Shown here one piece after another: positions 1 through 64,000 of a stretch of DNA of 64,000 nt (positions are counted from its first letter, which is position 1; every line of letters begins with the position of its first letter). Origin of the DNA: Corynebacterium aurimucosum ATCC 700975 (GTDB lineage: Bacteria > Actinomycetota > Actinomycetes > Mycobacteriales > Mycobacteriaceae); the NCBI RefSeq assembly GCF_000022905.1, contig NC_012590.1, positions 434,001 through 498,000 on the forward strand, read 5' to 3'. Position numbers and translations under genes: made by a program. The notes beneath the pieces are model-generated. The model was not told the origin of the DNA and did not search any database. It saw only the letters and a program-made list of their open reading frames with translations.

Positions 1-1
1 C

Positions 2-436
2 AATGCCGAGGCGGACACCTCCGTCGCCAGCGGCATCGAAAAGTGCGAGTACCGAAAGGATCGCGTTGCCAGCGAGGGCAATCCTGCTGACGCTCCCACC
101 ACGGTGTCAGGCACTGTGCACAAGGTCAAAGCAGGCGACCTCGATGGTGGCGTGCCAGGCATTGTCGTGTCCGATTACGCCTCGGCAGAAGTCTGGTTCT
201 TGGCTTTGGATGCGCCTACCACCTTGAGCGGATACAAGAGTGGCAGCCCGTCACGGAAAACGTTGACCTTTTCCGGCAAGAATTGCATTGGGCTCGTTGA
301 GAAAAGGGCGTGGGCAGGCTACGAGGGCAAGCACGTCACCTTGCCCTTTGAGCCCGACCGTGGCTGGTGGCAAAGCGATGCGAGCGTTCCCATGGGTGCG
401 CTGTACGTGGACTACACCCCAGACGAAGTCCTCTAG
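2..436 (+). CDS. Hypothetical protein, 5' end outside the window
   Basis: The frame is open from base 2 with no start codon in the window, so the N-terminus lies upstream; it ends with TAG at 434-436. The visible 144 residues contain two cysteines (in KCEY and KNCIG) and a Trp/Tyr-rich C-terminus (RGWWQSD, ALYVDY). They look like a small beta-rich extracytoplasmic domain, but any signal peptide would be outside the window. I do not recognise the family. The next gene is convergent and ends 53 bases away. An internal GTG at 104 is not a convincing start because coding continues upstream of it. Confidence 0.6.
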   Translation, partial: NAEADTSVASGIEKCEYRKDRVASEGNPADAPTTVSGTVHKVKAGDLDGGVPGIVVSDYASAEVWFLALDAPTTLSGYKSGSPSRKTLTFSGKNCIGLVEKRAWAGYEGKHVTLPFEPDRGWWQSDASVPMGALYVDYTPDEVL

Positions 437-489
437 GGAACGCGTGCTCTGAATCGGGCCGCGAACCCGGGGCGTAAGCGTCCAAGAGC

Positions 490-882
490 CTAGCGTGTGC
501 CCCGGTGCGTGAGTGCAATAGCGAAACAGAACGCGCTCAACACCGCGCCCACCGCGAGAAGGAACGTGCCGATACGGTAGGGCATGGCGCTGACCAGGTC
601 GATGGTGTTATAGATCCGCAGCCACATCAACCAGCCAGCGATGAGCGCGACGCCCCCGACAGCCGAAAGGGCTCGCAAACCGCGGGTGGGGCGCTGGGAA
701 GGGGAGAAGGCGTGGTAGGAGGCGTCGACAAGCGCGAGTGCAGCGAGCACCACCGAGGCCCACGCCGCGAGCGGCACCGGCAGTAGTGCTGCAGCGCCGA
801 AGAGTACCGGCAGGATAAAGGCCACGGCCACCAGCACAAAGAGCAGGCCGTGCACTACGCCGGCGCGCAGTGGATATTTCAT
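490..882 (-). CDS. Small four-helix membrane protein downstream of the carbohydrate kinase
   Basis: A 130-residue hydrophobic protein with four predicted membrane helices (about residues 8-30, 34-55, 70-90 and 105-124) joined by short polar loops. Its ATG overlaps the kinase stop codon as ATGA (879-882), so it is probably translated by coupling to the kinase and belongs to the same transcript. No catalytic motif is visible and I do not recognise the family. Placement in a sucrose module suggests, without proof, a role in sugar uptake or envelope physiology. Confidence 0.75.
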   Translation of the reverse strand: MKYPLRAGVVHGLLFVLVAVAFILPVLFGAAALLPVPLAAWASVVLAALALVDASYHAFSPSQRPTRGLRALSAVGGVALIAGWLMWLRIYNTIDLVSAMPYRIGTFLLAVGAVLSAFCFAIALTHRGTR

Positions 883-1748
883 AGGCGCTCCTCCACGTCA
901 GAAAACGTGGGCGGCTGCGCGCCCGTGCGCGAAACCGTAATGGCTGCGGCCGTCGCCGCAAAGTGGAGGATCTCCTGCCACTCTTCGGCGCTTAAAGCGC
1001 TGATATCCCGCGTTAGCAACTGGCTCAGCAGCGCGGCCATGACCGTGTCGCCAGCACCGATGGTGTCCGCCACCTCGACCTTAACCGGCGGGACCTGCAG
1101 CGACACCGAATCCGTGCGTACGCTCAGCCCTTCCGCGCCGCGCGTGGTCACGACGACGGGTACTTGGGCCAGTGCGTCTTCGCCCAGGAATTCCACTTCT
1201 TCTTCGCTCAACTTCAGCAACGTGACGTGCGGCAACAAAGACAACAAGAACTCGCGGTGCTCCGGGGTGGCGAAGAAGGGGCGAATATTAGGGTCCAGCG
1301 CGACCTTGGTGCCCTTCGCGGCAAGGTCCTTCAGCAACGCGGCATAACGGGAGGCGCCAGGTTCGAGGGCGAGGGAGACGGTGCCGAAGCAGGCCCAGGG
1401 GACGTCGGCAAGCGCAGGCTCTATTAGGCGGTCCGCCGTGCCCTCCGTGTAGAAGGAATAGGTGGCTGAGCCGTCCTCACCGATGTTGCAGACCGCCAGC
1501 GTCGTGGGTTCCTCACCCCGCTGCACGAGCGAAGTATCCACTCGTTCTTTATGTAGACGCTCCATGAGCGCCTGCCCGAAGGCATCCCGCGAGAGCCGCG
1601 ACTGAAATCCCACGCTAGCGCCCAGACGGCTCGCCGCGACCGCCACGTTGAAGGGACCGCCACCCAATGCCGGTGTTAAATCCACCAGCTGCCCGCGTCC
1701 GCGCGGGACGAGGTCAACAAGGCCTTCGCCACACACCATAATGTCCAT
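879..1748 (-). CDS. PfkB-family carbohydrate kinase, probable fructokinase
   Basis: A 289-residue ribokinase/PfkB-family sugar kinase. Visible family marks are the substrate-binding GGGPFNVA (29-36), LDPNIRP (151-157) and the C-terminal anion hole with catalytic Asp, DTIGAGD (228-234). Next to a sucrose-6-phosphate hydrolase and a sucrose permease, the expected reaction is fructose + ATP to fructose-6-phosphate; the substrate is inferred from context. Three in-frame ATGs (1757, 1748, 1739) are possible. I chose 1748 because a TAGTAT hexamer (1761-1756) lies exactly 7 bases upstream, as expected for a leaderless corynebacterial mRNA; there is no Shine-Dalgarno sequence for any of the three. 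It is divergent from scrB and coupled to the membrane protein gene downstream. Confidence 0.88.
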   Translation of the reverse strand: MDIMVCGEGLVDLVPRGRGQLVDLTPALGGGPFNVAVAASRLGASVGFQSRLSRDAFGQALMERLHKERVDTSLVQRGEEPTTLAVCNIGEDGSATYSFYTEGTADRLIEPALADVPWACFGTVSLALEPGASRYAALLKDLAAKGTKVALDPNIRPFFATPEHREFLLSLLPHVTLLKLSEEEVEFLGEDALAQVPVVVTTRGAEGLSVRTDSVSLQVPPVKVEVADTIGAGDTVMAALLSQLLTRDISALSAEEWQEILHFAATAAAITVSRTGAQPPTFSDVEERL

Positions 1749-1772
1749 GGAATCCATACTATCGAGAGCATG
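1746..1772. promoter_or_regulatory. Overlapping divergent -10 elements of pfkB and scrB
   Basis: The bases 1756-1762 read ATACTAT. On the plus strand TACTAT (1757-1762) is followed by 7 bases and the scrB ATG (1770). On the minus strand TAGTAT (1761-1756) is followed by 7 bases and a pfkB ATG (1748). Each fits the corynebacterial -10 pattern TANNNT with transcription starting at the A of the ATG. Neither gene has a Shine-Dalgarno sequence. Each promoter's upstream part therefore lies inside the other gene's coding sequence. Confidence 0.55.
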
Positions 1773-3095
1773 AACTACCGTCCGCTTTTCCACCTCTCCC
1801 CGCCCTCCGGCCGTCTCAATGACCCGAATGGAGTCTTCATCGACGGCAACAACCTGCATGTTTACTATCAGCATGACCCCTGCTTCCCGCACGCGGCTAA
1901 GCAGACGGGCTGGGGGCATGCCGTGGCTTCCTTGGGCGAGGCGAAGCCGTGGCGACACTACCCGGACGCGCTGTACCCCATCCGGGAGCACGACGCCCAT
2001 GGTTGCTACTCGGGCGGCGCGGTGGTTGACGGTGAGGACGTGTGGCTGTTTTATACAGGAAACCTCAAGTGCGATGACGTGCGGATACCCTCGCAGAATC
2101 GCGTCCGTGCCGTCGATGCTGGTGGTCCAGAAGGTGGCTTCTATGAGCACGATTCCGCCAATCCGCTCATCAATGGCCCCGCGGAGGGCTTCACGGGGCA
2201 CTATCGCGATCCCCAGATCACCCGCGACGCGCAGGGTTGGCGCATGGTGCTCGGCGCCCAGGCGGAGGATGAAACAGGGCACGCCGTGCTCTACCGGTCC
2301 ACGGACTTGGCGCAGTGGTCCTTTGAAGGTGCGATCACCTTTGATACCTCGAGTGCTCAGCCGGGCCTGAGCCCGGACCTCGTGCCGGGCGGCTACATGT
2401 GGGAGTGCCCCAACTTGCTCACGCTCCGGGACCGCGCGACGGGGGAGGACAAAGACGTCTTGGTCATCTGCCCGCAAGGTCTTGAGCCGGTGCTTGCCGA
2501 CGACACCACGCACTACGCCTCCTCCGATCAGTGCGGTTACCTCGTGGGCCGGCTGGAGGGCACCGTCTTCCACGTGGAGCGGGGCTTTAGCGAGTTGGAT
2601 TATGGGCACCAGTTTTATGCGCCGCAGCTGGTGGAAAAGGATGGCGAAGCCATCATGCTGGGATGGATGGGGCTGCCCGCGCAGGATGACACCCCGACTG
2701 TGGAAGAAGGGTGGGTCCACACACTCACCCTGCCGCGGCGCGTGTGGCTGGAGGATGGCTGGGTGCGCCAGGCGCCGTTGTGGTCGCTGCCGGCTGTGCC
2801 GCCGGAGGCAGCACGTGCTGGGTTCGGTTCGGTAGCCACGCTGACGGCCGGTGAGGGAACGTACGTGCTTGTCGACGACTCCGGGGCCGACGCCTTCCGC
2901 GTCACTTATGGCGGGGGAGAACTCCGTTTGGCGGTGGGTGAGGATGAGCGCATCGTACCCTGCCCGGCTGGCTCCGTGGAGCTCATCGCGGATGGCTGCG
3001 CAGTGGAAGTCTTCGCGGGTGATGGGCGGATTGCGGGGGCATCGGTCGTTTTTGGTGCCAGCGATGCCCGGTGGAAGGGCTGGATTGCCCGTTAG
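1770..3095 (+). CDS. scrB: GH32 sucrose-6-phosphate hydrolase / beta-fructosidase
   Basis: A 441-residue glycoside hydrolase family 32 enzyme that cleaves sucrose-6-phosphate (or sucrose) to glucose(-6-phosphate) and fructose in the cytoplasm. The nucleophile motif RLNDPNG (Asp18) opens the five-bladed propeller, the transition-state motif YRDPQI follows mid-protein, and the acid/base Glu sits in MWECPN. A C-terminal beta-sandwich fills the last ~110 residues. There is no signal peptide, consistent with an intracellular enzyme acting after PTS uptake. The start at the first Met is fixed by family homology (RPLFHLSPPSG at the N-terminus). The sucrose permease gene follows on the same strand after 112 bases. 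Confidence 0.92.
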   Translation: MNYRPLFHLSPPSGRLNDPNGVFIDGNNLHVYYQHDPCFPHAAKQTGWGHAVASLGEAKPWRHYPDALYPIREHDAHGCYSGGAVVDGEDVWLFYTGNLKCDDVRIPSQNRVRAVDAGGPEGGFYEHDSANPLINGPAEGFTGHYRDPQITRDAQGWRMVLGAQAEDETGHAVLYRSTDLAQWSFEGAITFDTSSAQPGLSPDLVPGGYMWECPNLLTLRDRATGEDKDVLVICPQGLEPVLADDTTHYASSDQCGYLVGRLEGTVFHVERGFSELDYGHQFYAPQLVEKDGEAIMLGWMGLPAQDDTPTVEEGWVHTLTLPRRVWLEDGWVRQAPLWSLPAVPPEAARAGFGSVATLTAGEGTYVLVDDSGADAFRVTYGGGELRLAVGEDERIVPCPAGSVELIADGCAVEVFAGDGRIAGASVVFGASDARWKGWIAR

Positions 3096-3207
3096 GGTGT
3101 GAATCGTCCTATATTTATGTCCGAATGCTTGGCTTTCTGTGGGGTGACATGTCTAATGGAAAGTGACCCAATTTAGTTCATCTCACTCTCCGAGGAGGCA
3201 CGCCGGA

Positions 3208-5397
3208 ATGGATCACTCACAGGTCGCGGCGCGAATACTCTCCGCTATCGGCGGCGAAGACAATATCGTGGCGCTCGCACACTGCGCCACCCGCCTGCGC
3301 ATGGTGCTCAAAGACAGCAAGAAAGTCGACAAGGCCGCCCTGGAAAACGATCCGGACCTCAAAGGCATTTTTGAGGCCGGAGGCATGTTCCAGGTCATCG
3401 TCGGCCCGGGCGACGTCAACGTCGTGTTCGACGAAATCAACAAGGCGACGTCCAAGGACATCGCCGTGTCGACGGATAACCTCAAAGACATCGCGGCGGG
3501 CTCGGGCAACCGCTTCTCGCGTGCCGTGAAGGTGCTGGCCGATATCTTTGTGCCGCTCATCCCGATTCTGGTCGGTGGCGGTCTGCTCATGGCGCTCAAT
3601 AACGTCCTGACCGTCAATGGTTTGTTTGGCGAGCAGTCCGTTATTGAGATGTTCCCGGCCATGGCAGATGTTGCCGGTCTTATTAACCTGCTGGCGTCCG
3701 CGCCGTTTGCGTTCCTGCCCGTCCTCGTGGGCTTTACCGCAACGAAGCGCTTTGGCGGCAACGAGTTCCTCGGCGCGGGTATGGCGATGGCCATGGTGAT
3801 GCCGGACCTCGTCAACGGTTATAACGTGGCTGCGACCATCGAGGCCGGCGAGATGCCGTATTGGCACATCTTCGGCCTCGACGTCGCGCAGGCCGGCTAC
3901 CAGGGTTCCATTCTTCCGACGCTCGTTATTTCCTGGATCCTCGCGACCATCGAGAAGTGGCTCCACAAGCGCCTCAAGGGCACCGTGGACTTCATGCTCA
4001 CCCCGCTGCTCACGCTGTTGGTCACGGGCTTCATTACGTTTGCGCTCATCGGCCCGTTCCTGCGTACCGCGGGCGACTGGCTGGGCCTGGGCTTGGCGAA
4101 CCTCGCCGAGTTCGCGGGTCCTGTGGCCGGCTTCCTCTTCGGTCTCGTCTACTCGCCGATCGTGATCACGGGTCTGCACCAGTCCTTCCCGCCCATCGAG
4201 ACGATGCTGTGGAACGAGGGCGGTTCCTTCGTCTTCCCGACGGCGTCCACGGCCAATATCGCCATGGGCGGCGCGGCGCTGGCCATCTACTTCCTGACCA
4301 AGTCTGACAAGATGAAGGGCCTGGCCGGCGCATCCGGTATCTCCGCACTCTTTGGAATTACCGAGCCCGCTATCTTCGGTGTGAACCTGCGCCTGCGCTG
4401 GCCGTTCTACATCGGCATGGGCGCCTCCGCTATTGCCTCCATGATGGTCGCCCTCCTCGACGTCAAGGCCACCGCGCTCGGTGCCGCTGGCTTCATCGGC
4501 GTCGTGTCCATCCGTCCGGAGGACTACGGCCAGTTCCTGCTGTGCTGCGTGCTTTCCCTCGTGGTGGCCTTTGGCGCAACCTTCGCGTATGGCCGCGTGC
4601 TCATCTCCCGCAATGGCACCATTGATCCTGACGCGACCGACGTCCCGGCCGCTGCCACCGACGGTGCCGCCCCGTCGGCTGTCGCCGACCCGAACGCTTT
4701 CCGCATCGCCTCGCCGCTGTCCGGCACAGCCATCGCGCTGTCTTCCGTGTCTGACCCGATGTTTGCTGCGGGCAAGCTCGGCGCCGGTGCCGCCGTGGAG
4801 CCGACCGTGGGCACGCTCGTCGCGCCCATCGACGGCACGGTGACCGTCACGTTCCCGTCTGGCCACGCCTACGCCGTGCGCGGCAAGGACGCCGCGGGCA
4901 AGAACGTGGACATCCTCATGCACATCGGTTTCGACACCGTGAACCTCAAGGGCCAGCACTTCACCCCGCACGTGAAGAAGGGCGACGAGGTCAAGGTCGG
5001 CGACGTCCTGTGCGAGTTCGACATCGAAGCCATCAAGGCCGCCGGCTACCCGGTGACCACTCCGGTCGTCGTGTCCAACTCGAAGAAGACCGGCCCGGTG
5101 CTCCCGACCTACATGGCGGGCGAGACCATCGACTTCGGTGACCCGCTCGCTACGGTTGCCCCGAAACCCGAGCCTGCCGATGCCCCCCGCCTAACCCCGT
5201 CTAGCTTCCTCGCCGTCCAGCATGCGCTGGGCGGCGTTGCTGCTTTTCGCGACAATCAAGGAACCGAAATCCGGGATTTGTGGGCCCTTCGTTGTCGTGA
5301 AATCCTTCAAGGCAACCGGTTCGCGTGTGGGGGGGTTAGCGCGCGGCGGCGTGGATGTCGTCGAGGAATGCGCCGTATCTCGAGCGCAGTTCACTGA
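3208..5397 (+). CDS. ptsS: Sucrose-type PTS permease EIIBCA, C-terminus extended by a frameshift
   Basis: A membrane permease that phosphorylates sucrose during import. EIIB comes first with the phospho-acceptor Cys26 (AHCATRLR), then EIIC with about ten helices (roughly 105-470), then a Crr-type EIIA with His572 in MHIGFDTV and the partner His in SGHAYAV. The ATG at 3208 is chosen over an upstream GTG (3163) because GAGGAGG (3192-3198) lies 9 bases before it and the EIIB fold begins there. After residue ~658 the frame runs through a six-C tract (5183-5188) into 70 codons unrelated to EIIA that overlap the convergent GTPase gene. With five C's the protein would end in DAPA-stop at 5194, about 661 residues, so the encoded tail is probably spurious. 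Confidence 0.88.
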
Positions 5398-6928
5398 GCG
5401 GTTCGACGATGAGCTCCTGCGAGGTTGCGGCGATTTCCTTGCGCAGGGCGCGCCGGGTGCGGGCCTTGACGCCGGCGCCGATGGCGCCGCCAAAGGCTGC
5501 CGAGATGAGTCCCAGCACGATGCCGAGGAGGAGGCCGCCCAGAATGAGCAGCGTGGGGTACGGCCAGCCCTCGATTTCCGGGGTGAGGTCTGCGCCGAGG
5601 AGCGGCGTGAGTGCGCCGGGGATGAAGGCCGCGGCGAGGTACCACAGCACGCCCACGAGGGCAGCGAGGAGTGCGAGCCACTGGATGAAGGTGAGGATGC
5701 CCCAGGCCTTCGAGGGCTGTGCGGGCAGGCGGGTGCGGGCGGCGGCGCGGTCGAGGGCATCGGGAAGCGTATCGGTGATGGACTCCGCGCGGTCGGCGAC
5801 GGCATTGGCCCAGGCGGGGGAGAGGCCGTCCGCGGCGGCCGCGGCGTAGGAGCGCAGGCCCTTGTTGGCCCGGGCGCGGCCTGCCGCGTCGAGCGGCGGC
5901 AGGGAGGTGCGGTGCACACCCGTGTCGTCCGAGGCCTCGCGCAGGCCGAGGCGGCGCAGCGGGTCGGCGCGCAAGCGCAGCATCCAGGAGGTGAGCAGCC
6001 AGCCGGTGGTCTGGCCCAGGCGCTTGCGGTAGGCGGCAGCCGTCGCGGCGGCGAGGCGCTCGGCGCCAGCGGCGGTGGCGAGGTGTTCGTCGAGTTCCTT
6101 CTTGGCTTTCGCGGGCACGTCCTTGGGTGCGCGTTCGTCGGCCCACGCGGCGGTGACCGTGTCGAGGTCGGCCTCGATGCGGACGGTCTGCGCGTTGTGG
6201 GCCGCGGCGACCTTGGCGATGGCTGTGCGCAGGTCGTCGACGCCAAGGCCAGTCTTCGCGGAGGTGGGCACGACCTTGACCTTGGTGAGGCCGTCCTCGC
6301 ACAGGAGCTCGGCGAGGGAGTCGGCGATGGTGGGGACGTCGGCATCGGCAAGCTTGTCCGCTTTGTTGAGGACCGCGAGGGTGACCGCCGAGTGCGAGGC
6401 GTGCGGGCGGATGAAGTCGTCGTGGATGATGTTGTCCGCGTATTTTTCGGGGTCCGTGACCCAGACGAGGACGTCGACCTGGCCCGCGAGGCGCGTGGCG
6501 ATCGCGCGGTTGGAGGCTTCGACTGAGTCGAAGTCCGGCAGGTCGAGGAGGATGAGCGGGCCGGCCTTGGGAGCGAAGTCGCCGAGGCGGTTGCGACGGT
6601 CTTCGACGTCGAGCCAATCGAGCAGCTCGGAGGAGCCCTCGGGGTGCCACACGGCGGCGAGCGGCGACGACGTGGTGGGGCGGCGTGGCGAGGAGGCGCC
6701 GAGATCCTCGCCGACCACGGCATTAAACAGCGAGGTCTTGCCGGAGCCGGTGGCACCAAAGAAGCCGACCACCGTGTGCTCGGCGGACAGCGCGCGCCGG
6801 GCGGCGGCGGACTCGCGGACGCGGGAGATGGCGGCGTGCTGCTCGGGCGTGAAGAACTCGCCGCCGGACTCGGCGGCGCGGTCGAGGGCGTCGAGACGCT
6901 CGGACAGGGAGTGGGAACGGTTAAACAT
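5336..6928 (-). CDS. Dynamin-like membrane GTPase, second of a coupled pair
   Basis: A 530-residue P-loop GTPase. G1 is GATGSGKTS (58-66), G3 is DLPDFDS (129-135) and G4 is NKAD (188-191). A long Ala/Glu-rich helical middle follows, then two hydrophobic segments (around 425-455 and 468-500) and a short helical tail. GTPase head, helical stalk and C-terminal membrane anchor is the architecture of bacterial dynamin-like proteins. The substrate process is unknown; membrane remodelling or cell division is inference. Its ATG overlaps the upstream GTPase stop (ATGTTTAA, 6921-6928) behind a GAGGAGG site, so the two are co-translated. Confidence 0.85.
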
Positions 6929-8633
6929 TGCGGACCTCCTCGGTGGCGGCGGTGGCGGCCGCGCGCAGCTCGTCTGCGGAGGGGCCCTCCGTGAGCGGCG
7001 CGGTCACGGTGTTGTAGCGCTCGCGCTCGGAATCCATGAGTGCGCCGACGCGCTCGTCGAGGCGTTCGCGGGCGGCTTTGGCCATGCGACGCACGGTGTC
7101 CTCGCCGAAGATGGTCTCGAGCAGCTTCTGGCCCACGACGGCGGAGCCGCCAGCGATGGCGATCTCGCCGCCGGTAAGTCCCGCAGTCGAGGCGAAGACG
7201 ACGACCATGAGCGCGACGGTCACGGCGTTAACACCCAGCGAGGCGAGACGCGCGGTCATGCGCTTGCCCGCGGCGTTTTCCTCGATGTCGGAGACGAGCT
7301 CGGCCTGCCATTCGCGCACGAGGAGGGCGGCGCGCTCGGAAATATCGGCGCTGGCGTGGGCGAGGCCTGGGGATGCGGCGGCGCGCAGCTCGGGCGCGGA
7401 GGACCCGAGGTACGACCACGCGCGGGCTGCGGCGGTCTCGGCGCCGTCGATGATGACGCCGTGGAGACCGGCTTCGATTTCGGTCTCGACCTCGCGTACA
7501 GGTGCGGGCTTGCCGGTGAAGAAGGATCCGATTCGGTCGAGGGTCGCAGAGAACCAGCGGTCGACCGCGCGGAAAGCATCCGAGGTGCCCACGAAGTCCT
7601 GCCAGCGGGCGAGGACCTCGGTGCGCAAGAGGTTGCCATCGCGGGTGACGTCCTCGACGTGGGCGCGGGCGTCGGCGTAGTGCCCGGCGACGACCTCGTC
7701 GATATGCGCGGCGAAGTCCGTGCGAGACTCTTGCTCCGCGGCGAGCGTCTCTGTGCCTGCGGCGACCTTGGCCAGGGCGCCTGCGACGGTGCGGGCGGCC
7801 AGCTGGTGGCGCGCGGCGGTATCGGCAGCCAAGCGCTCGAGGTACGCGCGCAGGTCGGCCGTGCGCGCGGCGGGCAGCAAGCCCTCGAGAGGACCTTGGT
7901 CCGGCACGACGAAAAACTCGGCACCGAGGTTGTGCTCGGCGAGCATGCGCTGCAGGTCCGCGGGGACGGTAGCGAGCGCGTCCTCGTCGACGCGGTTGAG
8001 GACCACGACGACCTCGATGTTGCGGGCAGCGGCGTCCTCGAGGAACTGCCACACGAGGTTATCGGCGTAGCGCGCTGGCGTCGTCACGAAGATCCACAGG
8101 TCCGCGGCGGCGAGGAGCTGCGAGGCGAGGGCGCGGTTCGTGTCGTCGATGGAGTCGAAGTCCGGCGCGTCGATGAGCGCGAGGCCCGCGGGCACGGCCT
8201 CGGTGGACACGATGCGCAACGTCGTCGCCTGTGGGTTCGCCTCGCCGTGCTCGCGCGCAAGCCCAGGCAGGACGTGCGGCGCGCCGAAGTACTCCGCGTC
8301 CGAAGGATGCGCGATAAGCGAGGGCTGCCGCGTCGTCGGGCGAATGACGCCTGACGTCGTTACCTCCTCGTGGAGCACACCGTTGACCAGCGTGGACTTG
8401 CCGGAGCCGGTGGAGCCGCCCACGACGGCGAGCAGCGGAGCGTCGAGGTTGGCCAGGCGCGGCGCGATATAGTCATCGACCTGATGGAGCAACGGCGCGG
8501 CGCCGGGCAGGGGCGAGGTCGCGAGGGCGGCGCGCAGGCGCTCGAGGCTCGGCAGGCCTGTCGCGTGCACCTCGGCGGCGCCGGAGTCGGCCGGGGAGGG
8601 AAATGGGCGAGAATTATCAGTCACGGGTTCCAT
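6921..8633 (-). CDS. Dynamin-like GTPase, first of a coupled pair
   Basis: A 570-residue P-loop GTPase: G1 GGSTGSGKST (72-81), G3 with DAPDFDS, G4 NRVD, a long helical region, and a hydrophobic hairpin near residues 480-520, then a charged helical tail. It is similar in plan to the next gene but clearly diverged, as in other bacterial dynamin pairs where two different subunits are made together. The ATG at 8633 is preferred over an upstream TTG (8672), whose extra residues are low-complexity Arg/Pro. No Shine-Dalgarno sequence is visible. It is divergent from the glycan operon. Confidence 0.82.
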   Translation of the reverse strand: MEPVTDNSRPFPSPADSGAAEVHATGLPSLERLRAALATSPLPGAAPLLHQVDDYIAPRLANLDAPLLAVVGGSTGSGKSTLVNGVLHEEVTTSGVIRPTTRQPSLIAHPSDAEYFGAPHVLPGLAREHGEANPQATTLRIVSTEAVPAGLALIDAPDFDSIDDTNRALASQLLAAADLWIFVTTPARYADNLVWQFLEDAAARNIEVVVVLNRVDEDALATVPADLQRMLAEHNLGAEFFVVPDQGPLEGLLPAARTADLRAYLERLAADTAARHQLAARTVAGALAKVAAGTETLAAEQESRTDFAAHIDEVVAGHYADARAHVEDVTRDGNLLRTEVLARWQDFVGTSDAFRAVDRWFSATLDRIGSFFTGKPAPVREVETEIEAGLHGVIIDGAETAAARAWSYLGSSAPELRAAASPGLAHASADISERAALLVREWQAELVSDIEENAAGKRMTARLASLGVNAVTVALMVVVFASTAGLTGGEIAIAGGSAVVGQKLLETIFGEDTVRRMAKAARERLDERVGALMDSERERYNTVTAPLTEGPSADELRAAATAATEEVRNV

Positions 8634-8721
8634 TGTCGCAGTAATCGGTGCGCGGCGGGGGCGGCGGGGCAACGAGTGTGCAACGAACCGAGAACGAGAA
8701 ATTCTTTTGGTGCGTCTTTTA

Positions 8722-8737
8722 CTTTATTGCAATAAAG
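8722..8737. promoter_or_regulatory. Perfect 16-bp palindrome, candidate operator
   Basis: CTTTATTG followed directly by its reverse complement CAATAAAG. It lies 21 bases before a -10-like TATATT, so a bound dimer would cover the promoter region of the glycan operon. The regulator is unknown. Confidence 0.5.
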
Positions 8738-8808
8738 GCTACTGTGAATGAAACAGTTATATTTATCCCGAATTTCGGATTAATCTAATTTAGAAATTCC
8801 ACGGCTTT

Positions 8809-8913
8809 GCGGATATCTTTCTCCGATATCCGCCCGGGACTTTGGAGCCTGGGCCGGGAAGGGAGAGAAGTCCCACGACTTCCGGCGCGCACCCAGTGCG
8901 CGCGCGAGCGCAC
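8809..8913 (+). promoter_or_regulatory. Leader region with competing hairpins before the cytidylyltransferase gene
   Basis: GCGGATATC (8809-8817) pairs with GATATCCGC (8825-8833). GGGACTT (8836-8842) can pair with AAGTCCC (8868-8874), or alternatively GAAGTC (8867-8872) with GACTTC (8877-8882). GCGCAC (8887-8892) can pair with GTGCGC (8896-8901), which can instead pair with GCGCAC (8908-8913). The pairs share arms and so exclude one another, as in attenuators and riboswitch expression platforms. No known riboswitch class was recognised. Confidence 0.4.
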
Positions 8914-8939
8914 GACCACGAAGAGAAAGCACGAACGCT

Positions 8940-9482
8940 GTGAACGACCACCACGCCGACCGCACTGCGACCACCCGCACCACCGTCGAGGAACTCCTCG
9001 CCGAACCTGCCCTCGAGTCCATCGTGGGCTATGTTCCAGGCGGCTTCGATATGCTCCACATCGGCCACCTCAACATTCTGCGCGCCTCGCGCAAGCTGTG
9101 CACCACGCTCATTGCCGGCGTGGCCACCGACGAGTCGCTCATTCGCATGAAGAACCGTGCTCCCATCGTCCCGCACGCTGAGCGCATGGAGCTCGTGCGC
9201 AGCTTGAGCTTCGTCGACGGCGTGATCGCCGACCATGACCAGGACAAGCGAGTCGCGTGGGAAGAAGTGCACTTTGACGTGCTCTTCAAGGGCGACGACT
9301 GGAAGGGTACGGAAAAGGGTGCGCGCCTGGAGGCTGAGCTCGCTGAGGTCGGTGCCCGCGTGGTCTACTTGCCGTACACGAAGTCGACCTCGTCGACGAT
9401 GTTGCGTAAGTTCCTGGCCCACGAAATCGCGGAGCGCGACGTGGCGCTCACCGGCGCTGGTGCCGCACGGGAAGAGGCATAA
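8940..9482 (+). CDS. TagD-like cytidylyltransferase
   Basis: A 180-residue nucleotidyltransferase of the HxGH superfamily. GGFDMLHIGHL (34-44, His40 and His43) is the nucleotide-binding motif, and a KSTSSTMLR motif near the C-terminus matches the second conserved site. Family members activate glycerol-3-phosphate or related alcohol phosphates with CTP. The gene starts with GTG and is followed 6 bases later by a CDP-alcohol phosphotransferase, so its product is probably a CDP-alcohol used by the neighbour. It is the first gene of a run of glycan genes. The exact alcohol cannot be read from sequence. Confidence 0.8.
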   Translation: MNDHHADRTATTRTTVEELLAEPALESIVGYVPGGFDMLHIGHLNILRASRKLCTTLIAGVATDESLIRMKNRAPIVPHAERMELVRSLSFVDGVIADHDQDKRVAWEEVHFDVLFKGDDWKGTEKGARLEAELAEVGARVVYLPYTKSTSSTMLRKFLAHEIAERDVALTGAGAAREEA

Positions 9483-9488
9483 GGACCG

Positions 9489-10250
9489 ATGGCGACGACA
9501 CAGTCTCGTTTTAGCTGGGCGATCGCGCAGCTTGACGCCGCGCAGAAGCCCGCGCAAGGCGTACCCGCGTATATGCGCTGGGTCAACCGGCGCGGTGCCC
9601 GCGTGATTGCGGCGCTGGGCTATCAGCTGCGCTGGACGCCGAACCAGGTCACGGCCATCTCCGCGTGCCTGTCGGTGGCGGGCATGCTCGTGCTCATCTT
9701 CGCGCCGTTTGCCGTGTCGACGGGCGTACTTGCTGCAGTCCTGCTCGCGCTGGGCTTCCTTTTTGACTCCGCGGACGGCCAACTGGCGCGCGTGTCCAAG
9801 CTGTCGTCGAAGTCGGGCGAGTGGGTTGACCACGTCGTCGACGCGTTTCGCTCGCCGCTCGTTCACGTGGCCGTGGCCATCGCGGTCACGGCCCACGAGG
9901 GCCCGTACTCATGGCTGGCCTTGGTGGCGCTCGGGTACTCCGTTGTGACGAGTGGGCAGTTCCTCAGCCAGATTCTTGCTGAGGCGCTGGTGCGCAAGGC
10001 AGGCGCGCAGCAGACTCGCGGCGGCAACCTGCGCTCGTGGATTTTGTTGCCTACCGACCCAGGTGTGCTGTGCTGGAGCTTTGTCTTCTGGGGCTGGGCG
10101 CCGGCCTTTGCCGTGGTCTACGGACTACTCGCCGCCGTCGCCGCGGCGCACTCTGCGGTTTCGCTCACGCGCCGTTTTAAAGATCTCTCGGCCGTCGACC
10201 GCGCCGCAGCGGAGCTTGCCGATGTCCCCTCTGGAGGTGCTCATGCCTAG
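9489..10250 (+). CDS. CDP-alcohol phosphotransferase, membrane enzyme
   Basis: A 253-residue integral membrane protein with the full CDP-alcohol phosphatidyltransferase signature: D96-G97-x2-A100-R101-x8-G110-x3-D114-x3-D118, preceded by Asp93. About six membrane helices surround it. Such enzymes transfer a phospho-alcohol (or phosphatidyl group) from a CDP carrier to an acceptor. With the cytidylyltransferase directly upstream it probably consumes that CDP-alcohol to make a lipid or to decorate a polysaccharide. Its stop overlaps the next gene's start (ATGCCTAG, 10243-10250). Confidence 0.87.
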   Translation: MATTQSRFSWAIAQLDAAQKPAQGVPAYMRWVNRRGARVIAALGYQLRWTPNQVTAISACLSVAGMLVLIFAPFAVSTGVLAAVLLALGFLFDSADGQLARVSKLSSKSGEWVDHVVDAFRSPLVHVAVAIAVTAHEGPYSWLALVALGYSVVTSGQFLSQILAEALVRKAGAQQTRGGNLRSWILLPTDPGVLCWSFVFWGWAPAFAVVYGLLAAVAAAHSAVSLTRRFKDLSAVDRAAAELADVPSGGAHA

Positions 10251-11124
10251 GCTCAGCGTCCTCCTGCCGGCCCGCAACGCGCAGAACACCGTCGGTGAGG
10301 CGGTCTCCTCGACGCTGCGGGCCTTACCGCGCGACGCGGAGCTCGTCGTCCTCGACGACGGCTCCACTGACGCGACGGCGGCCCGCGCGGCGGACGCAGG
10401 CCGGGGCGATGCGCGTCTGCGTGTGGAATCCCAGCCGCCCTCTGGTGGCATCGCCGTAGCGCTGAACTGGCTTCTCGCGCACACGGACTCCGAGTTGGTG
10501 GGGCGCATGGACGCCGACGACATCACGCTGCCGTGGCGCTTCCGCAGCGCGCTGCCTGCACTCGGACGTGGCGCGGACATCGTGTTTAACCAGGTCCTCT
10601 ACACCACAGGGGCGCGGACGCGTCCCGCGGTGCCACTGGGCATTACCCCGGCGGCGTTTGGCCTGCACCTGCTCCTGACGAATCCCGTCTCGCACCCAGC
10701 GATGGTTGCGACGCGTGCGGCACTCGACTCCGTACGCGGCTACCGCGCGGTGCCCGCCGAGGATTATGACTTGTGGATGCGCGCCGTCAGCGCGGGCTTC
10801 CGCCTGCGCCGCCTGGGCGTGTGGGGGCTCAAGTACCGCGTCCACCCGGATCAGATCACGGCGTCGACTACGTGGCGCAGCGCGTCCTGGGATAACGCGG
10901 ACCAGGCGGAGGCTTTCGGGGACTTGAGCGCGGCGCTCGTAGGCGAGCGTCTCACCCGCATTGTCACCCTCGCGCAGCATGACGCCTCGACTCGCGAACG
11001 GGAACTGGCGCACTTCGCCGACCTCATTCGCACCGCTGGTCGCCGCCTAGGCCCCGTCCAGCACGCCGCCCTGGAACATCGCCTGCGTTCGCGTCTTGCG
11101 TGGGCGCGCGATATTTCTGCCTGA
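10243..11124 (+). CDS. Family 2 glycosyltransferase
   Basis: A 293-residue GT-A fold enzyme: the N-terminus LSVLLPARNA, the nucleotide-binding LDDGSTDAT and the metal-binding DAD motif in GRMDADDIT are all present. The later PAEDYDLWMR is the usual acceptor/base region. The ATG at 10243 has GGAGG just upstream and overlaps the previous stop by 8 bases. It is cytoplasmic and predicted to add a sugar to the lipid-linked repeat unit. Donor and linkage are unknown. Confidence 0.88.
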   Translation: MPRLSVLLPARNAQNTVGEAVSSTLRALPRDAELVVLDDGSTDATAARAADAGRGDARLRVESQPPSGGIAVALNWLLAHTDSELVGRMDADDITLPWRFRSALPALGRGADIVFNQVLYTTGARTRPAVPLGITPAAFGLHLLLTNPVSHPAMVATRAALDSVRGYRAVPAEDYDLWMRAVSAGFRLRRLGVWGLKYRVHPDQITASTTWRSASWDNADQAEAFGDLSAALVGERLTRIVTLAQHDASTRERELAHFADLIRTAGRRLGPVQHAALEHRLRSRLAWARDISA

Positions 11125-11172
11125 CCTTATCATCTTTTCTGTCCGTCCCCTTTGATTGAGGATCGTAAATTC

Positions 11173-12318
11173 ATGAACGACACCCGAAATGCCCCGTCTG
11201 ACGCCGTGGGTTTTGACGTCTTGTGGGCTGCGCTCACCCAGCGCCCGCGGTGGATTGCCGTCGGCATCGTGGCGGGGCTCATCGCCGCGGCGGTGTACCT
11301 GGTGGTTACGCCGTGCAATTACGTGGCGAGTACCCAAGTCAACGTCGCCGCCGTGAGTGCCGACCCGCTGGTGGGGGACAAGGCGCCGTCGACGCTCGTG
11401 GACTTTTCCACGGAGCTGCAGATCGCCAAGTCTGCGGAGACGGCGCGCGCGGCGAAAGAAAAGCTCGGCGAGGACTGGACCACGGAGGAACTCCAGGGCG
11501 TGGAAGCGTCCGGTGATGCCGAGGGAACCGTGGTGACGTTGACATACGCGAACCCGGACGAGGACCGCGCTATCGTGGGCGCCGATGCCTTGGCAACGGC
11601 GTACCTGAGCCAGCGCGTAAGCCTGACCCGGGCCCGCGTGGAGGACACGAAGGCCTCTCTCGATGAGGCTATCGCGCGCTCCCAAGAAGATTTTGGTACC
11701 TCGACGAACGTCGTGCAGAAGGACATTTTGTCGCAACGTCTCGCTACGCTGCGCGACCGCCGGGCGGCTCTGAGCTACGTGAGCTTTGATGCTGGCAGTG
11801 TTATCGCCGCAGCAGGGGATAACCCGGTGTATCGCTCCCCGTCGCCGGTCAAGTTCCTCCTCGCGGGTGCGCTGGGCGGTCTCGTCTTCGGCGTCGTCCT
11901 TGCCTTATTGGCCTATACCTGGATGCGCCGCCCGCGCTCGATCGCGGATCTAGAGCGCGTCTTCCACGCGCCCGTGTTCATCGGCGTCGGCGCCGCGGGC
12001 GATGCCCAGCGCTGGGACCTCGCCGCCGCCCAAGCGGCGCACGCGACCCGCGGTGCCCAAGGTGTGACCGTGCTGCGTGATGGTGAGGACGCCGAGACCG
12101 TTGCGGCTGCAGACGCCGTTACACACGCCACAGGCGCTCAGATGCTCGCGGCCGACACCCACCGCGCTGAGCGGCTCGCCGCCGTACAACAGGGAACCGA
12201 CGTGCTCCTCGTGGGCCCGGTGCGCTGGACCACGACGCAGTGCGCGGAGCTGCAGCGCGACCTCGCGAGCGTGGGCGTGACGCTGCGCGGCATCATTACG
12301 ACCGCTGCGAAGCACTAA
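11173..12318 (+). CDS. Wzz-like polysaccharide co-polymerase with kinase-like remnant
   Basis: A 381-residue protein with two membrane helices (about 27-48 and 222-246) flanking a mostly helical extracytoplasmic region, the layout of chain-length determinants. The ~115 residues after the second helix resemble the fold of a BY-type tyrosine kinase (a DVLLVGPVRW strand and a GVTLRGIITT C-terminus), but no Walker A glycine/lysine loop and no tyrosine cluster are present. The ATG at 11173 is preceded by GAGG; an upstream TTG in frame is less likely. It probably sets polymer length with the Wzy-like protein encoded two genes downstream. Confidence 0.75.
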   Translation: MNDTRNAPSDAVGFDVLWAALTQRPRWIAVGIVAGLIAAAVYLVVTPCNYVASTQVNVAAVSADPLVGDKAPSTLVDFSTELQIAKSAETARAAKEKLGEDWTTEELQGVEASGDAEGTVVTLTYANPDEDRAIVGADALATAYLSQRVSLTRARVEDTKASLDEAIARSQEDFGTSTNVVQKDILSQRLATLRDRRAALSYVSFDAGSVIAAAGDNPVYRSPSPVKFLLAGALGGLVFGVVLALLAYTWMRRPRSIADLERVFHAPVFIGVGAAGDAQRWDLAAAQAAHATRGAQGVTVLRDGEDAETVAAADAVTHATGAQMLAADTHRAERLAAVQQGTDVLLVGPVRWTTTQCAELQRDLASVGVTLRGIITTAAKH

Positions 12319-12330
12319 GGGAGGCCACGA

Positions 12331-13653
12331 ATGACGCACTCCACCGTCCGCCCGGGCGCAGACAAGCCCGGCACGCCTGACCCTGCGGATATCGACGTGC
12401 TCGATATCGCACCTATCGCCATTGCGGTTTACGACCGCGGCACCGACACTCTGGAGATTCTCTCCGGTGATGAGAACGCCGAGCCTTCGTCCCACGAGGC
12501 CCGCGTGCTCATCCGCGAAGACGGACACACGCTGGGCTACCGCGAGGTCACTGGCAGTCCTTTTGTTCCGCTCGATGAGCAGGAGCTGCACCGCCTCGCC
12601 CAAGCCGAGGCCGCCGGCCTGCCTGGTGTCCAGCGCGCGTGGACGCAGGGTGCGGGCGCGGGGCTGAGCGCCAGCCTTATTCTGTGCACGATGGGCCGCA
12701 ACCCGTTGCTCCCACGCGCCGTGGCGGCGGCGCTCGCGCAGACACACAACGACCTTGAGGTCATCGTCGTCGATAACGCGCCTGCTACGGGGGATACCCG
12801 CCGCGCACTGGCAGGCATCGAGGACCCGCGTTTGCGCATCGTCGACGAACCCCGGGGCGGCTTGTCCCATGCCCGCAACCGCGGCGTGGCAGCGGCCCAG
12901 GGCGAGATCATTGCGTTCAGCGACGATGACGCGCAGGTGCATCCGGAGTGGATGGCCAGCATCCTTGACGTCTTCGCCGCGGCCCCCGCCGGACAGATCG
13001 GCGCCGTGACCGGACCCGTCTTCCCCGCGCAGTTGCGCTATCCCTCGCAGTTCCTCTTTGAGGATCGCGGCGGTTTCCCCAAGCAAGTGCGCCCCACCGT
13101 CTGGGCCAGCGCCCCGCAACCCGCGGCGGTGCGTGCGTTGGGCGATCCGGGCGAAGGCGGCCCCTTCTTCCCCTTGACTACCGCGCGCGTCGGTGCCGGC
13201 GTCTCCATGGCGTATCCGCGTGCCGTCCTCTCCGAGATGGGCGAGTTCGACACCGCGTTGGGGGCCGGCAGCCTGACTAAGGGCGGCGAGGACCTCGATG
13301 CCTTCGCGCGTGTACTGCGTGCCGGTCGCGCCATCATCACAACGCCCGACGCGGTCGTTCACCACACCCACCGCGAGAACGTCGCCGGCCTAATCGCGCA
13401 GTCGTACGGCGATGGAACCGGCATGGCGGCGCTGCTCACCAAGGCGGTGACGCACCATCCCGCTGCGATCGCCTTGCTCGCACGCCGCATTCCGCGCATC
13501 CTGCGTCGCATCGCGCCGGGTTCGGAGCGCGTCCAAGGCAATGCGGGCAGCGGCTTGCCGATGCCCCCTCAGTTGCTGCGCCAAGAAATCCGAGGTTTCC
13601 TGCGTGGACCTGTTCTCTACGCGCAGGCCCGGTGGGCGACGAGGGCGTCATGA
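12331..13653 (+). CDS. Family 2 glycosyltransferase with extra N-terminal domain
   Basis: A 440-residue protein. Residues 1-110 form an acidic extension with no recognised family. The GT-A domain begins at SLILCTMGRN and includes EVIVVDNAP, the DxD-type FSDDDAQVHP and a C-terminal GEDLDAFARV motif. The role is transfer of a sugar onto the growing repeat unit. Its TGA overlaps the start of the Wzy-like gene (ATGA, 13650-13653). Confidence 0.85.
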   Translation: MTHSTVRPGADKPGTPDPADIDVLDIAPIAIAVYDRGTDTLEILSGDENAEPSSHEARVLIREDGHTLGYREVTGSPFVPLDEQELHRLAQAEAAGLPGVQRAWTQGAGAGLSASLILCTMGRNPLLPRAVAAALAQTHNDLEVIVVDNAPATGDTRRALAGIEDPRLRIVDEPRGGLSHARNRGVAAAQGEIIAFSDDDAQVHPEWMASILDVFAAAPAGQIGAVTGPVFPAQLRYPSQFLFEDRGGFPKQVRPTVWASAPQPAAVRALGDPGEGGPFFPLTTARVGAGVSMAYPRAVLSEMGEFDTALGAGSLTKGGEDLDAFARVLRAGRAIITTPDAVVHHTHRENVAGLIAQSYGDGTGMAALLTKAVTHHPAAIALLARRIPRILRRIAPGSERVQGNAGSGLPMPPQLLRQEIRGFLRGPVLYAQARWATRAS

Positions 13654-14960
13654 GCACGGGCGCGCACGACGCAGCGCGCCTGCCTGCTTGGCCGTTGCTC
13701 GCTCCGTTTGCCGCGTACGCGCTGTGGTGGCTGCTGGGAGTAGGAGACTTCATCTGGATTGTGGCCGCGGCCGTCATGGTCGTCACGTGGTTCGGCCGCC
13801 GGGAACTCGTTGCCGCAGTCCCGATTATTATCTGGGCGTTGTTTTTGCTGTGGGTCGTTGCTTCGGTGCCGTTCAACGACACCCCGGGGCGCATCATCGG
13901 CGCGGTCTACCGCCTGTTGCTCTATGCCTCGGCCGGCGTCTTCGCAGTCCACGTCTACTCGGCGCGGGGGAGTCTGCCGGCGCACCGCGTGACGCGGGCG
14001 ATGGTGTGGTTCCTCGTGGGCATGACCGCATGCGGTTACCTCGCGATGGCAGCGCCTGAACTCGTTATCCGCACGCCCACGTCGTATGTGACCCCGGGCT
14101 TCCTTAAACACAACGACCTCATCGCGGACATGGTCATCCGTCGCACTTCGCAGTGGAACCCGAATGCCTGGGTCGCCCAGGACGTTCGCCCGGCCGCGCC
14201 CTTCCTCTATGCGAATACGTGGGGTAACGTGTATTCCCTCGTCTTGCCCTTGGTGCTGCTCCACGCGTGGTTCGTGCGCAACAGCCCTCGCATGTGGGGC
14301 GTGCTGGCCATCGCGCTGGTGAGTCTGCCACCGGCCTTGGCGACGCTCAACCGCGGCATGTTTATCGGACTGGGCGTTGTCGCCGTGTGGGTGGGCTTTC
14401 AGGCTCTGCGGCGTGGCGCCATGCGCGCGGTGGGCAGCGCCGCACTGGGGCTCGTCCTCATCGCGACGGCGTGGTATTTCTCGCCCCTGGGCGCGAGCTT
14501 CTTTAACCGCGTCTCCACGACGAACTCCACGGACGACCGGTGGGCGCTCTACCGCACGACGTGGGCTCGCACGCTCGAGTCCCCGCTCTTCGGCTTTGGT
14601 TCTCCGCGCCCGGCGGAATATCCCTGGCTGCCGTCGCTCGGTACCCAGGGTCAGCTGTGGACCGTGCTGTTTTCCCATGGCATCGTTGGTCTCGTGCTGT
14701 TCCTACTGCCCTTCGTGCTGGGTTGGATTGCGCTCATGCCGTGCCGTGACCCTGCGGGAGCCGTCCTTGGCGGTGTTCTGCTCGCCACGCTCGTGGAGAC
14801 CTTCTTCTACGGCATGATGACAGGCGTGCTGGTTTCGCTCGTGGTGCTGGGCCTGGGGCTTCGCCACCGCGCCGCCGAGACCCAGAATCCCCTCCATCCT
14901 GCATCCCGGCGCACCGCCGCGGCGTCGGCGTCTCGGGCGGCATCCGCGCGGGCTCGCTAG
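13650..14960 (+). CDS. O-antigen polymerase/ligase-like membrane protein (Wzy/WaaL superfamily)
   Basis: A 436-residue polytopic protein with about ten to twelve helices and a large outer loop (around residues 140-200 and 290-330) containing the STDDRWALYRTTW and FGFGSPRPAEYPWLPS segments. Loop position and the conserved Arg/His-rich stretch are typical of O-antigen polymerases and ligases. It should polymerise or attach lipid-linked repeat units on the outer face of the membrane. The ATG at 13650 has GAGGG upstream and overlaps the preceding stop. An upstream GTG (13632) is possible. Confidence 0.82.
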   Translation: MSTGAHDAARLPAWPLLAPFAAYALWWLLGVGDFIWIVAAAVMVVTWFGRRELVAAVPIIIWALFLLWVVASVPFNDTPGRIIGAVYRLLLYASAGVFAVHVYSARGSLPAHRVTRAMVWFLVGMTACGYLAMAAPELVIRTPTSYVTPGFLKHNDLIADMVIRRTSQWNPNAWVAQDVRPAAPFLYANTWGNVYSLVLPLVLLHAWFVRNSPRMWGVLAIALVSLPPALATLNRGMFIGLGVVAVWVGFQALRRGAMRAVGSAALGLVLIATAWYFSPLGASFFNRVSTTNSTDDRWALYRTTWARTLESPLFGFGSPRPAEYPWLPSLGTQGQLWTVLFSHGIVGLVLFLLPFVLGWIALMPCRDPAGAVLGGVLLATLVETFFYGMMTGVLVSLVVLGLGLRHRAAETQNPLHPASRRTAAASASRAASARAR

Positions 14961-14993
14961 CGGTGCGAGCCGTAAGCGAGGCGTGTCACGCGT

Positions 14994-15770
14994 CTAGCAG
15001 CGTGGATCGTCCGGGAAGCTCGTCTTCATCAGCTTCCACTGGCCGTCGACGCGCTCGAAGGTGAGCAACGTGATCGAGCGACGTTCGCTCGCCGGCAGGT
15101 TCGGGGTGATATCCGTGCCGTCGGCGTCGAAGGTACGCACCCCGGAATTGTCCACACAGGCGCGCACCACGCGCGTCGTGCCGTCCGAGGCGCCCTCGTC
15201 GGCAGGCGCCAGTGCGACGGCCTCCACGACCTCACCGGTGCCTTCTCGGCGCCAGCCATTGGACTCGTATTCGATGCGCTGGTTCTCCGCGTCCTCGAGC
15301 GCGTCGGCACCCAGGGCCTCGGAGGCGCGTGCCGGTAGCGCCTCGCTCGGGTTCGTAAGGGCTTCTTGCCCTGCGGCGAGGGCCGCACCGACGCCCTGCG
15401 CATCAAGCCCCGCGGGCATCTCCATCGTCGCGGTGGGAGAGTGCGGTGCTGCAGCGCGGCCAGCACGCGGCGTGTCCTTCGCGTCCCCGTCGGACGAGCC
15501 GCCGCGGCGTCCCGACCCTAGCTCCTTCGCGGCATCGGTAGTTTCTGCCGCACCAGATGTAGGTGCCTGCGAGGTCGATGACGCGGACGCCGAGCGTGTT
15601 TCTTTGGTGCTTTCAGTGGCCAAGGCCGGCGCATCCGTGGCGGTGTTCTCGTCCGCCTCGTCCTTGCTACAGGCAACGAGGCTAGCGACCAAGGCAATTC
15701 CGACGCTTGTCGAGAAACCTTTTCGCAAAAAACCTTGCCGACCATGAAAAGAGTATTTAAAATCCCGCAT
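14994..15770 (-). CDS. Secreted lipoprotein of unknown function inside the glycan locus
   Basis: A 258-residue protein. The N-terminal basic/hydrophobic segment ends in the lipobox LVAC (Cys34), so it is predicted to be a lipid-anchored surface protein. A Ser/Thr/Ala-rich low-complexity linker (40-110) leads to a C-terminal domain with two cysteines (ACVDNSG and DDPRC) resembling the NTF2/transport-associated type of fold. It is the only minus-strand gene within the plus-strand glycan run, which suggests its own regulation. It probably starts leaderless, with TAAAAT 7 bases before the ATG. Confidence 0.75.
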   Translation of the reverse strand: MRDFKYSFHGRQGFLRKGFSTSVGIALVASLVACSKDEADENTATDAPALATESTKETRSASASSTSQAPTSGAAETTDAAKELGSGRRGGSSDGDAKDTPRAGRAAAPHSPTATMEMPAGLDAQGVGAALAAGQEALTNPSEALPARASEALGADALEDAENQRIEYESNGWRREGTGEVVEAVALAPADEGASDGTTRVVRACVDNSGVRTFDADGTDITPNLPASERRSITLLTFERVDGQWKLMKTSFPDDPRC

Positions 15771-15783
15771 GATTCTTATTTTA
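15768..15783 (-). promoter_or_regulatory. -10 element for leaderless lipoprotein mRNA
   Basis: TAAAAT on the minus strand (15783-15778), then 7 bases (AAGAATC), then the ATG at 15770. No Shine-Dalgarno sequence is present. Confidence 0.45.
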
Positions 15784-15888
15784 TCCAGACATCCTATAGG
15801 GTGTTAATGAGATGAATGTACAGGAATCTAGAAAGAAATAGAACTGGCTTATTGATAGCTATTAAAAAGCCGTAGAAAGTGAAAGTAT

Positions 15889-17475
15889 ATGAGCGCACCA
15901 AGAGCTGGCGCAGAGACCGCGGCTAACGACCGTGCGCACGACGCGTCCGCAGCGACGGCGGCGGCAGAGAACTCGGGCTCACAGCAGCGCGAACTCGCCC
16001 GCGGCGGAGCCTTAAGCTTTGTCGGATCGGCGACCAGCGCAGCCTTGGGTTTTGTCCTCACCATCGTCATTTCGCGACTTTTTGGTGCGGCACACGCGGG
16101 AATTATTTTTCAGGCTACTGGTGCGTTTTCCGTCGTCCTTGCCTTTGCCAAATTCGGGCTGGATTCGACGTCAAATTACCTTCTTCCCCGCGTAAAGATC
16201 GACGATGCGCGGCAGGTTCGCCCTGTCGTCTACGGCTTCCTTATCATTGCGGTGGCCGTGAGTCTGGTGCTCGTTGTTGCACTGGAGATCGCCGCGCCCT
16301 TATTGTGGACTGACAACCCCGAGGTCGCGCGCTCGGTGCGCGTGATTGCGCTCTTTATTCCTTTCGGCTCTGTATTTCTCATCCTTGCTGCCATCCTGCG
16401 TGCCCTGGGCTCAGTGCGCGACTACGTGATGGTGGCAAATATCGGCCTTCCCGTCCTGCGTCCGCCTTTCATCGCCGTCGTGGCGGTAGCGGGTGGCGCG
16501 GCGGTGGCGGCATCGGCGGCGTGGGCACTGCCCATGGCGCTCATGGCGGTGGCGGCAGCCGTGCTAGTGCTGCGGCGCCTACGCCGTATCGAAGAGGTTC
16601 ATGGTGCCTCGGAGCGTGCGCTGCCGCGCGCGAGCCAGGTCCGTGAGGTCTTCGGGTTTGCGGTCCCGCGCACGCTGTCCGCGGGACTGGAACAGGCCAT
16701 TGTGTGGTTCGACGTGTTGCTTGCCGGCTGGCTTCTTAGCGACCACGCGGCAGGCATCTACGCCGGCGCCTCCCGCTTCGTTCAAGCCGGCTTGCTTGTC
16801 GATGCCGCGCTGCGCGTCGTCGTTTCCCCGCAACTGTCCGCATTGCTGCACCGCGGCGAGATGTCGCGTACCCGCGAGCTTTACCTCACCGCCACGATGT
16901 GGCTCGTGCTCATTGGCACGCCGGCGTACGTGTTTTTGGGCTTCTTCGCGCCGATCTTCCTCGGGCTGCTGGGCCCTGAGTTCCGCGAGGGCGGAACGGC
17001 GCTGGCGGTTCTTGCGGCAGGCGTGGCCGTGACGTTCTTGGCGGGCAATATCCACTCGCTGCTCGTTATGAGCGGCCGCAGTGGATGGGCCGCGTTCAAC
17101 AAGCTCGTCGTCTTGGCCGTCAACGTCGGCGCGAATTTCGTGCTCATGCCGCGCTACGGGATCATCGGCGCCGCCGTGGCGTGGTCCGCTTCGATGGTGC
17201 TTGATGCGCTCATGGCCGCCGTCGAGGTCAAGGTCTTTCTGGGCATTGCGCTCACGGCGCGGGAGATTCTTGCCCCCGTCGCCGTGGTGCTCGGCACGCT
17301 TGGCCTCGCTTCCGGTGTGGCGGTGTGGCTGGGTGGCCAGAGCCTGTGGGCGCTCCTCGGGGCGCTTGCGGTCGGCGGTGCTGCGTATATCGCAGTGTGC
17401 TGGCGGTGGCGCGCGCTGCTACGCCTTGGAGCGCTGGGCGAGCTCGTCGCCGCCAAACAAGGAAAGCGCTCGTGA
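15889..17475 (+). CDS. Wzx-like polysaccharide flippase (MOP superfamily)
   Basis: A 528-residue protein with about fourteen membrane helices after a 45-residue Ala-rich cytoplasmic leader. The order of helices and the GGALSFVGSA start of the first helix fit oligosaccharide flippases of the MOP superfamily. It should move the lipid-linked repeat unit across the membrane for the Wzy-like enzyme. The ATG at 15889 has only a weak purine-rich site upstream (GTGAAAG). The fibrinogen-like gene follows after 53 bases. Confidence 0.85.
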   Translation: MSAPRAGAETAANDRAHDASAATAAAENSGSQQRELARGGALSFVGSATSAALGFVLTIVISRLFGAAHAGIIFQATGAFSVVLAFAKFGLDSTSNYLLPRVKIDDARQVRPVVYGFLIIAVAVSLVLVVALEIAAPLLWTDNPEVARSVRVIALFIPFGSVFLILAAILRALGSVRDYVMVANIGLPVLRPPFIAVVAVAGGAAVAASAAWALPMALMAVAAAVLVLRRLRRIEEVHGASERALPRASQVREVFGFAVPRTLSAGLEQAIVWFDVLLAGWLLSDHAAGIYAGASRFVQAGLLVDAALRVVVSPQLSALLHRGEMSRTRELYLTATMWLVLIGTPAYVFLGFFAPIFLGLLGPEFREGGTALAVLAAGVAVTFLAGNIHSLLVMSGRSGWAAFNKLVVLAVNVGANFVLMPRYGIIGAAVAWSASMVLDALMAAVEVKVFLGIALTAREILAPVAVVLGTLGLASGVAVWLGGQSLWALLGALAVGGAAYIAVCWRWRALLRLGALGELVAAKQGKRS

Positions 17476-17528
17476 CTTGGCGCCTCGGTGCCGCTTTCGC
17501 AGCGAAACACAACTTTAGAAAGAACTCC

Positions 17529-20500
17529 ATGTCTCACTCACGATTTTCGCTTCTCGCCGCAGCGGTTGCGCTGTGCGCCGGTATCCTCGCGCCCGTCGCA
17601 GGCGCGCAGGAGCCGGCGCCGAGTCCAGCGGCACAAGACACCCCGGCCGTCGTCACGCGGGACGGGTCCAGCCCGGACCGAGCTGCCGCGTCCTGTTGGG
17701 CTATTAAACAAGACAACCCTGATGCCAAGAACGGCTCCTACTGGCTGCTCACCCCGCAGATGGAGGCGCCGCAGGAATTCTTCTGCGATCAGGAAATGGA
17801 CGGTGGCGGCTGGGTCATGATTGGTCGCGGCCGCGAAGGTTGGGACCGTTACCCCGCAGGCCAAGGCGATATTTCCGCGCTCACTAGCCGTGATCGCACC
17901 CCGGCGGACTTCGCTCCGGCGCAGCTGCCCACCAAGACCATCGATGGTCTGCTGAGCGGCCAGCACATCAACGAGTTGGACGAGGGTATGCGCGTCGTGC
18001 GTGCCACCAATAACTCCGGTACGCGCTGGCAGACCGCGGATATCAAACCGCAGCGCATGGAGAACTGGTCGTGGGCGCTTTCCGCCGAGGACCCGGCGCT
18101 CTTCCGTTTCGATAATGGGCCCTTGTGGTACCGCGCAGACCGTACGGACAGGTTCATGGGCAACGCCATCGGCCTGCGCGGCATAGATATTTCCACCACG
18201 CGGGCCCGGCAATACAAGATCGGCTTCGGCTATGGCCCGTGGAAAAGGGTCGGCCGTACGGGGGCTGACTCATTTATTTGGAGCACGAATGGATATGCCG
18301 CGCTGCCGTACGCGGAGCTGTATCTGCGCCCGCAGCTGAGCAACGCCGATGCCGGATTTGAGCCCATCCCGGATGCCGGCCTCGACGAGGTAACGAATTC
18401 CGCAGTCGTCTCGAGCTTCTCGTCGCCCACGCAGTGGGGCGTGACAGGTAACCTGACCGGCCGTAGCACCGAGGGTAACGCCCCCGTGCAGGCCTTTGCG
18501 CAAAAAGACGACACCGTCTTCGTGGGCGGCAATTTCACGGCGGCAGAAAACCACGCGACGGGCGAGTCCCTCCCGCGCACCGCGGTCGCCGCGTTCGACG
18601 CCACCACGGGTGAGGTCCGCCGCGACTTTGCCGTGGATCTCGACGGTCAGGTCAAGGCTCTCCTCGTCCTGCCCAACGGCAAGCTGCTTATCGGCGGTGA
18701 TTTCCTGCGCGCCGGCGGCGAAGAGCACCGCGGCACCGTCCTCGTGGATCCGAAGACGGGCGCTATCGATGCATCGTGGACGCTCAACGTCGTCTCGCGT
18801 CTGCGCGACGGCATTATCAGCGTCAAGGCGCTGTCTCTCTCCGGGGACCATGTTTACCTCGGCGGTAAGTTCACCCACCTCACCAGCGGCGGCGACAATT
18901 ACATCTACGCGCGTTCCGCAGGCCGCGTGAGCCTGGACGGCGTGCCGGACCGCTCGTGGAATCCCGAATTCAACGGCACCGTGGTGGACACGGACGTCTC
19001 GGCTGACGGCGGGCGTTTCTACGCGGCGGGCTACTTCACGAAGTCCGTGGACAACCCGGTGAACAAAGCAGCGGTCCTCACCACGGCCGCAGGTGCCGCT
19101 CCGGCCGTGGACTTCCAGTTCCAGGCCAGCGACACCAGCGCCACCTACCAGCAAGCCATCGAGGATTCTGGCGAGCTCGTCTTCATTGGCGGCGCCCAGC
19201 ACTCCCTCTTCGGTTACGAGCCGCAGAGCATGAACCGCGTCTCTGGCTCCATCATGAGCTCCAACGGCGGCGACGTGCAGACTATCGCTTCCAACGGCGA
19301 GGTCACCTACGCCAGCTGCCACTGCAATGAGAACGCCTACCAGGATTCCTACTCGTGGCCGACGCTGAGCGAGTCCCGCACCCGCATCGACAACATCCAG
19401 TGGGTCGGTGCCTGGGACGCCAAGACCGGCAAGCAGCTGGGCGAGTTCTCACCGTACATGCTGGGGTCGAACAACGGCGGCGGCTGGTCGCTGTTCATCG
19501 CGGAGGACGGCGCGCTGTGGGCTGGCGGCGACTTCACCGGTTCCCGCACGAATCTCACCACAGCACAGTGGAACGGCGGCTTCGTCCGCTACCCGGCCCA
19601 GGACCGCGAGGCTCCCCGCGTGCCGGATAAGGTCACCTTCAACCAATCTACTGCGAAGACCGTCGGCCTGACCTGGGCTGAGGCTTCCGATGCCGCCAGC
19701 TACGAGGTCTTGCGTGACGACCGCGTCGTCGCGACGTCGATCAGCCCGCGCGCCACCGTGCCGCGCGGTGGCGATGACCGCTACTTCGTCCGAGCAGTGG
19801 ACGAGGCGGGCAACCGTTCCGCGACGACCCACGTGGCCGTCGCGCCGGAGGCAGGTTCGCTCGGCTACGACGACCCTCAGCTCATCGCCGCGGGCGCGGA
19901 CTGGCAGTACTCCTATAACCAGGGCGCGCCGGACGCTGCGTGGAATACCACCGAGGGCACGCGCGACGGATGGCAGGCGGGTGCTGCGCCGCTGGGTTAC
20001 GGCGGCGCGGATCTCGGCACCGAATTCCAGACGCCGGCCGCGGCACAGCGCCCCGTCACCGCGTGGTTTGCGCATCTCTTCGACGTCGCGGACCCGACAG
20101 CGTTTACGACGGCGACGCTTAAGGTCATTGCCGATGATGGCGCTGTGGTCTACGTCAATGGCCACGAGGTCGGACGCGTCCGCATGGACGAGGGCGACGT
20201 GAAGGACACCACCCGCGCGAATGCCGTGGTCTCCGCCGCGCGCGCCGCAGAGGAGCGCACGACGATCGACATCCCGTCCTATTACTTGAAGCCCGGCGAA
20301 AATATCGTCGCTGTGGAAACCCACCTCAATTACAAGTCCAGCCCGTCCCTGACTTTCGACGCGTCGTTGCTCGTCACGGATTCGGCACCGGCCACCATCA
20401 CGGAGATTCCGGTGGACCGCAGCGAGCTCATCGCCGCGGGCGCGGACTGGCGCTACTCCTACGCTGCCGATGCCCCCGCCGAGGATTGGGCCACCACCCT

Positions 20501-21110
20501 CGACGTCGCAGACTGGAACGAGGACGCCGCTCCCATCGGCTGGGGTGCTGGTGACGTTGCCACGCCGTTGACCTACGCCGCGAACACCGCGTACTTCGTT
20601 AACGACATTGAGCTCTCTGAGGACGACCTCGCCGCCTTGCGTGAACAACACGGCGACGACGCGGTGGTGCGTCTCGAGGTCCGGGCCGACGATGCCGCGC
20701 TTGTGCGACTCAACGGCGAGGAAGTCGGCCGCGTCCGCTTGGGCGAGCCTCGGTCTGAGGTCGCCCACACCGCGTATGCGGATAGCTCCGTGAGCGCGTC
20801 GGTTGCCGCGCGCGACCGCTATGTCGTCGAGGTTCCGCTGTCGCGCTTCCATGCGGGCAGCAACCGCCTGGCCGTCGAAACCCACCTCAATTATAAGTCG
20901 GCTCCGTCCTTCGTCTTCGACCTCAGCGCCACGGTCACCGAGCCCTCGGGCGATCCCGCCCTCGCCGCGCTGGCCGAAGCCGCCGCGGACCTCGCCGAGG
21001 ATTCCGTCGCAGAAGCCGATGACGATGCCGCAGAAGCCGAGCTCACTGACGATGCCGCTGCCGACGACGTTGACGCTGCAGCTTCTGCAGACGCAGACGC
21101 GGAACAATAA
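17529..21110 (+). CDS. Large secreted fibrinogen-like multidomain protein
   Basis: A 1,193-residue exported protein. A signal peptide ends near AGA-Q (residue 26). Residues 50-280 form a fibrinogen-C-like domain with Cys56, Cys86 and the motif FFCDQEMDGGGW. Residues ~320-690 carry at least six copies of a strand motif of the type FVGGNF / LIGGDF / YLGGKF / WAGGDF, probably a beta-propeller. A fibronectin type III-like module (~694-777) follows, then two copies of a ~170-residue jelly-roll-like module (from ~785 and ~967) and an acidic Ala/Asp/Glu tail. There is no LPxTG motif. The start has AGAAAGAA upstream. Binding to, or processing of, the glycan made by the flanking genes is inferred from context. 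Confidence 0.8.
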   Translation: MSHSRFSLLAAAVALCAGILAPVAGAQEPAPSPAAQDTPAVVTRDGSSPDRAAASCWAIKQDNPDAKNGSYWLLTPQMEAPQEFFCDQEMDGGGWVMIGRGREGWDRYPAGQGDISALTSRDRTPADFAPAQLPTKTIDGLLSGQHINELDEGMRVVRATNNSGTRWQTADIKPQRMENWSWALSAEDPALFRFDNGPLWYRADRTDRFMGNAIGLRGIDISTTRARQYKIGFGYGPWKRVGRTGADSFIWSTNGYAALPYAELYLRPQLSNADAGFEPIPDAGLDEVTNSAVVSSFSSPTQWGVTGNLTGRSTEGNAPVQAFAQKDDTVFVGGNFTAAENHATGESLPRTAVAAFDATTGEVRRDFAVDLDGQVKALLVLPNGKLLIGGDFLRAGGEEHRGTVLVDPKTGAIDASWTLNVVSRLRDGIISVKALSLSGDHVYLGGKFTHLTSGGDNYIYARSAGRVSLDGVPDRSWNPEFNGTVVDTDVSADGGRFYAAGYFTKSVDNPVNKAAVLTTAAGAAPAVDFQFQASDTSATYQQAIEDSGELVFIGGAQHSLFGYEPQSMNRVSGSIMSSNGGDVQTIASNGEVTYASCHCNENAYQDSYSWPTLSESRTRIDNIQWVGAWDAKTGKQLGEFSPYMLGSNNGGGWSLFIAEDGALWAGGDFTGSRTNLTTAQWNGGFVRYPAQDREAPRVPDKVTFNQSTAKTVGLTWAEASDAASYEVLRDDRVVATSISPRATVPRGGDDRYFVRAVDEAGNRSATTHVAVAPEAGSLGYDDPQLIAAGADWQYSYNQGAPDAAWNTTEGTRDGWQAGAAPLGYGGADLGTEFQTPAAAQRPVTAWFAHLFDVADPTAFTTATLKVIADDGAVVYVNGHEVGRVRMDEGDVKDTTRANAVVSAARAAEERTTIDIPSYYLKPGENIVAVETHLNYKSSPSLTFDASLLVTDSAPATITEIPVDRSELIAAGADWRYSYAADAPAEDWATTLDVADWNEDAAPIGWGAGDVATPLTYAANTAYFVNDIELSEDDLAALREQHGDDAVVRLEVRADDAALVRLNGEEVGRVRLGEPRSEVAHTAYADSSVSASVAARDRYVVEVPLSRFHAGSNRLAVETHLNYKSAPSFVFDLSATVTEPSGDPALAALAEAAADLAEDSVAEADDDAAEAELTDDAAADDVDAAASADADAEQ
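19881..20370 (+). repeat. Internal duplication, copy 1
   Basis: Encodes the first ~165-residue module beginning LIAAGADWQYSY and ending near VETHLNYKSSPS. It shares 24 identical bases at its start and a nearly identical stretch near its end with copy 2. Confidence 0.75.
20427..20931 (+). repeat. Internal duplication, copy 2
   Basis: Encodes the second module, beginning LIAAGADWRYSY and containing NGEEVGRVRLGE where copy 1 has NGHEVGRVRMDE. It ends VETHLNYKSAPS. The nucleotide identity at both ends points to duplication within the gene. Confidence 0.75.
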
Positions 21111-21122
21111 GGAGAATCCCGC

Positions 21123-21879
21123 ATGACGTATAACAGCACCACCGACCGCGTCCCGTCCAGCGCGGGCGCATCACCTGCACCGGATCCGGCCGTGGCGGAG
21201 TTCGCTCGGCGCATCGCACGACCCGGCGCCGTGGTCACATGGCTTAACCACTGGTCGGTGCAGCAGGCGCAGTGGTCTGCGCTCGAAACCATGACGGACA
21301 TCGGCATCGACGGCACGCTGCTTCAGCTCATGCTGGCGCGTTGCGGCATGGACATGGGCCGCACCTCGGCCGACCTCGTCCTTCCGGTCCTGTTTCGTGA
21401 CGTCCTCGAGCCGGACCAGCGCATTGCGTTCATCGGCTCCGCGCCGGGCGTGGCGACGCGGGCGGCGGAGCGCATCGGCGGGCACCAGACCTGCGCCTTC
21501 GACGGCTACGGCGAGCTCAAGGAGCTGCGCCGCGATCCGTCGCAGCTGCGCGCCTGGCGTCCCGACGTCGTCGTGCTGGGCCTAGGCGCACCGCTGCAAG
21601 AGGAAGTCGCTGCCGAGCTGCACGTTGCGCTGCCCGAAGCCATCGTGTGTACCAGCCGGTGGCTGGATCGATCAGCTGGCCGCCAATGAGCAGTACTTCC
21701 CGGTGTGGGTCCACAAGTACCGCCTAGGCTGGGCGTGGCGCATAGCGCACGAGCCGCGCCGACTCATCGGCCGCTACACCGTCGATGCAGTCGGCTTCCT
21801 GCGCCGCCTGCCGCGCATCGTGTCTGACCTTCGGGTGCTGCCCCACAAGGCCGACGCCACGGGCTTCCACCGCGGCTAA
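21123..21879 (+). pseudogene. WecG/TagA/CpsF glycosyltransferase interrupted by a +1 frameshift
   Basis: Family GT26 enzymes transfer ManNAc-type sugars to lipid-linked acceptors. Frame 21123-21689 encodes the N-terminal three quarters (IDGTLLQLML, RTSADLVLPV, VVVLGLGAPLQEE). It then reads out of family and stops after SRWLDRSAGRQ. The conserved C-terminus (GGWIDQLAANEQYFP, WAWRIAHEPRRLIGRY) is in another frame from 21655 to 21879. Removing one base near 21651-21654 (ACCAGCC to ACCGCC) restores GGWIDQ in frame. Translated as is, the protein has 188 residues and lacks its C-terminal helices. It starts 12 bases after the fibrinogen-like gene. Confidence 0.82.
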
Positions 21880-21895
21880 ATCCCTCACGCACAAG

Positions 21896-21932
21896 AGCCT
21901 GGCTCCAGCAAATGCTGGAGCCAGGCTTTTTC
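21896..21932 (+). terminator. Rho-independent terminator of the glycan operon
   Basis: A perfect 15-bp stem (21896-21910 with 21913-21927, arms starting AGCCTGGCTCC) with a tiny AA-centred loop, followed by TTTTTCT. Confidence 0.93.
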
Positions 21933-22052
21933 TCTGCCGTCAGTTTTCTGTCGCCAGCAGCCTTGCTGCGTTGGCGAGCGCGCCGGCCCGCCGCGGCTCC
22001 TCGGGCCTGCGCGCCGTGACTGCCGTGGCGCATATGGCATGAGCGACGAAAG

Positions 22053-22105
22053 AGCTCCCTCTGCGGCCGTCAGGGAGTGAGAACACCGCAGGGGGAGCTA
22101 AGTGG
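22053..22105 (-). terminator. Hairpin downstream of the sugar transferase gene
   Basis: AGCTCCCTCTGCGG (22053-22066) pairs with CCGCAGGGGGAGCT (22086-22099) over 14 positions with one G-T. Read on the minus strand it follows the sugar transferase stop and is trailed by CTTTCG, a poor U-tract. Confidence 0.5.
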
Positions 22106-22118
22106 CGAAGAAGGCGGT

Positions 22119-22805
22119 TTAGTACGCGCCTTCTTGCGTGGCAAGCACCTTGAAGGTGCGGAAGAAGATCATGATGTCCATGCCGAACGAACGCTCAGCA
22201 CAGTAGCGCAGGTCCAGGTTGATGGAGTCTTCCCACGACAAGGTGGAACGCCCCATAACCTGCCACAGGCCCGTGATTCCCGGCTTGGCGTTGAACTTGC
22301 CCAGCTCACGCGGGGTGAACTTGGCGACCTCGCGCGGCAGCGGCGGGCGCGGTCCGATAAGCGACATGCGGCCGGTGAGCACGTTGAAGAGCTGTGGCAG
22401 TTCGTCGAGGCTTGTGCGGCGCAAGAAGCGGCCCACGCGCGTGATGCGCGGGTCGTCCTGCAGCTTGAAGAGCACCTCGTTGCCAGCGTTGCCTGCGGAG
22501 GCTTGGGCGGCGAGGAGCTGGTCCACGAGCTGCTCGGCGTTCGTGCGCATGGTGCGGAATTTGAGCATGGTGAAGTGTCCCTGGCGGTAGCCGACGCGGG
22601 TCTGCGCGAAGAAGACCGGGCCGCCATCGTCAAGCTTGATGAGGAGCGCAACGATGAGCAGGACAGGAGAGAGAAGAATGAGCGCCGTTGCGGAGAGTAG
22701 AATGTCGCTGATGCGCTTGGCCCCCGTGTACAGCGCCGGGGCGTCGGACGAACGATCCGGGATGACAGCGAGGGTACTCGCGGGACGGAGATTGGGAGTC
22801 GTCAT
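22119..22805 (-). CDS. Initiating sugar transferase (undecaprenyl-phosphate sugar-1-phosphate transferase)
   Basis: A 228-residue bacterial sugar transferase of the WcaJ/ExoY C-terminal type with one N-terminal membrane segment (about 31-58). Conserved blocks include GGPVFFAQTRVG, KFRTMRTNAE, GRFLRRTSLDELPQL, SLIGPRPPLP and GITGLWQVMGRS. It starts repeat-unit synthesis by loading a hexose-1-phosphate on the lipid carrier. It is convergent to the frameshifted WecG gene, and a long AT-rich region lies upstream. Confidence 0.9.
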   Translation of the reverse strand: MTTPNLRPASTLAVIPDRSSDAPALYTGAKRISDILLSATALILLSPVLLIVALLIKLDDGGPVFFAQTRVGYRQGHFTMLKFRTMRTNAEQLVDQLLAAQASAGNAGNEVLFKLQDDPRITRVGRFLRRTSLDELPQLFNVLTGRMSLIGPRPPLPREVAKFTPRELGKFNAKPGITGLWQVMGRSTLSWEDSINLDLRYCAERSFGMDIMIFFRTFKVLATQEGAY

Positions 22806-23241
22806 GAGTTCCTTAGTTGAGCATTACTGGTCGCAGCAGCGCAGAAAGCCTGCGCGCAGATTTATTCGGTTTATAAAACAACTGCTTTTAGGAAAAGCTT
22901 TTGAATTAACCGAGAATTGAGTACAAAGCTTAGAGAATTACAGAAAATTGATCAAGCTGTTTTAGGCACGCCAATTGTCAAGTTGTTGTGATCCTGGGGG
23001 GTTGGGTGCCTCTGTTTCCTACTTTTAGTAGGTAACAGGCTTAAGGGACATTTGTGTGGGATTTGTGGTGTCGATTCATTCCTTGAGCTGGGGCAATGTG
23101 CGGATATTGAATTGGAATCAGTTCCAACCGAGGTTTAGCCCTCAAATACGCCGGTCATTGCCAACCTGTGGTATTTGAATCTGCTACGGCAATTCTTATG
23201 ACAGGTCTAGGAATCGCCCAGCATGCCCGATCTGCGGAACA
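22806..23241. other. AT-rich gap upstream of the sugar transferase
   Basis: No credible gene. It holds the sugar transferase promoter region and a dyad (23012-23038, CTGTTTCCTAC / GTAGGTAACAG, loop TTTTA, one mismatch). The last ~30 bases read NRPACPICGT in one frame, a half zinc-finger that looks like the N-terminus of the IS1249-type transposase resumed at 24546. Confidence 0.5.
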
Positions 23242-23279
23242 GGGCCTGACCCCCGGAAAGTAGACACGTCGGGGGTTAG

Positions 23280-24161
23280 CTATGCTGCTTGGGTCAGTGT
23301 AGCTGATGTGAGTGCTTCGAAGTCATCGGGGGCTAGAAGGTTGCACCAGGAGTGCCGTCTGCGCGTGTTGTAGCGCATGCACCATCGGAAGACTTCTTGG
23401 CGGCAGATGATGGGATTGTCAAAAACTTTCCTATCTCGCAGAACTTCACGCTTTAAAGTGGCGTTAAACGATTCTGCCAGGGCATTATCGGCACTCGTTC
23501 CCACTGCTCCCATGGATTGGCGAACACCAAGTTGGGTGCAGTGGTCTTGAAAAGCCTGTGAGGTGTACACACTGCCATGATCAGAATGGAAAATTACCCC
23601 TTTAAGGCTTCCGCGAACCTTGCTGGCATGGGACAAAGCTTCGATAACCAGCGATACCCGCATGTGATCGGCGAGCGCATGACCGACAAGTTTGCGCGAG
23701 TAGACGTCGATGACTGTGGCAAGGTACATGTTCTTGCCTCCCTTACACGGCAGGTAGGTGATATCGCCTACATACACCTGGTTCGGCTTATCAGCGGTGA
23801 ATTTGCGGCCTACTAAATCTGGCATGACTCGATGACCAGGCTTGCGCCTGGTAGTGACACATCGACGTTGTTTAGTAAAGCCTTTTAGCCCCATGGATTT
23901 CATAATGCGTGCGACCTTCTTGTGATTGATCGGAGGAAAGTCCGTATCGGCTTTAAGGCTTGCAGCGATGCGTTTAGCACCATAAAGCCCGTGCTCATCA
24001 TCGAAGATGCTCTTGATTCTCGCACCAATAAGGGCATCGGAACACGTCTTTAACCTGCGTTTTTCGCGGGTGTTGACCCATTTGTAGAACGAGGAGCGAT
24101 TGAGCTTTAACACGTGGCACATCCGTGTGAGCTGAGTATTCGGTTCGGTGGTCGTAGACAA
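23280..24161 (-). pseudogene. IS3 element A transposase orfB, frameshifted near its N-terminus
   Basis: A 293-residue readable frame with an rve-type DDE core: D in GDITYLP, D in FHSDHGSVYTS and E in NALAESFNATLK. The usual N-terminus (VIRFQFVYDHRTEYS) is present but in the -1 frame overlapping the orfA end. One extra base near 24132 breaks it from LTRMCHVLKLNRSSFYKW. As written, orfB has only a TTG start and lies in the same frame as orfA after its stop, which is atypical for IS3. Transposition is probably impaired unless the base is an assembly error. Confidence 0.75.
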
Positions 24162-24173
24162 ACTGGAAGCGGA

Positions 24174-24473
24174 TTACCAGCGTGTCTCTTCGGCAAAATA
24201 TTTCGCGGCCTTGCGCAGGATGTCGCGTTCTTCACGAAGCTTAGAGACTTCTTTTTCTAGCTGACGGATTCGTTCAGAATCAGTCGTCGCCTGTGCCTTG
24301 TCGCGCATGCTTTTTGTGCGGACACGCTTGCCGGTGCCGTACTGCTTAAGCCAGGAATAAAGTGAGGAACGATTGATTCCTAGCTCTGCTGAAGCCGCGT
24401 GAAGTGAGAGGTCCTCATTGTTTTCGTAGAGGGCCACAGCATCACGTTTGAACTGTTCGGAGTACCTAGGCAT
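24174..24473 (-). CDS. IS3 element A orfA (helix-turn-helix protein)
   Basis: A 99-residue intact orfA: a helix-turn-helix (FKRDAVALYENNEDLSL ... GINRSSLYSWLKQYG), then a leucine-zipper-like coiled coil (IRQLEKEVSKLREERDIL) and the typical end AAKYFAEETRW. In IS3 elements it binds the ends and is fused to orfB by ribosomal frameshifting; here the junction is damaged. Confidence 0.88.
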   Translation of the reverse strand: MPRYSEQFKRDAVALYENNEDLSLHAASAELGINRSSLYSWLKQYGTGKRVRTKSMRDKAQATTDSERIRQLEKEVSKLREERDILRKAAKYFAEETRW

Positions 24474-24545
24474 GGTGGTAGATTACCTTTCTTCCCAACC
24501 CAACAGGGCTGGATATCAGGTGTCTACCTAACAGGGGTCAGGTCC

Positions 24546-25378
24546 ACAAGCATGCACAAGAACGGCACAACAACAGCCAGAACCCCACGCTGGCGTTGCC
24601 CCAACTGCAACGCTTCTCAAACCGGCACCAGGGCCAACACCGCCAATATCCAGCACTTCAAAGTCTTTCTAGACTGGGTCCTCACTGGTGAACCAGCCCA
24701 ACGCATAGCACACCGCCTTCACGTCACCCGACGCACACTGACCCGGTGGTTTACCTTCTTTTGGTTCATCGTGGTGCCCTCACATACCGACAAGTTCCGC
24801 GTCTACGACCAGTTGTTTATCGACGGCACCTACTTTCACAAGAAATGCCTGCTTGTTGCGTGCACCGCGGAACACCCCGTGGCCTGGCTGTGGTGCACCG
24901 GGGAATCAAAATACAACTACGCCAGACTCCTAGACATGCTCGCACCACCACTAATCGTCACGATCGGCGGCTCTGGCGGTGCCCGCGCAGTCATTAAAAA
25001 GCACTGGCCAGATACCAAAATCCAGCGATGTCTCGTTCATGTTCAGCGCAATATCCTCACCGACATCTCACGTCATCCCCGCTATCTGGCACATAAAGCA
25101 CTGCGCAAGTTCGCGTATCAGCTCACACATATCGAAACTCAAGATGAAGCACGCGAGTTCATTACTAGAGTCCACAAGGCCAGCGTGACATTCGGCCCCT
25201 GGCTAAAAGAGAAAACATACCGCAGCCAGGTAAAAGCCGCGGATATACCGCGGTGGGTCAAGCCGAGTCAAAAATTCTGGTTCACGCACCGTGGCGCTAG
25301 GCGAAGCTTCAACAGGCTCAATGAACTTATCAACGACGGAACGCTATTTACCTACCTGAATCCGCCAGAAGGCATAAC
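24546..25378 (+). mobile_element. Remnant of an IS1249-type element cut by two insertions
   Basis: This stretch carries the middle of a MULE-type transposase gene. Its 5' part lies left of IS element A (about 23211-23241) and its 3' part is missing at the border with element B (25379). It is therefore the oldest mobile element here and can no longer move. Confidence 0.75.
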
Positions 25379-25415
25379 TGAAGTGCCCCGGGTTTTTCCT
25401 AGGCATTTGCCTTGA
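24552..25415 (+). pseudogene. IS1249-type transposase fragment
   Basis: It starts at an internal ATG (MHKNGTTTARTPRWRCPNC) just after the target duplication of element A. The CPNC pair completes a zinc ribbon whose first half (CPIC) is left of element A. A MULE/DDE domain follows (FIDGTYFHKKCLLV; IQRCLVHVQRNIL). Homology ends at YLNPPE; the final residues (GITEVPRVFPRHLP) are read from the end of element B. Both termini are therefore lost. Confidence 0.82.
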
Positions 25416-26326
25416 TTTCCATTATTTTTCGACTGGGGTGGTGTTCCCATATTTCGGCTTCGACTTCAGCCGGGGTGCGGTAGCCTAGGCTCTGGTGGAG
25501 CCGTGATTCGTTCCACCAGTTAACCCACTCGAACGTGGCGATGTCCACGTCGACGACATCGGCCCACGTTCGCCTATGAATCAGCTCATTCTTGTAGGAG
25601 CCGTTGACATTCTCCGCCAGAGCATTGTCGTAGGAATCACCAACAGTGCCGGTCGACGCCGTAATTCCATGCTCAGCCAGGCGCTCGTTGTAGACGATGC
25701 TCACATACTGCGACCCGTGGTCCGAGTGATGAATTAGGCCCGCCGTTTCCGTGGCGCACACGATCGCCTGGTTGAGCGCCCGCAGCGGCAACGCCTCAGT
25801 GCGCATCGAATCAGACAACGCCCACCCGACAATCCTCCGGGAGTACACATCAGTGACAAAAGCTGTGTACACAAACCCTTTCCTGGTGCGCACATACGTA
25901 ATGTCCGCCACCCACAGACGATTAGGGCCAGGAGCCTTAAACTCACGATTTGCCAAATCTGGGCGAAGATCCGGGCCTGTGGGCTTACGCGTCGTAATTG
26001 GTGCCCCACCTTTTCCCTTGCCGGACAGACCAGCGCTGCGCATCAGCCGGGCTGTTTGCTCACGCCCAATGTCAACGCCCTGGCGTTGCAGCATGCGCCA
26101 CATCTTCCGCACGCCGTAGACGCCGTAATTTTCAGCGTGAACGTCGCGAATATGCTCTACAAGGGTAGCGTCGCGAAGGGCGCGGGAGCTTAAGCCCCGG
26201 GTCTTGGATTGGCGGTACCCACGCGAGCTAAGAAAACCGCCTTCGCGATGCGTGTTGAACGTCTGGCAGATGAACTCGACTGAGAAACGATTCCGATGCT
26301 CATCGACGATCGATGAATCGGATCAT
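25399..26326 (-). pseudogene. IS3 element B transposase orfB with a 7-base insertion near the start
   Basis: From the ATG at 26326 the frame reads MIRFIDRR and stops. Removing a 7-base near-duplication (TCGAT-CG-TCGAT, about 26301-26316) joins it to DEHRNRFSVEFICQT and a complete orfB. The readable part from 26112 (237 residues) has the DDE residues in ADITYVRT, HHSDHGSQYVS and NALAENVNGSYK. It is probably non-functional. Confidence 0.78.
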
Positions 26327-26329
26327 TTC

Positions 26330-26641
26330 TTAACTTTTCAGGTCGAGTTCGGATGCGAAAAAGCTGAGGCGGCTTTCAACAACTCGTTGGTGTCGCGCAG
26401 CTCGTGATTTTCTCGACGCAACCTTGCGTTTTTCTGCAGCAAGGTCTTCGGGCATTGATTCCACAACACGTCCTTCGCGACGAGCGGCCTGCGTCCATTG
26501 CCTCGCTGTGTGCCACGAGACGCCCAGCTTTGGTGCCACGATCTTGCAGGCTGCCTGCATGGAAATGTTCTCCGTCAGGATGCGGTCTTCCGCGAGGCGG
26601 ACCACTCGGTCCTTCGCATCCTGATTAAACTTCGTTGGCAT
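26330..26641 (-). pseudogene. IS3 element B orfA with two compensating indels
   Basis: The 103-residue frame begins as a normal orfA (KFNQDAKDRVVRLAEDRIL, LGVSWHTARQW). Between EDLAAE and FFASELD it reads KRKVASRKSRAARHQRVVESRLS instead of the expected leucine-zipper sequence. Dropping one A at 26429-26433 (T5 on the plus strand) and adding one T at 26358-26362 restores NARLRRENHELRDTNELLKAASA. The two indels cancel and keep the frame open but destroy the coiled coil. Confidence 0.75.
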
Positions 26642-26717
26642 GTTCCAAATTTTCCTATCTACTCAAACGGAACAAAACCTGAGGCACCTCATCTTAACAG
26701 GGACAGCAATAAGCCAT

Positions 26718-26831
26718 ACCGAAGCCAGCGACTAGTTCCACTGTCCTTTCGGGCGGCGGGAACGGGCATAAACATAGCCCGCCCACTCGGGCGGACAGGC
26801 TATGAATCTTCGGTGCCCTGGGGTGGAACTA
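26718..26831. repeat. Interlocking inverted repeats
   Basis: CATAGCC (26773-26779) pairs with GGCTATG (26798-26804) around an inner CGCCC-ACTC-GGGCG stem. ACCGAAG (26718-26724) pairs with CTTCGGT (26808-26814), enclosing it. TAGTTCCAC (26733-26741) pairs with GTGGAACTA (26823-26831), crossing the previous stem. Such crossing pairs suggest a folded RNA or alternative structures. Confidence 0.5.
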
Positions 26832-26975
26832 CTAACAACGTAATGGGGCTAAATTCGCTGACAGGAAATGGCGCGCGGTAGGCGAGGGGCGCGGCGGTCG
26901 ATGGGGGTGCGTCGCGTGAGCGGCTCGGCTGTGATGTGTGTTGCGGCGAGTGCTGCAGAGGGCGCGCGGAACGTT

Positions 26976-27004
26976 TTGGCAAACGCGAGTCTCTATGGTT
27001 CAAT
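26976..27004 (+). promoter_or_regulatory. Candidate rplN promoter
   Basis: TTGGCA, 17-base spacer, TTCAAT. The only sigma-A-like pair in the gap before rplN; the -10 is imperfect. Confidence 0.35.
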
Positions 27005-27175
27005 ATTTAGGTTGCTTGCAGCCGGCCGGCGCAGGCGGTGCGTTTCCGAACCGTGTGCCCCGAGACCCATCGACAGTTGTTCGTTGAATAAGCCCTGCAA
27101 GTATCCATGTACATAGACCGCGTGTGTCAAGGACGGAAATCTTGGCGCACATTAATCCAGGTCAGGAGACCCATA

Positions 27176-27544
27176 GTGATTCAGCAAGAATCGCGTCTGC
27201 GCGTCGCCGACAACTCCGGTGCACGAGAGCTCCTCGTCATCCGCGTTCTCGGCGGCTCCGTTCGACGTTTTGCTGGCATTGGTGACATCGTCGTCGCCAC
27301 TGTCAAGGAAGCCATCCCGGGTGGCAACGTAAAGGAAGGCGACATCGTCAAGGCCGTCATCGTACGCGCCAAGAAGGAGACCCGTCGTCCGGACGGCTCC
27401 TACATCGCATTCGATGAAAACGCCGCAGTTATTCTCAAGGGTGACAACGAGCCGCGCGGTACCCGCATCTTCGGCCCGGTTGCTCGCGAACTTCGTGACA
27501 AGCGCTTCATGAAGATCGTTTCTCTCGCACCGGAGGTGATCTAG
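27176..27544 (+). CDS. rplN: Large-subunit ribosomal protein uL14
   Basis: A 122-residue ribosomal protein at the 50S/30S interface. It begins [16 protein letters not shown] and includes [15 protein letters not shown] and [10 protein letters not shown], all typical. The start is GTG with AGGAGA upstream; an in-frame start further upstream (27107) adds a non-homologous leader and is rejected. First gene of a short rplN-rplX-rplE unit whose usual upstream partner (rpsQ) is absent from the window, the glycan locus and insertion sequences lying there instead. Confidence 0.97.
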
Positions 27545-27548
27545 TCTT

Positions 27549-27863
27549 ATGAAGATTCATAAGGGCGATATGGTGATCGTTATTTCGGGCCCGGACAAGG
27601 GCGCGAAGGGCAAGGTCATCGAGGCATACCCGAAGCGCGACAAGGTCCTCGTTGAGGGCGTCAACCGCGTTAAGAAGCACGTTGCTAACTCCGCTACCGA
27701 GCGTGGCGCCGAGTCCGGCGGAATCGTGACCCAGGAAGCTCCGATCCACGTGTCCAACGTTGCGATCGTTGACTCCGAGGGCAACCCGACCCGCGTGGGC
27801 TACCGTTTCGACGAAAACGGCAAGAAGGTCCGCATCGCACGTAGCAACGGGAAGGACATCTAA
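27549..27863 (+). CDS. rplX: Large-subunit ribosomal protein uL24
   Basis: A 104-residue assembly-initiator protein with an N-terminal KOW motif ([19 protein letters not shown]). Full length for actinobacteria. It starts 5 bases after rplN, with GGAGGTGAT at the rplN end as its ribosome-binding site. Confidence 0.97.
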
Positions 27864-27864
27864 A

Positions 27865-28416
27865 ATGAGCGAGAACTACACTCCGCGTCTGAAGACCCGC
27901 TACCGCGAGGAAATCAAGAAGGCTCTGAACGAAGAGTTCAAGTACGAGAACGTGATGCAGATTCCGGGCGTCACCAAGGTTGTCGTCAACATGGGTGTGG
28001 GCGACGCTGCCCGCGACTCCAAGATGATCAACGGCGCTCTCGAGGACCTTACCGCTATCACCGGCCAGAAGCCGCAGGTGCGTCGCGCTAAGAAGTCCAT
28101 CGCTAACTTCAAGCTCCGTGAGGGCATGCCCATCGGCGCACGCGTTACCCTGCGTGGCGACCGCATGTGGGAGTTCCTGGACCGCCTGCTGACCATCGCG
28201 CTGCCGCGTATTCGCGACTTCCGCGGTCTCTCCGACCAGCAGTTCGACGGCCACGGCAACTACACCTTCGGCCTCAGCGAGCAGACCATGTTCTACGAGA
28301 TCGACATCGACAAGGTGGACCGCCCGCGCGGTATGGACATCACCGTCGTCACCTCCGCTACCAACGACGAGGAAGGCCGCAAGCTCCTGCGCGAGCTCGG
28401 CTTCCCGTTCAAGTAA
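27865..28416 (+). CDS. rplE: Large-subunit ribosomal protein uL5
   Basis: A 183-residue 5S rRNA-binding protein ([30 protein letters not shown]). The start codon follows the rplX stop by one base; upstream in-frame codons belong to the rplX region in another frame. It ends the rplN unit before a strong terminator. rpsN, which usually follows rplE, is absent. Confidence 0.97.
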
Positions 28417-28448
28417 GCGGCGACACTTTCTCTTTGAGATAGAGAACG

Positions 28449-28484
28449 ACCCCCGGTACTCCCTGCAAGGAGGCCGGGGGTTTC
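28449..28484 (+). terminator. Terminator after rplE
   Basis: ACCCCCGG ... CCGGGGGT stem (28449-28456 with 28474-28481) with an inner CTCC/GGAG pair, followed by TTTCG. Confidence 0.8.
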
Positions 28485-28548
28485 GCGCGTCCTGACACGG
28501 AGTACGATATCGGGTGCCTTAACGTTTCTCGAGCCAGTGAGGTACTGG

Positions 28549-29334
28549 ATGTCTCTCAACGAAGCCGCCGCCGTTGCGGTGAAGAAGAAGCTCACGCTTC
28601 TCGACGAATCCCTCGCCCGTTTCGCCGTGCGAGCTACCCTGGCGGGCGCGTACCTAGCCATCGGCACGGCATTCGCTGGCGTAGTGGGGATGGGTGTCGA
28701 AAAGCACGCGGCTGGCTTGGGCTCCTTGGTTTTCGCTGCGCTTTTCGGGCTCGGCCTGTTCGCCATTGTCATCTTGGGTGCTGATTTGGCCACCAGCAAC
28801 ATGATGTACATGGTCTACGGCGCGGTGAAGAAGCAGGTGGGGTGGGGAAAGGCGCTGTGGTTGCTCGTGGTGACCACGCTGTTTAACCTCGTCGGCGTAG
28901 TGATTTTTGCCGCCGCCATGTCGGTGTCCGCGAAGCTGGGAAACATGGACCCGGGTCACCTTATCGCCACGATGTCGGCGGGGAAGCTGGAGAAGACCCC
29001 GGGCGGTCTTTTCGTCGAGGCCGTCGTTGCCAACTTCGTGGTGAACATGGCGATCATCGGGGCGATGTCGGCCAAGGAGCTGGTGTCCAAATTCTTCGTC
29101 ATCGTTCCCATTATCGCGTGCTTTGTGGGCTTAAGCCTTGAGCACGTCATCGCGAACTTCTGTCTGATGTTGCTGACGGTCTTCTGTGCTAGCCCGCTGC
29201 CCGATGCCTTTAGCCTGGGCGCGGTGCTCACCAACTGGTCCATCGCGTGGATGGGAAACCTCATCGGCGGTGGCTTCCTCATGGGTGGGGTCTACGCGTG
29301 GCTTAACTCCGGCCCGGAAGCGTATCGCGACTAA
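28549..29334 (+). CDS. Formate/nitrite transporter family channel
   Basis: A 261-residue membrane protein of the FocA/NirC family: six helices, with family signatures LGADLATSNMMYMVYG and ANFVVNMAIIGAM. It passes formate, nitrite or a related small anion. The start at 28549 has GTGAGG six bases upstream; an in-frame GTG at 28537 overlaps that site. It is convergent with fdhD, overlapping its 3' end by 32 bases, which points to formate as the substrate. Confidence 0.88.
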   Translation: MSLNEAAAVAVKKKLTLLDESLARFAVRATLAGAYLAIGTAFAGVVGMGVEKHAAGLGSLVFAALFGLGLFAIVILGADLATSNMMYMVYGAVKKQVGWGKALWLLVVTTLFNLVGVVIFAAAMSVSAKLGNMDPGHLIATMSAGKLEKTPGGLFVEAVVANFVVNMAIIGAMSAKELVSKFFVIVPIIACFVGLSLEHVIANFCLMLLTVFCASPLPDAFSLGAVLTNWSIAWMGNLIGGGFLMGGVYAWLNSGPEAYRD

Positions 29335-30154
29335 GTTGACCCGAATAAAGGTTGAATCGGTCGCCGCGGGCAAAGCCGACGAGCGCCATGCCCGTCTCCC
29401 GGGCGGTTGTGACGGCTAGGGAGGAGGCTGCGGAGACCGCGACAAGCATGCCGAAGCCGGCCATCGCTGCTTTATTGACGAGTTCGAAGCTGGCGCGCGA
29501 GCTCATGACCAGAATGAGGTCACTGGCGGGCAGCTTTCCTTCCATGAGCAGGTTGCCGATGACCTTGTCGGCGGCGTTGTGCCGGCCTACGTCTTCGCGG
29601 ACGACGACGGGTTCGCCGTCGAGAGTGAACGCGCCTGCGGCGTGGATGCCCCCAGTCTTGCGGAACTGCTTCTGCTCCCGCTTGAGGGCCTCGGGCAGCT
29701 TGGCGACGACCCCCGGATCCACCGGCACCTGTGGAATCTCGTAGCGTGACTGCTTCATGAGTGCCTCGATGGAGGAGGTGCCACACACGCCGCAGGCGGA
29801 CGTGGTGGTGGTCAGACGCAGATCGGCGAGCGTGAGCGCGTGGGGGTTAGCCAGCTCCACGTCGAGCAGATTATAGGGATTGCGCCCATCCACCGAGGCG
29901 CCGGCGCAGTAGCGGGCCCCCCGGACGTCACTGACCTTCTCAATGTGTCCTTCGGAGTGGAGGAAACCATGTGCCAGCTCGACGTCGTGTCCCGGGGTGC
30001 GCATCGTCGTCGTTAGTGTTTGCCCGCCGACGCGGATCTCCAGCGGCTCCTCGCCGGCGACGGAATCGCCACGGGTATCGACTTGGGTGACGTGGCCGTT
30101 CTCATCGAGGCGCACCTTGGTCACAGCGAATGTGGCGTTGACGCGCCCGCTCAT
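29303..30154 (-). CDS. fdhD: Formate dehydrogenase accessory sulfurtransferase FdhD
   Basis: A 283-residue protein that moves sulfur to the molybdenum cofactor of formate dehydrogenase. The catalytic pair lies in SACGVCGTSS (Cys121, Cys124), followed by GGIHAAGAF and VREDVGRHNAADKV. Its ATG overlaps the upstream DUF6457 stop (ATGA, 30151-30154). The catalytic subunit gene fdhF is not in the window, although C. glutamicum has it next to fdhD in this part of the ribosomal region. Confidence 0.95.
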   Translation of the reverse strand: MSGRVNATFAVTKVRLDENGHVTQVDTRGDSVAGEEPLEIRVGGQTLTTTMRTPGHDVELAHGFLHSEGHIEKVSDVRGARYCAGASVDGRNPYNLLDVELANPHALTLADLRLTTTTSACGVCGTSSIEALMKQSRYEIPQVPVDPGVVAKLPEALKREQKQFRKTGGIHAAGAFTLDGEPVVVREDVGRHNAADKVIGNLLMEGKLPASDLILVMSSRASFELVNKAAMAGFGMLVAVSAASSLAVTTARETGMALVGFARGDRFNLYSGQLSRDTLPGRS

Positions 30155-30399
30155 CGGTTGAGGGCCTCCTTCAAGGTGGCAATGTGTGCGCGGGCCTCAT
30201 CGGTGTTCTTGGACGCGAGCCCCACCAGGTAAGCGGTTAGGGGAGCGGCGGGCCGGGACTGGGTATGCGCAACGTCTTTGGTCAGATCGAGAAGTTCTTT
30301 GATCAAAGCGGTGGCCTCCTCGGGAGAGGCGCCGATCAGCTCGGCAGCCTCCTTCAGCCACTGATGGGCGGTGCGGATCGGATCAGGTGTTTCGCTCAT
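30151..30399 (-). CDS. DUF6457 small protein, molybdenum-cofactor associated
   Basis: An 82-residue mostly helical cytoplasmic protein (HQWLKEAAELIGASPEE ... LTAYLVGLA). This small domain is commonly found beside or fused to molybdenum-cofactor enzymes; that assignment rests on recalled family context. It is coupled to fdhD by a 4-base overlap and starts the two-gene unit. Confidence 0.72.
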   Translation of the reverse strand: MSETPDPIRTAHQWLKEAAELIGASPEEATALIKELLDLTKDVAHTQSRPAAPLTAYLVGLASKNTDEARAHIATLKEALNR

Positions 30400-30710
30400 G
30401 GCTTCCTATGCTAACGCGTTTTGGAAAACTGCATGTCAGCGGGTAGAGTAATCCGACGGACTTGCATTTTTCCACTCCTGTGCCGCGAAAACAGTGCAGG
30501 AGGTGCGGAAACGTGCCAAGCCGGAAGAATTGAACACATCTACTTTGTTGTAGGCCCCTCGCCGTAGATAGCGGACCGTTGTCTGTATCAAAGGGTGGCG
30601 AGCGCCTCGTGGTATTGACCGCGGGGAGCGTGAGTAGCCCGAAATCACACGGAAAACGCTTTGGTGAGCTTTTGTGGGAACCGCAACGAGAAAGGTTAAA
30701 GGTCACTCAT
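30400..30710. other. Divergent intergenic region before rpsH
   Basis: About 310 bases without a credible gene. It holds the promoters of the DUF6457-fdhD unit and of rpsH. An imperfect stem (CCACTCCTG near 30470 with CAGGAGGTG near 30500) is the only clear structure. A weak AAAGG lies before the rpsH start. Confidence 0.5.
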
Positions 30711-31094
30711 ATGACTATGACTGATCCTATTGCCGACATGCTGTCGCGCGTGCGCAACGCATCTAATGCGCACCACGACGTCGTGTCGATGCCGACCTCC
30801 AAGCTCAAGGCGAACATCGCTGAGATCTTGAAGCAGGAAGGCTACATCGCTGACTACTCCGTCGAGGGCCACGAGCTGTCCCTCGAGCTTAAGTACAACA
30901 ACCGTGAGCGTTCCCTCTCGGGTCTGCGTCGCGTGTCTAAGCCGGGTCTGCGTGTGTACGCAAAGTCCACCGAACTGCCGCAGGTTCTGGGCGGCCTGGG
31001 CGTGGCTATCATTTCCACGTCTCAGGGTCTGCTTACCGACCGTCAGGCTCAGGAGAAGGGTGTAGGCGGAGAAGTTCTCGCCTACGTCTGGTAA
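30711..31094 (+). CDS. rpsH: Small-subunit ribosomal protein uS8
   Basis: A 127-residue 16S-binding protein ([24 protein letters not shown], ending [10 protein letters not shown]). Two starts are possible (30711 and 30717); both give full proteins. It opens the rpsH-rplF-rplR-rpsE-rpmD-rplO run. Confidence 0.97.
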
Positions 31095-31108
31095 GGGAGG
31101 ATTGACAC

Positions 31109-31645
31109 ATGTCTCGTATCGGTCTAGCACCTATCGCCGTCCCGAAGGGCGTCGACATCACCATCAATGGCCAGGTTGTCAACGTTAAGGGTGCCAAGGG
31201 CACCCTCGAGGTTGAGCTGCCGGAGCCGATCACCGCAGCCGTCGAGGATGACGAGATCAAGGTCTCCCGTCCGGATGACGACCGCAAGAACCGCGCCCTG
31301 CACGGTCTGGCCCGCTCCCTGGTCAACAACGCCGTTGTTGGCGTGACCGAGGGCTACACCAAGAAGATGGAAATCTTCGGTGTTGGTTACCGTGTCCAGC
31401 AGAAGGGTAAGGACCTGGAGTTCTCTCTGGGTTACTCCCACCCGATCCTCATCGAGGCTCCGGAGGGCATCACCTTCGCTGTGGATGGCGCAACCAAGCT
31501 CTCCGTATCTGGTATTGACAAGCAACTGGTTGGACAGGTCGCCGCGTACATCCGCCGCCTGCGTAAGGACGATCCTTACAAGGGCAAGGGTATTCGCTAC
31601 GACGGCGAGCAGGTCCGCCGCAAGGTCGGAAAGACGGGTAAGTAA
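31109..31645 (+). CDS. rplF: Large-subunit ribosomal protein uL6
   Basis: A 178-residue protein with the two-fold repeated uL6 domain ([14 protein letters not shown], ending [19 protein letters not shown]). It starts 14 bases after rpsH behind GGGAGG. Confidence 0.97.
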
Positions 31646-31648
31646 GCA

Positions 31649-32050
31649 ATGGCTAACACTGAAAACGCAAAGCGCACCCCGGTTGGCAAGGACATTTCCT
31701 CGCGTCGTCGTGAAGCACGCGCGCGCCGCCACTTCCGCATCCGTAAGACCCTCCGCGGCACCCCTGAGGCACCGCGTCTGGTCGTTCACCGCTCCTCCCG
31801 CCACATGCACGTTCAGGTCATCGACGACCTGGCCGGCCACACCCTGGTTGCCGCTTCCTCCATGGAAGCCGACGTGCGCGCACTCGAGGGCGATAAGAAG
31901 GCCAAGGCTGCCAAGGTAGGCCAGCTCATCGCTGAGCGCGCCAAGGCCGCTGGCATCGAGCAGGTCGTCTTCGACCGTGCAGGCTACAAGTACCACGGCC
32001 GCGTTGCTGCGCTGGCCGACGCCGCTCGCGAAGGTGGTCTGCAGTTCTAA
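31649..32050 (+). CDS. rplR: Large-subunit ribosomal protein uL18
   Basis: A 133-residue 5S rRNA-binding protein ([40 protein letters not shown]). It follows rplF after 3 bases. Confidence 0.97.
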
Positions 32051-32090
32051 TGATTAAGGCATACGGAAACATCAACGGAAGGAACGCCTA

Positions 32091-32717
32091 ATGTCGGACC
32101 GTGAACAGCGTGACGGCGGACGCTCCGCCGAGAACAACAACGACCGCAAGGGTCGCAACAACGGCCGTCGTAACGACCGCCGCAACCACCAGGACAACGA
32201 GCGCGATAAGTACATCGAGCGCGTTGTGACCATCAACCGCGTCGCTAAGACCGTTAAGGGTGGCCGCAACATGTCCTTCACCGCTCTCGTCGTCGTCGGC
32301 GACGGCCAGGGCATGGTGGGCGTCGGCTACGGCAAGGCCAAGGAAGTCCCGGCCGCAATCCAGAAGGGTGCAGAAGAGGCTCGCAAGAACTTCTTCCGCG
32401 TCCCGATGATTGCTGGCACCATTACCCACCCGGTAGAGGGTCGCGACGCAGCTGGCATCGTGATGATGAAGCCGGCCGCTCCGGGTACCGGTGTCATCGC
32501 CGGCGGTGCTGCTCGTCCGGTGCTTGAGTGCGCTGGCGTGCAGGACATTCTGTCGAAGTCCCTGGGCTCCGACAACGCTCTCAACGTCGTCCGCGCTACC
32601 GTGGACGGCCTCAAGCAGCTGGTTCGCCCTGAGGAAGTTGCCGCACGTCGTGGCAAGTCCCTCGAGGAGGTCGCACCGGCCCAGATGCTGCGCAAGCGCG
32701 CAGGTCAGGAGGCATAA
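32091..32717 (+). CDS. rpsE: Small-subunit ribosomal protein uS5 with Arg/Asn-rich N-terminal extension
   Basis: A 208-residue protein. The conserved S5 domains start near residue 40 ([17 protein letters not shown]) and include [15 protein letters not shown]. Residues 1-40 form an Arg/Asn/Asp-rich disordered extension absent in E. coli. It starts 40 bases after rplR behind AAGGAA. Confidence 0.97.
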
Positions 32718-32720
32718 GCA

Positions 32721-32906
32721 ATGGCTCTGAAGATTACTCAGGTAAAGGGCCTTGTGGGCACCAAGCCGAACCACCGCGCAAACATGGAGTCGCTTGGTCT
32801 CAAGCGCATCGGACACTCTGTTGTGAAGCAGGACACCCCGATCATCCGCGGTATGGTTCACAAGGTGCGTCACCTGGTCACCGTCGAAGAAGTGGCAGGG
32901 GAGTAA
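32721..32906 (+). CDS. rpmD: Large-subunit ribosomal protein uL30
   Basis: A 61-residue protein ([32 protein letters not shown]). Full length. Three bases after rpsE. Confidence 0.96.
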
Positions 32907-32909
32907 ACC

Positions 32910-33359
32910 ATGGCTGATATCATCAAGCTCCACGACCTGCGCCCGGCCGCAGGATCCAACAAGCCCAAGACCCGCGTCGGCCGCGGTGAGGCATCCAAGG
33001 GTAAGACCGCTGGTCGCGGTACCAAGGGCACCGGAGCTCGTAAGCAGGTACCAGCGGCTTTCGAGGGTGGCCAGATGCCGATCCACATGCGTCTGCCGAA
33101 GCTTAAGGGCTTCAAGAACCCGAACCACGTTGAGTACCAGGTAGTCAACGTTGCTGACCTCGCAGAGGCTTTCGCTAACGGTGGCGACGTCACCGTTGCG
33201 GACATCGTTGCTGCTGGCCTGGTTCGCAAGAACCAGCCGGTCAAGGTTCTGGGCAACGGTGAGATCAACGTTAAGTTGAACGTCACCGCTGACAAGTTCT
33301 CCAAGTCTGCTGTTGAGAAGATCGAGGCTGCTGGCGGCACCGCCACCGCAACCAAGTAA
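32910..33359 (+). CDS. rplO: Large-subunit ribosomal protein uL15
   Basis: A 149-residue protein with the basic Gly-rich N-terminus ([19 protein letters not shown]) that enters the 23S core. It ends the run before a strong terminator; secY, normally next, is displaced by the fatty-acid pair. Confidence 0.97.
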
Positions 33360-33386
33360 TTCTCTTACAGGCTCTGTGAGAGCCAT

Positions 33387-33430
33387 AGCCCTCCCGCGGC
33401 GCCACTTCCGAGTGGCCTCCGGGAGGGCTT
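33387..33430 (+). terminator. Terminator after rplO
   Basis: AGCCCTCCCG (33387-33396) pairs with CGGGAGGGCT (33420-33429), with an inner GCCACT-TCCG-AGTGGC stem. Confidence 0.85.
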
Positions 33431-33458
33431 ATGGCGTTTCGGAGCAAAGCCCGGGGCA

Positions 33459-33516
33459 CAAAAGGCATTAGTACCTTTTGAGGGGAACCTTATGGCGCGA
33501 AACTATGTGGCGCCAT
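33459..33516. repeat. Two short perfect inverted repeats in the rplO-reductase gap
   Basis: CAAAAGG (33459-33465) with CCTTTTG (33474-33480), and ATGGCGC (33492-33498) with GCGCCAT (33510-33516). They lie just past the 3' end of the minus-strand reductase gene and may terminate it. Confidence 0.45.
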
Positions 33517-33548
33517 GGCACTGTTGTCGAGGTGCAGTTGCGGGCCGG

Positions 33549-35030
33549 TTAAGCCTCGTTGACCGTCTTCTCGTAGAGGCCGGGGAAGCGGCCATCCGGA
33601 TCGGTGACGGCCTTGATGCGCTCCGGGAGGTTTCCGCCGTAGAGCTTGGCAAATTCTTCGGGGGAGTAGAATGCCTCCGAATACAACGATTTATGCCCGC
33701 CTAGCTCGCTCACCTTGTCTTCGATGACGCGATTGAAGGCGCCATTGCCCGGAGCAGAGGGGTCGACGTGATTGCCCTCCACGCCTGACCAAAAGCCCAC
33801 GTTGATCTACGTCTGGCCCGGGCGCAGGGGGTACAGCGGCCACGGAGCTGGGGAATCAGCGGCCAGCGTGCCCGCGTCAACGAGGTCTTCGACGCCCTCG
33901 CGCAGCCGAATCGGGCACAGCCACACTGGTTGGATGTCGGAGGCTTGGAAAAACCAATCCAAGAACTCCGGCAAATTGTCCGGTGTGACCTCGATGTCCT
34001 GCACCACGCGCTCGGCGCGGGGCAGGCCCTTCGGCTTCTTGATGAAGTTGTACTCCAGCTCGTATTTGCGGTCTAGGCGCACGAGCTTCCAGTAGAAGGA
34101 ACTGCGGCGCAGCTGCCGCGGCCACACCTTGCGCACGCGCGGATTCTGCGCCCCGAAAGCGCGCGAGCACCAGAACCAGTCCGTGTCCCAGCGCCAGATA
34201 TAGTCGCGCACCGTGAGGCGGTCGCGGCGGATCCCGCGGGCGTGCTGAAGGCTGCGGTAGAAGATCTTGTCGCGCGTGTAGTCGGAGGTCGGCCCCTCCT
34301 CATCCGTAAAACGGGCCATGACGAGGTATGACTCCTCCGGCGAGAAGACCACGCCATCCAGGCCGTGCACTTCGACATCGTCATAGGTGTGGGTGCGGGA
34401 GACGTCGTCAAGCGTGTGTGCCAAAGACTCGAAGTCGTGAAAGCGTACCTCCCGCAGCTCCACATAGGGTTTGACCGCGCGCAGCTCAATCTTCAGGCGC
34501 ACCGCATAGCCCAAGGAGCCATAGGAGTTGGGGAAGAGGCGGAAGAGATCGACGTTCTCCTCGCGCGAGCACGTGACAATATCCCCCGTGCCGGTCAGGA
34601 TGTCCATCTCCAGGACGGATTCATGCGGCAGTCCATCGCGGAAGCTCGTGGACTCCACTCCCATCCCCGTCACGGCGCCGCCCAGCGTAATGGTCTTGAG
34701 CTGTGGCACAACAAAGGGCATGAGGCCGTGCGGCAGGGTGGCGTCGACGAGGTCCTCGTAGGCGCACATGCCCTGAACCTCGGCGGTCTGTGCAATCGGG
34801 TCCACCTCAATGACACCGTTCAGGCCGGAGACGTCTAGCCCGGCTTGCTCACCGCTGCGCCCGCGGAAGAGGTTCGAGGTTTTCTTGGCCAAACGCACAC
34901 GCTTATCCTTCGGCACCGCGTGGAAGCTACGCAGGAGCTTATCGACGCCCTCCCGGTGCGCCTTCCAGCCCACCGGCGGAATCTCTACTGCGTCAACGCT
35001 GCGGTGATTGCGGATGAGATCGGTCAACAT
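33549..35030 (-). pseudogene. FAD-binding oxidoreductase (tuberculostearic-acid-type reductase) with in-frame TAG
   Basis: A 493-codon frame of the FAD/oxidase type. The FAD domain has the covalent-family features EVDPIAQTAEVQGMCAYEDLV and TLGGAVTGMGVES. It is interrupted once by TAG at 33809-33807, between PLRPGQT and INVGFWSGVEGNH; a TAC codon (Tyr) would restore it. The last 83-85 residues are in the same frame. Next to a Cfa-like methyltransferase it matches the mycobacterial BfaA-type reductase that saturates 10-methylene fatty acids. As written the protein ends at residue 407 and probably lacks the substrate-domain C-terminus. Confidence 0.8.
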
Positions 35031-35047
35031 AAAACTCCCTTAAGTCT

Positions 35048-36355
35048 TTAGAAGCGCGAATCTTCCCACCAGCGGCGCTCTGGCACGCCGGCGCGGGAGC
35101 CGGCTTCGCCCAGTTTGACGCCCACGAAGTGGTACAGGTTGATGATGTTGTGCTCAAAGCCCCACTCGGAGCCGGCCATGTAGATGGCCCACAGGCGCGC
35201 GGTGGGCAGACCCACCAGCGAGCAGGCTTCCTCCCAATTCTCCTTGAGGTTCTCGCACCAATCATGCAGCGTGCGCATGTAGTCGAAGCGGAGGGATTCC
35301 GTGTGGACAACTTCGAATCCGACATCCTGCATGCACTTGGTGATGGTGCCGGAGCCGGAGAGCTCGCCGTCGGGGAAGATATAGCGGTCGATGAACCCAC
35401 CCTTCGGCGTTTTATGGTTATCCGGGTAGGTGATGCAGTGGTTGAGCATCACACCACCTGGCTTGAGCTTGCCGTGAAGGAAGCTGAAGAAGCTGGGATA
35501 GTTCTTGACACCGATATGCTCGAGCAGCCCGATGGCGGAGATGGCATCGAAGCCTTCCTCGGTGACGTCGCGGTAGTCCAGGAAGCGGATTTCCGCCAGG
35601 TCCTCGAGACCCTCCTCCTTAATCTTGGCTTGGCCCCATTCAGCCTGTTCCTTGGACAAGGTCACACCGAGTGATTTCACGCCGCGCTTGGCGGCGTAGC
35701 GCACCATTCCGCCCCAGCCACAGCCGACGTCCAGGTGGCGGTCGCCCTCCTTGAGGCGCAGCTTGTCGAAGATGAGACGGTACTTGTTTTCCTGAGCCTC
35801 ATCCAGCATGGCGTCGGGGGAGGGGTAGTAGGCGCAGGTATATGTCATCGAATCGCCGAGGAAGAGTTCGTAGAAGTCATTGCCCACGTCGTAGTGATCG
35901 GAGATGACGTCTGCATCGCGCTCCTTGGAATGCTTGGACAGGCCTTCGTGCAGCTTGCGGCGCAGCCAGGAAGCGCGCTCAACCTCTGGGACCGGCTGGA
36001 TTTGGAAGGCACCCAGCGAGGCTAAGGAGCGGGCTACCCGGGCCAGTGCCTTGGCGCCCGGGCGGGAGAACTTGTCATACATCGCATGCAAGGCGTCGAA
36101 GATGCCATAGGGATGCGCCGGGTGTTCGCCTTCGACCGTGATGCCGTCGGTGACATAGGCGCGGGCGAACCCGACGTCCCCTGGGTGAGTAGCGATATAG
36201 GCCAAGCCCTGGAGGTTGTTAATCCTGACGGTGAACTGCGCATCGGCCGGGCCGGTAGAGGAACCGTCGAATGCCTCCCAGCGGAAGGGGTTGGGGCTGG
36301 GAACGAAGGTATCGATGATCTCAGCCACGGTCATTGGGGTGAATCGCTTACTCAT
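35048..36355 (-). CDS. SAM-dependent fatty-acid methyltransferase (Cfa-like, BfaB-type)
   Basis: A 435-residue cyclopropane-fatty-acyl-phospholipid synthase family enzyme. The SAM-binding motif is HLDVGCGWGGM, preceded by ISDHYDVGNDFYELFLG and followed by GLLEHIGVKNY and YIFPDGELSG. It methylates the double bond of phospholipid oleoyl chains; paired with an FAD reductase, the expected end product is 10-methylstearate (tuberculostearate). The start at 36355 (MSKRFTPMTV) has GAAAGAAG upstream; an in-frame start at 36469 adds 38 unrelated residues. The reductase gene follows after 17 bases. Confidence 0.85.
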   Translation of the reverse strand: MSKRFTPMTVAEIIDTFVPSPNPFRWEAFDGSSTGPADAQFTVRINNLQGLAYIATHPGDVGFARAYVTDGITVEGEHPAHPYGIFDALHAMYDKFSRPGAKALARVARSLASLGAFQIQPVPEVERASWLRRKLHEGLSKHSKERDADVISDHYDVGNDFYELFLGDSMTYTCAYYPSPDAMLDEAQENKYRLIFDKLRLKEGDRHLDVGCGWGGMVRYAAKRGVKSLGVTLSKEQAEWGQAKIKEEGLEDLAEIRFLDYRDVTEEGFDAISAIGLLEHIGVKNYPSFFSFLHGKLKPGGVMLNHCITYPDNHKTPKGGFIDRYIFPDGELSGSGTITKCMQDVGFEVVHTESLRFDYMRTLHDWCENLKENWEEACSLVGLPTARLWAIYMAGSEWGFEHNIINLYHFVGVKLGEAGSRAGVPERRWWEDSRF

Positions 36356-36735
36356 AAAATTACATACTTCTTTCGGTTCAGTGTCTGGCAGATCAAGAAC
36401 GGCCATACTCCGAGACACTCCAGGCGTCGCCGGAAAGGTCGAAAAGACGTAAAAATCTTGTAAGGACATTGCCTTAAAGCAACGGGGTCCATGGTAGGCC
36501 CGATCTGTAGAAGGCGCTAAGGGGGAAAACCATAGGGAGCCCAGCGGCGTGGCATGGGCGGGCTCAATGTGGCGAATGAGGCCGAGGCTGGTAGGGTGAT
36601 GGGGTCAAAAGTGTTCAACCGTTCCTATGAGAGACCTTAAAAAGACTCTTAAAGTTTGGGAACAGATGAGATCCACCCCCGTGCGCGGCGAATTCGAACC
36701 GCATAGCAAGCGCGGTAGGCCAGGAGGATTGAGTA
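36356..36735. other. Divergent intergenic region before secY
   Basis: About 380 bases. It holds the promoter regions of the methyltransferase and of secY and the secY ribosome-binding site (AGGAGGATT). No further structure or small gene was recognised. Confidence 0.5.
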
Positions 36736-38061
36736 GTGTCCGCCATTTTGCAGGCTTTCAAAGATGCCGACCTGCGTAAGAAGATCATCTTCACGATCGT
36801 GATGATCATTCTCTACCGCGTTGGTGCACAGATCCCGTCGCCGGGCGTTGATTACGCCACCATCGCCGGCCGTCTTCGTGACCTCACGGAGGAAGCAGGC
36901 AACCTCTATTCGGTGATCAACCTGTTCTCCGGTGGTGCGCTCCTGCAGCTGTCCATCTTCGCCATCGGCATCATGCCGTACATTACGGCGTCGATTATCG
37001 TGCAGCTGCTGACCGTGGTGATTCCCCACTTCGAGCAGTTGAAGAAGGAGGGGCAGTCCGGTCAGGCCAAAATGACGCAGTACACGCGCTACCTCACCCT
37101 GGCGTTGGCGCTGCTGCAGTCTTCGGGCATCGTGGCTCTGGCGGACCGCGAGCAGCTTCTGGGACAAGGCGTGCGCGTCCTGGCGGAGGACCGCAACTTC
37201 TTTACCCTCATCGTGCTCGTTATCACCATGACCTCCGGCGCCATCCTCGTGATGTGGATGGGCGAGCTGATTACTGAGAAGGGCATCGGCAACGGTATGT
37301 CGCTGATGATTTTCGCCGGTATCGCTACCCGCCTTCCTACCGACGGCGTTAACATCCTCCAAAATAATGGTGGCCTGGTCTTTGCCATGGTTCTCGCGGG
37401 CCTCATCTTCCTCGTCGTTGGTATTACCTTCATCGAGCAGGGCCAGCGCCGCATTCCGGTGCAGTACGCCAAGCGCATGGTCGGCCGCCGCCAGTACGGT
37501 GGTTCCTCCACCTACCTGCCGCTCAAGGTCAACCAGGCCGGCGTTATCCCTGTCATCTTCGCTTCCTCGCTGATCTACATGCCGGTGCTCATCACCCAGA
37601 TTGTTAACTCAGGTTCCGCGGGCGTATCTGATAACTGGTGGCAGCGCAATGTCATCGCGCACTTGCAGTCGCCGAGCTCCTGGCAGTACATCGTCCTGTA
37701 CTTCGTGCTCACCATCTTCTTCTCCTACTTCTACGTTTCGGTTCAATATGACCCGGCCGAGCAGGCTGAGAACATGAAGAAGTATGGTGGATTTATCCCG
37801 GGCATTCGCCCGGGCCGACCGACCGCCGAGTACCTAGGCTTTGTCATGAACCGTCTGTTGTTCGTCGGCTCGATCTACCTCGCGGTTATCGCCGTCCTGC
37901 CGAATATCCTCCTGGATCTCGGAATCGGCAGCGCTGGTGCCGCTGGTACCTCCGCTTTCGGTGGTACCGCCATCCTCATTATGGTCTCGGTGGCCCTGAC
38001 TACGGTCAAGCAAATCGAGTCCCAGCTCCTACAATCCAACTACGAAGGACTGCTTAAGTAA
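36736..38061 (+). CDS. secY: Preprotein translocase subunit SecY
   Basis: A 441-residue channel subunit of the Sec translocon with ten membrane helices. Signatures include [40 protein letters not shown] and [15 protein letters not shown] start behind AGGAGG. Its TAA overlaps the adk ATG by one base. Confidence 0.97.
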
Positions 38062-38606
38062 TGCGTTACGTACTCCTTGGCCCTCCCGGTGCCGGCAAGG
38101 GCACCCAAGCCGCTCTCCTCAGCGAGAAGCTCGGCGTTCCGCACATCTCCACCGGTGACCTCTTCCGTGCCAATATTGGTGAGGGCACCCCGCTCGGCCT
38201 CGAGGCCAAGTCCTACATTGACGCCGGCAAGCTGGTGCCGACCGACGTCACCGCTCGCATGGTGGAGGACCGCCTTAACCAGGATGATGCCAAGGACGGC
38301 TTCCTTCTCGACGGCTTCCCGCGCACCGTGCAGCAGGCCGACATTCTTGAAAAGCTACTCTCTGACAAGGACCTGAAGCTCGATGGTGTCCTGAACTTTG
38401 AGGTATCCGAGGACGTTGTGGTCGAGCGCATGCTCGCCCGCGGCCGCGCGGACGACACCGAGGAGACCATCCGCACTCGCCTAGGCGTCTACCGCGAGGA
38501 GACCTTCCCGCTCATCGAGCACTACGGCGATGCCATCATCTCCATCAAGGCTGAAGGAACCGTTGAGGAGATCAACGAGCGCACCCTTCAGGCAATGGGC
38601 AAGTAA
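38061..38606 (+). CDS. adk: Adenylate kinase
   Basis: A 181-residue enzyme (ATP + AMP to 2 ADP). P-loop [10 protein letters not shown] (7-16), AMP-binding TGDLFRANI and [10 protein letters not shown], and a short lid typical of actinobacterial adenylate kinases. Coupled to secY by TAATG. Confidence 0.97.
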
Positions 38607-38621
38607 TCTGCCAACCTAGCC

Positions 38622-39416
38622 ATGGCTTTTCGACGACGCACCAAGACCATCCCCGCCCGCACACCGGGCGAGCTCGACGCCATGCAGGCGGCCGGCGAGA
38701 TTGTCGGCCGCGCCCTGCAGGCCGTGCGGGCCGCCGCGGCAGTGGGAGTGAGTACTCTCGAGCTCGATGAAGTAGCCGAGCAAACCATTCGGGATGCCGG
38801 CGCCGTTCCCACCTTCAAGGGCTACGGCGGTTTTCCGGGATCTATCTGTGCGTCAGTCAACGATGTCATCGTCCATGGCATACCCAGCAAGGAGATTGTC
38901 CTCGCTGAAGGGGACCTCGTTTCCATCGATTGCGGCGCCACTCTCGATGGCTGGGTGGGGGATAGTGCGTGGACGTTTGGCGTCGGCAAGCTCAGCCCTG
39001 AGGCGCAGGCGCTGAGCGACGCCACCGAATGGGTCCTACACGAAGGCCTCAAGGCCATGGTTCCCGGCAACCGGCTTACCGACGTCTCCGCAGCCCTCGA
39101 GCAGGCCACCTACCGCGCCGAGGATAAATTCGGCGTCGAGCTATTCATTGTCGATGGCTACGGCGGCCATGGCATTGGCCGTGAGATGCACGAAGAGCCT
39201 TACCTGGCTAATGAAGGTAAGGCGGGGCGTGGCCCCATCATTCAGGAGGGCTCGGTTCTCGCCATTGAGCCGATGCTGACTCTGGGCACCGAAGACAACG
39301 AAGTCCTCGAGGATGACTGGACCGTCGTGACGCTCGATGGTTCCCTGTCTGCCCACTGGGAGCACACGGTAGCTGCCACGGCGAATGGTCCTCGCATCCT
39401 TACTCAACGTTATTAA
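38622..39416 (+). CDS. map: Type I methionine aminopeptidase
   Basis: A 264-residue metalloprotease that removes N-terminal Met. Metal ligands are visible in [17 protein letters not shown] (two Asp), [13 protein letters not shown] (His), [10 protein letters not shown] (Glu) and HWEHTVAAT (Glu). Fifteen bases after adk, completing the conserved secY-adk-map order. No clear ribosome-binding site. Confidence 0.96.
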
Positions 39417-39455
39417 AACCTGTGTCCTGGGTAGGCATTTGACCTAAAGAAGGTT

Positions 39456-39471
39456 TATACTTCTTGCCATG
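39456..39471 (+). promoter_or_regulatory. -10 element of leaderless L,D-transpeptidase mRNA
   Basis: TATACT (39456-39461), then 7 bases, then the ATG at 39469. Near-consensus; no Shine-Dalgarno sequence. Confidence 0.6.
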
Positions 39472-40260
39472 TCTAAGATTCGCTCCCTAGTTGGCGCCCG
39501 TTCCCTACGTCGCGCCACCGCAATTGGCCTGGTAACCGCCACTCTCTCGGTTGCTCCGGCTGCTAACGCACAGACGGTTCCTTCGATCGATACCCTTTTC
39601 TCCGATGTTCAGACCCAGCTTGATGAGTTCGCTGGCCAGACCCGCGAGAACGCGTGGAATAGCCGCAACCAGATGCTGGAGACGCTCCAGAGCGTTAACC
39701 CGCAGGCGGCTGACGCTCTCCGCCCAGTTATCGATGGCGCCATCGAGCTGATCTTCCCGGGTCTGATTGATCAGAAGAACGCTGAGATCCGCGCCGCTCG
39801 CGAAGCGGAGGAGCGCGCTCACGCTGAGCAGATTGCCCGCGAGAAGGCTGCCGCTGAGGAAGCCGCGCGTAAGGCAGAAGCCGAGCGTCAGGCCCAGCGC
39901 TTCGATGTTGGTCCGTGCCCGGCGGATGCACGCATCTGTGTGGACCGCGATGGCCGCCGCACCTGGCTGCAGGACGGCAACGGCAACGTCACCTACGTTG
40001 CGCAGGGCATGTCTACCGGCAAGCCGGGTGAGGAGACCCCAGCCGGTACCTTCTACATCAACCGCAAGATCAAGGATGAGATCTCCTGGGAGTTCGGCAA
40101 CGCGCCGATGCCCTACGCCATGTACTTCACCAACAATGGCCACGCCTTCCACGAGGGTTCTCCGGCATACCAGTCCAATGGCTGCGTGCGCCTGACCCAC
40201 CAGGATGCCGTGCGCTACTGGAATGATGTGCCGATGGGCTCCAAGGTCTTCATCTACTAA
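39469..40260 (+). CDS. Secreted L,D-transpeptidase (YkuD family)
   Basis: A 263-residue exported cell-wall enzyme. The signal peptide ends at ANA-Q (about residue 35). A helical, Glu/Ala-rich spacer (45-145) likely spans the wall. The YkuD domain ends with HAFHEGSPAYQSNGCVRLT, whose Cys239 is the nucleophile and His225/228 its partners. It makes 3-3 peptidoglycan cross-links or attaches proteins to the wall. A single-gene unit between the secY operon and infA. Confidence 0.92.
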   Translation: MSKIRSLVGARSLRRATAIGLVTATLSVAPAANAQTVPSIDTLFSDVQTQLDEFAGQTRENAWNSRNQMLETLQSVNPQAADALRPVIDGAIELIFPGLIDQKNAEIRAAREAEERAHAEQIAREKAAAEEAARKAEAERQAQRFDVGPCPADARICVDRDGRRTWLQDGNGNVTYVAQGMSTGKPGEETPAGTFYINRKIKDEISWEFGNAPMPYAMYFTNNGHAFHEGSPAYQSNGCVRLTHQDAVRYWNDVPMGSKVFIY

Positions 40261-40263
40261 GAC

Positions 40264-40288
40264 GTAGCGGTGAGCGAGTCACCGCTAC
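40264..40288 (+). terminator. Perfect 10-bp hairpin after the L,D-transpeptidase
   Basis: GTAGCGGTGA (40264-40273) with TCACCGCTAC (40279-40288). No U-tract; probably a processing or backup stop before the next hairpin. Confidence 0.5.
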
Positions 40289-40298
40289 ATAGCATCAG

Positions 40299-40328
40299 CC
40301 TCCCGCACCACGTAGTGACGGGAGGTTT
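40299..40328 (+). terminator. Terminator after the L,D-transpeptidase
   Basis: CCTCCCG (40299-40305) with CGGGAGG (40319-40325), inner CAC/GTG pair, followed by TTT. Confidence 0.7.
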
Positions 40329-40334
40329 CTGTAT

Positions 40335-40363
40335 TTGGAAAACCCGTCTTCGCAGCGTATGCT
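40335..40363 (+). promoter_or_regulatory. infA promoter
   Basis: TTGGAA (40335-40340), exactly 17 bases, TATGCT (40358-40363). A close match to the housekeeping sigma-A pattern, leaving a leader of about 115 bases. Confidence 0.65.
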
Positions 40364-40483
40364 TTAATGCTGGTGTCTGTGCGCAGCCGCAGTGGTTGCT
40401 AAAGACACCAGGCAGTAGACACCAAACATGCAGGTGGGGGCGTCGCCAAGCACGGCCCGCACTCCACCAGAAAAGTAGAGGTT

Positions 40484-40702
40484 ATGGCTAAGGAAGGCGC
40501 AATCGAGGTTGAGGGTCGCATCGTCGAACCCCTGCCCAACGCAATGTTCCGCGTCGAACTCGACAACGGACACAAGGTACTCGCCCATATCTCGGGCAAG
40601 ATGCGTCAGCACTACATCCGCATCCTCCCGGAGGATCGCGTCGTTGTGGAGCTGTCTCCTTATGACCTGACCCGCGGACGCATCGTCTACCGCTACAAGT
40701 AA
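40484..40702 (+). CDS. infA: Translation initiation factor IF-1
   Basis: A 72-residue OB-fold protein ([19 protein letters not shown] ... [16 protein letters not shown]) that occupies the ribosomal A site at initiation. rpmJ, which normally follows infA, is absent here. Confidence 0.98.
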
Positions 40703-40725
40703 AGACTGTAAGCCTCCTCACCCAC

Positions 40726-40750
40726 GGGACGCACTAGCTGCGTCCTTTTT
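40726..40750 (+). terminator. Terminator after infA
   Basis: GGACGCA (40727-40733) with TGCGTCC (40739-40745), followed by TTTTT. A classic rho-independent stop. Confidence 0.9.
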
Positions 40751-40753
40751 AAC

Positions 40754-40819
40754 CTCAGGCTGCGATGGCCTGAGCCCACGCTGCTAAGCATCCCCACAGT
40801 TCCCCGGCACGGTCCGGGG
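40754..40819 (+). promoter_or_regulatory. Two hairpins in the rpsM operon leader
   Basis: CTCAGGC (40754-40760) with GCCTGAG (40768-40774), and CCCCGG (40802-40807) with CCGGGG (40814-40819). In several bacteria the S4 protein represses this operon through its leader; whether these stems serve that is unknown. Confidence 0.4.
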
Positions 40820-40886
40820 CGAAGTGTATGTGTGGCGGGGACGGATGAGGAGAAAACCATCGTAACAACCCGAAAGGACTAGCCAT

Positions 40887-41255
40887 ATGGCACGTCTAGC
40901 TGGTGTTGACCTCCCGCGCAACAAGCGCATGGAGGTTGCTCTCACCTACATCTACGGCATCGGGCCTGCCCGTGCCAAGGAACTGCTGGAAAAGACCGGC
41001 ATTTCTCCCGACCTGCGCACCGACAACCTCGACGACGATCAGCTGTCGGCGCTGCGTGACGTCATTGAAGCTACCTGGAAGGTAGAGGGTGACCTCCGCC
41101 GCCAGGTTCAGGCTGACATCCGTCGCAAGATTGAAATCGGTTGCTACCAGGGCATCCGCCACCGTCGTGGCCTGCCCGTTCGTGGTCAGCGCACCAAGAC
41201 CAACGCTCGTACGCGCAAGGGTCCGAAGAAGACGATCGCAGGAAAGAAGAAGTAA
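40887..41255 (+). CDS. rpsM: Small-subunit ribosomal protein uS13
   Basis: A 122-residue protein ([42 protein letters not shown]). AAAGGA upstream. First gene of rpsM-rpsK-rpsD-rpoA-rplQ. Confidence 0.98.
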
Positions 41256-41258
41256 AAC

Positions 41259-41663
41259 ATGCCACCCAAGACTCGTTCCGGCGCGCGCCGTGGTGGTCGT
41301 CGCGTCGTAAAGAAGAACGTGGCCGCTGGCCACGCATACATCAAGTCCACCTTCAACAACACCATCGTGTCCATCACGGACCCGCACGGTGCTGTCATCT
41401 CCTGGGCATCCTCCGGCCACGTCGGTTTCAAGGGTTCCCGCAAGTCCACCCCGTTTGCAGCGCAGATGGCTGCTGAGAACGCGGCCCGCAAGGCCATGGA
41501 CCACGGTATGAAGAAGGTTGACGTTTTCGTTAAGGGTCCGGGCTCCGGCCGCGAGACCGCCATCCGTTCTCTGCAGGCTGCAGGCCTCGAGGTTTCCTCG
41601 ATCACGGATGCCACCCCACAGCCGCACAACGGCTGCCGTCCGACCAAGCGCCGCAAGGTTTAA
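41259..41663 (+). CDS. rpsK: Small-subunit ribosomal protein uS11
   Basis: A 134-residue platform protein ([35 protein letters not shown], ending [10 protein letters not shown]). Three bases after rpsM. Confidence 0.98.
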
Positions 41664-41684
41664 GGGAAAGGAAGAGGTAAGAAA

Positions 41685-42290
41685 ATGGCTCGTTATACTG
41701 GCCCCGCTACCCGCGTATCCCGCCGTCTGCGCGTCGACCTGGTCGGCGGCGACATGGCATTTGAGCGCCGCCCGTACCCTCCGGGACAGGCTGGCCGCAA
41801 CCGCATCAAGGAATCTGAGTACCTGCTGCAGCTCCAGGAGAAGCAGAAGGCCAAGTACACCTACGGTGTGCTGGAGCGTCAGTTCCGCCGCTACTACGCC
41901 GAGGCTAACCGTCTCCCGGGCAAGACCGGTGACAACCTCGTCGTTCTGCTCGAGTCCCGTCTCGACAACGTGATCTACCGTGCAGGTCTGGCCAACACCC
42001 GCCGCCAGGCTCGCCAGCTTGTCTCCCACGGTCACTTCACCGTGAACGGCAAGAAGATCAACGTTCCTTCCTTCCGCGTTACGCAGTACGACATCATCGA
42101 TGTTCGTGAGCGTTCCCAGAAGATGGAATGGTTCGAAGAGGCTCAGGACCGCCTGGTAGACGCCAACGTTCCGGCGTGGCTGCAGGTCGTTCCGGACACC
42201 CTGCGCATCCTCGTGCACCAGCTGCCCGAGCGCGCTCAGATCGACGTTCCGCTGCAGGAGCAGCTCATCGTCGAGCTTTACTCGAAGTAA
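41685..42290 (+). CDS. rpsD: Small-subunit ribosomal protein uS4
   Basis: A 201-residue primary assembly protein with the S4 RNA-binding domain (RLDNVIYRAGLANTRRQARQ, HGHFTVNGKKIN). No zinc-binding cysteines in the N-terminus. Confidence 0.98.
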   Translation: MARYTGPATRVSRRLRVDLVGGDMAFERRPYPPGQAGRNRIKESEYLLQLQEKQKAKYTYGVLERQFRRYYAEANRLPGKTGDNLVVLLESRLDNVIYRAGLANTRRQARQLVSHGHFTVNGKKINVPSFRVTQYDIIDVRERSQKMEWFEEAQDRLVDANVPAWLQVVPDTLRILVHQLPERAQIDVPLQEQLIVELYSK

Positions 42291-42359
42291 TCCTTCGACA
42301 CTTTCATCTTTACCCCTTCTACCGGCGTCATATAGCGGGCGCCGACAAGGAGAAACTTC

Positions 42360-43370
42360 ATGCTTATTTCCCAGCGTCCTCAGCTCACCGAGGAATTCAT
42401 CGACTCGTCTCGCTCTAAGTTCGTTATCGAGCCGCTCGAGCCGGGCTTCGGTTACACCCTTGGCAACTCGCTTCGTCGCACGCTGCTTTCGTCCATCCCG
42501 GGCGCGGCAGTAACCTCCATCAAGATTGACGGTGTGCTCCACGAGTTCACCACCATCAATGGTGTGAAGGAAGACGTTTCCGAGATCATCCTGAACGTCA
42601 AGGGCTTGGTTCTGTCCTCCGACTCCGATGAGCCGGTTGTTATGTACCTGAGCAAGGAAGGCCCGGGTGAGGTCACTGCAGGCGATATCCAGCCGCCGGC
42701 TGGCGTGGAGATCCACAACTCGGATCTGCACATCGCATCGCTGAATGAGTCCGCCAAGCTGGAGATGGAACTCGTCGTCGAGCGCGGCCGTGGCTACGTC
42801 CCGGCTGCTGCTACCTCGGGAGAGATCGGCCGCATTCCGGTCGACCAGATCTACTCCCCGGTGCTGAAGGTCTCTTACAAGGTCGAAGCTACTCGTGTTG
42901 AGCAGCGTACCGACTTTGACAAGCTGATCATCGACGTCGAGACCAAGAACTCGATTTCCGCACGTGACGCCCTGGCTTCTGCCGGCGGCACCTTGGTCGA
43001 GCTCTTCGGCCTGGCTCGCGAGCTGAACACCGCCGCTGAGGGCATCGAGATTGGCCCGTCCCCGCAGGAGACGGAGTACATCGCTGCCTACAGCATGCCG
43101 ATCGAGGATCTTAACTTCTCCGTCCGCTCCTACAACTGCCTGAAGCGTCAGGAGATCCACACCGTCGGTGAGCTCGCTGAGTGCACCGAGTCGGACCTGC
43201 TGGATATCCGCAACTTCGGTCAGAAGTCGATCAATGAGGTAAAGATCAAGCTGGCTAACCTGGGCCTGGCCCTCAAGGACACCCCTGAGGACTTCGACCC
43301 GACCCAGCTGGAAGGCTACGACGCAGAAACCGGTGACTTCAAGGACCCGGCTTCCGACGATTCCGAGTAA
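42360..43370 (+). CDS. rpoA: RNA polymerase alpha subunit
   Basis: A 336-residue subunit. The N-terminal dimer domain ([20 protein letters not shown]) is followed by a linker and the C-terminal DNA/activator-binding domain ([28 protein letters not shown]). AAGGAG upstream. A 79-base gap with a GC stem separates it from rplQ. Confidence 0.98.
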
Positions 43371-43449
43371 AGAATTCCACTGAATCGTGACGGCGCGACT
43401 TTTTGCGCCCCGTCGCGCGCTCACTTAATCCGCACACGAGGAGTACATA

Positions 43450-43929
43450 ATGCCTACCCCCAAGAAGGGTCCGCGTCTCGGCGGCTCCGCCAGCCAGCAG
43501 AAGCACCTGCTGAGCAACATGGCTGCGAGCCTGATCGAGCACGGCGCAATCAAGACCACCGATGCCAAGGCGAAGGTTCTTCGTCCGTACATCGAGAAGA
43601 TCATCACCAAGGCGAAGGCCGGCACCGTTGCTGACCGTCGCGCAGTTCTCAAGCTCATCCCGCACAAGGATGTCGTTGCCTACCTCTTTGATGAGCTGGC
43701 ACCGAAGTTCGAGAACCGTGAGGGTGGCTACACCCGCATCATCAAGCTGGAGAACCGCTCCGGCGACAACGCCCCGATGTCCCAGATCTCCCTCGTTCTC
43801 GAGGAGACCGTGACCTCCGAGGCAAACCGCGCTACCCGCGCTGCTGCTTCCAAGCAGGCCGAGGAAGCTAAGGCTGAAGAGGCTGAGGCTACCGAGGCTG
43901 AGGCAGAGGAGACCACCGAGGAGAAGTAA
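43450..43929 (+). CDS. rplQ: Large-subunit ribosomal protein bL17 with acidic C-terminal tail
   Basis: A 159-residue protein. The L17 domain ([20 protein letters not shown]) ends near residue 120. The remaining ~35 residues are Ala/Glu/Thr repeats ([18 protein letters not shown]), absent in E. coli. Last gene of the alpha operon. Confidence 0.97.
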
Positions 43930-43949
43930 TTCTTCTTTAGGTCTCAGCA

Positions 43950-43985
43950 GGGCCCGCGCTCACCACTGTGGTGGGGCGCGGGCCT
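43950..43985 (+). terminator. Terminator after rplQ
   Basis: GGCCCGCGC with GCGCGGGCC and an inner CACCAC/GGTGG stem (43950-43985). Only a weak U-tract follows. Confidence 0.7.
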
Positions 43986-44053
43986 CTGTCGTTTCCTGCG
44001 TCCGGGCGGACGGCCTTGTGGCGCAGATCGGAACAGCCCAATTGAATTAAGTA

Positions 44054-44113
44054 CCGTTTTAACAAATAGGGCCCTGGAAACTGCAGTTTTTAGACCCTTA
44101 TTTGTTAAAACGG
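44054..44113. repeat. Long inverted repeat between rplQ and truA
   Basis: CCGTTTTAACAAATAGGG (44054-44071) pairs with CCCTTATTTGTTAAAACGG (44095-44113), 18 bp with one bulged base. The loop contains a perfect 12-bp palindrome AAACTGCAGTTT (44078-44089). AT-rich within a GC-rich genome; there is no coding role. Confidence 0.75.
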
Positions 44114-44151
44114 ACCACGGACGCAGTCCGCGCGGCACTTCCGACGCACGG

Positions 44152-44168
44152 TATCATCAACCCACATG
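44152..44168 (+). promoter_or_regulatory. -10 element of leaderless truA mRNA
   Basis: TATCAT (44152-44157), then 8 bases, then the ATG at 44166. No Shine-Dalgarno sequence. Confidence 0.45.
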
Positions 44169-45026
44169 AGTGAAAGCGTTCGCCTGCGACTGGACTTGGC
44201 CTATGACGGCACGGATTTCCATGGTTGGGCTCGGCAGAAGGGTGGTCTTCGCACGGTGCAGCAGACCGTGGAGGAGAAGCTGAGCATGGTGTTGCGCCAC
44301 CCGGTGGAGCTCACGGTGGCCGGGCGCACCGATGCGGGCGTGCATGCCAGCGGCCAAGTAGCCCACTTCGACACCACCCGCGCGGCGTTAAGCCAACGCA
44401 GCATCGACGGCGAGCCGCACAAGCTGGTCAGGCGGCTGGCCAAGCTGCTGCCCGTTGACGTTCGCGTGCATGCCTGCACCGAGGTGTCGCCAGACTTCGA
44501 CGCACGTTTTTCCGCCCTGCGCCGCCATTACGTCTACCGCATCACCACTCATCCGCGCGGCGCGCTGCCGACCCGCGCTCGGGACACCGCAACGTGGCTC
44601 AAGCCGGTGGACCTGGACCTCATGCAGGCTGCTGCCGACAGGCTGGTAGGCCTCAACGATTTCGTGGCTTTTTGCAAGGCCAAGCCGCACGCAACCACCA
44701 TCCGCGAGCTGCTGGCCTTTGAGTGGAAGGATGTCTCCACGCCGGCGGAGCCGCAGCTTTATGAGGCTCACGTGAGTGCCGATGCCTTTTGCTGGTCCAT
44801 GGTGCGCTGCCTCGTAGGCTGCTGCCTGCGGGTGGGCGAAGGCTCCCGCGACGTGGAGTTCGCAGGCCAGATGCTCAATGAAACCAGCAGGTCTTCTCAG
44901 ATCCCTCTCGCCCCGGCCGCGGGGCTGAGCCTAGTCGGCGTGGACTATCCCGACGCAGACCAATTGGCTGCACGCGCGGAGATGACCCGCAGCCGTCGTG
45001 CTGCGGAGGGTACCGAGTTGGGTTAA
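44166..45026 (+). CDS. truA: tRNA pseudouridine(38-40) synthase
   Basis: A 286-residue enzyme that isomerises uridines in the tRNA anticodon arm. The catalytic Asp56 lies in AGRTDAGVHASGQ; RHYVYRI and FCWSMVRCLVG are further family blocks. Its place between rplQ and the ESX-4 locus matches M. tuberculosis gene order. Confidence 0.95.
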   Translation: MSESVRLRLDLAYDGTDFHGWARQKGGLRTVQQTVEEKLSMVLRHPVELTVAGRTDAGVHASGQVAHFDTTRAALSQRSIDGEPHKLVRRLAKLLPVDVRVHACTEVSPDFDARFSALRRHYVYRITTHPRGALPTRARDTATWLKPVDLDLMQAAADRLVGLNDFVAFCKAKPHATTIRELLAFEWKDVSTPAEPQLYEAHVSADAFCWSMVRCLVGCCLRVGEGSRDVEFAGQMLNETSRSSQIPLAPAAGLSLVGVDYPDADQLAARAEMTRSRRAAEGTELG

Positions 45027-45081
45027 TCTAGAAACCACTGCGCCGTGGGAGGGTGGCGCACTGATTCGGGGGAGGATTCTC

Positions 45082-46341
45082 ATGGCACGCGCGTTGCCTA
45101 CTACCAAGGCCCAGGTGTCTGGGCACAAGTTTCTACTGCGTCGCCTCGAGCATGGGCTGGTCTTCGGGGATATCCGCATGATTCATGATCCGCTGAAGCG
45201 ACGGCGCCGCGCCCTGCTTGGTGGGGTGGCCACCGTGGCCTTTTTGAGTCTCGGCTCAGGACTCATCGCCTGGATGCAGCCGGACCCACAGCCAGGGGAT
45301 GCGCCTGTGGTGCGTTCCTCTGAGGGGCAGCTTTTAGCGCTGGTGAACGGCACCTATCATCCGGTGGCCAACCTGGCTTCGGCCAGGCTCATCGCCAACG
45401 AACCGGTCGAGGCGCAGGTCGCTGGCGACAGCTTCTTGGAGCAGATGAACCTGGGCACACCGCTGGGAATTGCGGATGCCCCCAACCTCTTAGGTGCGGC
45501 AACGGGGGAGGAGCCAGGCTGGTCGGCCTGTTTGGAGGAATCTACGCAGGGGGAAAACTGGCAGTCCTCCAGCCGCGTTGGCACCGTCACCGTGGTGGCG
45601 CACCATGCCGTTCCCACCTTCGATGCGGAGCACGCCGCCGTGGTGGAATCCGCGGGGACGCAGTGGTTGCTGACGGGGCAAGGCCGAGTCGTGCTGCCCG
45701 AGGCCACGAGCATGCAGGGCAGGGTGCTGCGCCGCGCGTTGGGGATGACTGCAGAAACCGCTGTGTGGACCATGCCCGAGGAAATGCTCAACGCCTTCAC
45801 AGAACTGGAGCCGCTGAGCTTCCCAGCCGCGCCGCCTGAGATCCTCGACACCGGTGAGCAGCTCTGGGCGCGCACGGAGCACGGCGTTTTCTCCATCACG
45901 CCCACCCAGGCGGAGATGCTCGTCGGCGTGGGTGCCCAGCGCCTGCCCGCACAGGCGCAGGAGGTGGCCGCGCTGGGCGACGTCTCACCGACCTTCAACC
46001 TGCCCACCACCCGCGTGGACTTCCTGTCTCCTGAGCAAGGCTGGTTGTGTGCCACTCACGAGCAGGGTGCTGGCACGTTGCGGCCAGTGGCGTCAACGGT
46101 GGACCTACCGGGAGATTCGCCCGCGCACCGTTTCGCTGGCCTCCAAGCTGGCGTGGGCGTGGATAGCGGGCACGGCTATCACGTGGTGTCCGCTACCGGC
46201 AGGCGCCACGAGCTGGCTGGTGCTGCGGAGCTGAGCGCGCTGGGCGTGGAGGAACCGGAACAGGTGCCGTGGGAGATCCTGCGCCTGCTGCCGGAAGGCT
46301 CTACCTTAAGCCGCGCGGAGGCCTTAAAGGCTGAGCACTGA
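45082..46341 (+). CDS. eccB: Type VII secretion protein EccB (ESX-4 type)
   Basis: A 419-residue membrane-anchored core component of the ESX channel. The N-terminus (MARALPTTKAQVSGHKFLLRRL) and EHGLVFGDIRM are EccB signatures; one helix (about 48-68) precedes a large periplasmic domain with repeated Val/Gly-rich blocks and two Cys (SACLEES, GWLCATHE). The start at 45082 has GGAGG; an in-frame start at 44998 is inside the truA end. It overlaps the convergent mycP gene by 41 bases. Confidence 0.93.
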   Translation: MARALPTTKAQVSGHKFLLRRLEHGLVFGDIRMIHDPLKRRRRALLGGVATVAFLSLGSGLIAWMQPDPQPGDAPVVRSSEGQLLALVNGTYHPVANLASARLIANEPVEAQVAGDSFLEQMNLGTPLGIADAPNLLGAATGEEPGWSACLEESTQGENWQSSSRVGTVTVVAHHAVPTFDAEHAAVVESAGTQWLLTGQGRVVLPEATSMQGRVLRRALGMTAETAVWTMPEEMLNAFTELEPLSFPAAPPEILDTGEQLWARTEHGVFSITPTQAEMLVGVGAQRLPAQAQEVAALGDVSPTFNLPTTRVDFLSPEQGWLCATHEQGAGTLRPVASTVDLPGDSPAHRFAGLQAGVGVDSGHGYHVVSATGRRHELAGAAELSALGVEEPEQVPWEILRLLPEGSTLSRAEALKAEH

Positions 46342-47476
46342 AAACCGCCACGAGGATGAACAAACCTAAGGCCCCAAGAAGCAAACGCACCTGTGGCCAG
46401 GCCGTGTCTTTCGGTGCCGCCGCAGGCGCGACCACAATTGAACGATCCTCACGGGCTTCGCTCGCGGGCCGGTAGGTCACCGCAGTGAGGGGATCTACTA
46501 CCCCGTGCCCGGGTTCGGCTGAATCAATGATGCGCTGGCGCAGCTGTGCCGGGGAGTCTCCGGGGTAGCGCTGTACCAGCAAAGCGAGAGTACCGCTGAC
46601 CAGCGGCGCGGCAAAGGATGTGCCTTGAAAAGTAGAGTCACCTTTTCCCGTGGCCCAGCCACCGCCAGGTTCAAGCGCAAGAGGGACGCTTCCTTCCGCG
46701 CTGAGGGGCGCGGCGATGGAGTACTCCGCGAGGTCGTGCGGCGTGGCTAAAGCGCCGACCGCGAGGACGGTAGCGGACTCGGCGGGGAAGACCACATCAT
46801 CCTTTTCGCAGCCGCCAGCCGTGGCGTTTCCCGACGCCGCCACGACCACCGCCCCAGCCTCTTCCGCACGGCGAAGCGCGGCATCCACACCAGCGCGGTC
46901 CACCCGCGCCGCGGCATCCGGCGGAACGCAGGAGACCACGGAGACGTTGATGACTCGTGCACCCGCGTTGACCGCATCCTCGATGGCAGCGGCTAGGCTG
47001 GCCAGTGTGCCGGAGCCAGCTCTTTCGGCTTCACCGTTCTCTGCTGCTGGCGCTCGGTAATGCGAGCTGGTCTGCCGGATGGAGTAGATTTCCGCATCCG
47101 GAGCCACACCGAGTTCCCTACCTGCGATGACGCCGGCCACCACCGTTCCGTGCAGGTCACAATCCCGCAGCGGGTCTGGCTCCTCTGGGGTAACGAAGTC
47201 CGCTCCTGGTGATACGCGCAGCTGTGGGTGGGCGGCCACCCCGGTGTCGATGACCGCGACCTTCACCCCGGCGCCCGTGGCAAAGGAATGCAGCCGCGCC
47301 CGATACTCCGAGTACTGCGCCGAGGGTTGTGGTCCTGCCGCAGACCGCGTGGCCACTGCACAGGCGGTATCCGGTTCGCGGGCACCTGCTACCGGCCCGG
47401 GCCACACGCAGGAGCTCCAAGCCAGGGCGGCGACAAGGACTGCGCTGGCAGCGCCGATTCTGCTTAGATCTGTCAT
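46301..47476 (-). CDS. mycP: Mycosin subtilisin-like protease MycP (ESX-4 type)
   Basis: A 391-residue exported serine protease of the ESX system. A signal peptide (1-32) is followed by the catalytic triad Asp77 (VIDTGVAAHP), His109 (DLHGTVVAG) and Ser287 (GTSFAAP), with the oxyanion Asn in AASGN. A C-terminal helix (about 362-382) anchors it outside the membrane. Its ATG overlaps the eccD stop (47473-47476). Confidence 0.94.
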   Translation of the reverse strand: MTDLSRIGAASAVLVAALAWSSCVWPGPVAGAREPDTACAVATRSAAGPQPSAQYSEYRARLHSFATGAGVKVAVIDTGVAAHPQLRVSPGADFVTPEEPDPLRDCDLHGTVVAGVIAGRELGVAPDAEIYSIRQTSSHYRAPAAENGEAERAGSGTLASLAAAIEDAVNAGARVINVSVVSCVPPDAAARVDRAGVDAALRRAEEAGAVVVAASGNATAGGCEKDDVVFPAESATVLAVGALATPHDLAEYSIAAPLSAEGSVPLALEPGGGWATGKGDSTFQGTSFAAPLVSGTLALLVQRYPGDSPAQLRQRIIDSAEPGHGVVDPLTAVTYRPASEAREDRSIVVAPAAAPKDTAWPQVRLLLGALGLFILVAVFSAQPLRPPRGLR

Positions 47477-48804
47477 GCACCCAACCCCCTAATGAACTCG
47501 AAGAGCCCAGCCAGGTGCGCGGCGAGCGGCAAACAAGCGGCGAGCGCGAGCGCCTCGGCGCGCTCGAACCACACGATGGTGGTCGGCTCAATCTGCTGTA
47601 GTTTGCCTGCCCACACCGGTACTGAAAGCATGGCCACCACGATGAGACCCGCGATGACGCTGAACACCCACGTTCCCGTGGTCGGGGCACTAAGTAGCTG
47701 CCACTCGCGCAGAGGAACCGCCACCGCGGCACTAGCCGCGGCCAGGCCATAGATGCCCAGTGCCCACGCCGCAGTGGGCCGGGCATGGCGTGCCGCATGC
47801 ACGATGACTGCTCCAGCGATACTCACGCACAGTGCCTGGGAAGCAACCACGGTTGTGTCCGCGTGAGCGTTGAGCGCGACGAGAAAGAGGGAAGGAATGC
47901 CCGCCAACGTGCAGCCCACGGCTATACCTTCGTAGGCCTGCCCGGCGCGCCGGGCTTTGCAAGAGTTATCCGTGGGGTCCTCATCCGAGATGCTCAAGTC
48001 CTGCCCGGCGGTGGGCAGTTGCGGCACTCGAAGTCCAGCAAGCCGCGTGGTCAGCAGGGGAGAGGCCGCGAGCAAGACCACGGTGGCGGCAAGCAACGGG
48101 GCGGGGCCAAGCACGCCGACGAGCACGAGCAGGCACCACGTGGCAGCACTTGCCCGAGCGCGTAATCCGCCAATACGCACCACGTGGGAGAGCACCGCCA
48201 CGGTACCCACGGCCGCCGCCGCAGCCACGAGTGGCGCGGCCGGAATCGCGGTTCCGAATGGGCCCGTAGATACAGGTGCGCCAGTGGACAGCGCCCCCGC
48301 CAGACCAGCAGCTACGTGGGCAGTCGCAAGCAGAGAACCGCGCCGGGTCCATACCGCGAGTACGAGGCCGAGGAGTGCAGCGGCGGCGCAGCCAATCGAG
48401 GGAGATAGGGCGGCGGCGAGCAACGCGCCGACGGCGATGAGCCCCGCTACGCCACAGAACCCGGCTAGACCAGACAGCTGCGTGGTCGAGGCCTCGGCAG
48501 CGAGTGCCTCCGCGGCATCCCGCACGATGGGCGCCGGTGTCGGCGCATCTGGGCTGAGCACCAGGACGGAGCCGTCTTCCAGACTGGTGCGGTCGAGCGG
48601 CGTGGTCATCGATATGGTCTTGCCCGCCGCGGTGGTGGCGCGCCAGAGGATGGGGGCGGGAGGGACGTCGACAAGCACGAGCAATTCCCCCAGCACCTCC
48701 CCGACGCTGGAAGAAAGCGGTAGCGATACATCTGCTTCTTTGCGGGTCTGGCCTGCATGGATGCGGATGGTGACGTGAATGGAATGCGCGAGTGCGCGAG
48801 TCAT
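47473..48804 (-). CDS. eccD: Type VII secretion channel protein EccD (ESX-4 type)
   Basis: A 443-residue protein: an N-terminal ubiquitin-like domain (HVTIRIHAGQTRKEADVSLP ... ) followed from residue ~110 by about eleven membrane helices. EccD forms the membrane vestibule of the ESX complex. GGGGGAGG precedes the ATG. It is divergent from eccC with 129 bases between them. Confidence 0.93.
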   Translation of the reverse strand: MTRALAHSIHVTIRIHAGQTRKEADVSLPLSSSVGEVLGELLVLVDVPPAPILWRATTAAGKTISMTTPLDRTSLEDGSVLVLSPDAPTPAPIVRDAAEALAAEASTTQLSGLAGFCGVAGLIAVGALLAAALSPSIGCAAAALLGLVLAVWTRRGSLLATAHVAAGLAGALSTGAPVSTGPFGTAIPAAPLVAAAAAVGTVAVLSHVVRIGGLRARASAATWCLLVLVGVLGPAPLLAATVVLLAASPLLTTRLAGLRVPQLPTAGQDLSISDEDPTDNSCKARRAGQAYEGIAVGCTLAGIPSLFLVALNAHADTTVVASQALCVSIAGAVIVHAARHARPTAAWALGIYGLAAASAAVAVPLREWQLLSAPTTGTWVFSVIAGLIVVAMLSVPVWAGKLQQIEPTTIVWFERAEALALAACLPLAAHLAGLFEFIRGLGA

Positions 48805-48933
48805 GGAATATACCTCCCCCGAGAAATTTTTCTGGGCAACCCCTTGCCCATTGCCTCACATTGTGGCTTACTGGTGGCACGCTGTCCACCGCTTAAGGAG
48901 GCGGTGGAGTACTTCGGGGGGAAGGACTTTGAC

Positions 48934-51900
48934 ATGCGCGTACCTACACGCGTCGTTGATACCGGGGTGGCGGCCTATCGGGAGCCAGCACCACCGTTGC
49001 CGCAGGGCAGCATTGACGCCGAAGCGGTGCCGGAGGCGGCTCGCGCTCAACCCGTGCCACTGGTTCGCCTACTCATGCCGCTGGTCATGATCGCGGCCAT
49101 GCTGGGCATGGTGGCGCTCATGGTTCTCGGGGCGGGGGATGCCCGCCGGATGAGCCCCATGAGCCTCATGTTTCCGCTCATGATGCTGGCCAGTATGGCC
49201 ATGATGTTTAACCCGCAGGGAGGCGGGCAGGATCCGGATGAGACCCGCCGGACCTACCTGCGCCACCTCAAGGCGCTGCGGGAGGAAGCGCTGGAGCGCG
49301 GGGCGGCGCAGCGTGCGCATGAGGAACACCGCAACCCTGACCCCGAGCAGCTTGGTGCGTTGATTCCTACCCCGCGCCTGTGGGAGCGGGCGGCGGATGC
49401 CCCGGATGCCCTGGAAGTGCGGGTGGGGACGGGGCCGATGGCCCTGTGCACTCCCATTAATGTGCCGGATTCGGGTGCGGCGGAAGACCTCGACCCGGTG
49501 TGCGCGGTGAGCCTGCGTCAGACTGTGCGTGCGGTAGGAACACTCGCGGATATGCCGGTGGTCATCCAGCTGCAGGCCTTTCCTGTCGTCGGCCTAGCCG
49601 GTGAAGACGCAGCTGGGATGGCCCGTGCCCTGCTTTTACACCTGGCGGTGCTGCATGGCCCGGAGACCGTGGGCATTGAGTATCACGGTCCGGAATGGGA
49701 ATGGTTGAAGTGGCTGCCGCATTCCAGGGATCCTGACCAGGCGCAGTTTCGCATCTGCGTCATGACGGAGAAACAAGGGCATAGCGGTGGTGAATTGCGC
49801 AGGGACGCGCCGGGGGATAGCCCCACAACCACCATCGCCGTGGGCGTGACGCCTCATTCGCCGCTGGGCCGCCTCGCCGAGGAGGAAGGCATTTACCTGC
49901 GGGCGGAAGGTACGCTCTCCGTGGTTACTGCCGCGGGCGAGGAGGAGCTGGGAAGCTGCGCGCTTGTCGACGTCCCCACGGCCCTCCTCCTTGCCCGCAC
50001 CCTCGCGCCCTATCACCGCCCGTTCGGCGGTGATGTCACGTCCACGCCTCGGCACGGTCGCAATGCGGATTTGCCCTCGTTGCTGGGATTCCGGGATGTG
50101 GATGCGCTCCAAGCCTCCGGCATGTGGCAGGGGCGCAGCCCTGCTGAGCGGCTGTGCGTGCCCATCGGTGTCGATGAGTCCGGGCACGCGCTGATGCTTG
50201 ACTTAAAGGAGTCCGCCCAGGGTGGGATGGGGCCGCATGGACTATGCATTGGTGCCACGGGCAGCGGAAAATCTGAATTACTTCGAACGCTTGTCGTAGC
50301 GCTGGCCGCCACGCACAGTCCGGAGGAACTTAACCTCGTGCTCGTTGACTTCAAAGGTGGCGCCACCTTCTTAGGCTGTGAGGAGCTGCCGCACACCTCC
50401 GCCGTGATTACCAACCTGGAAGAAGAATCCACCCTGGTGGAGCGAATGTATGATGCCATCTCCGGCGAGATGAATCGCCGCCAAGAGCTGCTGCGCAAGG
50501 CAGGAAATTTTGCCAACGTGGGTGAATTCAACGCCTCCGCTGCCGCGGTGGCGGAGCACGGGCCGCTGCCGGCGCTGGTCATTGTGGTGGATGAGTTTTC
50601 GGAGCTGTTGGGGCAGCACCCGGACTTCGCAGAGCTCTTCGTCGCGGTGGGAAGGCTCGGCCGCTCGCTGCACGTGCACCTGCTGCTGGCCTCCCAGCGC
50701 TTGGAGGAAGGGCGCTTGCGGGGATTGGACTCGCACCTGTCTTATCGCATTGGGTTAAAGACTTTCTCCGCTGGGGAATCCCGCCAGGTCCTCGGCGTGC
50801 CCGATGCTTATCACCTCCCCGCCCAGCCGGGAGCCGGCTACCTCAAAACCGATGCCGATGCCCCCACGCGCTTTCAGGCTTCTTATGTTTCTGGCCCGGT
50901 CACGCGCCGGGTGGTTCATGATGACGCGGCCGAGAAAGCGCGGAATTCGGCACGCGTGGAGCTTTTTAGCGGGCACCGCACGTCGGAGGAGGACGTGGAC
51001 TATACGGAGCTCGTGGATTCTTCGAGCACGCTCTTGGACACAGTGGTGGCTGCCGCCCGGGAGGAAGCCACCCAGCGCGGCCAGTCAGCGCGGCGAATCT
51101 GGCTGCCACCCTTGCCACCAGTGGTGGAGCTATCCAGCGTTGCCGCTCTGCGCACGGATCCGCCCGGCGCGGGTGGCGGGCTGCGCGCCGAGGTGGGGCT
51201 TATCGATCGTCCCTATCACCAGCACCAAGACCCGCTGATCGTGGATTTCACGACGGGCGGTGGGCACCTCGCGCTGTGTGGCGGACCGCAGTCAGGCAAG
51301 TCGATGGCGCTGCGTAGTATCGCGTCCGGGATGGCCCTGCGGCATTCGCCAGACCAGGTGCGCTTTTATGTCATCGACTTGGGCGGCGGGCAGCTGCGGG
51401 TGCTGGACCGACTGCCCCACGTGGCCGGGGTGGCCGGCCGTGAAGAACCGGAAAAGGTGCGGCGCATCGTCGATGAAGTCGCCGGCCTCGTGCGCCGCCC
51501 AGAAGCTCGCCACACCTTCTTGATCGTGGACGGCTGGCACCACATCGGCACCTCCGGGGCAGACTTTGAGGACTTAGCCGAGCCGATTACCCAGCTGGTC
51601 GCTGACGGTGCCTCCGCCCGCGTTCATGTCTTGATTGCGGCGGCGCGGTGGACCAGCCTGCGGCCATCGATTCGGGATCTCATCGCGGCCCGCCTTGAGC
51701 TGCGCTTGGGCGAAGCCATGGATTCCCTTATCGACCGCAAGGCGCAGCAGAAGCTACCGGCAGCACCCGGGCGAGGGATCACTCTGGCGGGGGAGAACCT
51801 CCTTTTTGCAGCGACATCACCGCAGGATATCGCTCATATTTGCGGCGTGCATGCAGAGGCCGAGCCGGTTCCACCGCTGAAGATGCTGCCCGCTGTGCTC

Positions 51901-52662
51901 ACCGAATTACCCGAGCCAGAAGAGGACTCGTCATCCGACGGGGTGGCCTGGGGAATCGGTGGACCGGACCTCGAGGTCCTTAGCTGGGATCCGCGCGTTC
52001 AGGCTCACCTCGTGTGCATTGGCTCCCAAGGCTCCGGTAAATCGCACTTCCTCAGCGTGATTCTCGCCGGGATCAGCCAGCTGAGCCGGGAGAAAGCCCG
52101 TCTGGTGGTCATCGATGAGCGCCGCGCGCATTTGGGGACGTTGGATGAAGAGATGGTGGCGGCCTATGGGGCGTCGGCAAGCGCGGCCACCCAAGCCATT
52201 CTCGATACGGTGCGCACCCTGGAGCAGCGCCTTCCCGGCCCCGACGTCACCCCTGCCCAGCTGGCCGCTCGGAGCTGGTGGGAGGGCCCGGATATCTATC
52301 TTGTCATCGATGACCTCGATCTTGTCAGCGAGATAGCACTGGCACCTCTGCTGGAGCTCCTCCCGCACGCCCGCGATGTGGGGCTGCACCTGGTGCTCGC
52401 GCGCAAAGCAGGCGGCATCGGGCGCGCGATGTTCGGGCAGTTCCTCTCGGCGGTGCGGGACTTGCAGCCGGCGCTGCTGCTTCTCGACGCCGACCGTGAC
52501 GAAGGCGCCATCTTCGGCATCAAACCAACGGCATTACCGCCCGGCCGCGGCCAATGGGGCGTCCGCGGCATATCCCAAGGCTTGGCGCAGGTCTATGTGC
52601 CAAGCGCCGATAGTTCACATACCTCACCACAGACCGCAAACAATAAGGGAGAGAACCAATGA
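48934..52662 (+). CDS. eccC: Type VII secretion ATPase EccC, single-chain
   Basis: A 1,242-residue FtsK/SpoIIIE-type motor. Two membrane helices (about 43-67 and 75-95) lead to three ATPase domains with Walker A at GATGSGKS (440-447), GGPQSGKS (783-790) and GSQGSGKS (1030-1037), and Walker B strands such as LVIVVDEFSELL and IYLVIDDLDLV. It recognises WXG100 substrates and powers export. EccCa and EccCb are fused, as in ESX-4. The ATG at 48934 has GGGGGAAGGA upstream. It overlaps the next gene by ATGA. Confidence 0.95.
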   Translation: MRVPTRVVDTGVAAYREPAPPLPQGSIDAEAVPEAARAQPVPLVRLLMPLVMIAAMLGMVALMVLGAGDARRMSPMSLMFPLMMLASMAMMFNPQGGGQDPDETRRTYLRHLKALREEALERGAAQRAHEEHRNPDPEQLGALIPTPRLWERAADAPDALEVRVGTGPMALCTPINVPDSGAAEDLDPVCAVSLRQTVRAVGTLADMPVVIQLQAFPVVGLAGEDAAGMARALLLHLAVLHGPETVGIEYHGPEWEWLKWLPHSRDPDQAQFRICVMTEKQGHSGGELRRDAPGDSPTTTIAVGVTPHSPLGRLAEEEGIYLRAEGTLSVVTAAGEEELGSCALVDVPTALLLARTLAPYHRPFGGDVTSTPRHGRNADLPSLLGFRDVDALQASGMWQGRSPAERLCVPIGVDESGHALMLDLKESAQGGMGPHGLCIGATGSGKSELLRTLVVALAATHSPEELNLVLVDFKGGATFLGCEELPHTSAVITNLEEESTLVERMYDAISGEMNRRQELLRKAGNFANVGEFNASAAAVAEHGPLPALVIVVDEFSELLGQHPDFAELFVAVGRLGRSLHVHLLLASQRLEEGRLRGLDSHLSYRIGLKTFSAGESRQVLGVPDAYHLPAQPGAGYLKTDADAPTRFQASYVSGPVTRRVVHDDAAEKARNSARVELFSGHRTSEEDVDYTELVDSSSTLLDTVVAAAREEATQRGQSARRIWLPPLPPVVELSSVAALRTDPPGAGGGLRAEVGLIDRPYHQHQDPLIVDFTTGGGHLALCGGPQSGKSMALRSIASGMALRHSPDQVRFYVIDLGGGQLRVLDRLPHVAGVAGREEPEKVRRIVDEVAGLVRRPEARHTFLIVDGWHHIGTSGADFEDLAEPITQLVADGASARVHVLIAAARWTSLRPSIRDLIAARLELRLGEAMDSLIDRKAQQKLPAAPGRGITLAGENLLFAATSPQDIAHICGVHAEAEPVPPLKMLPAVLTELPEPEEDSSSDGVAWGIGGPDLEVLSWDPRVQAHLVCIGSQGSGKSHFLSVILAGISQLSREKARLVVIDERRAHLGTLDEEMVAAYGASASAATQAILDTVRTLEQRLPGPDVTPAQLAARSWWEGPDIYLVIDDLDLVSEIALAPLLELLPHARDVGLHLVLARKAGGIGRAMFGQFLSAVRDLQPALLLLDADRDEGAIFGIKPTALPPGRGQWGVRGISQGLAQVYVPSADSSHTSPQTANNKGENQ

Positions 52663-53789
52663 CCGCGACGCATGCACTGCGAACCCCGACAACCGCGCCC
52701 GAGACCACGCTAGTTATTACGGTGCTCGATGCCGCCACGATTTATGAAGGCCCAGAGACGATTTATCGCTATGACCTGCCCGGTACCGGAATCGCCGAAG
52801 GCTGGGCGCTGGAGGCAGTCCTCGACCAAGCCGAAAAGGTCTGCGGGGCGGAATGGCCGGATGTCAGCGTTGACGTGGTGGCGGATCCCTCCGGAACGGA
52901 CGTCAGCGTCGAGGCCGTGAGCATCCTGCGCCGTCAGCTTGCCGGCGCGGGTGCGACCGTGCAGGAACCAGAACCTTCGCCACCGCCCGTGTCTGTTGCG
53001 GCTAGTGCTGCACCGTCTTCGTCCCGTTTGGCCGTGGACGTGCCGCACGAGGACCTTGGGGATGAGGACGCGGTGACTGTCGAGCGGCCCCGGCCCGCTC
53101 GCCGTGGGCGTTCGCATCGTGTGGCGGAATCGCGCTGGTCCGCGCTGTTGGGAGGTATCGATCCTTTCTATATCGCCATCGCGGTCATGGTGTTCGTGGT
53201 GGCCGGGGTGTCCTGGTGGGCGGTGGGCCGCAAGGATGCGGCTGTGGCAGCGTCGACTCCCGATCAGGCCGCCGAAGTAACATCCGCCGCCTCCGGCACT
53301 TCGGGCGCGGCCCCGAATCCCGGCACGGAGGCACAGCCCGAGGGCTCTGCTGAGGGGGCTGGAGCTGAGGAATCCGGAAGCAGGCAGCTGCGCCCCGGTC
53401 AGCAGGCCATCGACGTGGAGGGAATGTCCCTGGTGCTTCCTCAAGGATTCCGCACCAGCGTGGAAGATGGCCTGGTCACCGCTGCCGGTGAAGACCCCAA
53501 CCTGCGCATCCTCCTAGCTGCTGATCCACTTTTCAACGTGCCTGTCGACGTTTTGTTCACAGAGATCAAAGCGCAGGTTGAATCCGATCCCGCCCTGAGT
53601 GAACCGGTAGAAGAATCAGGGCGGTTGACATATACCGAGGAGCCCGGAGATGGCTCGCGGGTGGTGTGGATGATGTGGGAAGACAAAGGCCATCAGATGT
53701 CCGTGGGCTGCCACACCAAGTTTGAGCCCAACGTCGTGCAGAAGGCCGCCTGCCGAATGGCGGCGGAATCGCTGGTCAAGAAGGACTAA
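52659..53789 (+). CDS. Type VII secretion-associated protein, Rv3446c family
   Basis: A 376-residue single-pass membrane protein. A cytoplasmic N-terminal half with a Pro/Ala linker and basic patch is followed by one helix (about 168-188), a low-complexity Ala/Gly/Glu stretch and an extracytoplasmic domain (about 245-376) that ends in conserved cysteines (VGCHTKFEP, KAACRMAAES). The position between eccC and the esx pair matches Rv3446c of M. tuberculosis ESX-4. Its function is unknown. Confidence 0.85.
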   Translation: MTATHALRTPTTAPETTLVITVLDAATIYEGPETIYRYDLPGTGIAEGWALEAVLDQAEKVCGAEWPDVSVDVVADPSGTDVSVEAVSILRRQLAGAGATVQEPEPSPPPVSVAASAAPSSSRLAVDVPHEDLGDEDAVTVERPRPARRGRSHRVAESRWSALLGGIDPFYIAIAVMVFVVAGVSWWAVGRKDAAVAASTPDQAAEVTSAASGTSGAAPNPGTEAQPEGSAEGAGAEESGSRQLRPGQQAIDVEGMSLVLPQGFRTSVEDGLVTAAGEDPNLRILLAADPLFNVPVDVLFTEIKAQVESDPALSEPVEESGRLTYTEEPGDGSRVVWMMWEDKGHQMSVGCHTKFEPNVVQKAACRMAAESLVKKD

Positions 53790-53968
53790 GCGGAGAAGTT
53801 CTGTGAATTTCAAAAATCTGGAAACTAGCGGGAACCGATGGGCCACTAGCTCAGTCCAATAAGGGTGAGAAGGACACAGGGTGCTTCTCGGGGGAAAAGA
53901 AACACACACCAATCCCTAGGAATAAGGGATACGCCCCAAGGTAGGGAACAAGAAGGAAAGAGAAGGAC

Positions 53969-54286
53969 ATGACTCAAACGTTCCGCACAGAAGCCGACGT
54001 AATGGTGGCCACCGCTGGCCGCGTCGACTCCACCAACGATGAGGTACAGGGGGAGCTCACCCGCCTGCAGGGCGTTGTGGACTCCGTCCGCGGCAGCTGG
54101 GCAGGCCGCGCGCAGGTTTCCTTTGACAACCTGATGCAGCGCTACAACTCCTCCGCGCAGCAGCTGCGTGAGGCGCTGACCGCCATCAGCGAGAACATCA
54201 GGGACAATGCCCGTAACTTTGATTCGGTCGAGGCTGATAACGCCCAGTCTTTCGAGAACGTTGGCGGCGCGGGCCTGGCCCTCTAA
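53969..54286 (+). CDS. WXG100 protein, EsxU-like
   Basis: A 105-residue helical-hairpin secretion substrate. The turn motif is SWAG (Trp44, Gly46). It forms a pair with the next gene, 70 bases downstream, as EsxU and EsxT do next to Rv3446c. AAGGAAAGAGAAGGA precedes the ATG. The longer C-terminal tail ends in GGAGLAL. Confidence 0.93.
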   Translation: MTQTFRTEADVMVATAGRVDSTNDEVQGELTRLQGVVDSVRGSWAGRAQVSFDNLMQRYNSSAQQLREALTAISENIRDNARNFDSVEADNAQSFENVGGAGLAL

Positions 54287-54356
54287 ACACGAGCTGCTTT
54301 CACTGACTACTGCACACGCTGAATCACACACGAACACAGAAGATAAGGAACACGCA

Positions 54357-54644
54357 ATGTCTGGAATCAAGTATCAGTTTGGCGCCATCGCCGGTGCCGC
54401 CGCCGACATCAACTCCACCTCCGGCCGTATCAACGGCCTCCTCGGTGACCTCAAATCCACCTTGCAGCCGATGGTATCGACGTGGGAGGGTGATTCCGCC
54501 GCGGCATATAACGCGGCGCAGGCGAAGTGGGATAAGGCTGCCGCCGAGCTCAACACGGTGCTGGCGACCATCTCCACCACGGTTTCCCAGGGCAATGACA
54601 ATATGAGCGACGTCAACCGTCGCGCTGCCGCCAGCTGGGGCTAA
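54357..54644 (+). CDS. WXG100 protein, EsxT-like
   Basis: A 95-residue WXG100 protein with the turn motif TWEG (Trp43, Gly45) and the N-terminal YQFGAIAGAAADI. It should dimerise with the upstream WXG100 protein and be exported by EccC. AAGGAA precedes the ATG; an in-frame start at 54207 lies inside the previous gene. Confidence 0.93.
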   Translation: MSGIKYQFGAIAGAAADINSTSGRINGLLGDLKSTLQPMVSTWEGDSAAAYNAAQAKWDKAAAELNTVLATISTTVSQGNDNMSDVNRRAAASWG

Positions 54645-55079
54645 AGCACTCCATCCGTGAGTCTTGAGCTGGGTGCGCGGACACTTTCTGCCTGACCATT
54701 CACCACCATGAGCAGTGAGCGGGAGGGAGGAAGGCACGAAGGCTAGGGGAGGGGCGCAGAGAATGGAAGGGCTGGACGCGCCACCTTGGCCCACACCACC
54801 CTCCGCCCACTCAGTACAAGGCGCCGGTATCGCTTCTCATCAACGTATCTGTCTCGAACCCCCACCCCGAATTAACTGGGATGGAGGCGTTGATGAGGGG
54901 CGATATCGGCGTTTTGGGTTTTCAAACTGCTGCGTACTAAAGTGAAACACCTATGTGTCCGCACCCTTATTGACGTGGGTGCGCGCGTGCTGCAGGTCTC
55001 CACCGGCCGCTGTATGTACTGCGTAGGGGCTTACATAGCGATGGCCGGCAGTTCCGAGACAGACTTTCAAGGAGTCATT
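54645..55079. other. Intergenic region before rplM
   Basis: About 435 bases. No credible gene; short open frames here lack family marks. It contains a -10-like TACTAA (54935-54940) and a 7-bp hairpin in the likely leader (CGCACCC 54960-54966 with GGGTGCG 54977-54983). Confidence 0.5.
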
Positions 55080-55523
55080 TTGTCTACTTTCCACCCGAAG
55101 AGCGGTGACATCACCCGCAAGTGGTACGTCATCGACGCTACCGACGTGGTTCTGGGCAAGCTCGCTTCCACCGTGGCTGACATGCTGCGCGGCAAGCACA
55201 AGCCCCAGTACGCACCGAACGTTGATTGCGGCGACCACATCATCATCCTGAATGCGGACAAGATCCACATTTCCTCCAACAAGCGCGAGCGCGAGATGCG
55301 CTACCGCCACTCCGGTTACCCGGGCGGCCTGAAGTCCATGACCCTTGGTCAGTCCCTGGACGCCAACCCGGTCCGCGTTATCGAGGAAGCTGTGAAGGGC
55401 ATGATGCCGCACAACAAGCTTTCCAACGCCTCCATCAAGAAGCTGCACGTTTTCGTGGGCGAGGAGCACCCGTACGCCGGCCAGAAGCCGGAAACCTTTG
55501 AGTTTAAGCAGGTGGCACAGTAA
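55080..55523 (+). CDS. rplM: Large-subunit ribosomal protein uL13
   Basis: A 147-residue protein ([31 protein letters not shown]). The start is TTG at 55080 with AAGGAG five bases away; an upstream in-frame start (54942) adds a non-homologous leader. Stop and rpsI start overlap by one base (TAATG). Confidence 0.95.
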
Positions 55524-56059
55524 TGACCGAGCAGAACATCGACAACAATGTAGCCGACGCTGCCGACATCGCTGCAGCAACCGCCGCTACCGAGGAGTTC
55601 ACCAACACCATCGGTGACTCCCTGGCAACCGATACCGAGGCTGAGGTTGAGACCGCTGCCCCGGCTATCCACGAGGGCCCGATCCAGACCGTTGGTCGCC
55701 GTAAGCGCGCCATCGCTCGTGTTCGCCTCGTTGCAGGTTCCGGCAACATCTCCGTCAACGGCCGTGCCTTTGACGAGTACTTCCCGAACAAGCTGCACCA
55801 GCAGGACATCCTGCTGCCGCTGACCATCCTCGAGCGCGAGGGTCAGTTCGACATCAAGGTCACCGTCAACGGTGGTGGCCCGACCGGTCAGGCCGGCGCC
55901 CTGCGCCTGGCTATCGCCCGCGCACTGAACATCTACAACCCGGCTGACCGCCCGGCCCTCAAGAAGGCTGGCCTGCTCACCCGTGATGCTCGTGCCGTGG
56001 AGCGCAAGAAGGCTGGTCTGCACAAGGCACGTCGTGCCCCGCAGTACTCCAAGCGTTAA
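55523..56059 (+). CDS. rpsI: Small-subunit ribosomal protein uS9 with acidic N-terminal extension
   Basis: A 178-residue protein. The S9 domain starts near residue 55 ([17 protein letters not shown]) and ends in the typical RRAPQYSKR tail that contacts P-site tRNA. The first ~50 residues are acidic and Ala/Thr-rich, unlike E. coli S9. Confidence 0.96.
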
Positions 56060-56080
56060 TCTTCGCTTACTGCATTTTCC

Positions 56081-56119
56081 GAAAGCCGCTGCTTCCTTTT
56101 CATGGAGGCGGCGGCTTTC
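56081..56119 (+). terminator. Hairpin terminator after rpsI
   Basis: GAAAGCCGCTGCTTCC pairs imperfectly with GGAGGCGGCGGCTTTC (56081-56119). Confidence 0.65.
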
Positions 56120-56217
56120 GCCATGTATGGCAGGGGTGGGGCGCATTTCCTGCCATGTGGTGGGGTATGATCAAGCACCAAAGGCGGACCGATCTGCGCC
56201 AAACAAGGGGGAGCGGG

Positions 56218-56234
56218 CATAATGAACAACTATG
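56218..56234 (+). promoter_or_regulatory. -10 element close to the glmM start
   Basis: CATAAT (56218-56223), then 8 bases, then ATG at 56232, compatible with a leaderless transcript. A purine-rich GGGGGAGCGGG lies further upstream and is too distant to act as a ribosome site. Confidence 0.35.
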
Positions 56235-57575
56235 ACTCGACTTTTTGGAACCGATGGAGTTCGCGGCCTCGCGAACAAGAAGCTCACACCGATTCTCGCG
56301 CTGCGCTTGGGCCAGGCGGCGGCGGAAGTTCTTACTTCAGACCGTGAATCTTATGAGCGTCGCCCGCTGGCGATTATCGGGCGCGACCCCCGTGTTTCGG
56401 GTGAGATGCTGGATGCGGCGATTGCCTCGGGCTTGGCGTCGCGAGGCGTCGACGTCGTGCGCGTCGGCGTGCTGCCCACCCCGGCAATCGCGTTCCTTAC
56501 CGATGACTTTGGGGCAGATCTCGGCGTGATGATCTCCGCCTCCCACAACCCGATGCCAGACAACGGCATCAAGTTCTTCTCCGCGGGCGGCAAGAAGCTG
56601 CCGGATGAGGTGGAGGATCGCATCCAGGCCGCCATGGACAATCTCACCGAAGATGGTCCGACTGCGACCAAGATTGGCCGCATTATTTCGGAGGCTCCCG
56701 ACGGCCGCGAGCGCTACCTCAAGCACTTGGCGGAGGTCGTCACGACGGATCTCAGCGGCATCAAGGTGGTCGTCGACACCGCTAATGGCGCTGCCTCCAA
56801 GGTTGCGCCGCAGGCCTATGAGGCTGCGGGTGCTGAAGTTGTTGCCATTCATAACAAGCCCAATGCCTTCAACATCAATGAGGATTGCGGTTCGACGCAC
56901 ATTGAGAAGACTCAGGAGGCCGTCGTCGAGCACGGCGCCGATCTGGGCCTAGCGCACGATGGTGACGCTGACCGCTGCCTGGCCGTTGATGCAGAGGGCA
57001 ACGTCGTGGACGGTGACCAGATCATGGCGATCCTCGCCGTGGGCATGAAGGAAGAAAACGATCTTCGCTTCAACACCCTGGTGGCCACCGTGATGTCGAA
57101 CCTGGGCCTGAAGCTGGCGATGCAGGAGCAGGGCATCGATATCAAGGAAACCGCCGTGGGTGACCGCTACGTGCTGGAAGAGCTCAACCGCGGTGACTTC
57201 TCCCTGGGTGGCGAGCAGTCCGGCCACGTGGTGCTGCCGGATGATTGCACCACTGGTGATGGCACGCTGACCGGCTTGTCCATCATGGCGCGCATGGCCA
57301 AGTCCGGAAAGTCCCTCAAGGAGCTGGCCTCCGTGATGACGGTGCTGCCGCAGGTGCTCATTAACGTGCCGGTGTCCGACAAGGCCGTCATCCTTAACGC
57401 CCCTGAGGTTAAGGAAGCTATCGCTGCTGCCGAGGCGGAGCTCGGTGAGACGGGCCGCGTTCTGCTGCGCCCGTCTGGCACGGAGGAGCTCTTCCGCGTC
57501 ATGGTAGAGGCTGCTGAAAAGGAGCAGGCGCGCAAGGTCGCAGGCAAGCTTGCGGCCGTCGTCGCTGCAGTTTAG
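56232..57575 (+). CDS. glmM: Phosphoglucosamine mutase
   Basis: A 447-residue enzyme converting glucosamine-6-phosphate to glucosamine-1-phosphate for UDP-GlcNAc. The phosphoserine Ser104 lies in [12 protein letters not shown], the metal loop in HDGDADRCL, and the phosphate-binding loop in [11 protein letters not shown]. With glmS 3.7 kb downstream it supplies wall precursors. Confidence 0.97.
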
Positions 57576-57593
57576 TTCTACTCACTTCATCAC

Positions 57594-57627
57594 AACCCCA
57601 GGCTTCTGGCCTGGGGTTTCGCATTTT
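57594..57627 (+). terminator. Terminator after glmM
   Basis: AACCCCAGG (57594-57602) with CCTGGGGTT (57610-57618), followed by TCGCATTTTT. Confidence 0.85.
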
Positions 57628-57716
57628 TGTGGGGTGGCGTGGGAACCGGAGGGGATGTTTCTCAGTCCAATAAAAGCAGGAATCACTGTTTGTTGTGGAC
57701 GAGAAGGAGGGCGCAC

Positions 57717-58028
57717 ATGCCCGACGTATTTTTTGATGAGGATGAAGCCACGCGGCTTCTCGACGCCGTCGTGGACCAAACCCGTGCCCAAAGTGACGCA
57801 CATCGCGGGGATAGGCCGAATTTTCCCCAGTCCTCCGCGGGGCGTGATTTCGGCGGGCACGGTGCACAGATTCAGGCCCTGCTGAATCGGCTCCATGAAC
57901 GCGGTGCGTGGCGGTTGGAGAACCTATCGGCCACAGCGGATGCCGCGCGCGAACAACTGCGTGCTTTCGGGGACGTGGACCGCGGCCTCGCCGGGCAACT
58001 CGGTGACCAGGAAGCAGGGGTGAATTGA
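57717..58028 (+). CDS. Small helical protein, Rv3440c-position, first of a three-gene cassette
   Basis: A 103-residue acidic protein predicted to be two helices (about 8-25 and 47-95; FGGHGAQIQALLNRLHERGA, LENLSATADAAREQLRAF). Size and helical-hairpin shape resemble WXG100/EspC-type secretion partners, but there is no WXG turn. GGAGG precedes the ATG. It lies directly after glmM, where M. tuberculosis has Rv3440c of the same length. Its TGA overlaps the next ATG (TGATG). Function unknown. Confidence 0.75.
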   Translation: MPDVFFDEDEATRLLDAVVDQTRAQSDAHRGDRPNFPQSSAGRDFGGHGAQIQALLNRLHERGAWRLENLSATADAAREQLRAFGDVDRGLAGQLGDQEAGVN

Positions 58029-59671
58029 TGTCCACGATGGTCAAGTCACTCTTGGGTGATTATTCGCAAGCGGTGTCCCAGTTCCAGGCGGCAAGCCAAG
58101 GAGGCTATTCCGGGCCCAGCACGCCAATTGGCTTGTTGGGGGACATGGTGGGGTCGGTCGAAGGGATCAATCCAGGCGACTTGGTTACGAACACTGTGTC
58201 GGCGATGGGTGCTCGCCGCCCAGGGCGCGGTGGTAACGGGTTGCGGGAATTCCTTCTCGGTACGGTTCTATCGCTGGCCGGGGGAGCGCTCATGGATCAT
58301 TTGCGCGGCGTGCAAGATGACTTCGAGAAGGAAAGGGACGAAGCCGATGATTTGGTGGAATCCGCGCAGCAGTGTTCGGATGCCATCGAAGACGTCGTTG
58401 ATGTTTCTGATTCCGCGGTGGCAGAGCTCATCTCTGCTGTGATTCCACTGATTAACATCTTGACCATGCTGTTGCAGCGGCATCCTCTGGGAAAGGTCAT
58501 CATCCCGGTGATATCGCGCATTGGTGGGGAACTTATCGATAAGACGAATGACACCATCACGCAAACGTGCCGGGACCGCGATACCGCCATTGAGAACTGC
58601 TACGACGAGTTTGAAAGGCGCTGCACCGAGGTGTGCGAGCGGGAGCTGCCGGAAACCCCGCCAGAGCCCGAATGCGGGTGTGAAGAGAAGCCGAAAGAGT
58701 GCCCGCAACCTGAGCCTGAAGCTTGTGCACCAGCCCAGCCCTCCCCAGCGCCGGCCCCGTCCGCACCGTCTCAGCCCACACAGCCGTCTCAGCCAACCCA
58801 GCCTTCGTCGCCAGCCGTACCGCAGCAGCCTGTCGAACCGAAACCAGAGACACCGGCGGTACCACCAGAAAAGCCGGAGCCCACCCAGCCTGCCGCAGTG
58901 TCTGAAAAAGAGTGCCCACCGGCTGAAGGCAAGCCACAGCCGGCGAAGCCGACTGAGCCGCACAGTGTGCCGACTGAACCTGCTTCGACTCCACCAGAAG
59001 AGCAGCACACACCCTGCAGCTGCCATACGGAGAAGGAAGCGCAGTCGTGCGGTTGTAGCGAGCATCAGCGTGAAATAGGAACCACGAAGCCAGCAGATGC
59101 GGGGGCGGAGGTTCCCGCCGCGCCTGTAGAACAGGAAGTGATTGACTGCCCTGAAGAGCCAGTAAGAGGCGAGGACTGCGAGAAGCCAGAGCAGCCACCA
59201 GTTGCGGGAGAAGGTGAGTGCAAGCCTGAAGAAGCCTGCTGTGGAAGCTTAGGCCTGCTTGGCGTGGGGGTTGCCATTCTGGGACTGGGGCTTTTGGCTG
59301 AGGCCGCTGTGGACTTCGTGGAGAATCTGCCGGAGCCCGTACCGGATCCTGTACCCGAGCCCAAGCCAGAGCCAGAACCGCAGCCAGAGCCAGAACCCTG
59401 CCCACCACCCGCGCCAGAGCCTGCTCCCGATAACGGCGTTGCGCCGCCTCCTCCGGAGCTGAACAACGTTCCTGAGCCAGAGGCACCGCCAGAGAAACTT
59501 GCGCACATGCAGGCAGCGGAGGCACCGGCGCCACAACCAACCCCGGCGCCAGCACCTGCACCTGAGTCTGCGCCAGGTCCAGCCGCTGGGGCTGAGGCCA
59601 CACCAGAAATGCCCCCGCAAGAAAGTTCAGAAACCTCCTCCGTACACGCACGAAAGGCAGGGCAGTGGTAA
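58028..59671 (+). CDS. Large Cys/Pro-rich protein with helical N-terminus, Rv3439c-position
   Basis: A 547-residue protein. The first ~200 residues contain two amphipathic/hydrophobic stretches (FLLGTVLSLAGGALMDHL; VAELISAVIPLINILTMLL) and resemble a helical bundle. Then follow a Cys-rich zone (NCYDEFERRC, CGCEEKP), long Pro/Glu/Gln repeats, a second Cys cluster (CSCHTEKEAQSCGC), one hydrophobic segment (LLGVGVAILGLGLLAEAAV, about 405-430) and a Pro/Ala/Glu tail. M. tuberculosis has an Ala/Pro-rich protein (Rv3439c) in the same place. No enzyme motif is visible. It may be an exported or wall-spanning partner of the upstream protein; that is inference. Confidence 0.72.
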   Translation: MSTMVKSLLGDYSQAVSQFQAASQGGYSGPSTPIGLLGDMVGSVEGINPGDLVTNTVSAMGARRPGRGGNGLREFLLGTVLSLAGGALMDHLRGVQDDFEKERDEADDLVESAQQCSDAIEDVVDVSDSAVAELISAVIPLINILTMLLQRHPLGKVIIPVISRIGGELIDKTNDTITQTCRDRDTAIENCYDEFERRCTEVCERELPETPPEPECGCEEKPKECPQPEPEACAPAQPSPAPAPSAPSQPTQPSQPTQPSSPAVPQQPVEPKPETPAVPPEKPEPTQPAAVSEKECPPAEGKPQPAKPTEPHSVPTEPASTPPEEQHTPCSCHTEKEAQSCGCSEHQREIGTTKPADAGAEVPAAPVEQEVIDCPEEPVRGEDCEKPEQPPVAGEGECKPEEACCGSLGLLGVGVAILGLGLLAEAAVDFVENLPEPVPDPVPEPKPEPEPQPEPEPCPPPAPEPAPDNGVAPPPPELNNVPEPEAPPEKLAHMQAAEAPAPQPTPAPAPAPESAPGPAAGAEATPEMPPQESSETSSVHARKAGQW

Positions 59672-59928
59672 TGCCACACAATGATTTTGATGAGTTCGCG
59701 CGCGGATTTCGCGAGCGCACAGCCGCACGGCTGCTGGAGTTTGAGAAAGCCATGGCTAAAGCACAAGATGAGCTAGAAAAGTCTGCGCAGCGTGCCGCCC
59801 AAGCCCAAGCGCACGCGGAGCCGCAGCGGCGGAACCCTGCTTCCAGGGGCGGGGCGCACAGTCAAAGCCAGGGGCAGGGGCGAGGCCGTCCGCGCGGCCA
59901 AGTGCAATCAGTACTCAGGCGCGGGTGA
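59671..59928 (+). CDS. Small protein closing the three-gene cassette
   Basis: An 85-residue protein with a long charged helix (DEFARGFRERTAARLLEFEKAM ... ) and a basic Gly/Gln/Arg-rich C-terminus. Its ATG overlaps the preceding stop (TAATG), so translation is coupled. No recognised family. Codon use is normal for the region. Confidence 0.6.
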   Translation: MPHNDFDEFARGFRERTAARLLEFEKAMAKAQDELEKSAQRAAQAQAHAEPQRRNPASRGGAHSQSQGQGRGRPRGQVQSVLRRG

Positions 59929-60029
59929 CACGGAAACCGGGCAACTCCTCTGTGCGCCAGTATCCCCCAGGTGTTACTGTGGCGTGAGTAGCCGCTGCAC
60001 GTATCAAGCAAGGTTTGGGAGAAGACCGC

Positions 60030-60248
60030 ATGACAGTCCCTTGGCTTTACGACGTCTTGTGGGGCGTTCTTCCCCTTTTATACCTCTTGGTGGCTTTTGT
60101 TGTGCTTGGCATTGAGATTAAATACGACAGAGAGATAGCCCACATAAAACTGTGGACGGCCGCTCAGCTGCTTCTCCCGGGCATTGCACTAATTGTCTGG
60201 CTTTTCATTGAGGTTCCTCAGTTAAAACGACTAAAGCAGGACGAATAA
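60030..60248 (+). CDS. Small two-helix membrane protein
   Basis: A 72-residue protein with two membrane helices (about 7-28 and 42-63) and a basic C-terminus. The pattern resembles the PLD-nuclease N-terminal (PLDc_N) membrane module, but the match is by eye. The ATG at 60030 has GGGAGAAG upstream; an in-frame TTG at 60015 is less likely. Its stop codon lies between the arms of the bidirectional hairpin. The position matches the membrane gene Rv3437 of M. tuberculosis. Confidence 0.65.
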   Translation: MTVPWLYDVLWGVLPLLYLLVAFVVLGIEIKYDREIAHIKLWTAAQLLLPGIALIVWLFIEVPQLKRLKQDE

Positions 60249-60268
60249 ACGATCGTCCTGCTTTAGTC
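60229..60268. terminator. Perfect 16-bp inverted repeat between convergent genes
   Basis: GACTAAAGCAGGACGA (60229-60244) with its exact complement at 60253-60268, loop of 8 bases. The left arm is coding sequence and the stop codon is in the loop. On the minus strand TCGTTTTAAC follows, a usable U-tract. Confidence 0.8.
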
Positions 60269-60321
60269 GGAGCACATGTGCGCCTTGCGGCGCTGCCTGG
60301 TTGAAGCGCTTCCTTGTCGTG

Positions 60322-61143
60322 CTAGAAACCCGCGCGCTTGGTGAGGTCCTCGCCGACGAAGCTCTCGACGCCCTTGGCGGAGGCGTCGGCAGCCGCAAAG
60401 GCGTCATACTTGGATTCGCCAGCCAGGGTGGACAGGAAGAAGCCAGTGACCAGGCCGCGGGCAGTCTCAACGGCGGAACCCTGGAAGAAGCCGGAGCCAA
60501 GCGCCAACTTGAAGAATTTATCCTCGCTGAAACCGGACTGCGTGCCCTTAGCAATCTCACGGTAGGCCACCGGGCCGCCCCAAGCATTGGCCAGCTTCGC
60601 AGGATTACCGGCGCGGAAGATATCATCTTGGCCTGCGCCAATAACGAGGCCGCGTGCCTGAACAGCGTGCGCCGCCTGAACCGCGGACGGGGAAGTATCG
60701 GCAGGGTAGAGGGCCGCGACGGCGCGGACCTTAGGGTTATCCACGGCAGCCAGGGTAGCCACGCCACCGCCCATGCCGTGGCCAAAGACACCCAGCTTGG
60801 AAGCGGACACCGAAATTTTGCCGGCACCCAGCCTGACGCCGGCGGCAATCTGCAAGGCCGATTCGAGGTCGGCAGCCAAGTTGCGGTGTTTGGCAAAGAC
60901 GCCCGTCTCCGTATCAGGAGCAACCACCACGATGCCCCAGCTAGCCAGATGGCGCAGGGTGGCGTGGTAGTCCTTGATGCTCTTCGTCCAGTCGTGGGCA
61001 AATGCCACGGCGGGAAGGCCCTTGCCCTCAACCGGGGTGTAGACCTTGCCCTCCAGCCCTGCATAAGACAGGTCCCCGACGAGAACGCGGTGCGGGCCGC
61101 GCTTAGACAACGTACCGAGATGCTTCTTCAAATTCGCAGACAC
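60322..61143 (-). CDS. Alpha/beta-hydrolase-fold protein lacking the nucleophile
   Basis: A 273-residue dienelactone-hydrolase/chlorophyllase-like protein (AVAFAHDWTK, GIVVVAPDTE, KLGVFGHGMGGGV). The nucleophile elbow reads GHGMG (121-125), with Gly123 where Ser or Cys is needed, and no His is found in the expected late loop (AKGTQSGFSED). The acid AGQDD is kept. Orthologous by position to M. tuberculosis Rv3438. It is probably not a hydrolase; a binding or scaffold role is possible. There is no signal peptide. Confidence 0.82.
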   Translation of the reverse strand: MSANLKKHLGTLSKRGPHRVLVGDLSYAGLEGKVYTPVEGKGLPAVAFAHDWTKSIKDYHATLRHLASWGIVVVAPDTETGVFAKHRNLAADLESALQIAAGVRLGAGKISVSASKLGVFGHGMGGGVATLAAVDNPKVRAVAALYPADTSPSAVQAAHAVQARGLVIGAGQDDIFRAGNPAKLANAWGGPVAYREIAKGTQSGFSEDKFFKLALGSGFFQGSAVETARGLVTGFFLSTLAGESKYDAFAAADASAKGVESFVGEDLTKRAGF

Positions 61144-61246
61144 GCTTTACAGAATAGAGCAAAGAGTAGGTAAAGCGGTGGACACTATAAGACAGTGGGG
61201 GAGAATTAAACGCGATCCTTGAGATTCCGCATGATAAATCATGCTG

Positions 61247-61263
61247 TAAAATTTTTTCCCATG
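61247..61263 (+). promoter_or_regulatory. -10 element of leaderless glmS mRNA
   Basis: TAAAAT (61247-61252), then 8 bases (TTTTTCCC), then ATG at 61261. No Shine-Dalgarno sequence. Confidence 0.5.
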
Positions 61264-63132
61264 TGTGGAATCGTTGGATACATTGGCCGAAATACCGATG
61301 GCCGTGAGTACTTTGCGTTAGACGTTGTGCTGGAGGGCCTGCGCCGACTGGAGTATCGCGGCTATGACTCAGCAGGTGTCGCAATGTACGCCGATGGTGA
61401 GATCGGCTGGCGTAAGAAGGCCGGAAAGGTCGCTGCGCTGGAATCCGAAATCGCTGCGCGTCCGCTGAAGGATTCCGTCCTGGGCATCGGGCACACCCGC
61501 TGGGCTACCCACGGTGGCCCGACTGATCTGAACGCCCACCCGCACGTGGTGGATGGCGGCAAGCTCGCCGTCGTGCACAACGGCATCATCGAGAACTTCG
61601 CTGAGCTCAAGAGCGAGCTGGAGGCCAAGGGCCACAACTTCGTGTCCGAGACCGACACCGAGGTAGCCGCCACCCTCTTGGCAGATGTGTTCCACAATGA
61701 GGCCGGCGGTGACCTCACCAAGGCCATGCAGCTGACCGGCAAGCGCCTAGAGGGCGCGTTTACCCTCTTGGCTATCCACACCGAGCAGGCGGACCGCATC
61801 GTGGCCGCACGCCGCGATTCGCCGCTGGTCATCGGCCTGGGTGAGGGGGAGAACTTCCTGGGTTCGGACGTCTCCGGCTTCATCGACTACACCAAGTCTG
61901 CCGTGGAGATGGACAACGATCAGGTCGTGACCATCACCGCGGATGACATCGAAATCACCGACTATGAGGGCAACCCTGCCCAGGGCAAGCCTTTCGAGAT
62001 CAAGTGGGACGCCGCCGCGGCCGAAAAGGGTGGCTTCAACTCCTTCATGGAGAAGGAAATCCACGACCAGCCGGCAGCCGTGCGCGATACCCTGCTGGGC
62101 CGCCTCGATGAGACCGGCAACCTGGTCCTCGATGAGATCCGCATCGATGAGTCGGTGCTCAAGTCCATCGACAAGATCATCGTCATTGCCTGCGGCACCG
62201 CCGCCTACGCTGGCCACGTCGCGCGCTATGCCATCGAGCACTGGTGCCGCATCCCGTGCGAGGTGGAGCTGGCTCACGAGTTCCGCTACCGCGATCCGAT
62301 CGTTAACGAAAAGACCCTGGTCGTGGCCCTTTCCCAGTCGGGTGAGACCATGGATACCCTCATGGCCGTGCGCCACGCCCGCCAGCAGGGCGCCAAGGTG
62401 ATCGCCATCTGCAACACCCAGGGTTCCTCCATCCCGCGCGAGTCCGACGCCGCCTTGTACACCCACGCCGGCCCGGAGATCGCCGTGGCCTCCACCAAGG
62501 CCTTCCTGGCGCAGATCACCGCGACCTACCTGCTGGGCCTCTACCTGGCGCGCCTGCGCGGCAACATGTTCTCCGATGAGGTCAACTCGGTCCTCGAGGA
62601 CCTGCGTGATATGCCGGATAAGGTCCAGGCAATCATCGATAACGAGCAGCAGGTCTACGACCTAGCCAACGCTATGGAGAACGCCAAGTCGGTGCTCTTC
62701 CTGGGGCGCCACGTGGGCTTCCCGGTTGCGCTGGAGGGCGCGCTCAAGCTCAAGGAGATTGCCTACCTGCACGCTGAGGGCTTCGCCGCCGGTGAGCTCA
62801 AGCACGGCCCGATCGCGCTTATCGAGGAGGGTCAACCGGTCTTCGTTATCGTGCCTTCCCCGCGCGGCCGCGATTCCCTGCACGCCAAGGTCGTCTCCAA
62901 CATCCAGGAGATTCGCGCCCGCGGCGCTATCACCATCGTCATCGCGGAAGAGGGCGACGAGGCCGTCGAGGCCTACGCCAACCACATCATCCGCATCCCG
63001 CAGGCGCCGACGCTCATGCAGCCGCTGCTGGCTACCGTGCCGCTGCAGATTTTCGCCTGCGGTGTAGCCACCGCCAAGGGCTATGACGTGGACCAGCCGC
63101 GCAACCTGGCGAAGTCCGTGACCGTCGAATAG
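61261..63132 (+). CDS. glmS: Glutamine-fructose-6-phosphate aminotransferase
   Basis: A 623-residue enzyme making glucosamine-6-phosphate. The N-terminal nucleophile Cys2 in MCGIVGYIG fixes the start at 61261; an upstream in-frame ATG (61219) would bury it. The glutaminase domain (GHTRWATHGGPTDLNAHPH) is followed by two SIS domains (ACGTAAYAGHVARY, SQSGETMDTL) and the typical C-terminus ending KSVTVE. It is not preceded by a recognisable glmS ribozyme. Confidence 0.97.
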   Translation: MCGIVGYIGRNTDGREYFALDVVLEGLRRLEYRGYDSAGVAMYADGEIGWRKKAGKVAALESEIAARPLKDSVLGIGHTRWATHGGPTDLNAHPHVVDGGKLAVVHNGIIENFAELKSELEAKGHNFVSETDTEVAATLLADVFHNEAGGDLTKAMQLTGKRLEGAFTLLAIHTEQADRIVAARRDSPLVIGLGEGENFLGSDVSGFIDYTKSAVEMDNDQVVTITADDIEITDYEGNPAQGKPFEIKWDAAAAEKGGFNSFMEKEIHDQPAAVRDTLLGRLDETGNLVLDEIRIDESVLKSIDKIIVIACGTAAYAGHVARYAIEHWCRIPCEVELAHEFRYRDPIVNEKTLVVALSQSGETMDTLMAVRHARQQGAKVIAICNTQGSSIPRESDAALYTHAGPEIAVASTKAFLAQITATYLLGLYLARLRGNMFSDEVNSVLEDLRDMPDKVQAIIDNEQQVYDLANAMENAKSVLFLGRHVGFPVALEGALKLKEIAYLHAEGFAAGELKHGPIALIEEGQPVFVIVPSPRGRDSLHAKVVSNIQEIRARGAITIVIAEEGDEAVEAYANHIIRIPQAPTLMQPLLATVPLQIFACGVATAKGYDVDQPRNLAKSVTVE

Positions 63133-63150
63133 CGCCGCACCCTTAAGTGG

Positions 63151-63166
63151 CACAATAGTGGGCATG
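63151..63166 (+). promoter_or_regulatory. Possible -10 element of alr
   Basis: CACAAT (63151-63156), 7 bases, ATG at 63164. Weak first base; compatible with a leaderless transcript. Confidence 0.3.
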
Positions 63167-64000
63167 TTGAAAACCACCGTTGACCTCAACGCTATTGCCC
63201 ACAATGTTGCCCGCGTGAAGGAGGCGGTGGCCCCGGCCCGCCTCATGTGCGTGGTCAAGGCGGATGCCTATGCCCACGGCATCGAGCGCTGCGCCCCGGT
63301 CATGGCGCAGGCTGGGGCGGATGCCTTCGGGGTGGCCACCTTGGCCGAGGCAGTCGCATTGCGGAAGGTCATCGACAACCTCCCCATCGCTGCTTGGCTG
63401 TGGGAGCCGACGGAGGACCTGGCCCCAGCCCTTGCCGCTGATATCCAGATCGGCATCCCGTCGCTGGCGCACGCCCAAGCGCTCATCGCCGCCGAGACCC
63501 CAACCGAAGCCTTCGTGATGGTGGAGACGGGGATGCACCGCTCGGGAGTCGACAAGCATGTGTGGGAGGAGACCTTCCGCCTGCTTGCCGACGCCCCCCA
63601 CATCACCGTCCTAGGCCTCATGTCCCATTTCGCCTGCGCTGATGAGCCGGAACACCCGCACAATGATCATCAGGAATCGGAGTTCCGCCAGGCCCTAGCG
63701 CTTGCCCGTGAGGTGGGGCTGGAGTGTCCGCTGAACCACCTGGCGAACTCGCCCGCGGCGTTGACCCGCCCCTCAGCTCGTTTCGAGCAGGTGCGCGTCG
63801 GTCTGGCCCTGTATGGGCTTGAACCAGTCGCCGGGCTCGACCATGGACTGGAACCCGCCATGACGTGGGAGGCATCCGTCGTCGCAGTGAAGCCGATTTC
63901 GGCGGGGGAGTCCACATGCTACGGCCTGACCTGGACAGCGGAGAGTGAGCGCGAGCTCGCCACCGTCAGCGTGGGTTATGCCGATGGTCTGCCGCGTGCC
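63164..64000 (+). CDS. alr: Alanine racemase, 3' end outside the window
   Basis: The first 279 residues of a PLP-dependent racemase making D-alanine for peptidoglycan. The PLP lysine is Lys32 in VVKADAYAHG, and FEQVRVGLALYG and SVGYADGLPR are later family blocks. The C-terminal beta domain with its catalytic Tyr lies beyond the window edge. It starts 31 bases after glmS. Confidence 0.95.
   Translation, partial: MLKTTVDLNAIAHNVARVKEAVAPARLMCVVKADAYAHGIERCAPVMAQAGADAFGVATLAEAVALRKVIDNLPIAAWLWEPTEDLAPALAADIQIGIPSLAHAQALIAAETPTEAFVMVETGMHRSGVDKHVWEETFRLLADAPHITVLGLMSHFACADEPEHPHNDHQESEFRQALALAREVGLECPLNHLANSPAALTRPSARFEQVRVGLALYGLEPVAGLDHGLEPAMTWEASVVAVKPISAGESTCYGLTWTAESERELATVSVGYADGLPRA

Follow-up and report, generated by a model that had tools for sequence, protein, structure and literature searches.

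Wzx/Wzy-type capsule and exopolysaccharide loci have been described in Corynebacterium glutamicum (cg0419, cg0420, cg0424 and cg0438; PMC7305114) and in Actinoplanes (the wps clusters; PMC13390465). The locus of Corynebacterium aurimucosum ATCC 700975 considered here shares with them an initiating transferase, glycosyltransferases, Wzx and Wzy, and has a Wzz-like gene. Since C. glutamicum already has a surface polysaccharide region linked to Wzx/Wzy (PMC7305114), the contrast with arabinogalactan and lipoarabinomannan drawn in the original prediction was too narrow. A CDP-alcohol enzyme pair and a secreted propeller protein are present here, and neither is named in the main text describing wps, where the terms 'CDP-alcohol', 'cytidylyltransferase', 'fibrinogen', 'propeller' and 'LamG' do not occur (PMC13390465).

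The CDP-alcohol pair resembles two known enzymes, AF2299 and DIPP synthase, the bifunctional CDP-inositol enzyme of archaea, in signature, family, association with a cytidylyltransferase and, presumably, hydrophilic donor. In contrast to these enzymes, the pair is encoded by two separate genes inside a Wzx/Wzy locus and its acceptor is presumed to be a lipid-linked glycan. The TagF/TagB glycerophosphate transferases (PF04464) would also use CDP-glycerol from a TagD-like enzyme but belong to a different protein family. Intelectins and ficolins are fibrinogen-related lectins, whereas the present protein is bacterial and combines its fibrinogen-like domain with a propeller and CBM-like repeats. 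In agreement with the view that the system is undescribed, the literature searched contained no system-level description of the cluster.

Organisation of the glycan locus

Genes were called in the window, i.e. the whole 64,000-nucleotide stretch analysed, by Pfam and NCBIfam profile matches compared with the family cut-offs. The start codons of GT2a (10222), Wzy (13650) and the giant (17529) were chosen by the analyst from the DNA.

8940 to 9482, plus strand: TagD-like cytidylyltransferase, 180 aa (PF01467 CTP_transf_like, 55 bits)
9489 to 10250, plus strand: CDP-alcohol phosphotransferase, 253 aa, membrane protein (PF01066 CDP-OH_P_transf, 49.4 bits)
10222 to 11124 (frame 9952 to 11124), plus strand: GT2 glycosyltransferase a (PF00535, 65.5 bits)
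11152 to 12318, plus strand: Wzz-like chain-length regulator (PF02706, 24.8 bits, just below the cut-off of 25.5)
12331 to 13653, plus strand: GT2 glycosyltransferase b (PF00535, 84 bits)
13650 to 14960 (frame 13632 to 14960), plus strand: Wzy-like polymerase or ligase-fold protein (PF04932 Wzy_C, 35.3 bits, cut-off 31.7)
14994 to 15770, minus strand: lipoprotein (lipobox-like LVAC, judged by eye)
15889 to 17475, plus strand: Wzx-like flippase (PF01943 Polysacc_synt, 44.3 bits, cut-off 28.2)
17529 to 21110 (frame 17325 to 21110), plus strand: secreted giant protein (NF040941 GGGWT_bact fibrinogen-like, 63.6 bits, cut-off 30)
21123 to 21689, plus strand: WecG/TagA/CpsF (GT26) reading frame (PF03808 Glyco_tran_WecG, 42.7 bits, cut-off 27.4)
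22119 to 22805, minus strand: initiating phosphoglycosyl transferase, short form, 228 aa (PF02397 Bac_transf, 225.6 bits)

The genes of the original prediction lie at their predicted positions, with three corrections: the minus strand encodes both the lipoprotein and the initiating transferase, and the GT26 frame ends early, near 21650. A flippase and a Wzy-type protein were both recognised above the family cut-offs, the PF04932 model not separating polymerase from ligase, and an initiating phosphoglycosyl transferase by PF02397. Together with the consistent gene content across genera, this supports the prediction of a dedicated Wzx/Wzy glycan locus that includes a CDP-alcohol pair. The product of 11152 to 12318, close to the PF02706 threshold, scored 31.5 of 422.75 bits as EpsF-type. 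The initiating transferase sits outside the plus-strand run of cluster genes and is the sole PF02397 gene found by a whole-genome search.

Counted between stop codons, the GT26 frame measures 192 aa (188 when counted from the ATG), and its counterpart in the near-identical genome G751 measures 255 aa, which indicates that the gene is frameshifted in the window strain. The frameshift lies near 21650 and the remainder of the gene continues in another frame to about 21880 (read by eye). Because GT26 is broken, the pathway may be off in this strain. In G751, it is the initiating transferase that is interrupted, by an insertion sequence.

The CDP-alcohol pair

The eight-residue CDP-AP signature DxxDGxxAR..GxxxDxxxD (defined in PMC4634129) is complete in the phosphotransferase, as D93xxD96G97xxAR101..G110xxxD114xxxD118, and unchanged in 12/12 aligned orthologues. 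The closest solved relative is AF2299 (8.5e-12 by sequence, 7.7e-11 by profile), which according to PMC4634129 uses CDP-glycerol as donor and bears a cytidylyltransferase-like domain. By this sequence similarity, a soluble donor of the AF2299 type is predicted. The phosphotransferase is the third CDP-AP gene, beside two elsewhere, in each of seven Corynebacterium carriers examined; the two others of the window genome presumably have a lipid role.

The phosphotransferase could instead use CDP-diacylglycerol and form a phosphatidyl-linked sugar alcohol as lipid anchor for the polymer or a primer, with the cytidylyltransferase acting elsewhere. Its best NCBIfam match was archaetidylinositol phosphate synthase (52 bits, under the equivalog cut-off of 180), an enzyme with a lipid donor, so that such a donor has to be considered. 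The next matches were PIP synthases (38 and 37 bits, the latter against an equivalog cut-off of 170) and the CDP-inositol enzyme (34.4 bits). In the PDB, the profile also matched chains of PIP synthase (6wm5, 1.7e-6) and of CDP-diacylglycerol-inositol transferase (6h53, 1.3e-5), and the two other CDP-AP genes of the genome speak in the same direction. We nevertheless regard a lipid donor as unlikely: the best solved match, AF2299, is a soluble-donor enzyme while RsPIPS was matched at only 0.034, and a TagD-like cytidylyltransferase accompanies the phosphotransferase in 67 of 91 loci. Among the 12 orthologues, no invariant or near-invariant arginine occurs past R135, in columns unmatched to RsPIPS, whose acceptor arginines are R153 and R191.

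The cytidylyltransferase fell below the equivalog cut-offs of both TagD (TIGR01518, 67 bits versus 165.4) and heptose-1-phosphate adenylyltransferase (78.3 versus 181.5). Its best PDB relative was ethanolamine-phosphate cytidylyltransferase (1.1e-14), followed by TagD (9.3e-12) and chain 5x3d (1e-11), and its conserved YTxxTSSTxLR differs from the RTEGISTT of TagD. A phosphoethanolamine or phosphocholine decoration would agree with this best match and with the choline/ethanolamine phosphotransferases also retrieved by the phosphotransferase profile. It is improbable, however, since phosphatidylserine decarboxylase, whose absence disfavours ethanolamine, and LicD (PF04991) were each found in none of seven Corynebacterium carriers tested, a test that does not extend to scavenged ethanolamine or choline.

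TagF/TagB-type PF04464 was likewise found in 0/7 Corynebacterium carriers tested (of nine), the window genome among them. Two other CDP-alcohol-using transferase families considered are thus missing from these seven carriers, for which the classical teichoic acid (TagF) and LicD readings were rejected. Outside Corynebacterium, PF04464 occurred in 6/7 carriers tested, never within 90 kb of the phosphotransferase, and could use CDP-glycerol there.

Recurrence of the cluster and its secreted protein

The cluster was found in 9 of 201 genomes of the genus, with an identical ten-gene order in all nine. Three Actinomycetaceae loci (Actinomyces/Schaalia, L055-L057) have nine genes within sequence reach, in the same order. 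This recurrence in order in other genera indicates an association beyond chance, and the consistency of homologous loci on which the original prediction had been made to depend was thereby confirmed. As controls, five loci around other CDP-alcohol phosphotransferases and two further 19 kb segments of the window contained no other cluster families save GT2, which was matched in four of the five phosphotransferase loci.

A set of 91 loci was collected around relatives of the phosphotransferase, which therefore served as search bait. The TagD-like cytidylyltransferase was present in 67 and a secreted beta-propeller protein in 76, with both in 57 and neither in five; 24 loci had no TagD-like gene and 15 no propeller within the locus DNA examined. 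Wzz was found in 65 loci, GT2b in 49, the initiating transferase in 39 and GT2a in 15, and none of the 91 carried a cytidylyltransferase-phosphotransferase fusion. The fibrinogen-like domain, named in the original prediction, was rejected as a hallmark: it marks one subtype (29/91 loci), LamG occurring in 33/91 and the two together in 0/91, and the propeller is the more constant element. All 29 fibrinogen-like loci contain a Wzx homologue; the low Wzx/Wzy counts outside this subtype may reflect models seeded from the window.

Strong phosphotransferase matches were obtained in 31 of 296 genomes of the class, eight of the 31 being rows of the alignment used for the search. According to record titles, carrier genera include Corynebacterium, Schaalia, Rothia, Microbacterium, Amycolatopsis and Streptomyces. 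A propeller match was found in 31/31 strong carriers versus 52/265 other class genomes (Fisher p 6e-20, kinship ignored), within 33 kb of the phosphotransferase in 28/31. Four class genomes that lack a strong phosphotransferase match contain the propeller at full length. The repeat family alone is widespread (51/396 phylum genomes, 83/296 class genomes), so its presence is uninformative by itself and it is nearness that counts. The co-occurrence across actinobacteria that the original prediction proposed to examine was observed, at the level of both loci and class genomes.

Alternatively, the CDP-alcohol pair might be a passenger in a Wzx/Wzy exopolysaccharide locus of the ordinary type, or the locus might be degenerating and yield no product in the window strain. 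The broken GT26, the interrupted initiating transferase of G751 and the restriction to 9/201 genus genomes are consistent with this. Around the phosphotransferase bait, however, the TagD-like and propeller genes are more frequent than either GT2 gene, and the lesions differ between the two near-identical genomes, as in the loss of an active costly trait. This explanation is accordingly quite improbable.

The giant comprises a signal-peptide-like N terminus, a fibrinogen-like domain (about 17691 to 18383), a beta-propeller (about 18402 to 19676), an FN3-like linker, two CBM-like repeats and an acidic tail; the signal peptide, linker, repeat number and tail were assigned by eye. AlphaFold models of the two domains (pLDDT 91.5 and 92.7) supported both folds by structure comparison. 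The fold, the YCDxxxxGGGW core and the NF040941 score place the first in the fibrinogen-related domains, with PF00147 at 14 bits, below its cut-off of 22. The label intelectin is not claimed: many fibrinogen-like proteins lie within about one Z unit, no intelectin was among the best 50 Foldseek matches, and the profile match is confined to roughly 50 to 60 residues at the N-terminal end, the C-terminal half being divergent. The calcium and 1,2-diol binding site of intelectins lies in their C-terminal part.

Comparison of the propeller with the PDB by sequence gave nothing useful. Its residues H159/H267/D291/C306-H307-C308 are invariant. The CBM-like modules stay below Pfam cut-offs, with a weak match to PF14683 (polysaccharide lyase 4 domain III, 24.2 of 27 bits). 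The original prediction had the secreted partner recognise or trim the glycan. Recognition is plausible; trimming is unsupported, as no hydrolase or lyase catalytic domain scored above cut-off in Pfam or NCBIfam, although the PF14683 match and the invariant residues would be compatible with such a role. The lipoprotein, matching no Pfam or NCBIfam family above cut-off, is specific to the fibrinogen-like subtype (homologues in 26/29 fibrinogen-like and 0/62 other loci).

The activated group, the proposed pathway and its significance

Nucleotidyl activation is described as common in phosphonate clusters (PMC6697681), chain 5x3d (phosphoenolpyruvate phosphomutase by its PDB name) shares GDDW and PYT..SSTxL with the cytidylyltransferase, and PF13714 matches occurred in all 14 carriers searched. 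The clear match of the window genome is methylisocitrate lyase prpB (355.8 bits for TIGR02317, whose cut-off is 354.4, as opposed to 124 of 319.55 for the PEP mutase model), and its second match reached 25.7 bits, under the cut-off of 31.5, so that no PEP mutase was seen in this genome. Its motif EDQVNPKRCGH recurs in the best match of five other Corynebacterium carriers (best matches only in G836 and G695), and G692 had no match over cut-off. In G211, a match 18 kb from the cluster is closer to prpB (73) than to PEP mutase (41 of 319.55). EDK.....NS, the PEP mutase motif, was not found in any frame of at least 80 aa in the 91 loci. Among 20 PF13714 stretches from 13 carriers, only eight had a nameable motif, the seven non-Corynebacterium carriers being mostly undifferentiated. 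That the polymer carries a phosphonate (2-aminoethyl- or 2-hydroxyethylphosphonate, for example), with a CMP ester as the activated form, is hence extremely improbable, and this reading was rejected for the window genome.

We lean towards a Wzx/Wzy polymer bearing a phospho-alcohol, most likely phosphoglycerol, with a dedicated secreted lectin-like protein. The initiating transferase would place the first sugar phosphate on undecaprenyl phosphate, and GT26 and the two GT2 enzymes would lengthen the repeat unit. The TagD-like enzyme would convert a common alcohol phosphate, glycerol-3-phosphate being the likeliest, to the CDP-alcohol. On the cytosolic side, the membrane phosphotransferase would then pass the phospho-alcohol to a hydroxyl group of the lipid-linked oligosaccharide. 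The unit would then be flipped by Wzx and polymerised by Wzy, with its length set by Wzz. Outside the cell, the fibrinogen-like/propeller/CBM-like protein would bind the finished polymer, perhaps reading its phospho-alcohol, and organise or retain it. The analysis itself establishes the gene content, the catalytic signature, the conservation and co-occurrence, two domain folds and the lack of the usual alternative transferases in seven carriers; which alcohol is used, what accepts it, whether transfer precedes Wzx and what the secreted protein binds are inferred. The phospho-alcohol polymer originally predicted is well motivated, though unproven.

A more specific proposal, tentative and rather doubtful, is an undescribed phosphoglycerol route in which a CDP-AP enzyme decorates the undecaprenyl-linked repeat and a secreted propeller protein of the same cluster, bearing either a fibrinogen-like head related to intelectins or a tail of LamG type, reads the mark. 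This would be an actinobacterial writer-and-reader pair present in many genera of the class.

Overall, the ten-gene cluster probably builds a surface sugar polymer to which a small alcohol is attached through phosphate, as well as a large secreted protein that binds sugar, and it recurs across many actinobacteria. CDP-alcohol phosphotransferases, a family usually associated with phospholipid synthesis, are otherwise known from phospholipids and small solutes; if the proposal is true, they would enter capsule-type assembly. It would also offer a phospho-glycan that is defined by its genes and can be tested, in roughly a tenth of the class genomes sampled (31/296). Human intelectin-1 recognises phosphoglycerol-bearing glycans (PMC7911577, Table 12), and the secreted protein would be a bacterial counterpart of such animal lectins.

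Organization of the cluster in Corynebacterium

In the window, which belongs to a host genome of 2.82 Mb, the plus strand encodes from position 8940 a TagD-like cytidylyltransferase (8940-9482), a CDP-alcohol phosphotransferase (CDP-AP, 9489-10250), a first GT2 enzyme (GT2a), a Wzz-like protein, a second GT2 enzyme (GT2b), a Wzy-like protein, a Wzx-like protein, a secreted giant protein (17529-21110) and a GT26 frame. A lipoprotein gene lies on the opposite (minus) strand between the Wzy and Wzx genes, and the initiating transferase (22119-22805) is encoded on the minus strand past the GT26 frame. The genes of the plus-strand run overlap or are separated by at most 53 bases; the single exception is the Wzy-Wzx interval of 928 bases, which houses the lipoprotein gene. 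The G+C content is 0.663 in the cluster (8940-21880) against 0.620 in the remaining window, 21881-22810 being left out.

Features of the window outside the cluster (window coordinates)
5336-6928 and 6921-8672, minus: overlapping pair of dynamin-like GTPase genes, directly upstream of the cluster
23280-24161, minus: integrase-core (rve) transposase, insertion sequence beside the cluster
24552-25415, plus: Mutator-family transposase, insertion sequence beside the cluster
33807-36469, minus: FAD-binding protein adjoining a mycolic acid cyclopropane synthase family methyltransferase (PF02353)
44998-46341, plus: EccB (PF05108), type VII secretion, ESX-like locus
48757-52662, plus: FtsK/SpoIIIE-type ATPase of 1301 aa, type VII secretion, ESX-like locus

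Within the genus, CDP-AP was found in 9 of 201 genomes, the window's included (profile search, E < 1e-80). Three further genomes gave weak matches, near 1e-11 or 1e-12, that were taken as other family members, and an overlapping set of 24 other same-genus genomes yielded only three weak matches. All nine carriers share the order TagD, CDP-AP, GT2a, Wzz, GT2b, Wzy, lipoprotein (minus strand), Wzx, fibrinogen-like giant and GT26. The initiating transferase is located downstream on the minus strand in seven of them (split in genome G751) and upstream on the plus strand in the other two. Homologues of the dynamin-like GTPases are found about 4 kb past the other end of the cluster in three genomes (G836, G695 and G842).

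G751 is 98.9 to 100% identical in DNA to the window over five aligned pieces, and the two near-identical genomes carry different lesions. The GT26 frame of the window (21123-21880 region) is frameshifted, with 192 aa from stop to stop and 188 from ATG, and that of G751 has 255 aa. Conversely, in G751 (records L152-L153) the initiating transferase is interrupted by an insertion sequence; the window has this element at approximately 23242-24546, next to the intact gene. Unbroken versions of both genes thus exist, though in different genomes. The lesions may reflect the loss in culture of a costly surface trait, or assembly error.

Conservation beyond the genus

Gene content was compared by profile search across 91 loci, a selection of near relatives consisting of the best 80 of at least 547 encoding stretches from named genomes, the window and ten further loci, with possible duplicates across the two record sources. 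Among the 80 loci from named genomes, 12 span less than 20.6 kb. The family profiles were seeded from window proteins, and a second propeller model and the LamG model from one protein of genome G147. The most common families were the propeller (76 of 91), TagD-like (67), Wzz (65), GT2b (49) and the initiating transferase (39), followed by Wzx and LamG (33 each), Wzy (30), the fibrinogen-like domain (29), CBM-like repeats (28), the lipoprotein (26), GT2a (15) and GT26 (5). TagD-like and propeller genes occur together in 57 loci, and 5 have neither. The cluster profiles were also run, as controls, on two 19 kb segments of the window and on five loci whose CDP-AP genes are more distantly related. 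These seven stretches contained no match to TagD, the initiating transferase, Wzz, Wzx, Wzy, the lipoprotein or GT26, nor to the fibrinogen-like, propeller, CBM or LamG models; GT2 matches were found in four of the five loci around distant CDP-AP genes.

The fibrinogen-like subtype is a tight gene set: its 29 loci encode Wzx in 29 cases, Wzy in 28 and the lipoprotein in 26, against 4, 2 and 0 of the 62 loci lacking the domain. TagD-like genes are present in 23 of these 29 loci and in 44 of the 62 others. LamG and fibrinogen-like domains were never found together in the 91 loci. A right-handed beta-helix protein (L097:10748-12949 and relatives) is encoded in 26 loci, of which 2 are fibrinogen-like, 9 LamG, 10 propeller only and 6 without propeller in the available DNA, locus L089 (LamG without propeller) being counted in two categories. 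A DUF4352 lipoprotein is present in 16 loci, all LamG. GT4 enzymes of the DUF1972 type occur in 25 loci, and a further glycosyltransferase family that looks GT4-like by eye in 28. The glycosyltransferases therefore differ between locus groups, and so presumably does the glycan, whereas the CDP-alcohol pair and propeller are retained.

Among 296 genomes of the class, CDP-AP was matched at 1e-10 in 97 and strongly (E < 1e-60) in 31, with a clear gap from 4.5e-64 to 2.8e-19 between strong and weak matches. A propeller match was found in all 31 strong genomes against 52 of the 265 others (Fisher p 6e-20, kinship ignored), although the CDP-AP alignment includes rows from 8 of the 31 and the propeller alignment itself derives from CDP-AP loci. 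In 28 of the 31 the two genes share a contig and are at most 33 kb apart, in 21 at most 10 kb; of the other three, two have their listed propeller match on a different contig and one has no position among the matches listed. Four genomes (G511, G553, G655 and G459) encode a full-length propeller without a strong CDP-AP match, which counts against strict pairing. A phylum-wide query with a single CDP-AP sequence gave strong matches in 8 of 396 genomes, the window's included, all eight with a propeller match.

In the propeller (18402-19676), H159, H267, D291, Q293 and C306-H307-C308 are kept in 25 of 25 sequences of alignment A3, and the LamG-type sequences inspected have a comparable SHxHxC. 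These invariant residues could form a metal site, a disulfide or an active site.

A maximum-likelihood tree was built from 97 phosphotransferases, leaving out two duplicate records and matches below 150 bits. The Corynebacterium and Actinomycetaceae enzymes form one clade of 12 rows (100/98), in which Actinomyces provencensis and two Schaalia are nested among Corynebacterium rows (95/97 and 94/88), a topology in keeping with transfer between the two. The fibrinogen-like subtype falls within a weakly supported group of 37 rows, mostly in one 34-row clade (100/91). The L080 phosphotransferase, from a record under the name Planococcus sp. APC 4015, clusters with those of Microbacterium (100/96, together with locus L094); this record may be contaminated or misnamed.

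Nature of the alcohol

The whole CDP-AP signature is kept in 12 of 12 aligned orthologues, and the window enzyme contains the P(D/N)xx(T/S) motif. Its nearest solved relative, by single sequence and by profile, is AF2299. AF2299 is described (PMC4634129) as carrying a domain that resembles cytidylyltransferases and a small, hydrophilic pocket in which the glycerol of CDP-glycerol sits, unlike PIP synthase with its lipid groove. Against a similar soluble donor stands the NCBIfam ranking, in which archaetidylinositol phosphate synthase comes first, at 52 of 180 bits, followed by PIP synthase models. The window cytidylyltransferase keeps FD.LH.GH and GDDW, and the last motif of its family is YTxxTSSTxLR (from 47 of 72 aligned matches, the other 25 being missed by the first-motif pattern) where TagD has RTEGISTT. 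Given this divergent motif and the mixed CDP-AP matches, sequence alone does not fix the identity of the alcohol.

Genomic context narrows the choice, since PF04464, LicD and phosphatidylserine decarboxylase were found in none of the seven Corynebacterium carriers tested (of nine), in which the cluster CDP-AP is a third copy with two others elsewhere. PF04464 is present in six of seven carriers from other genera, never less than 90 kb from the phosphotransferase. CDP-glycerol is preferred as the donor because glycerol-3-phosphate is present in every cell.

No description of this gene combination was found in the open-access journal papers searched. All parts belong to known families; the combination, and a CDP-alcohol phosphotransferase inside a Wzx/Wzy locus, appear new to us.
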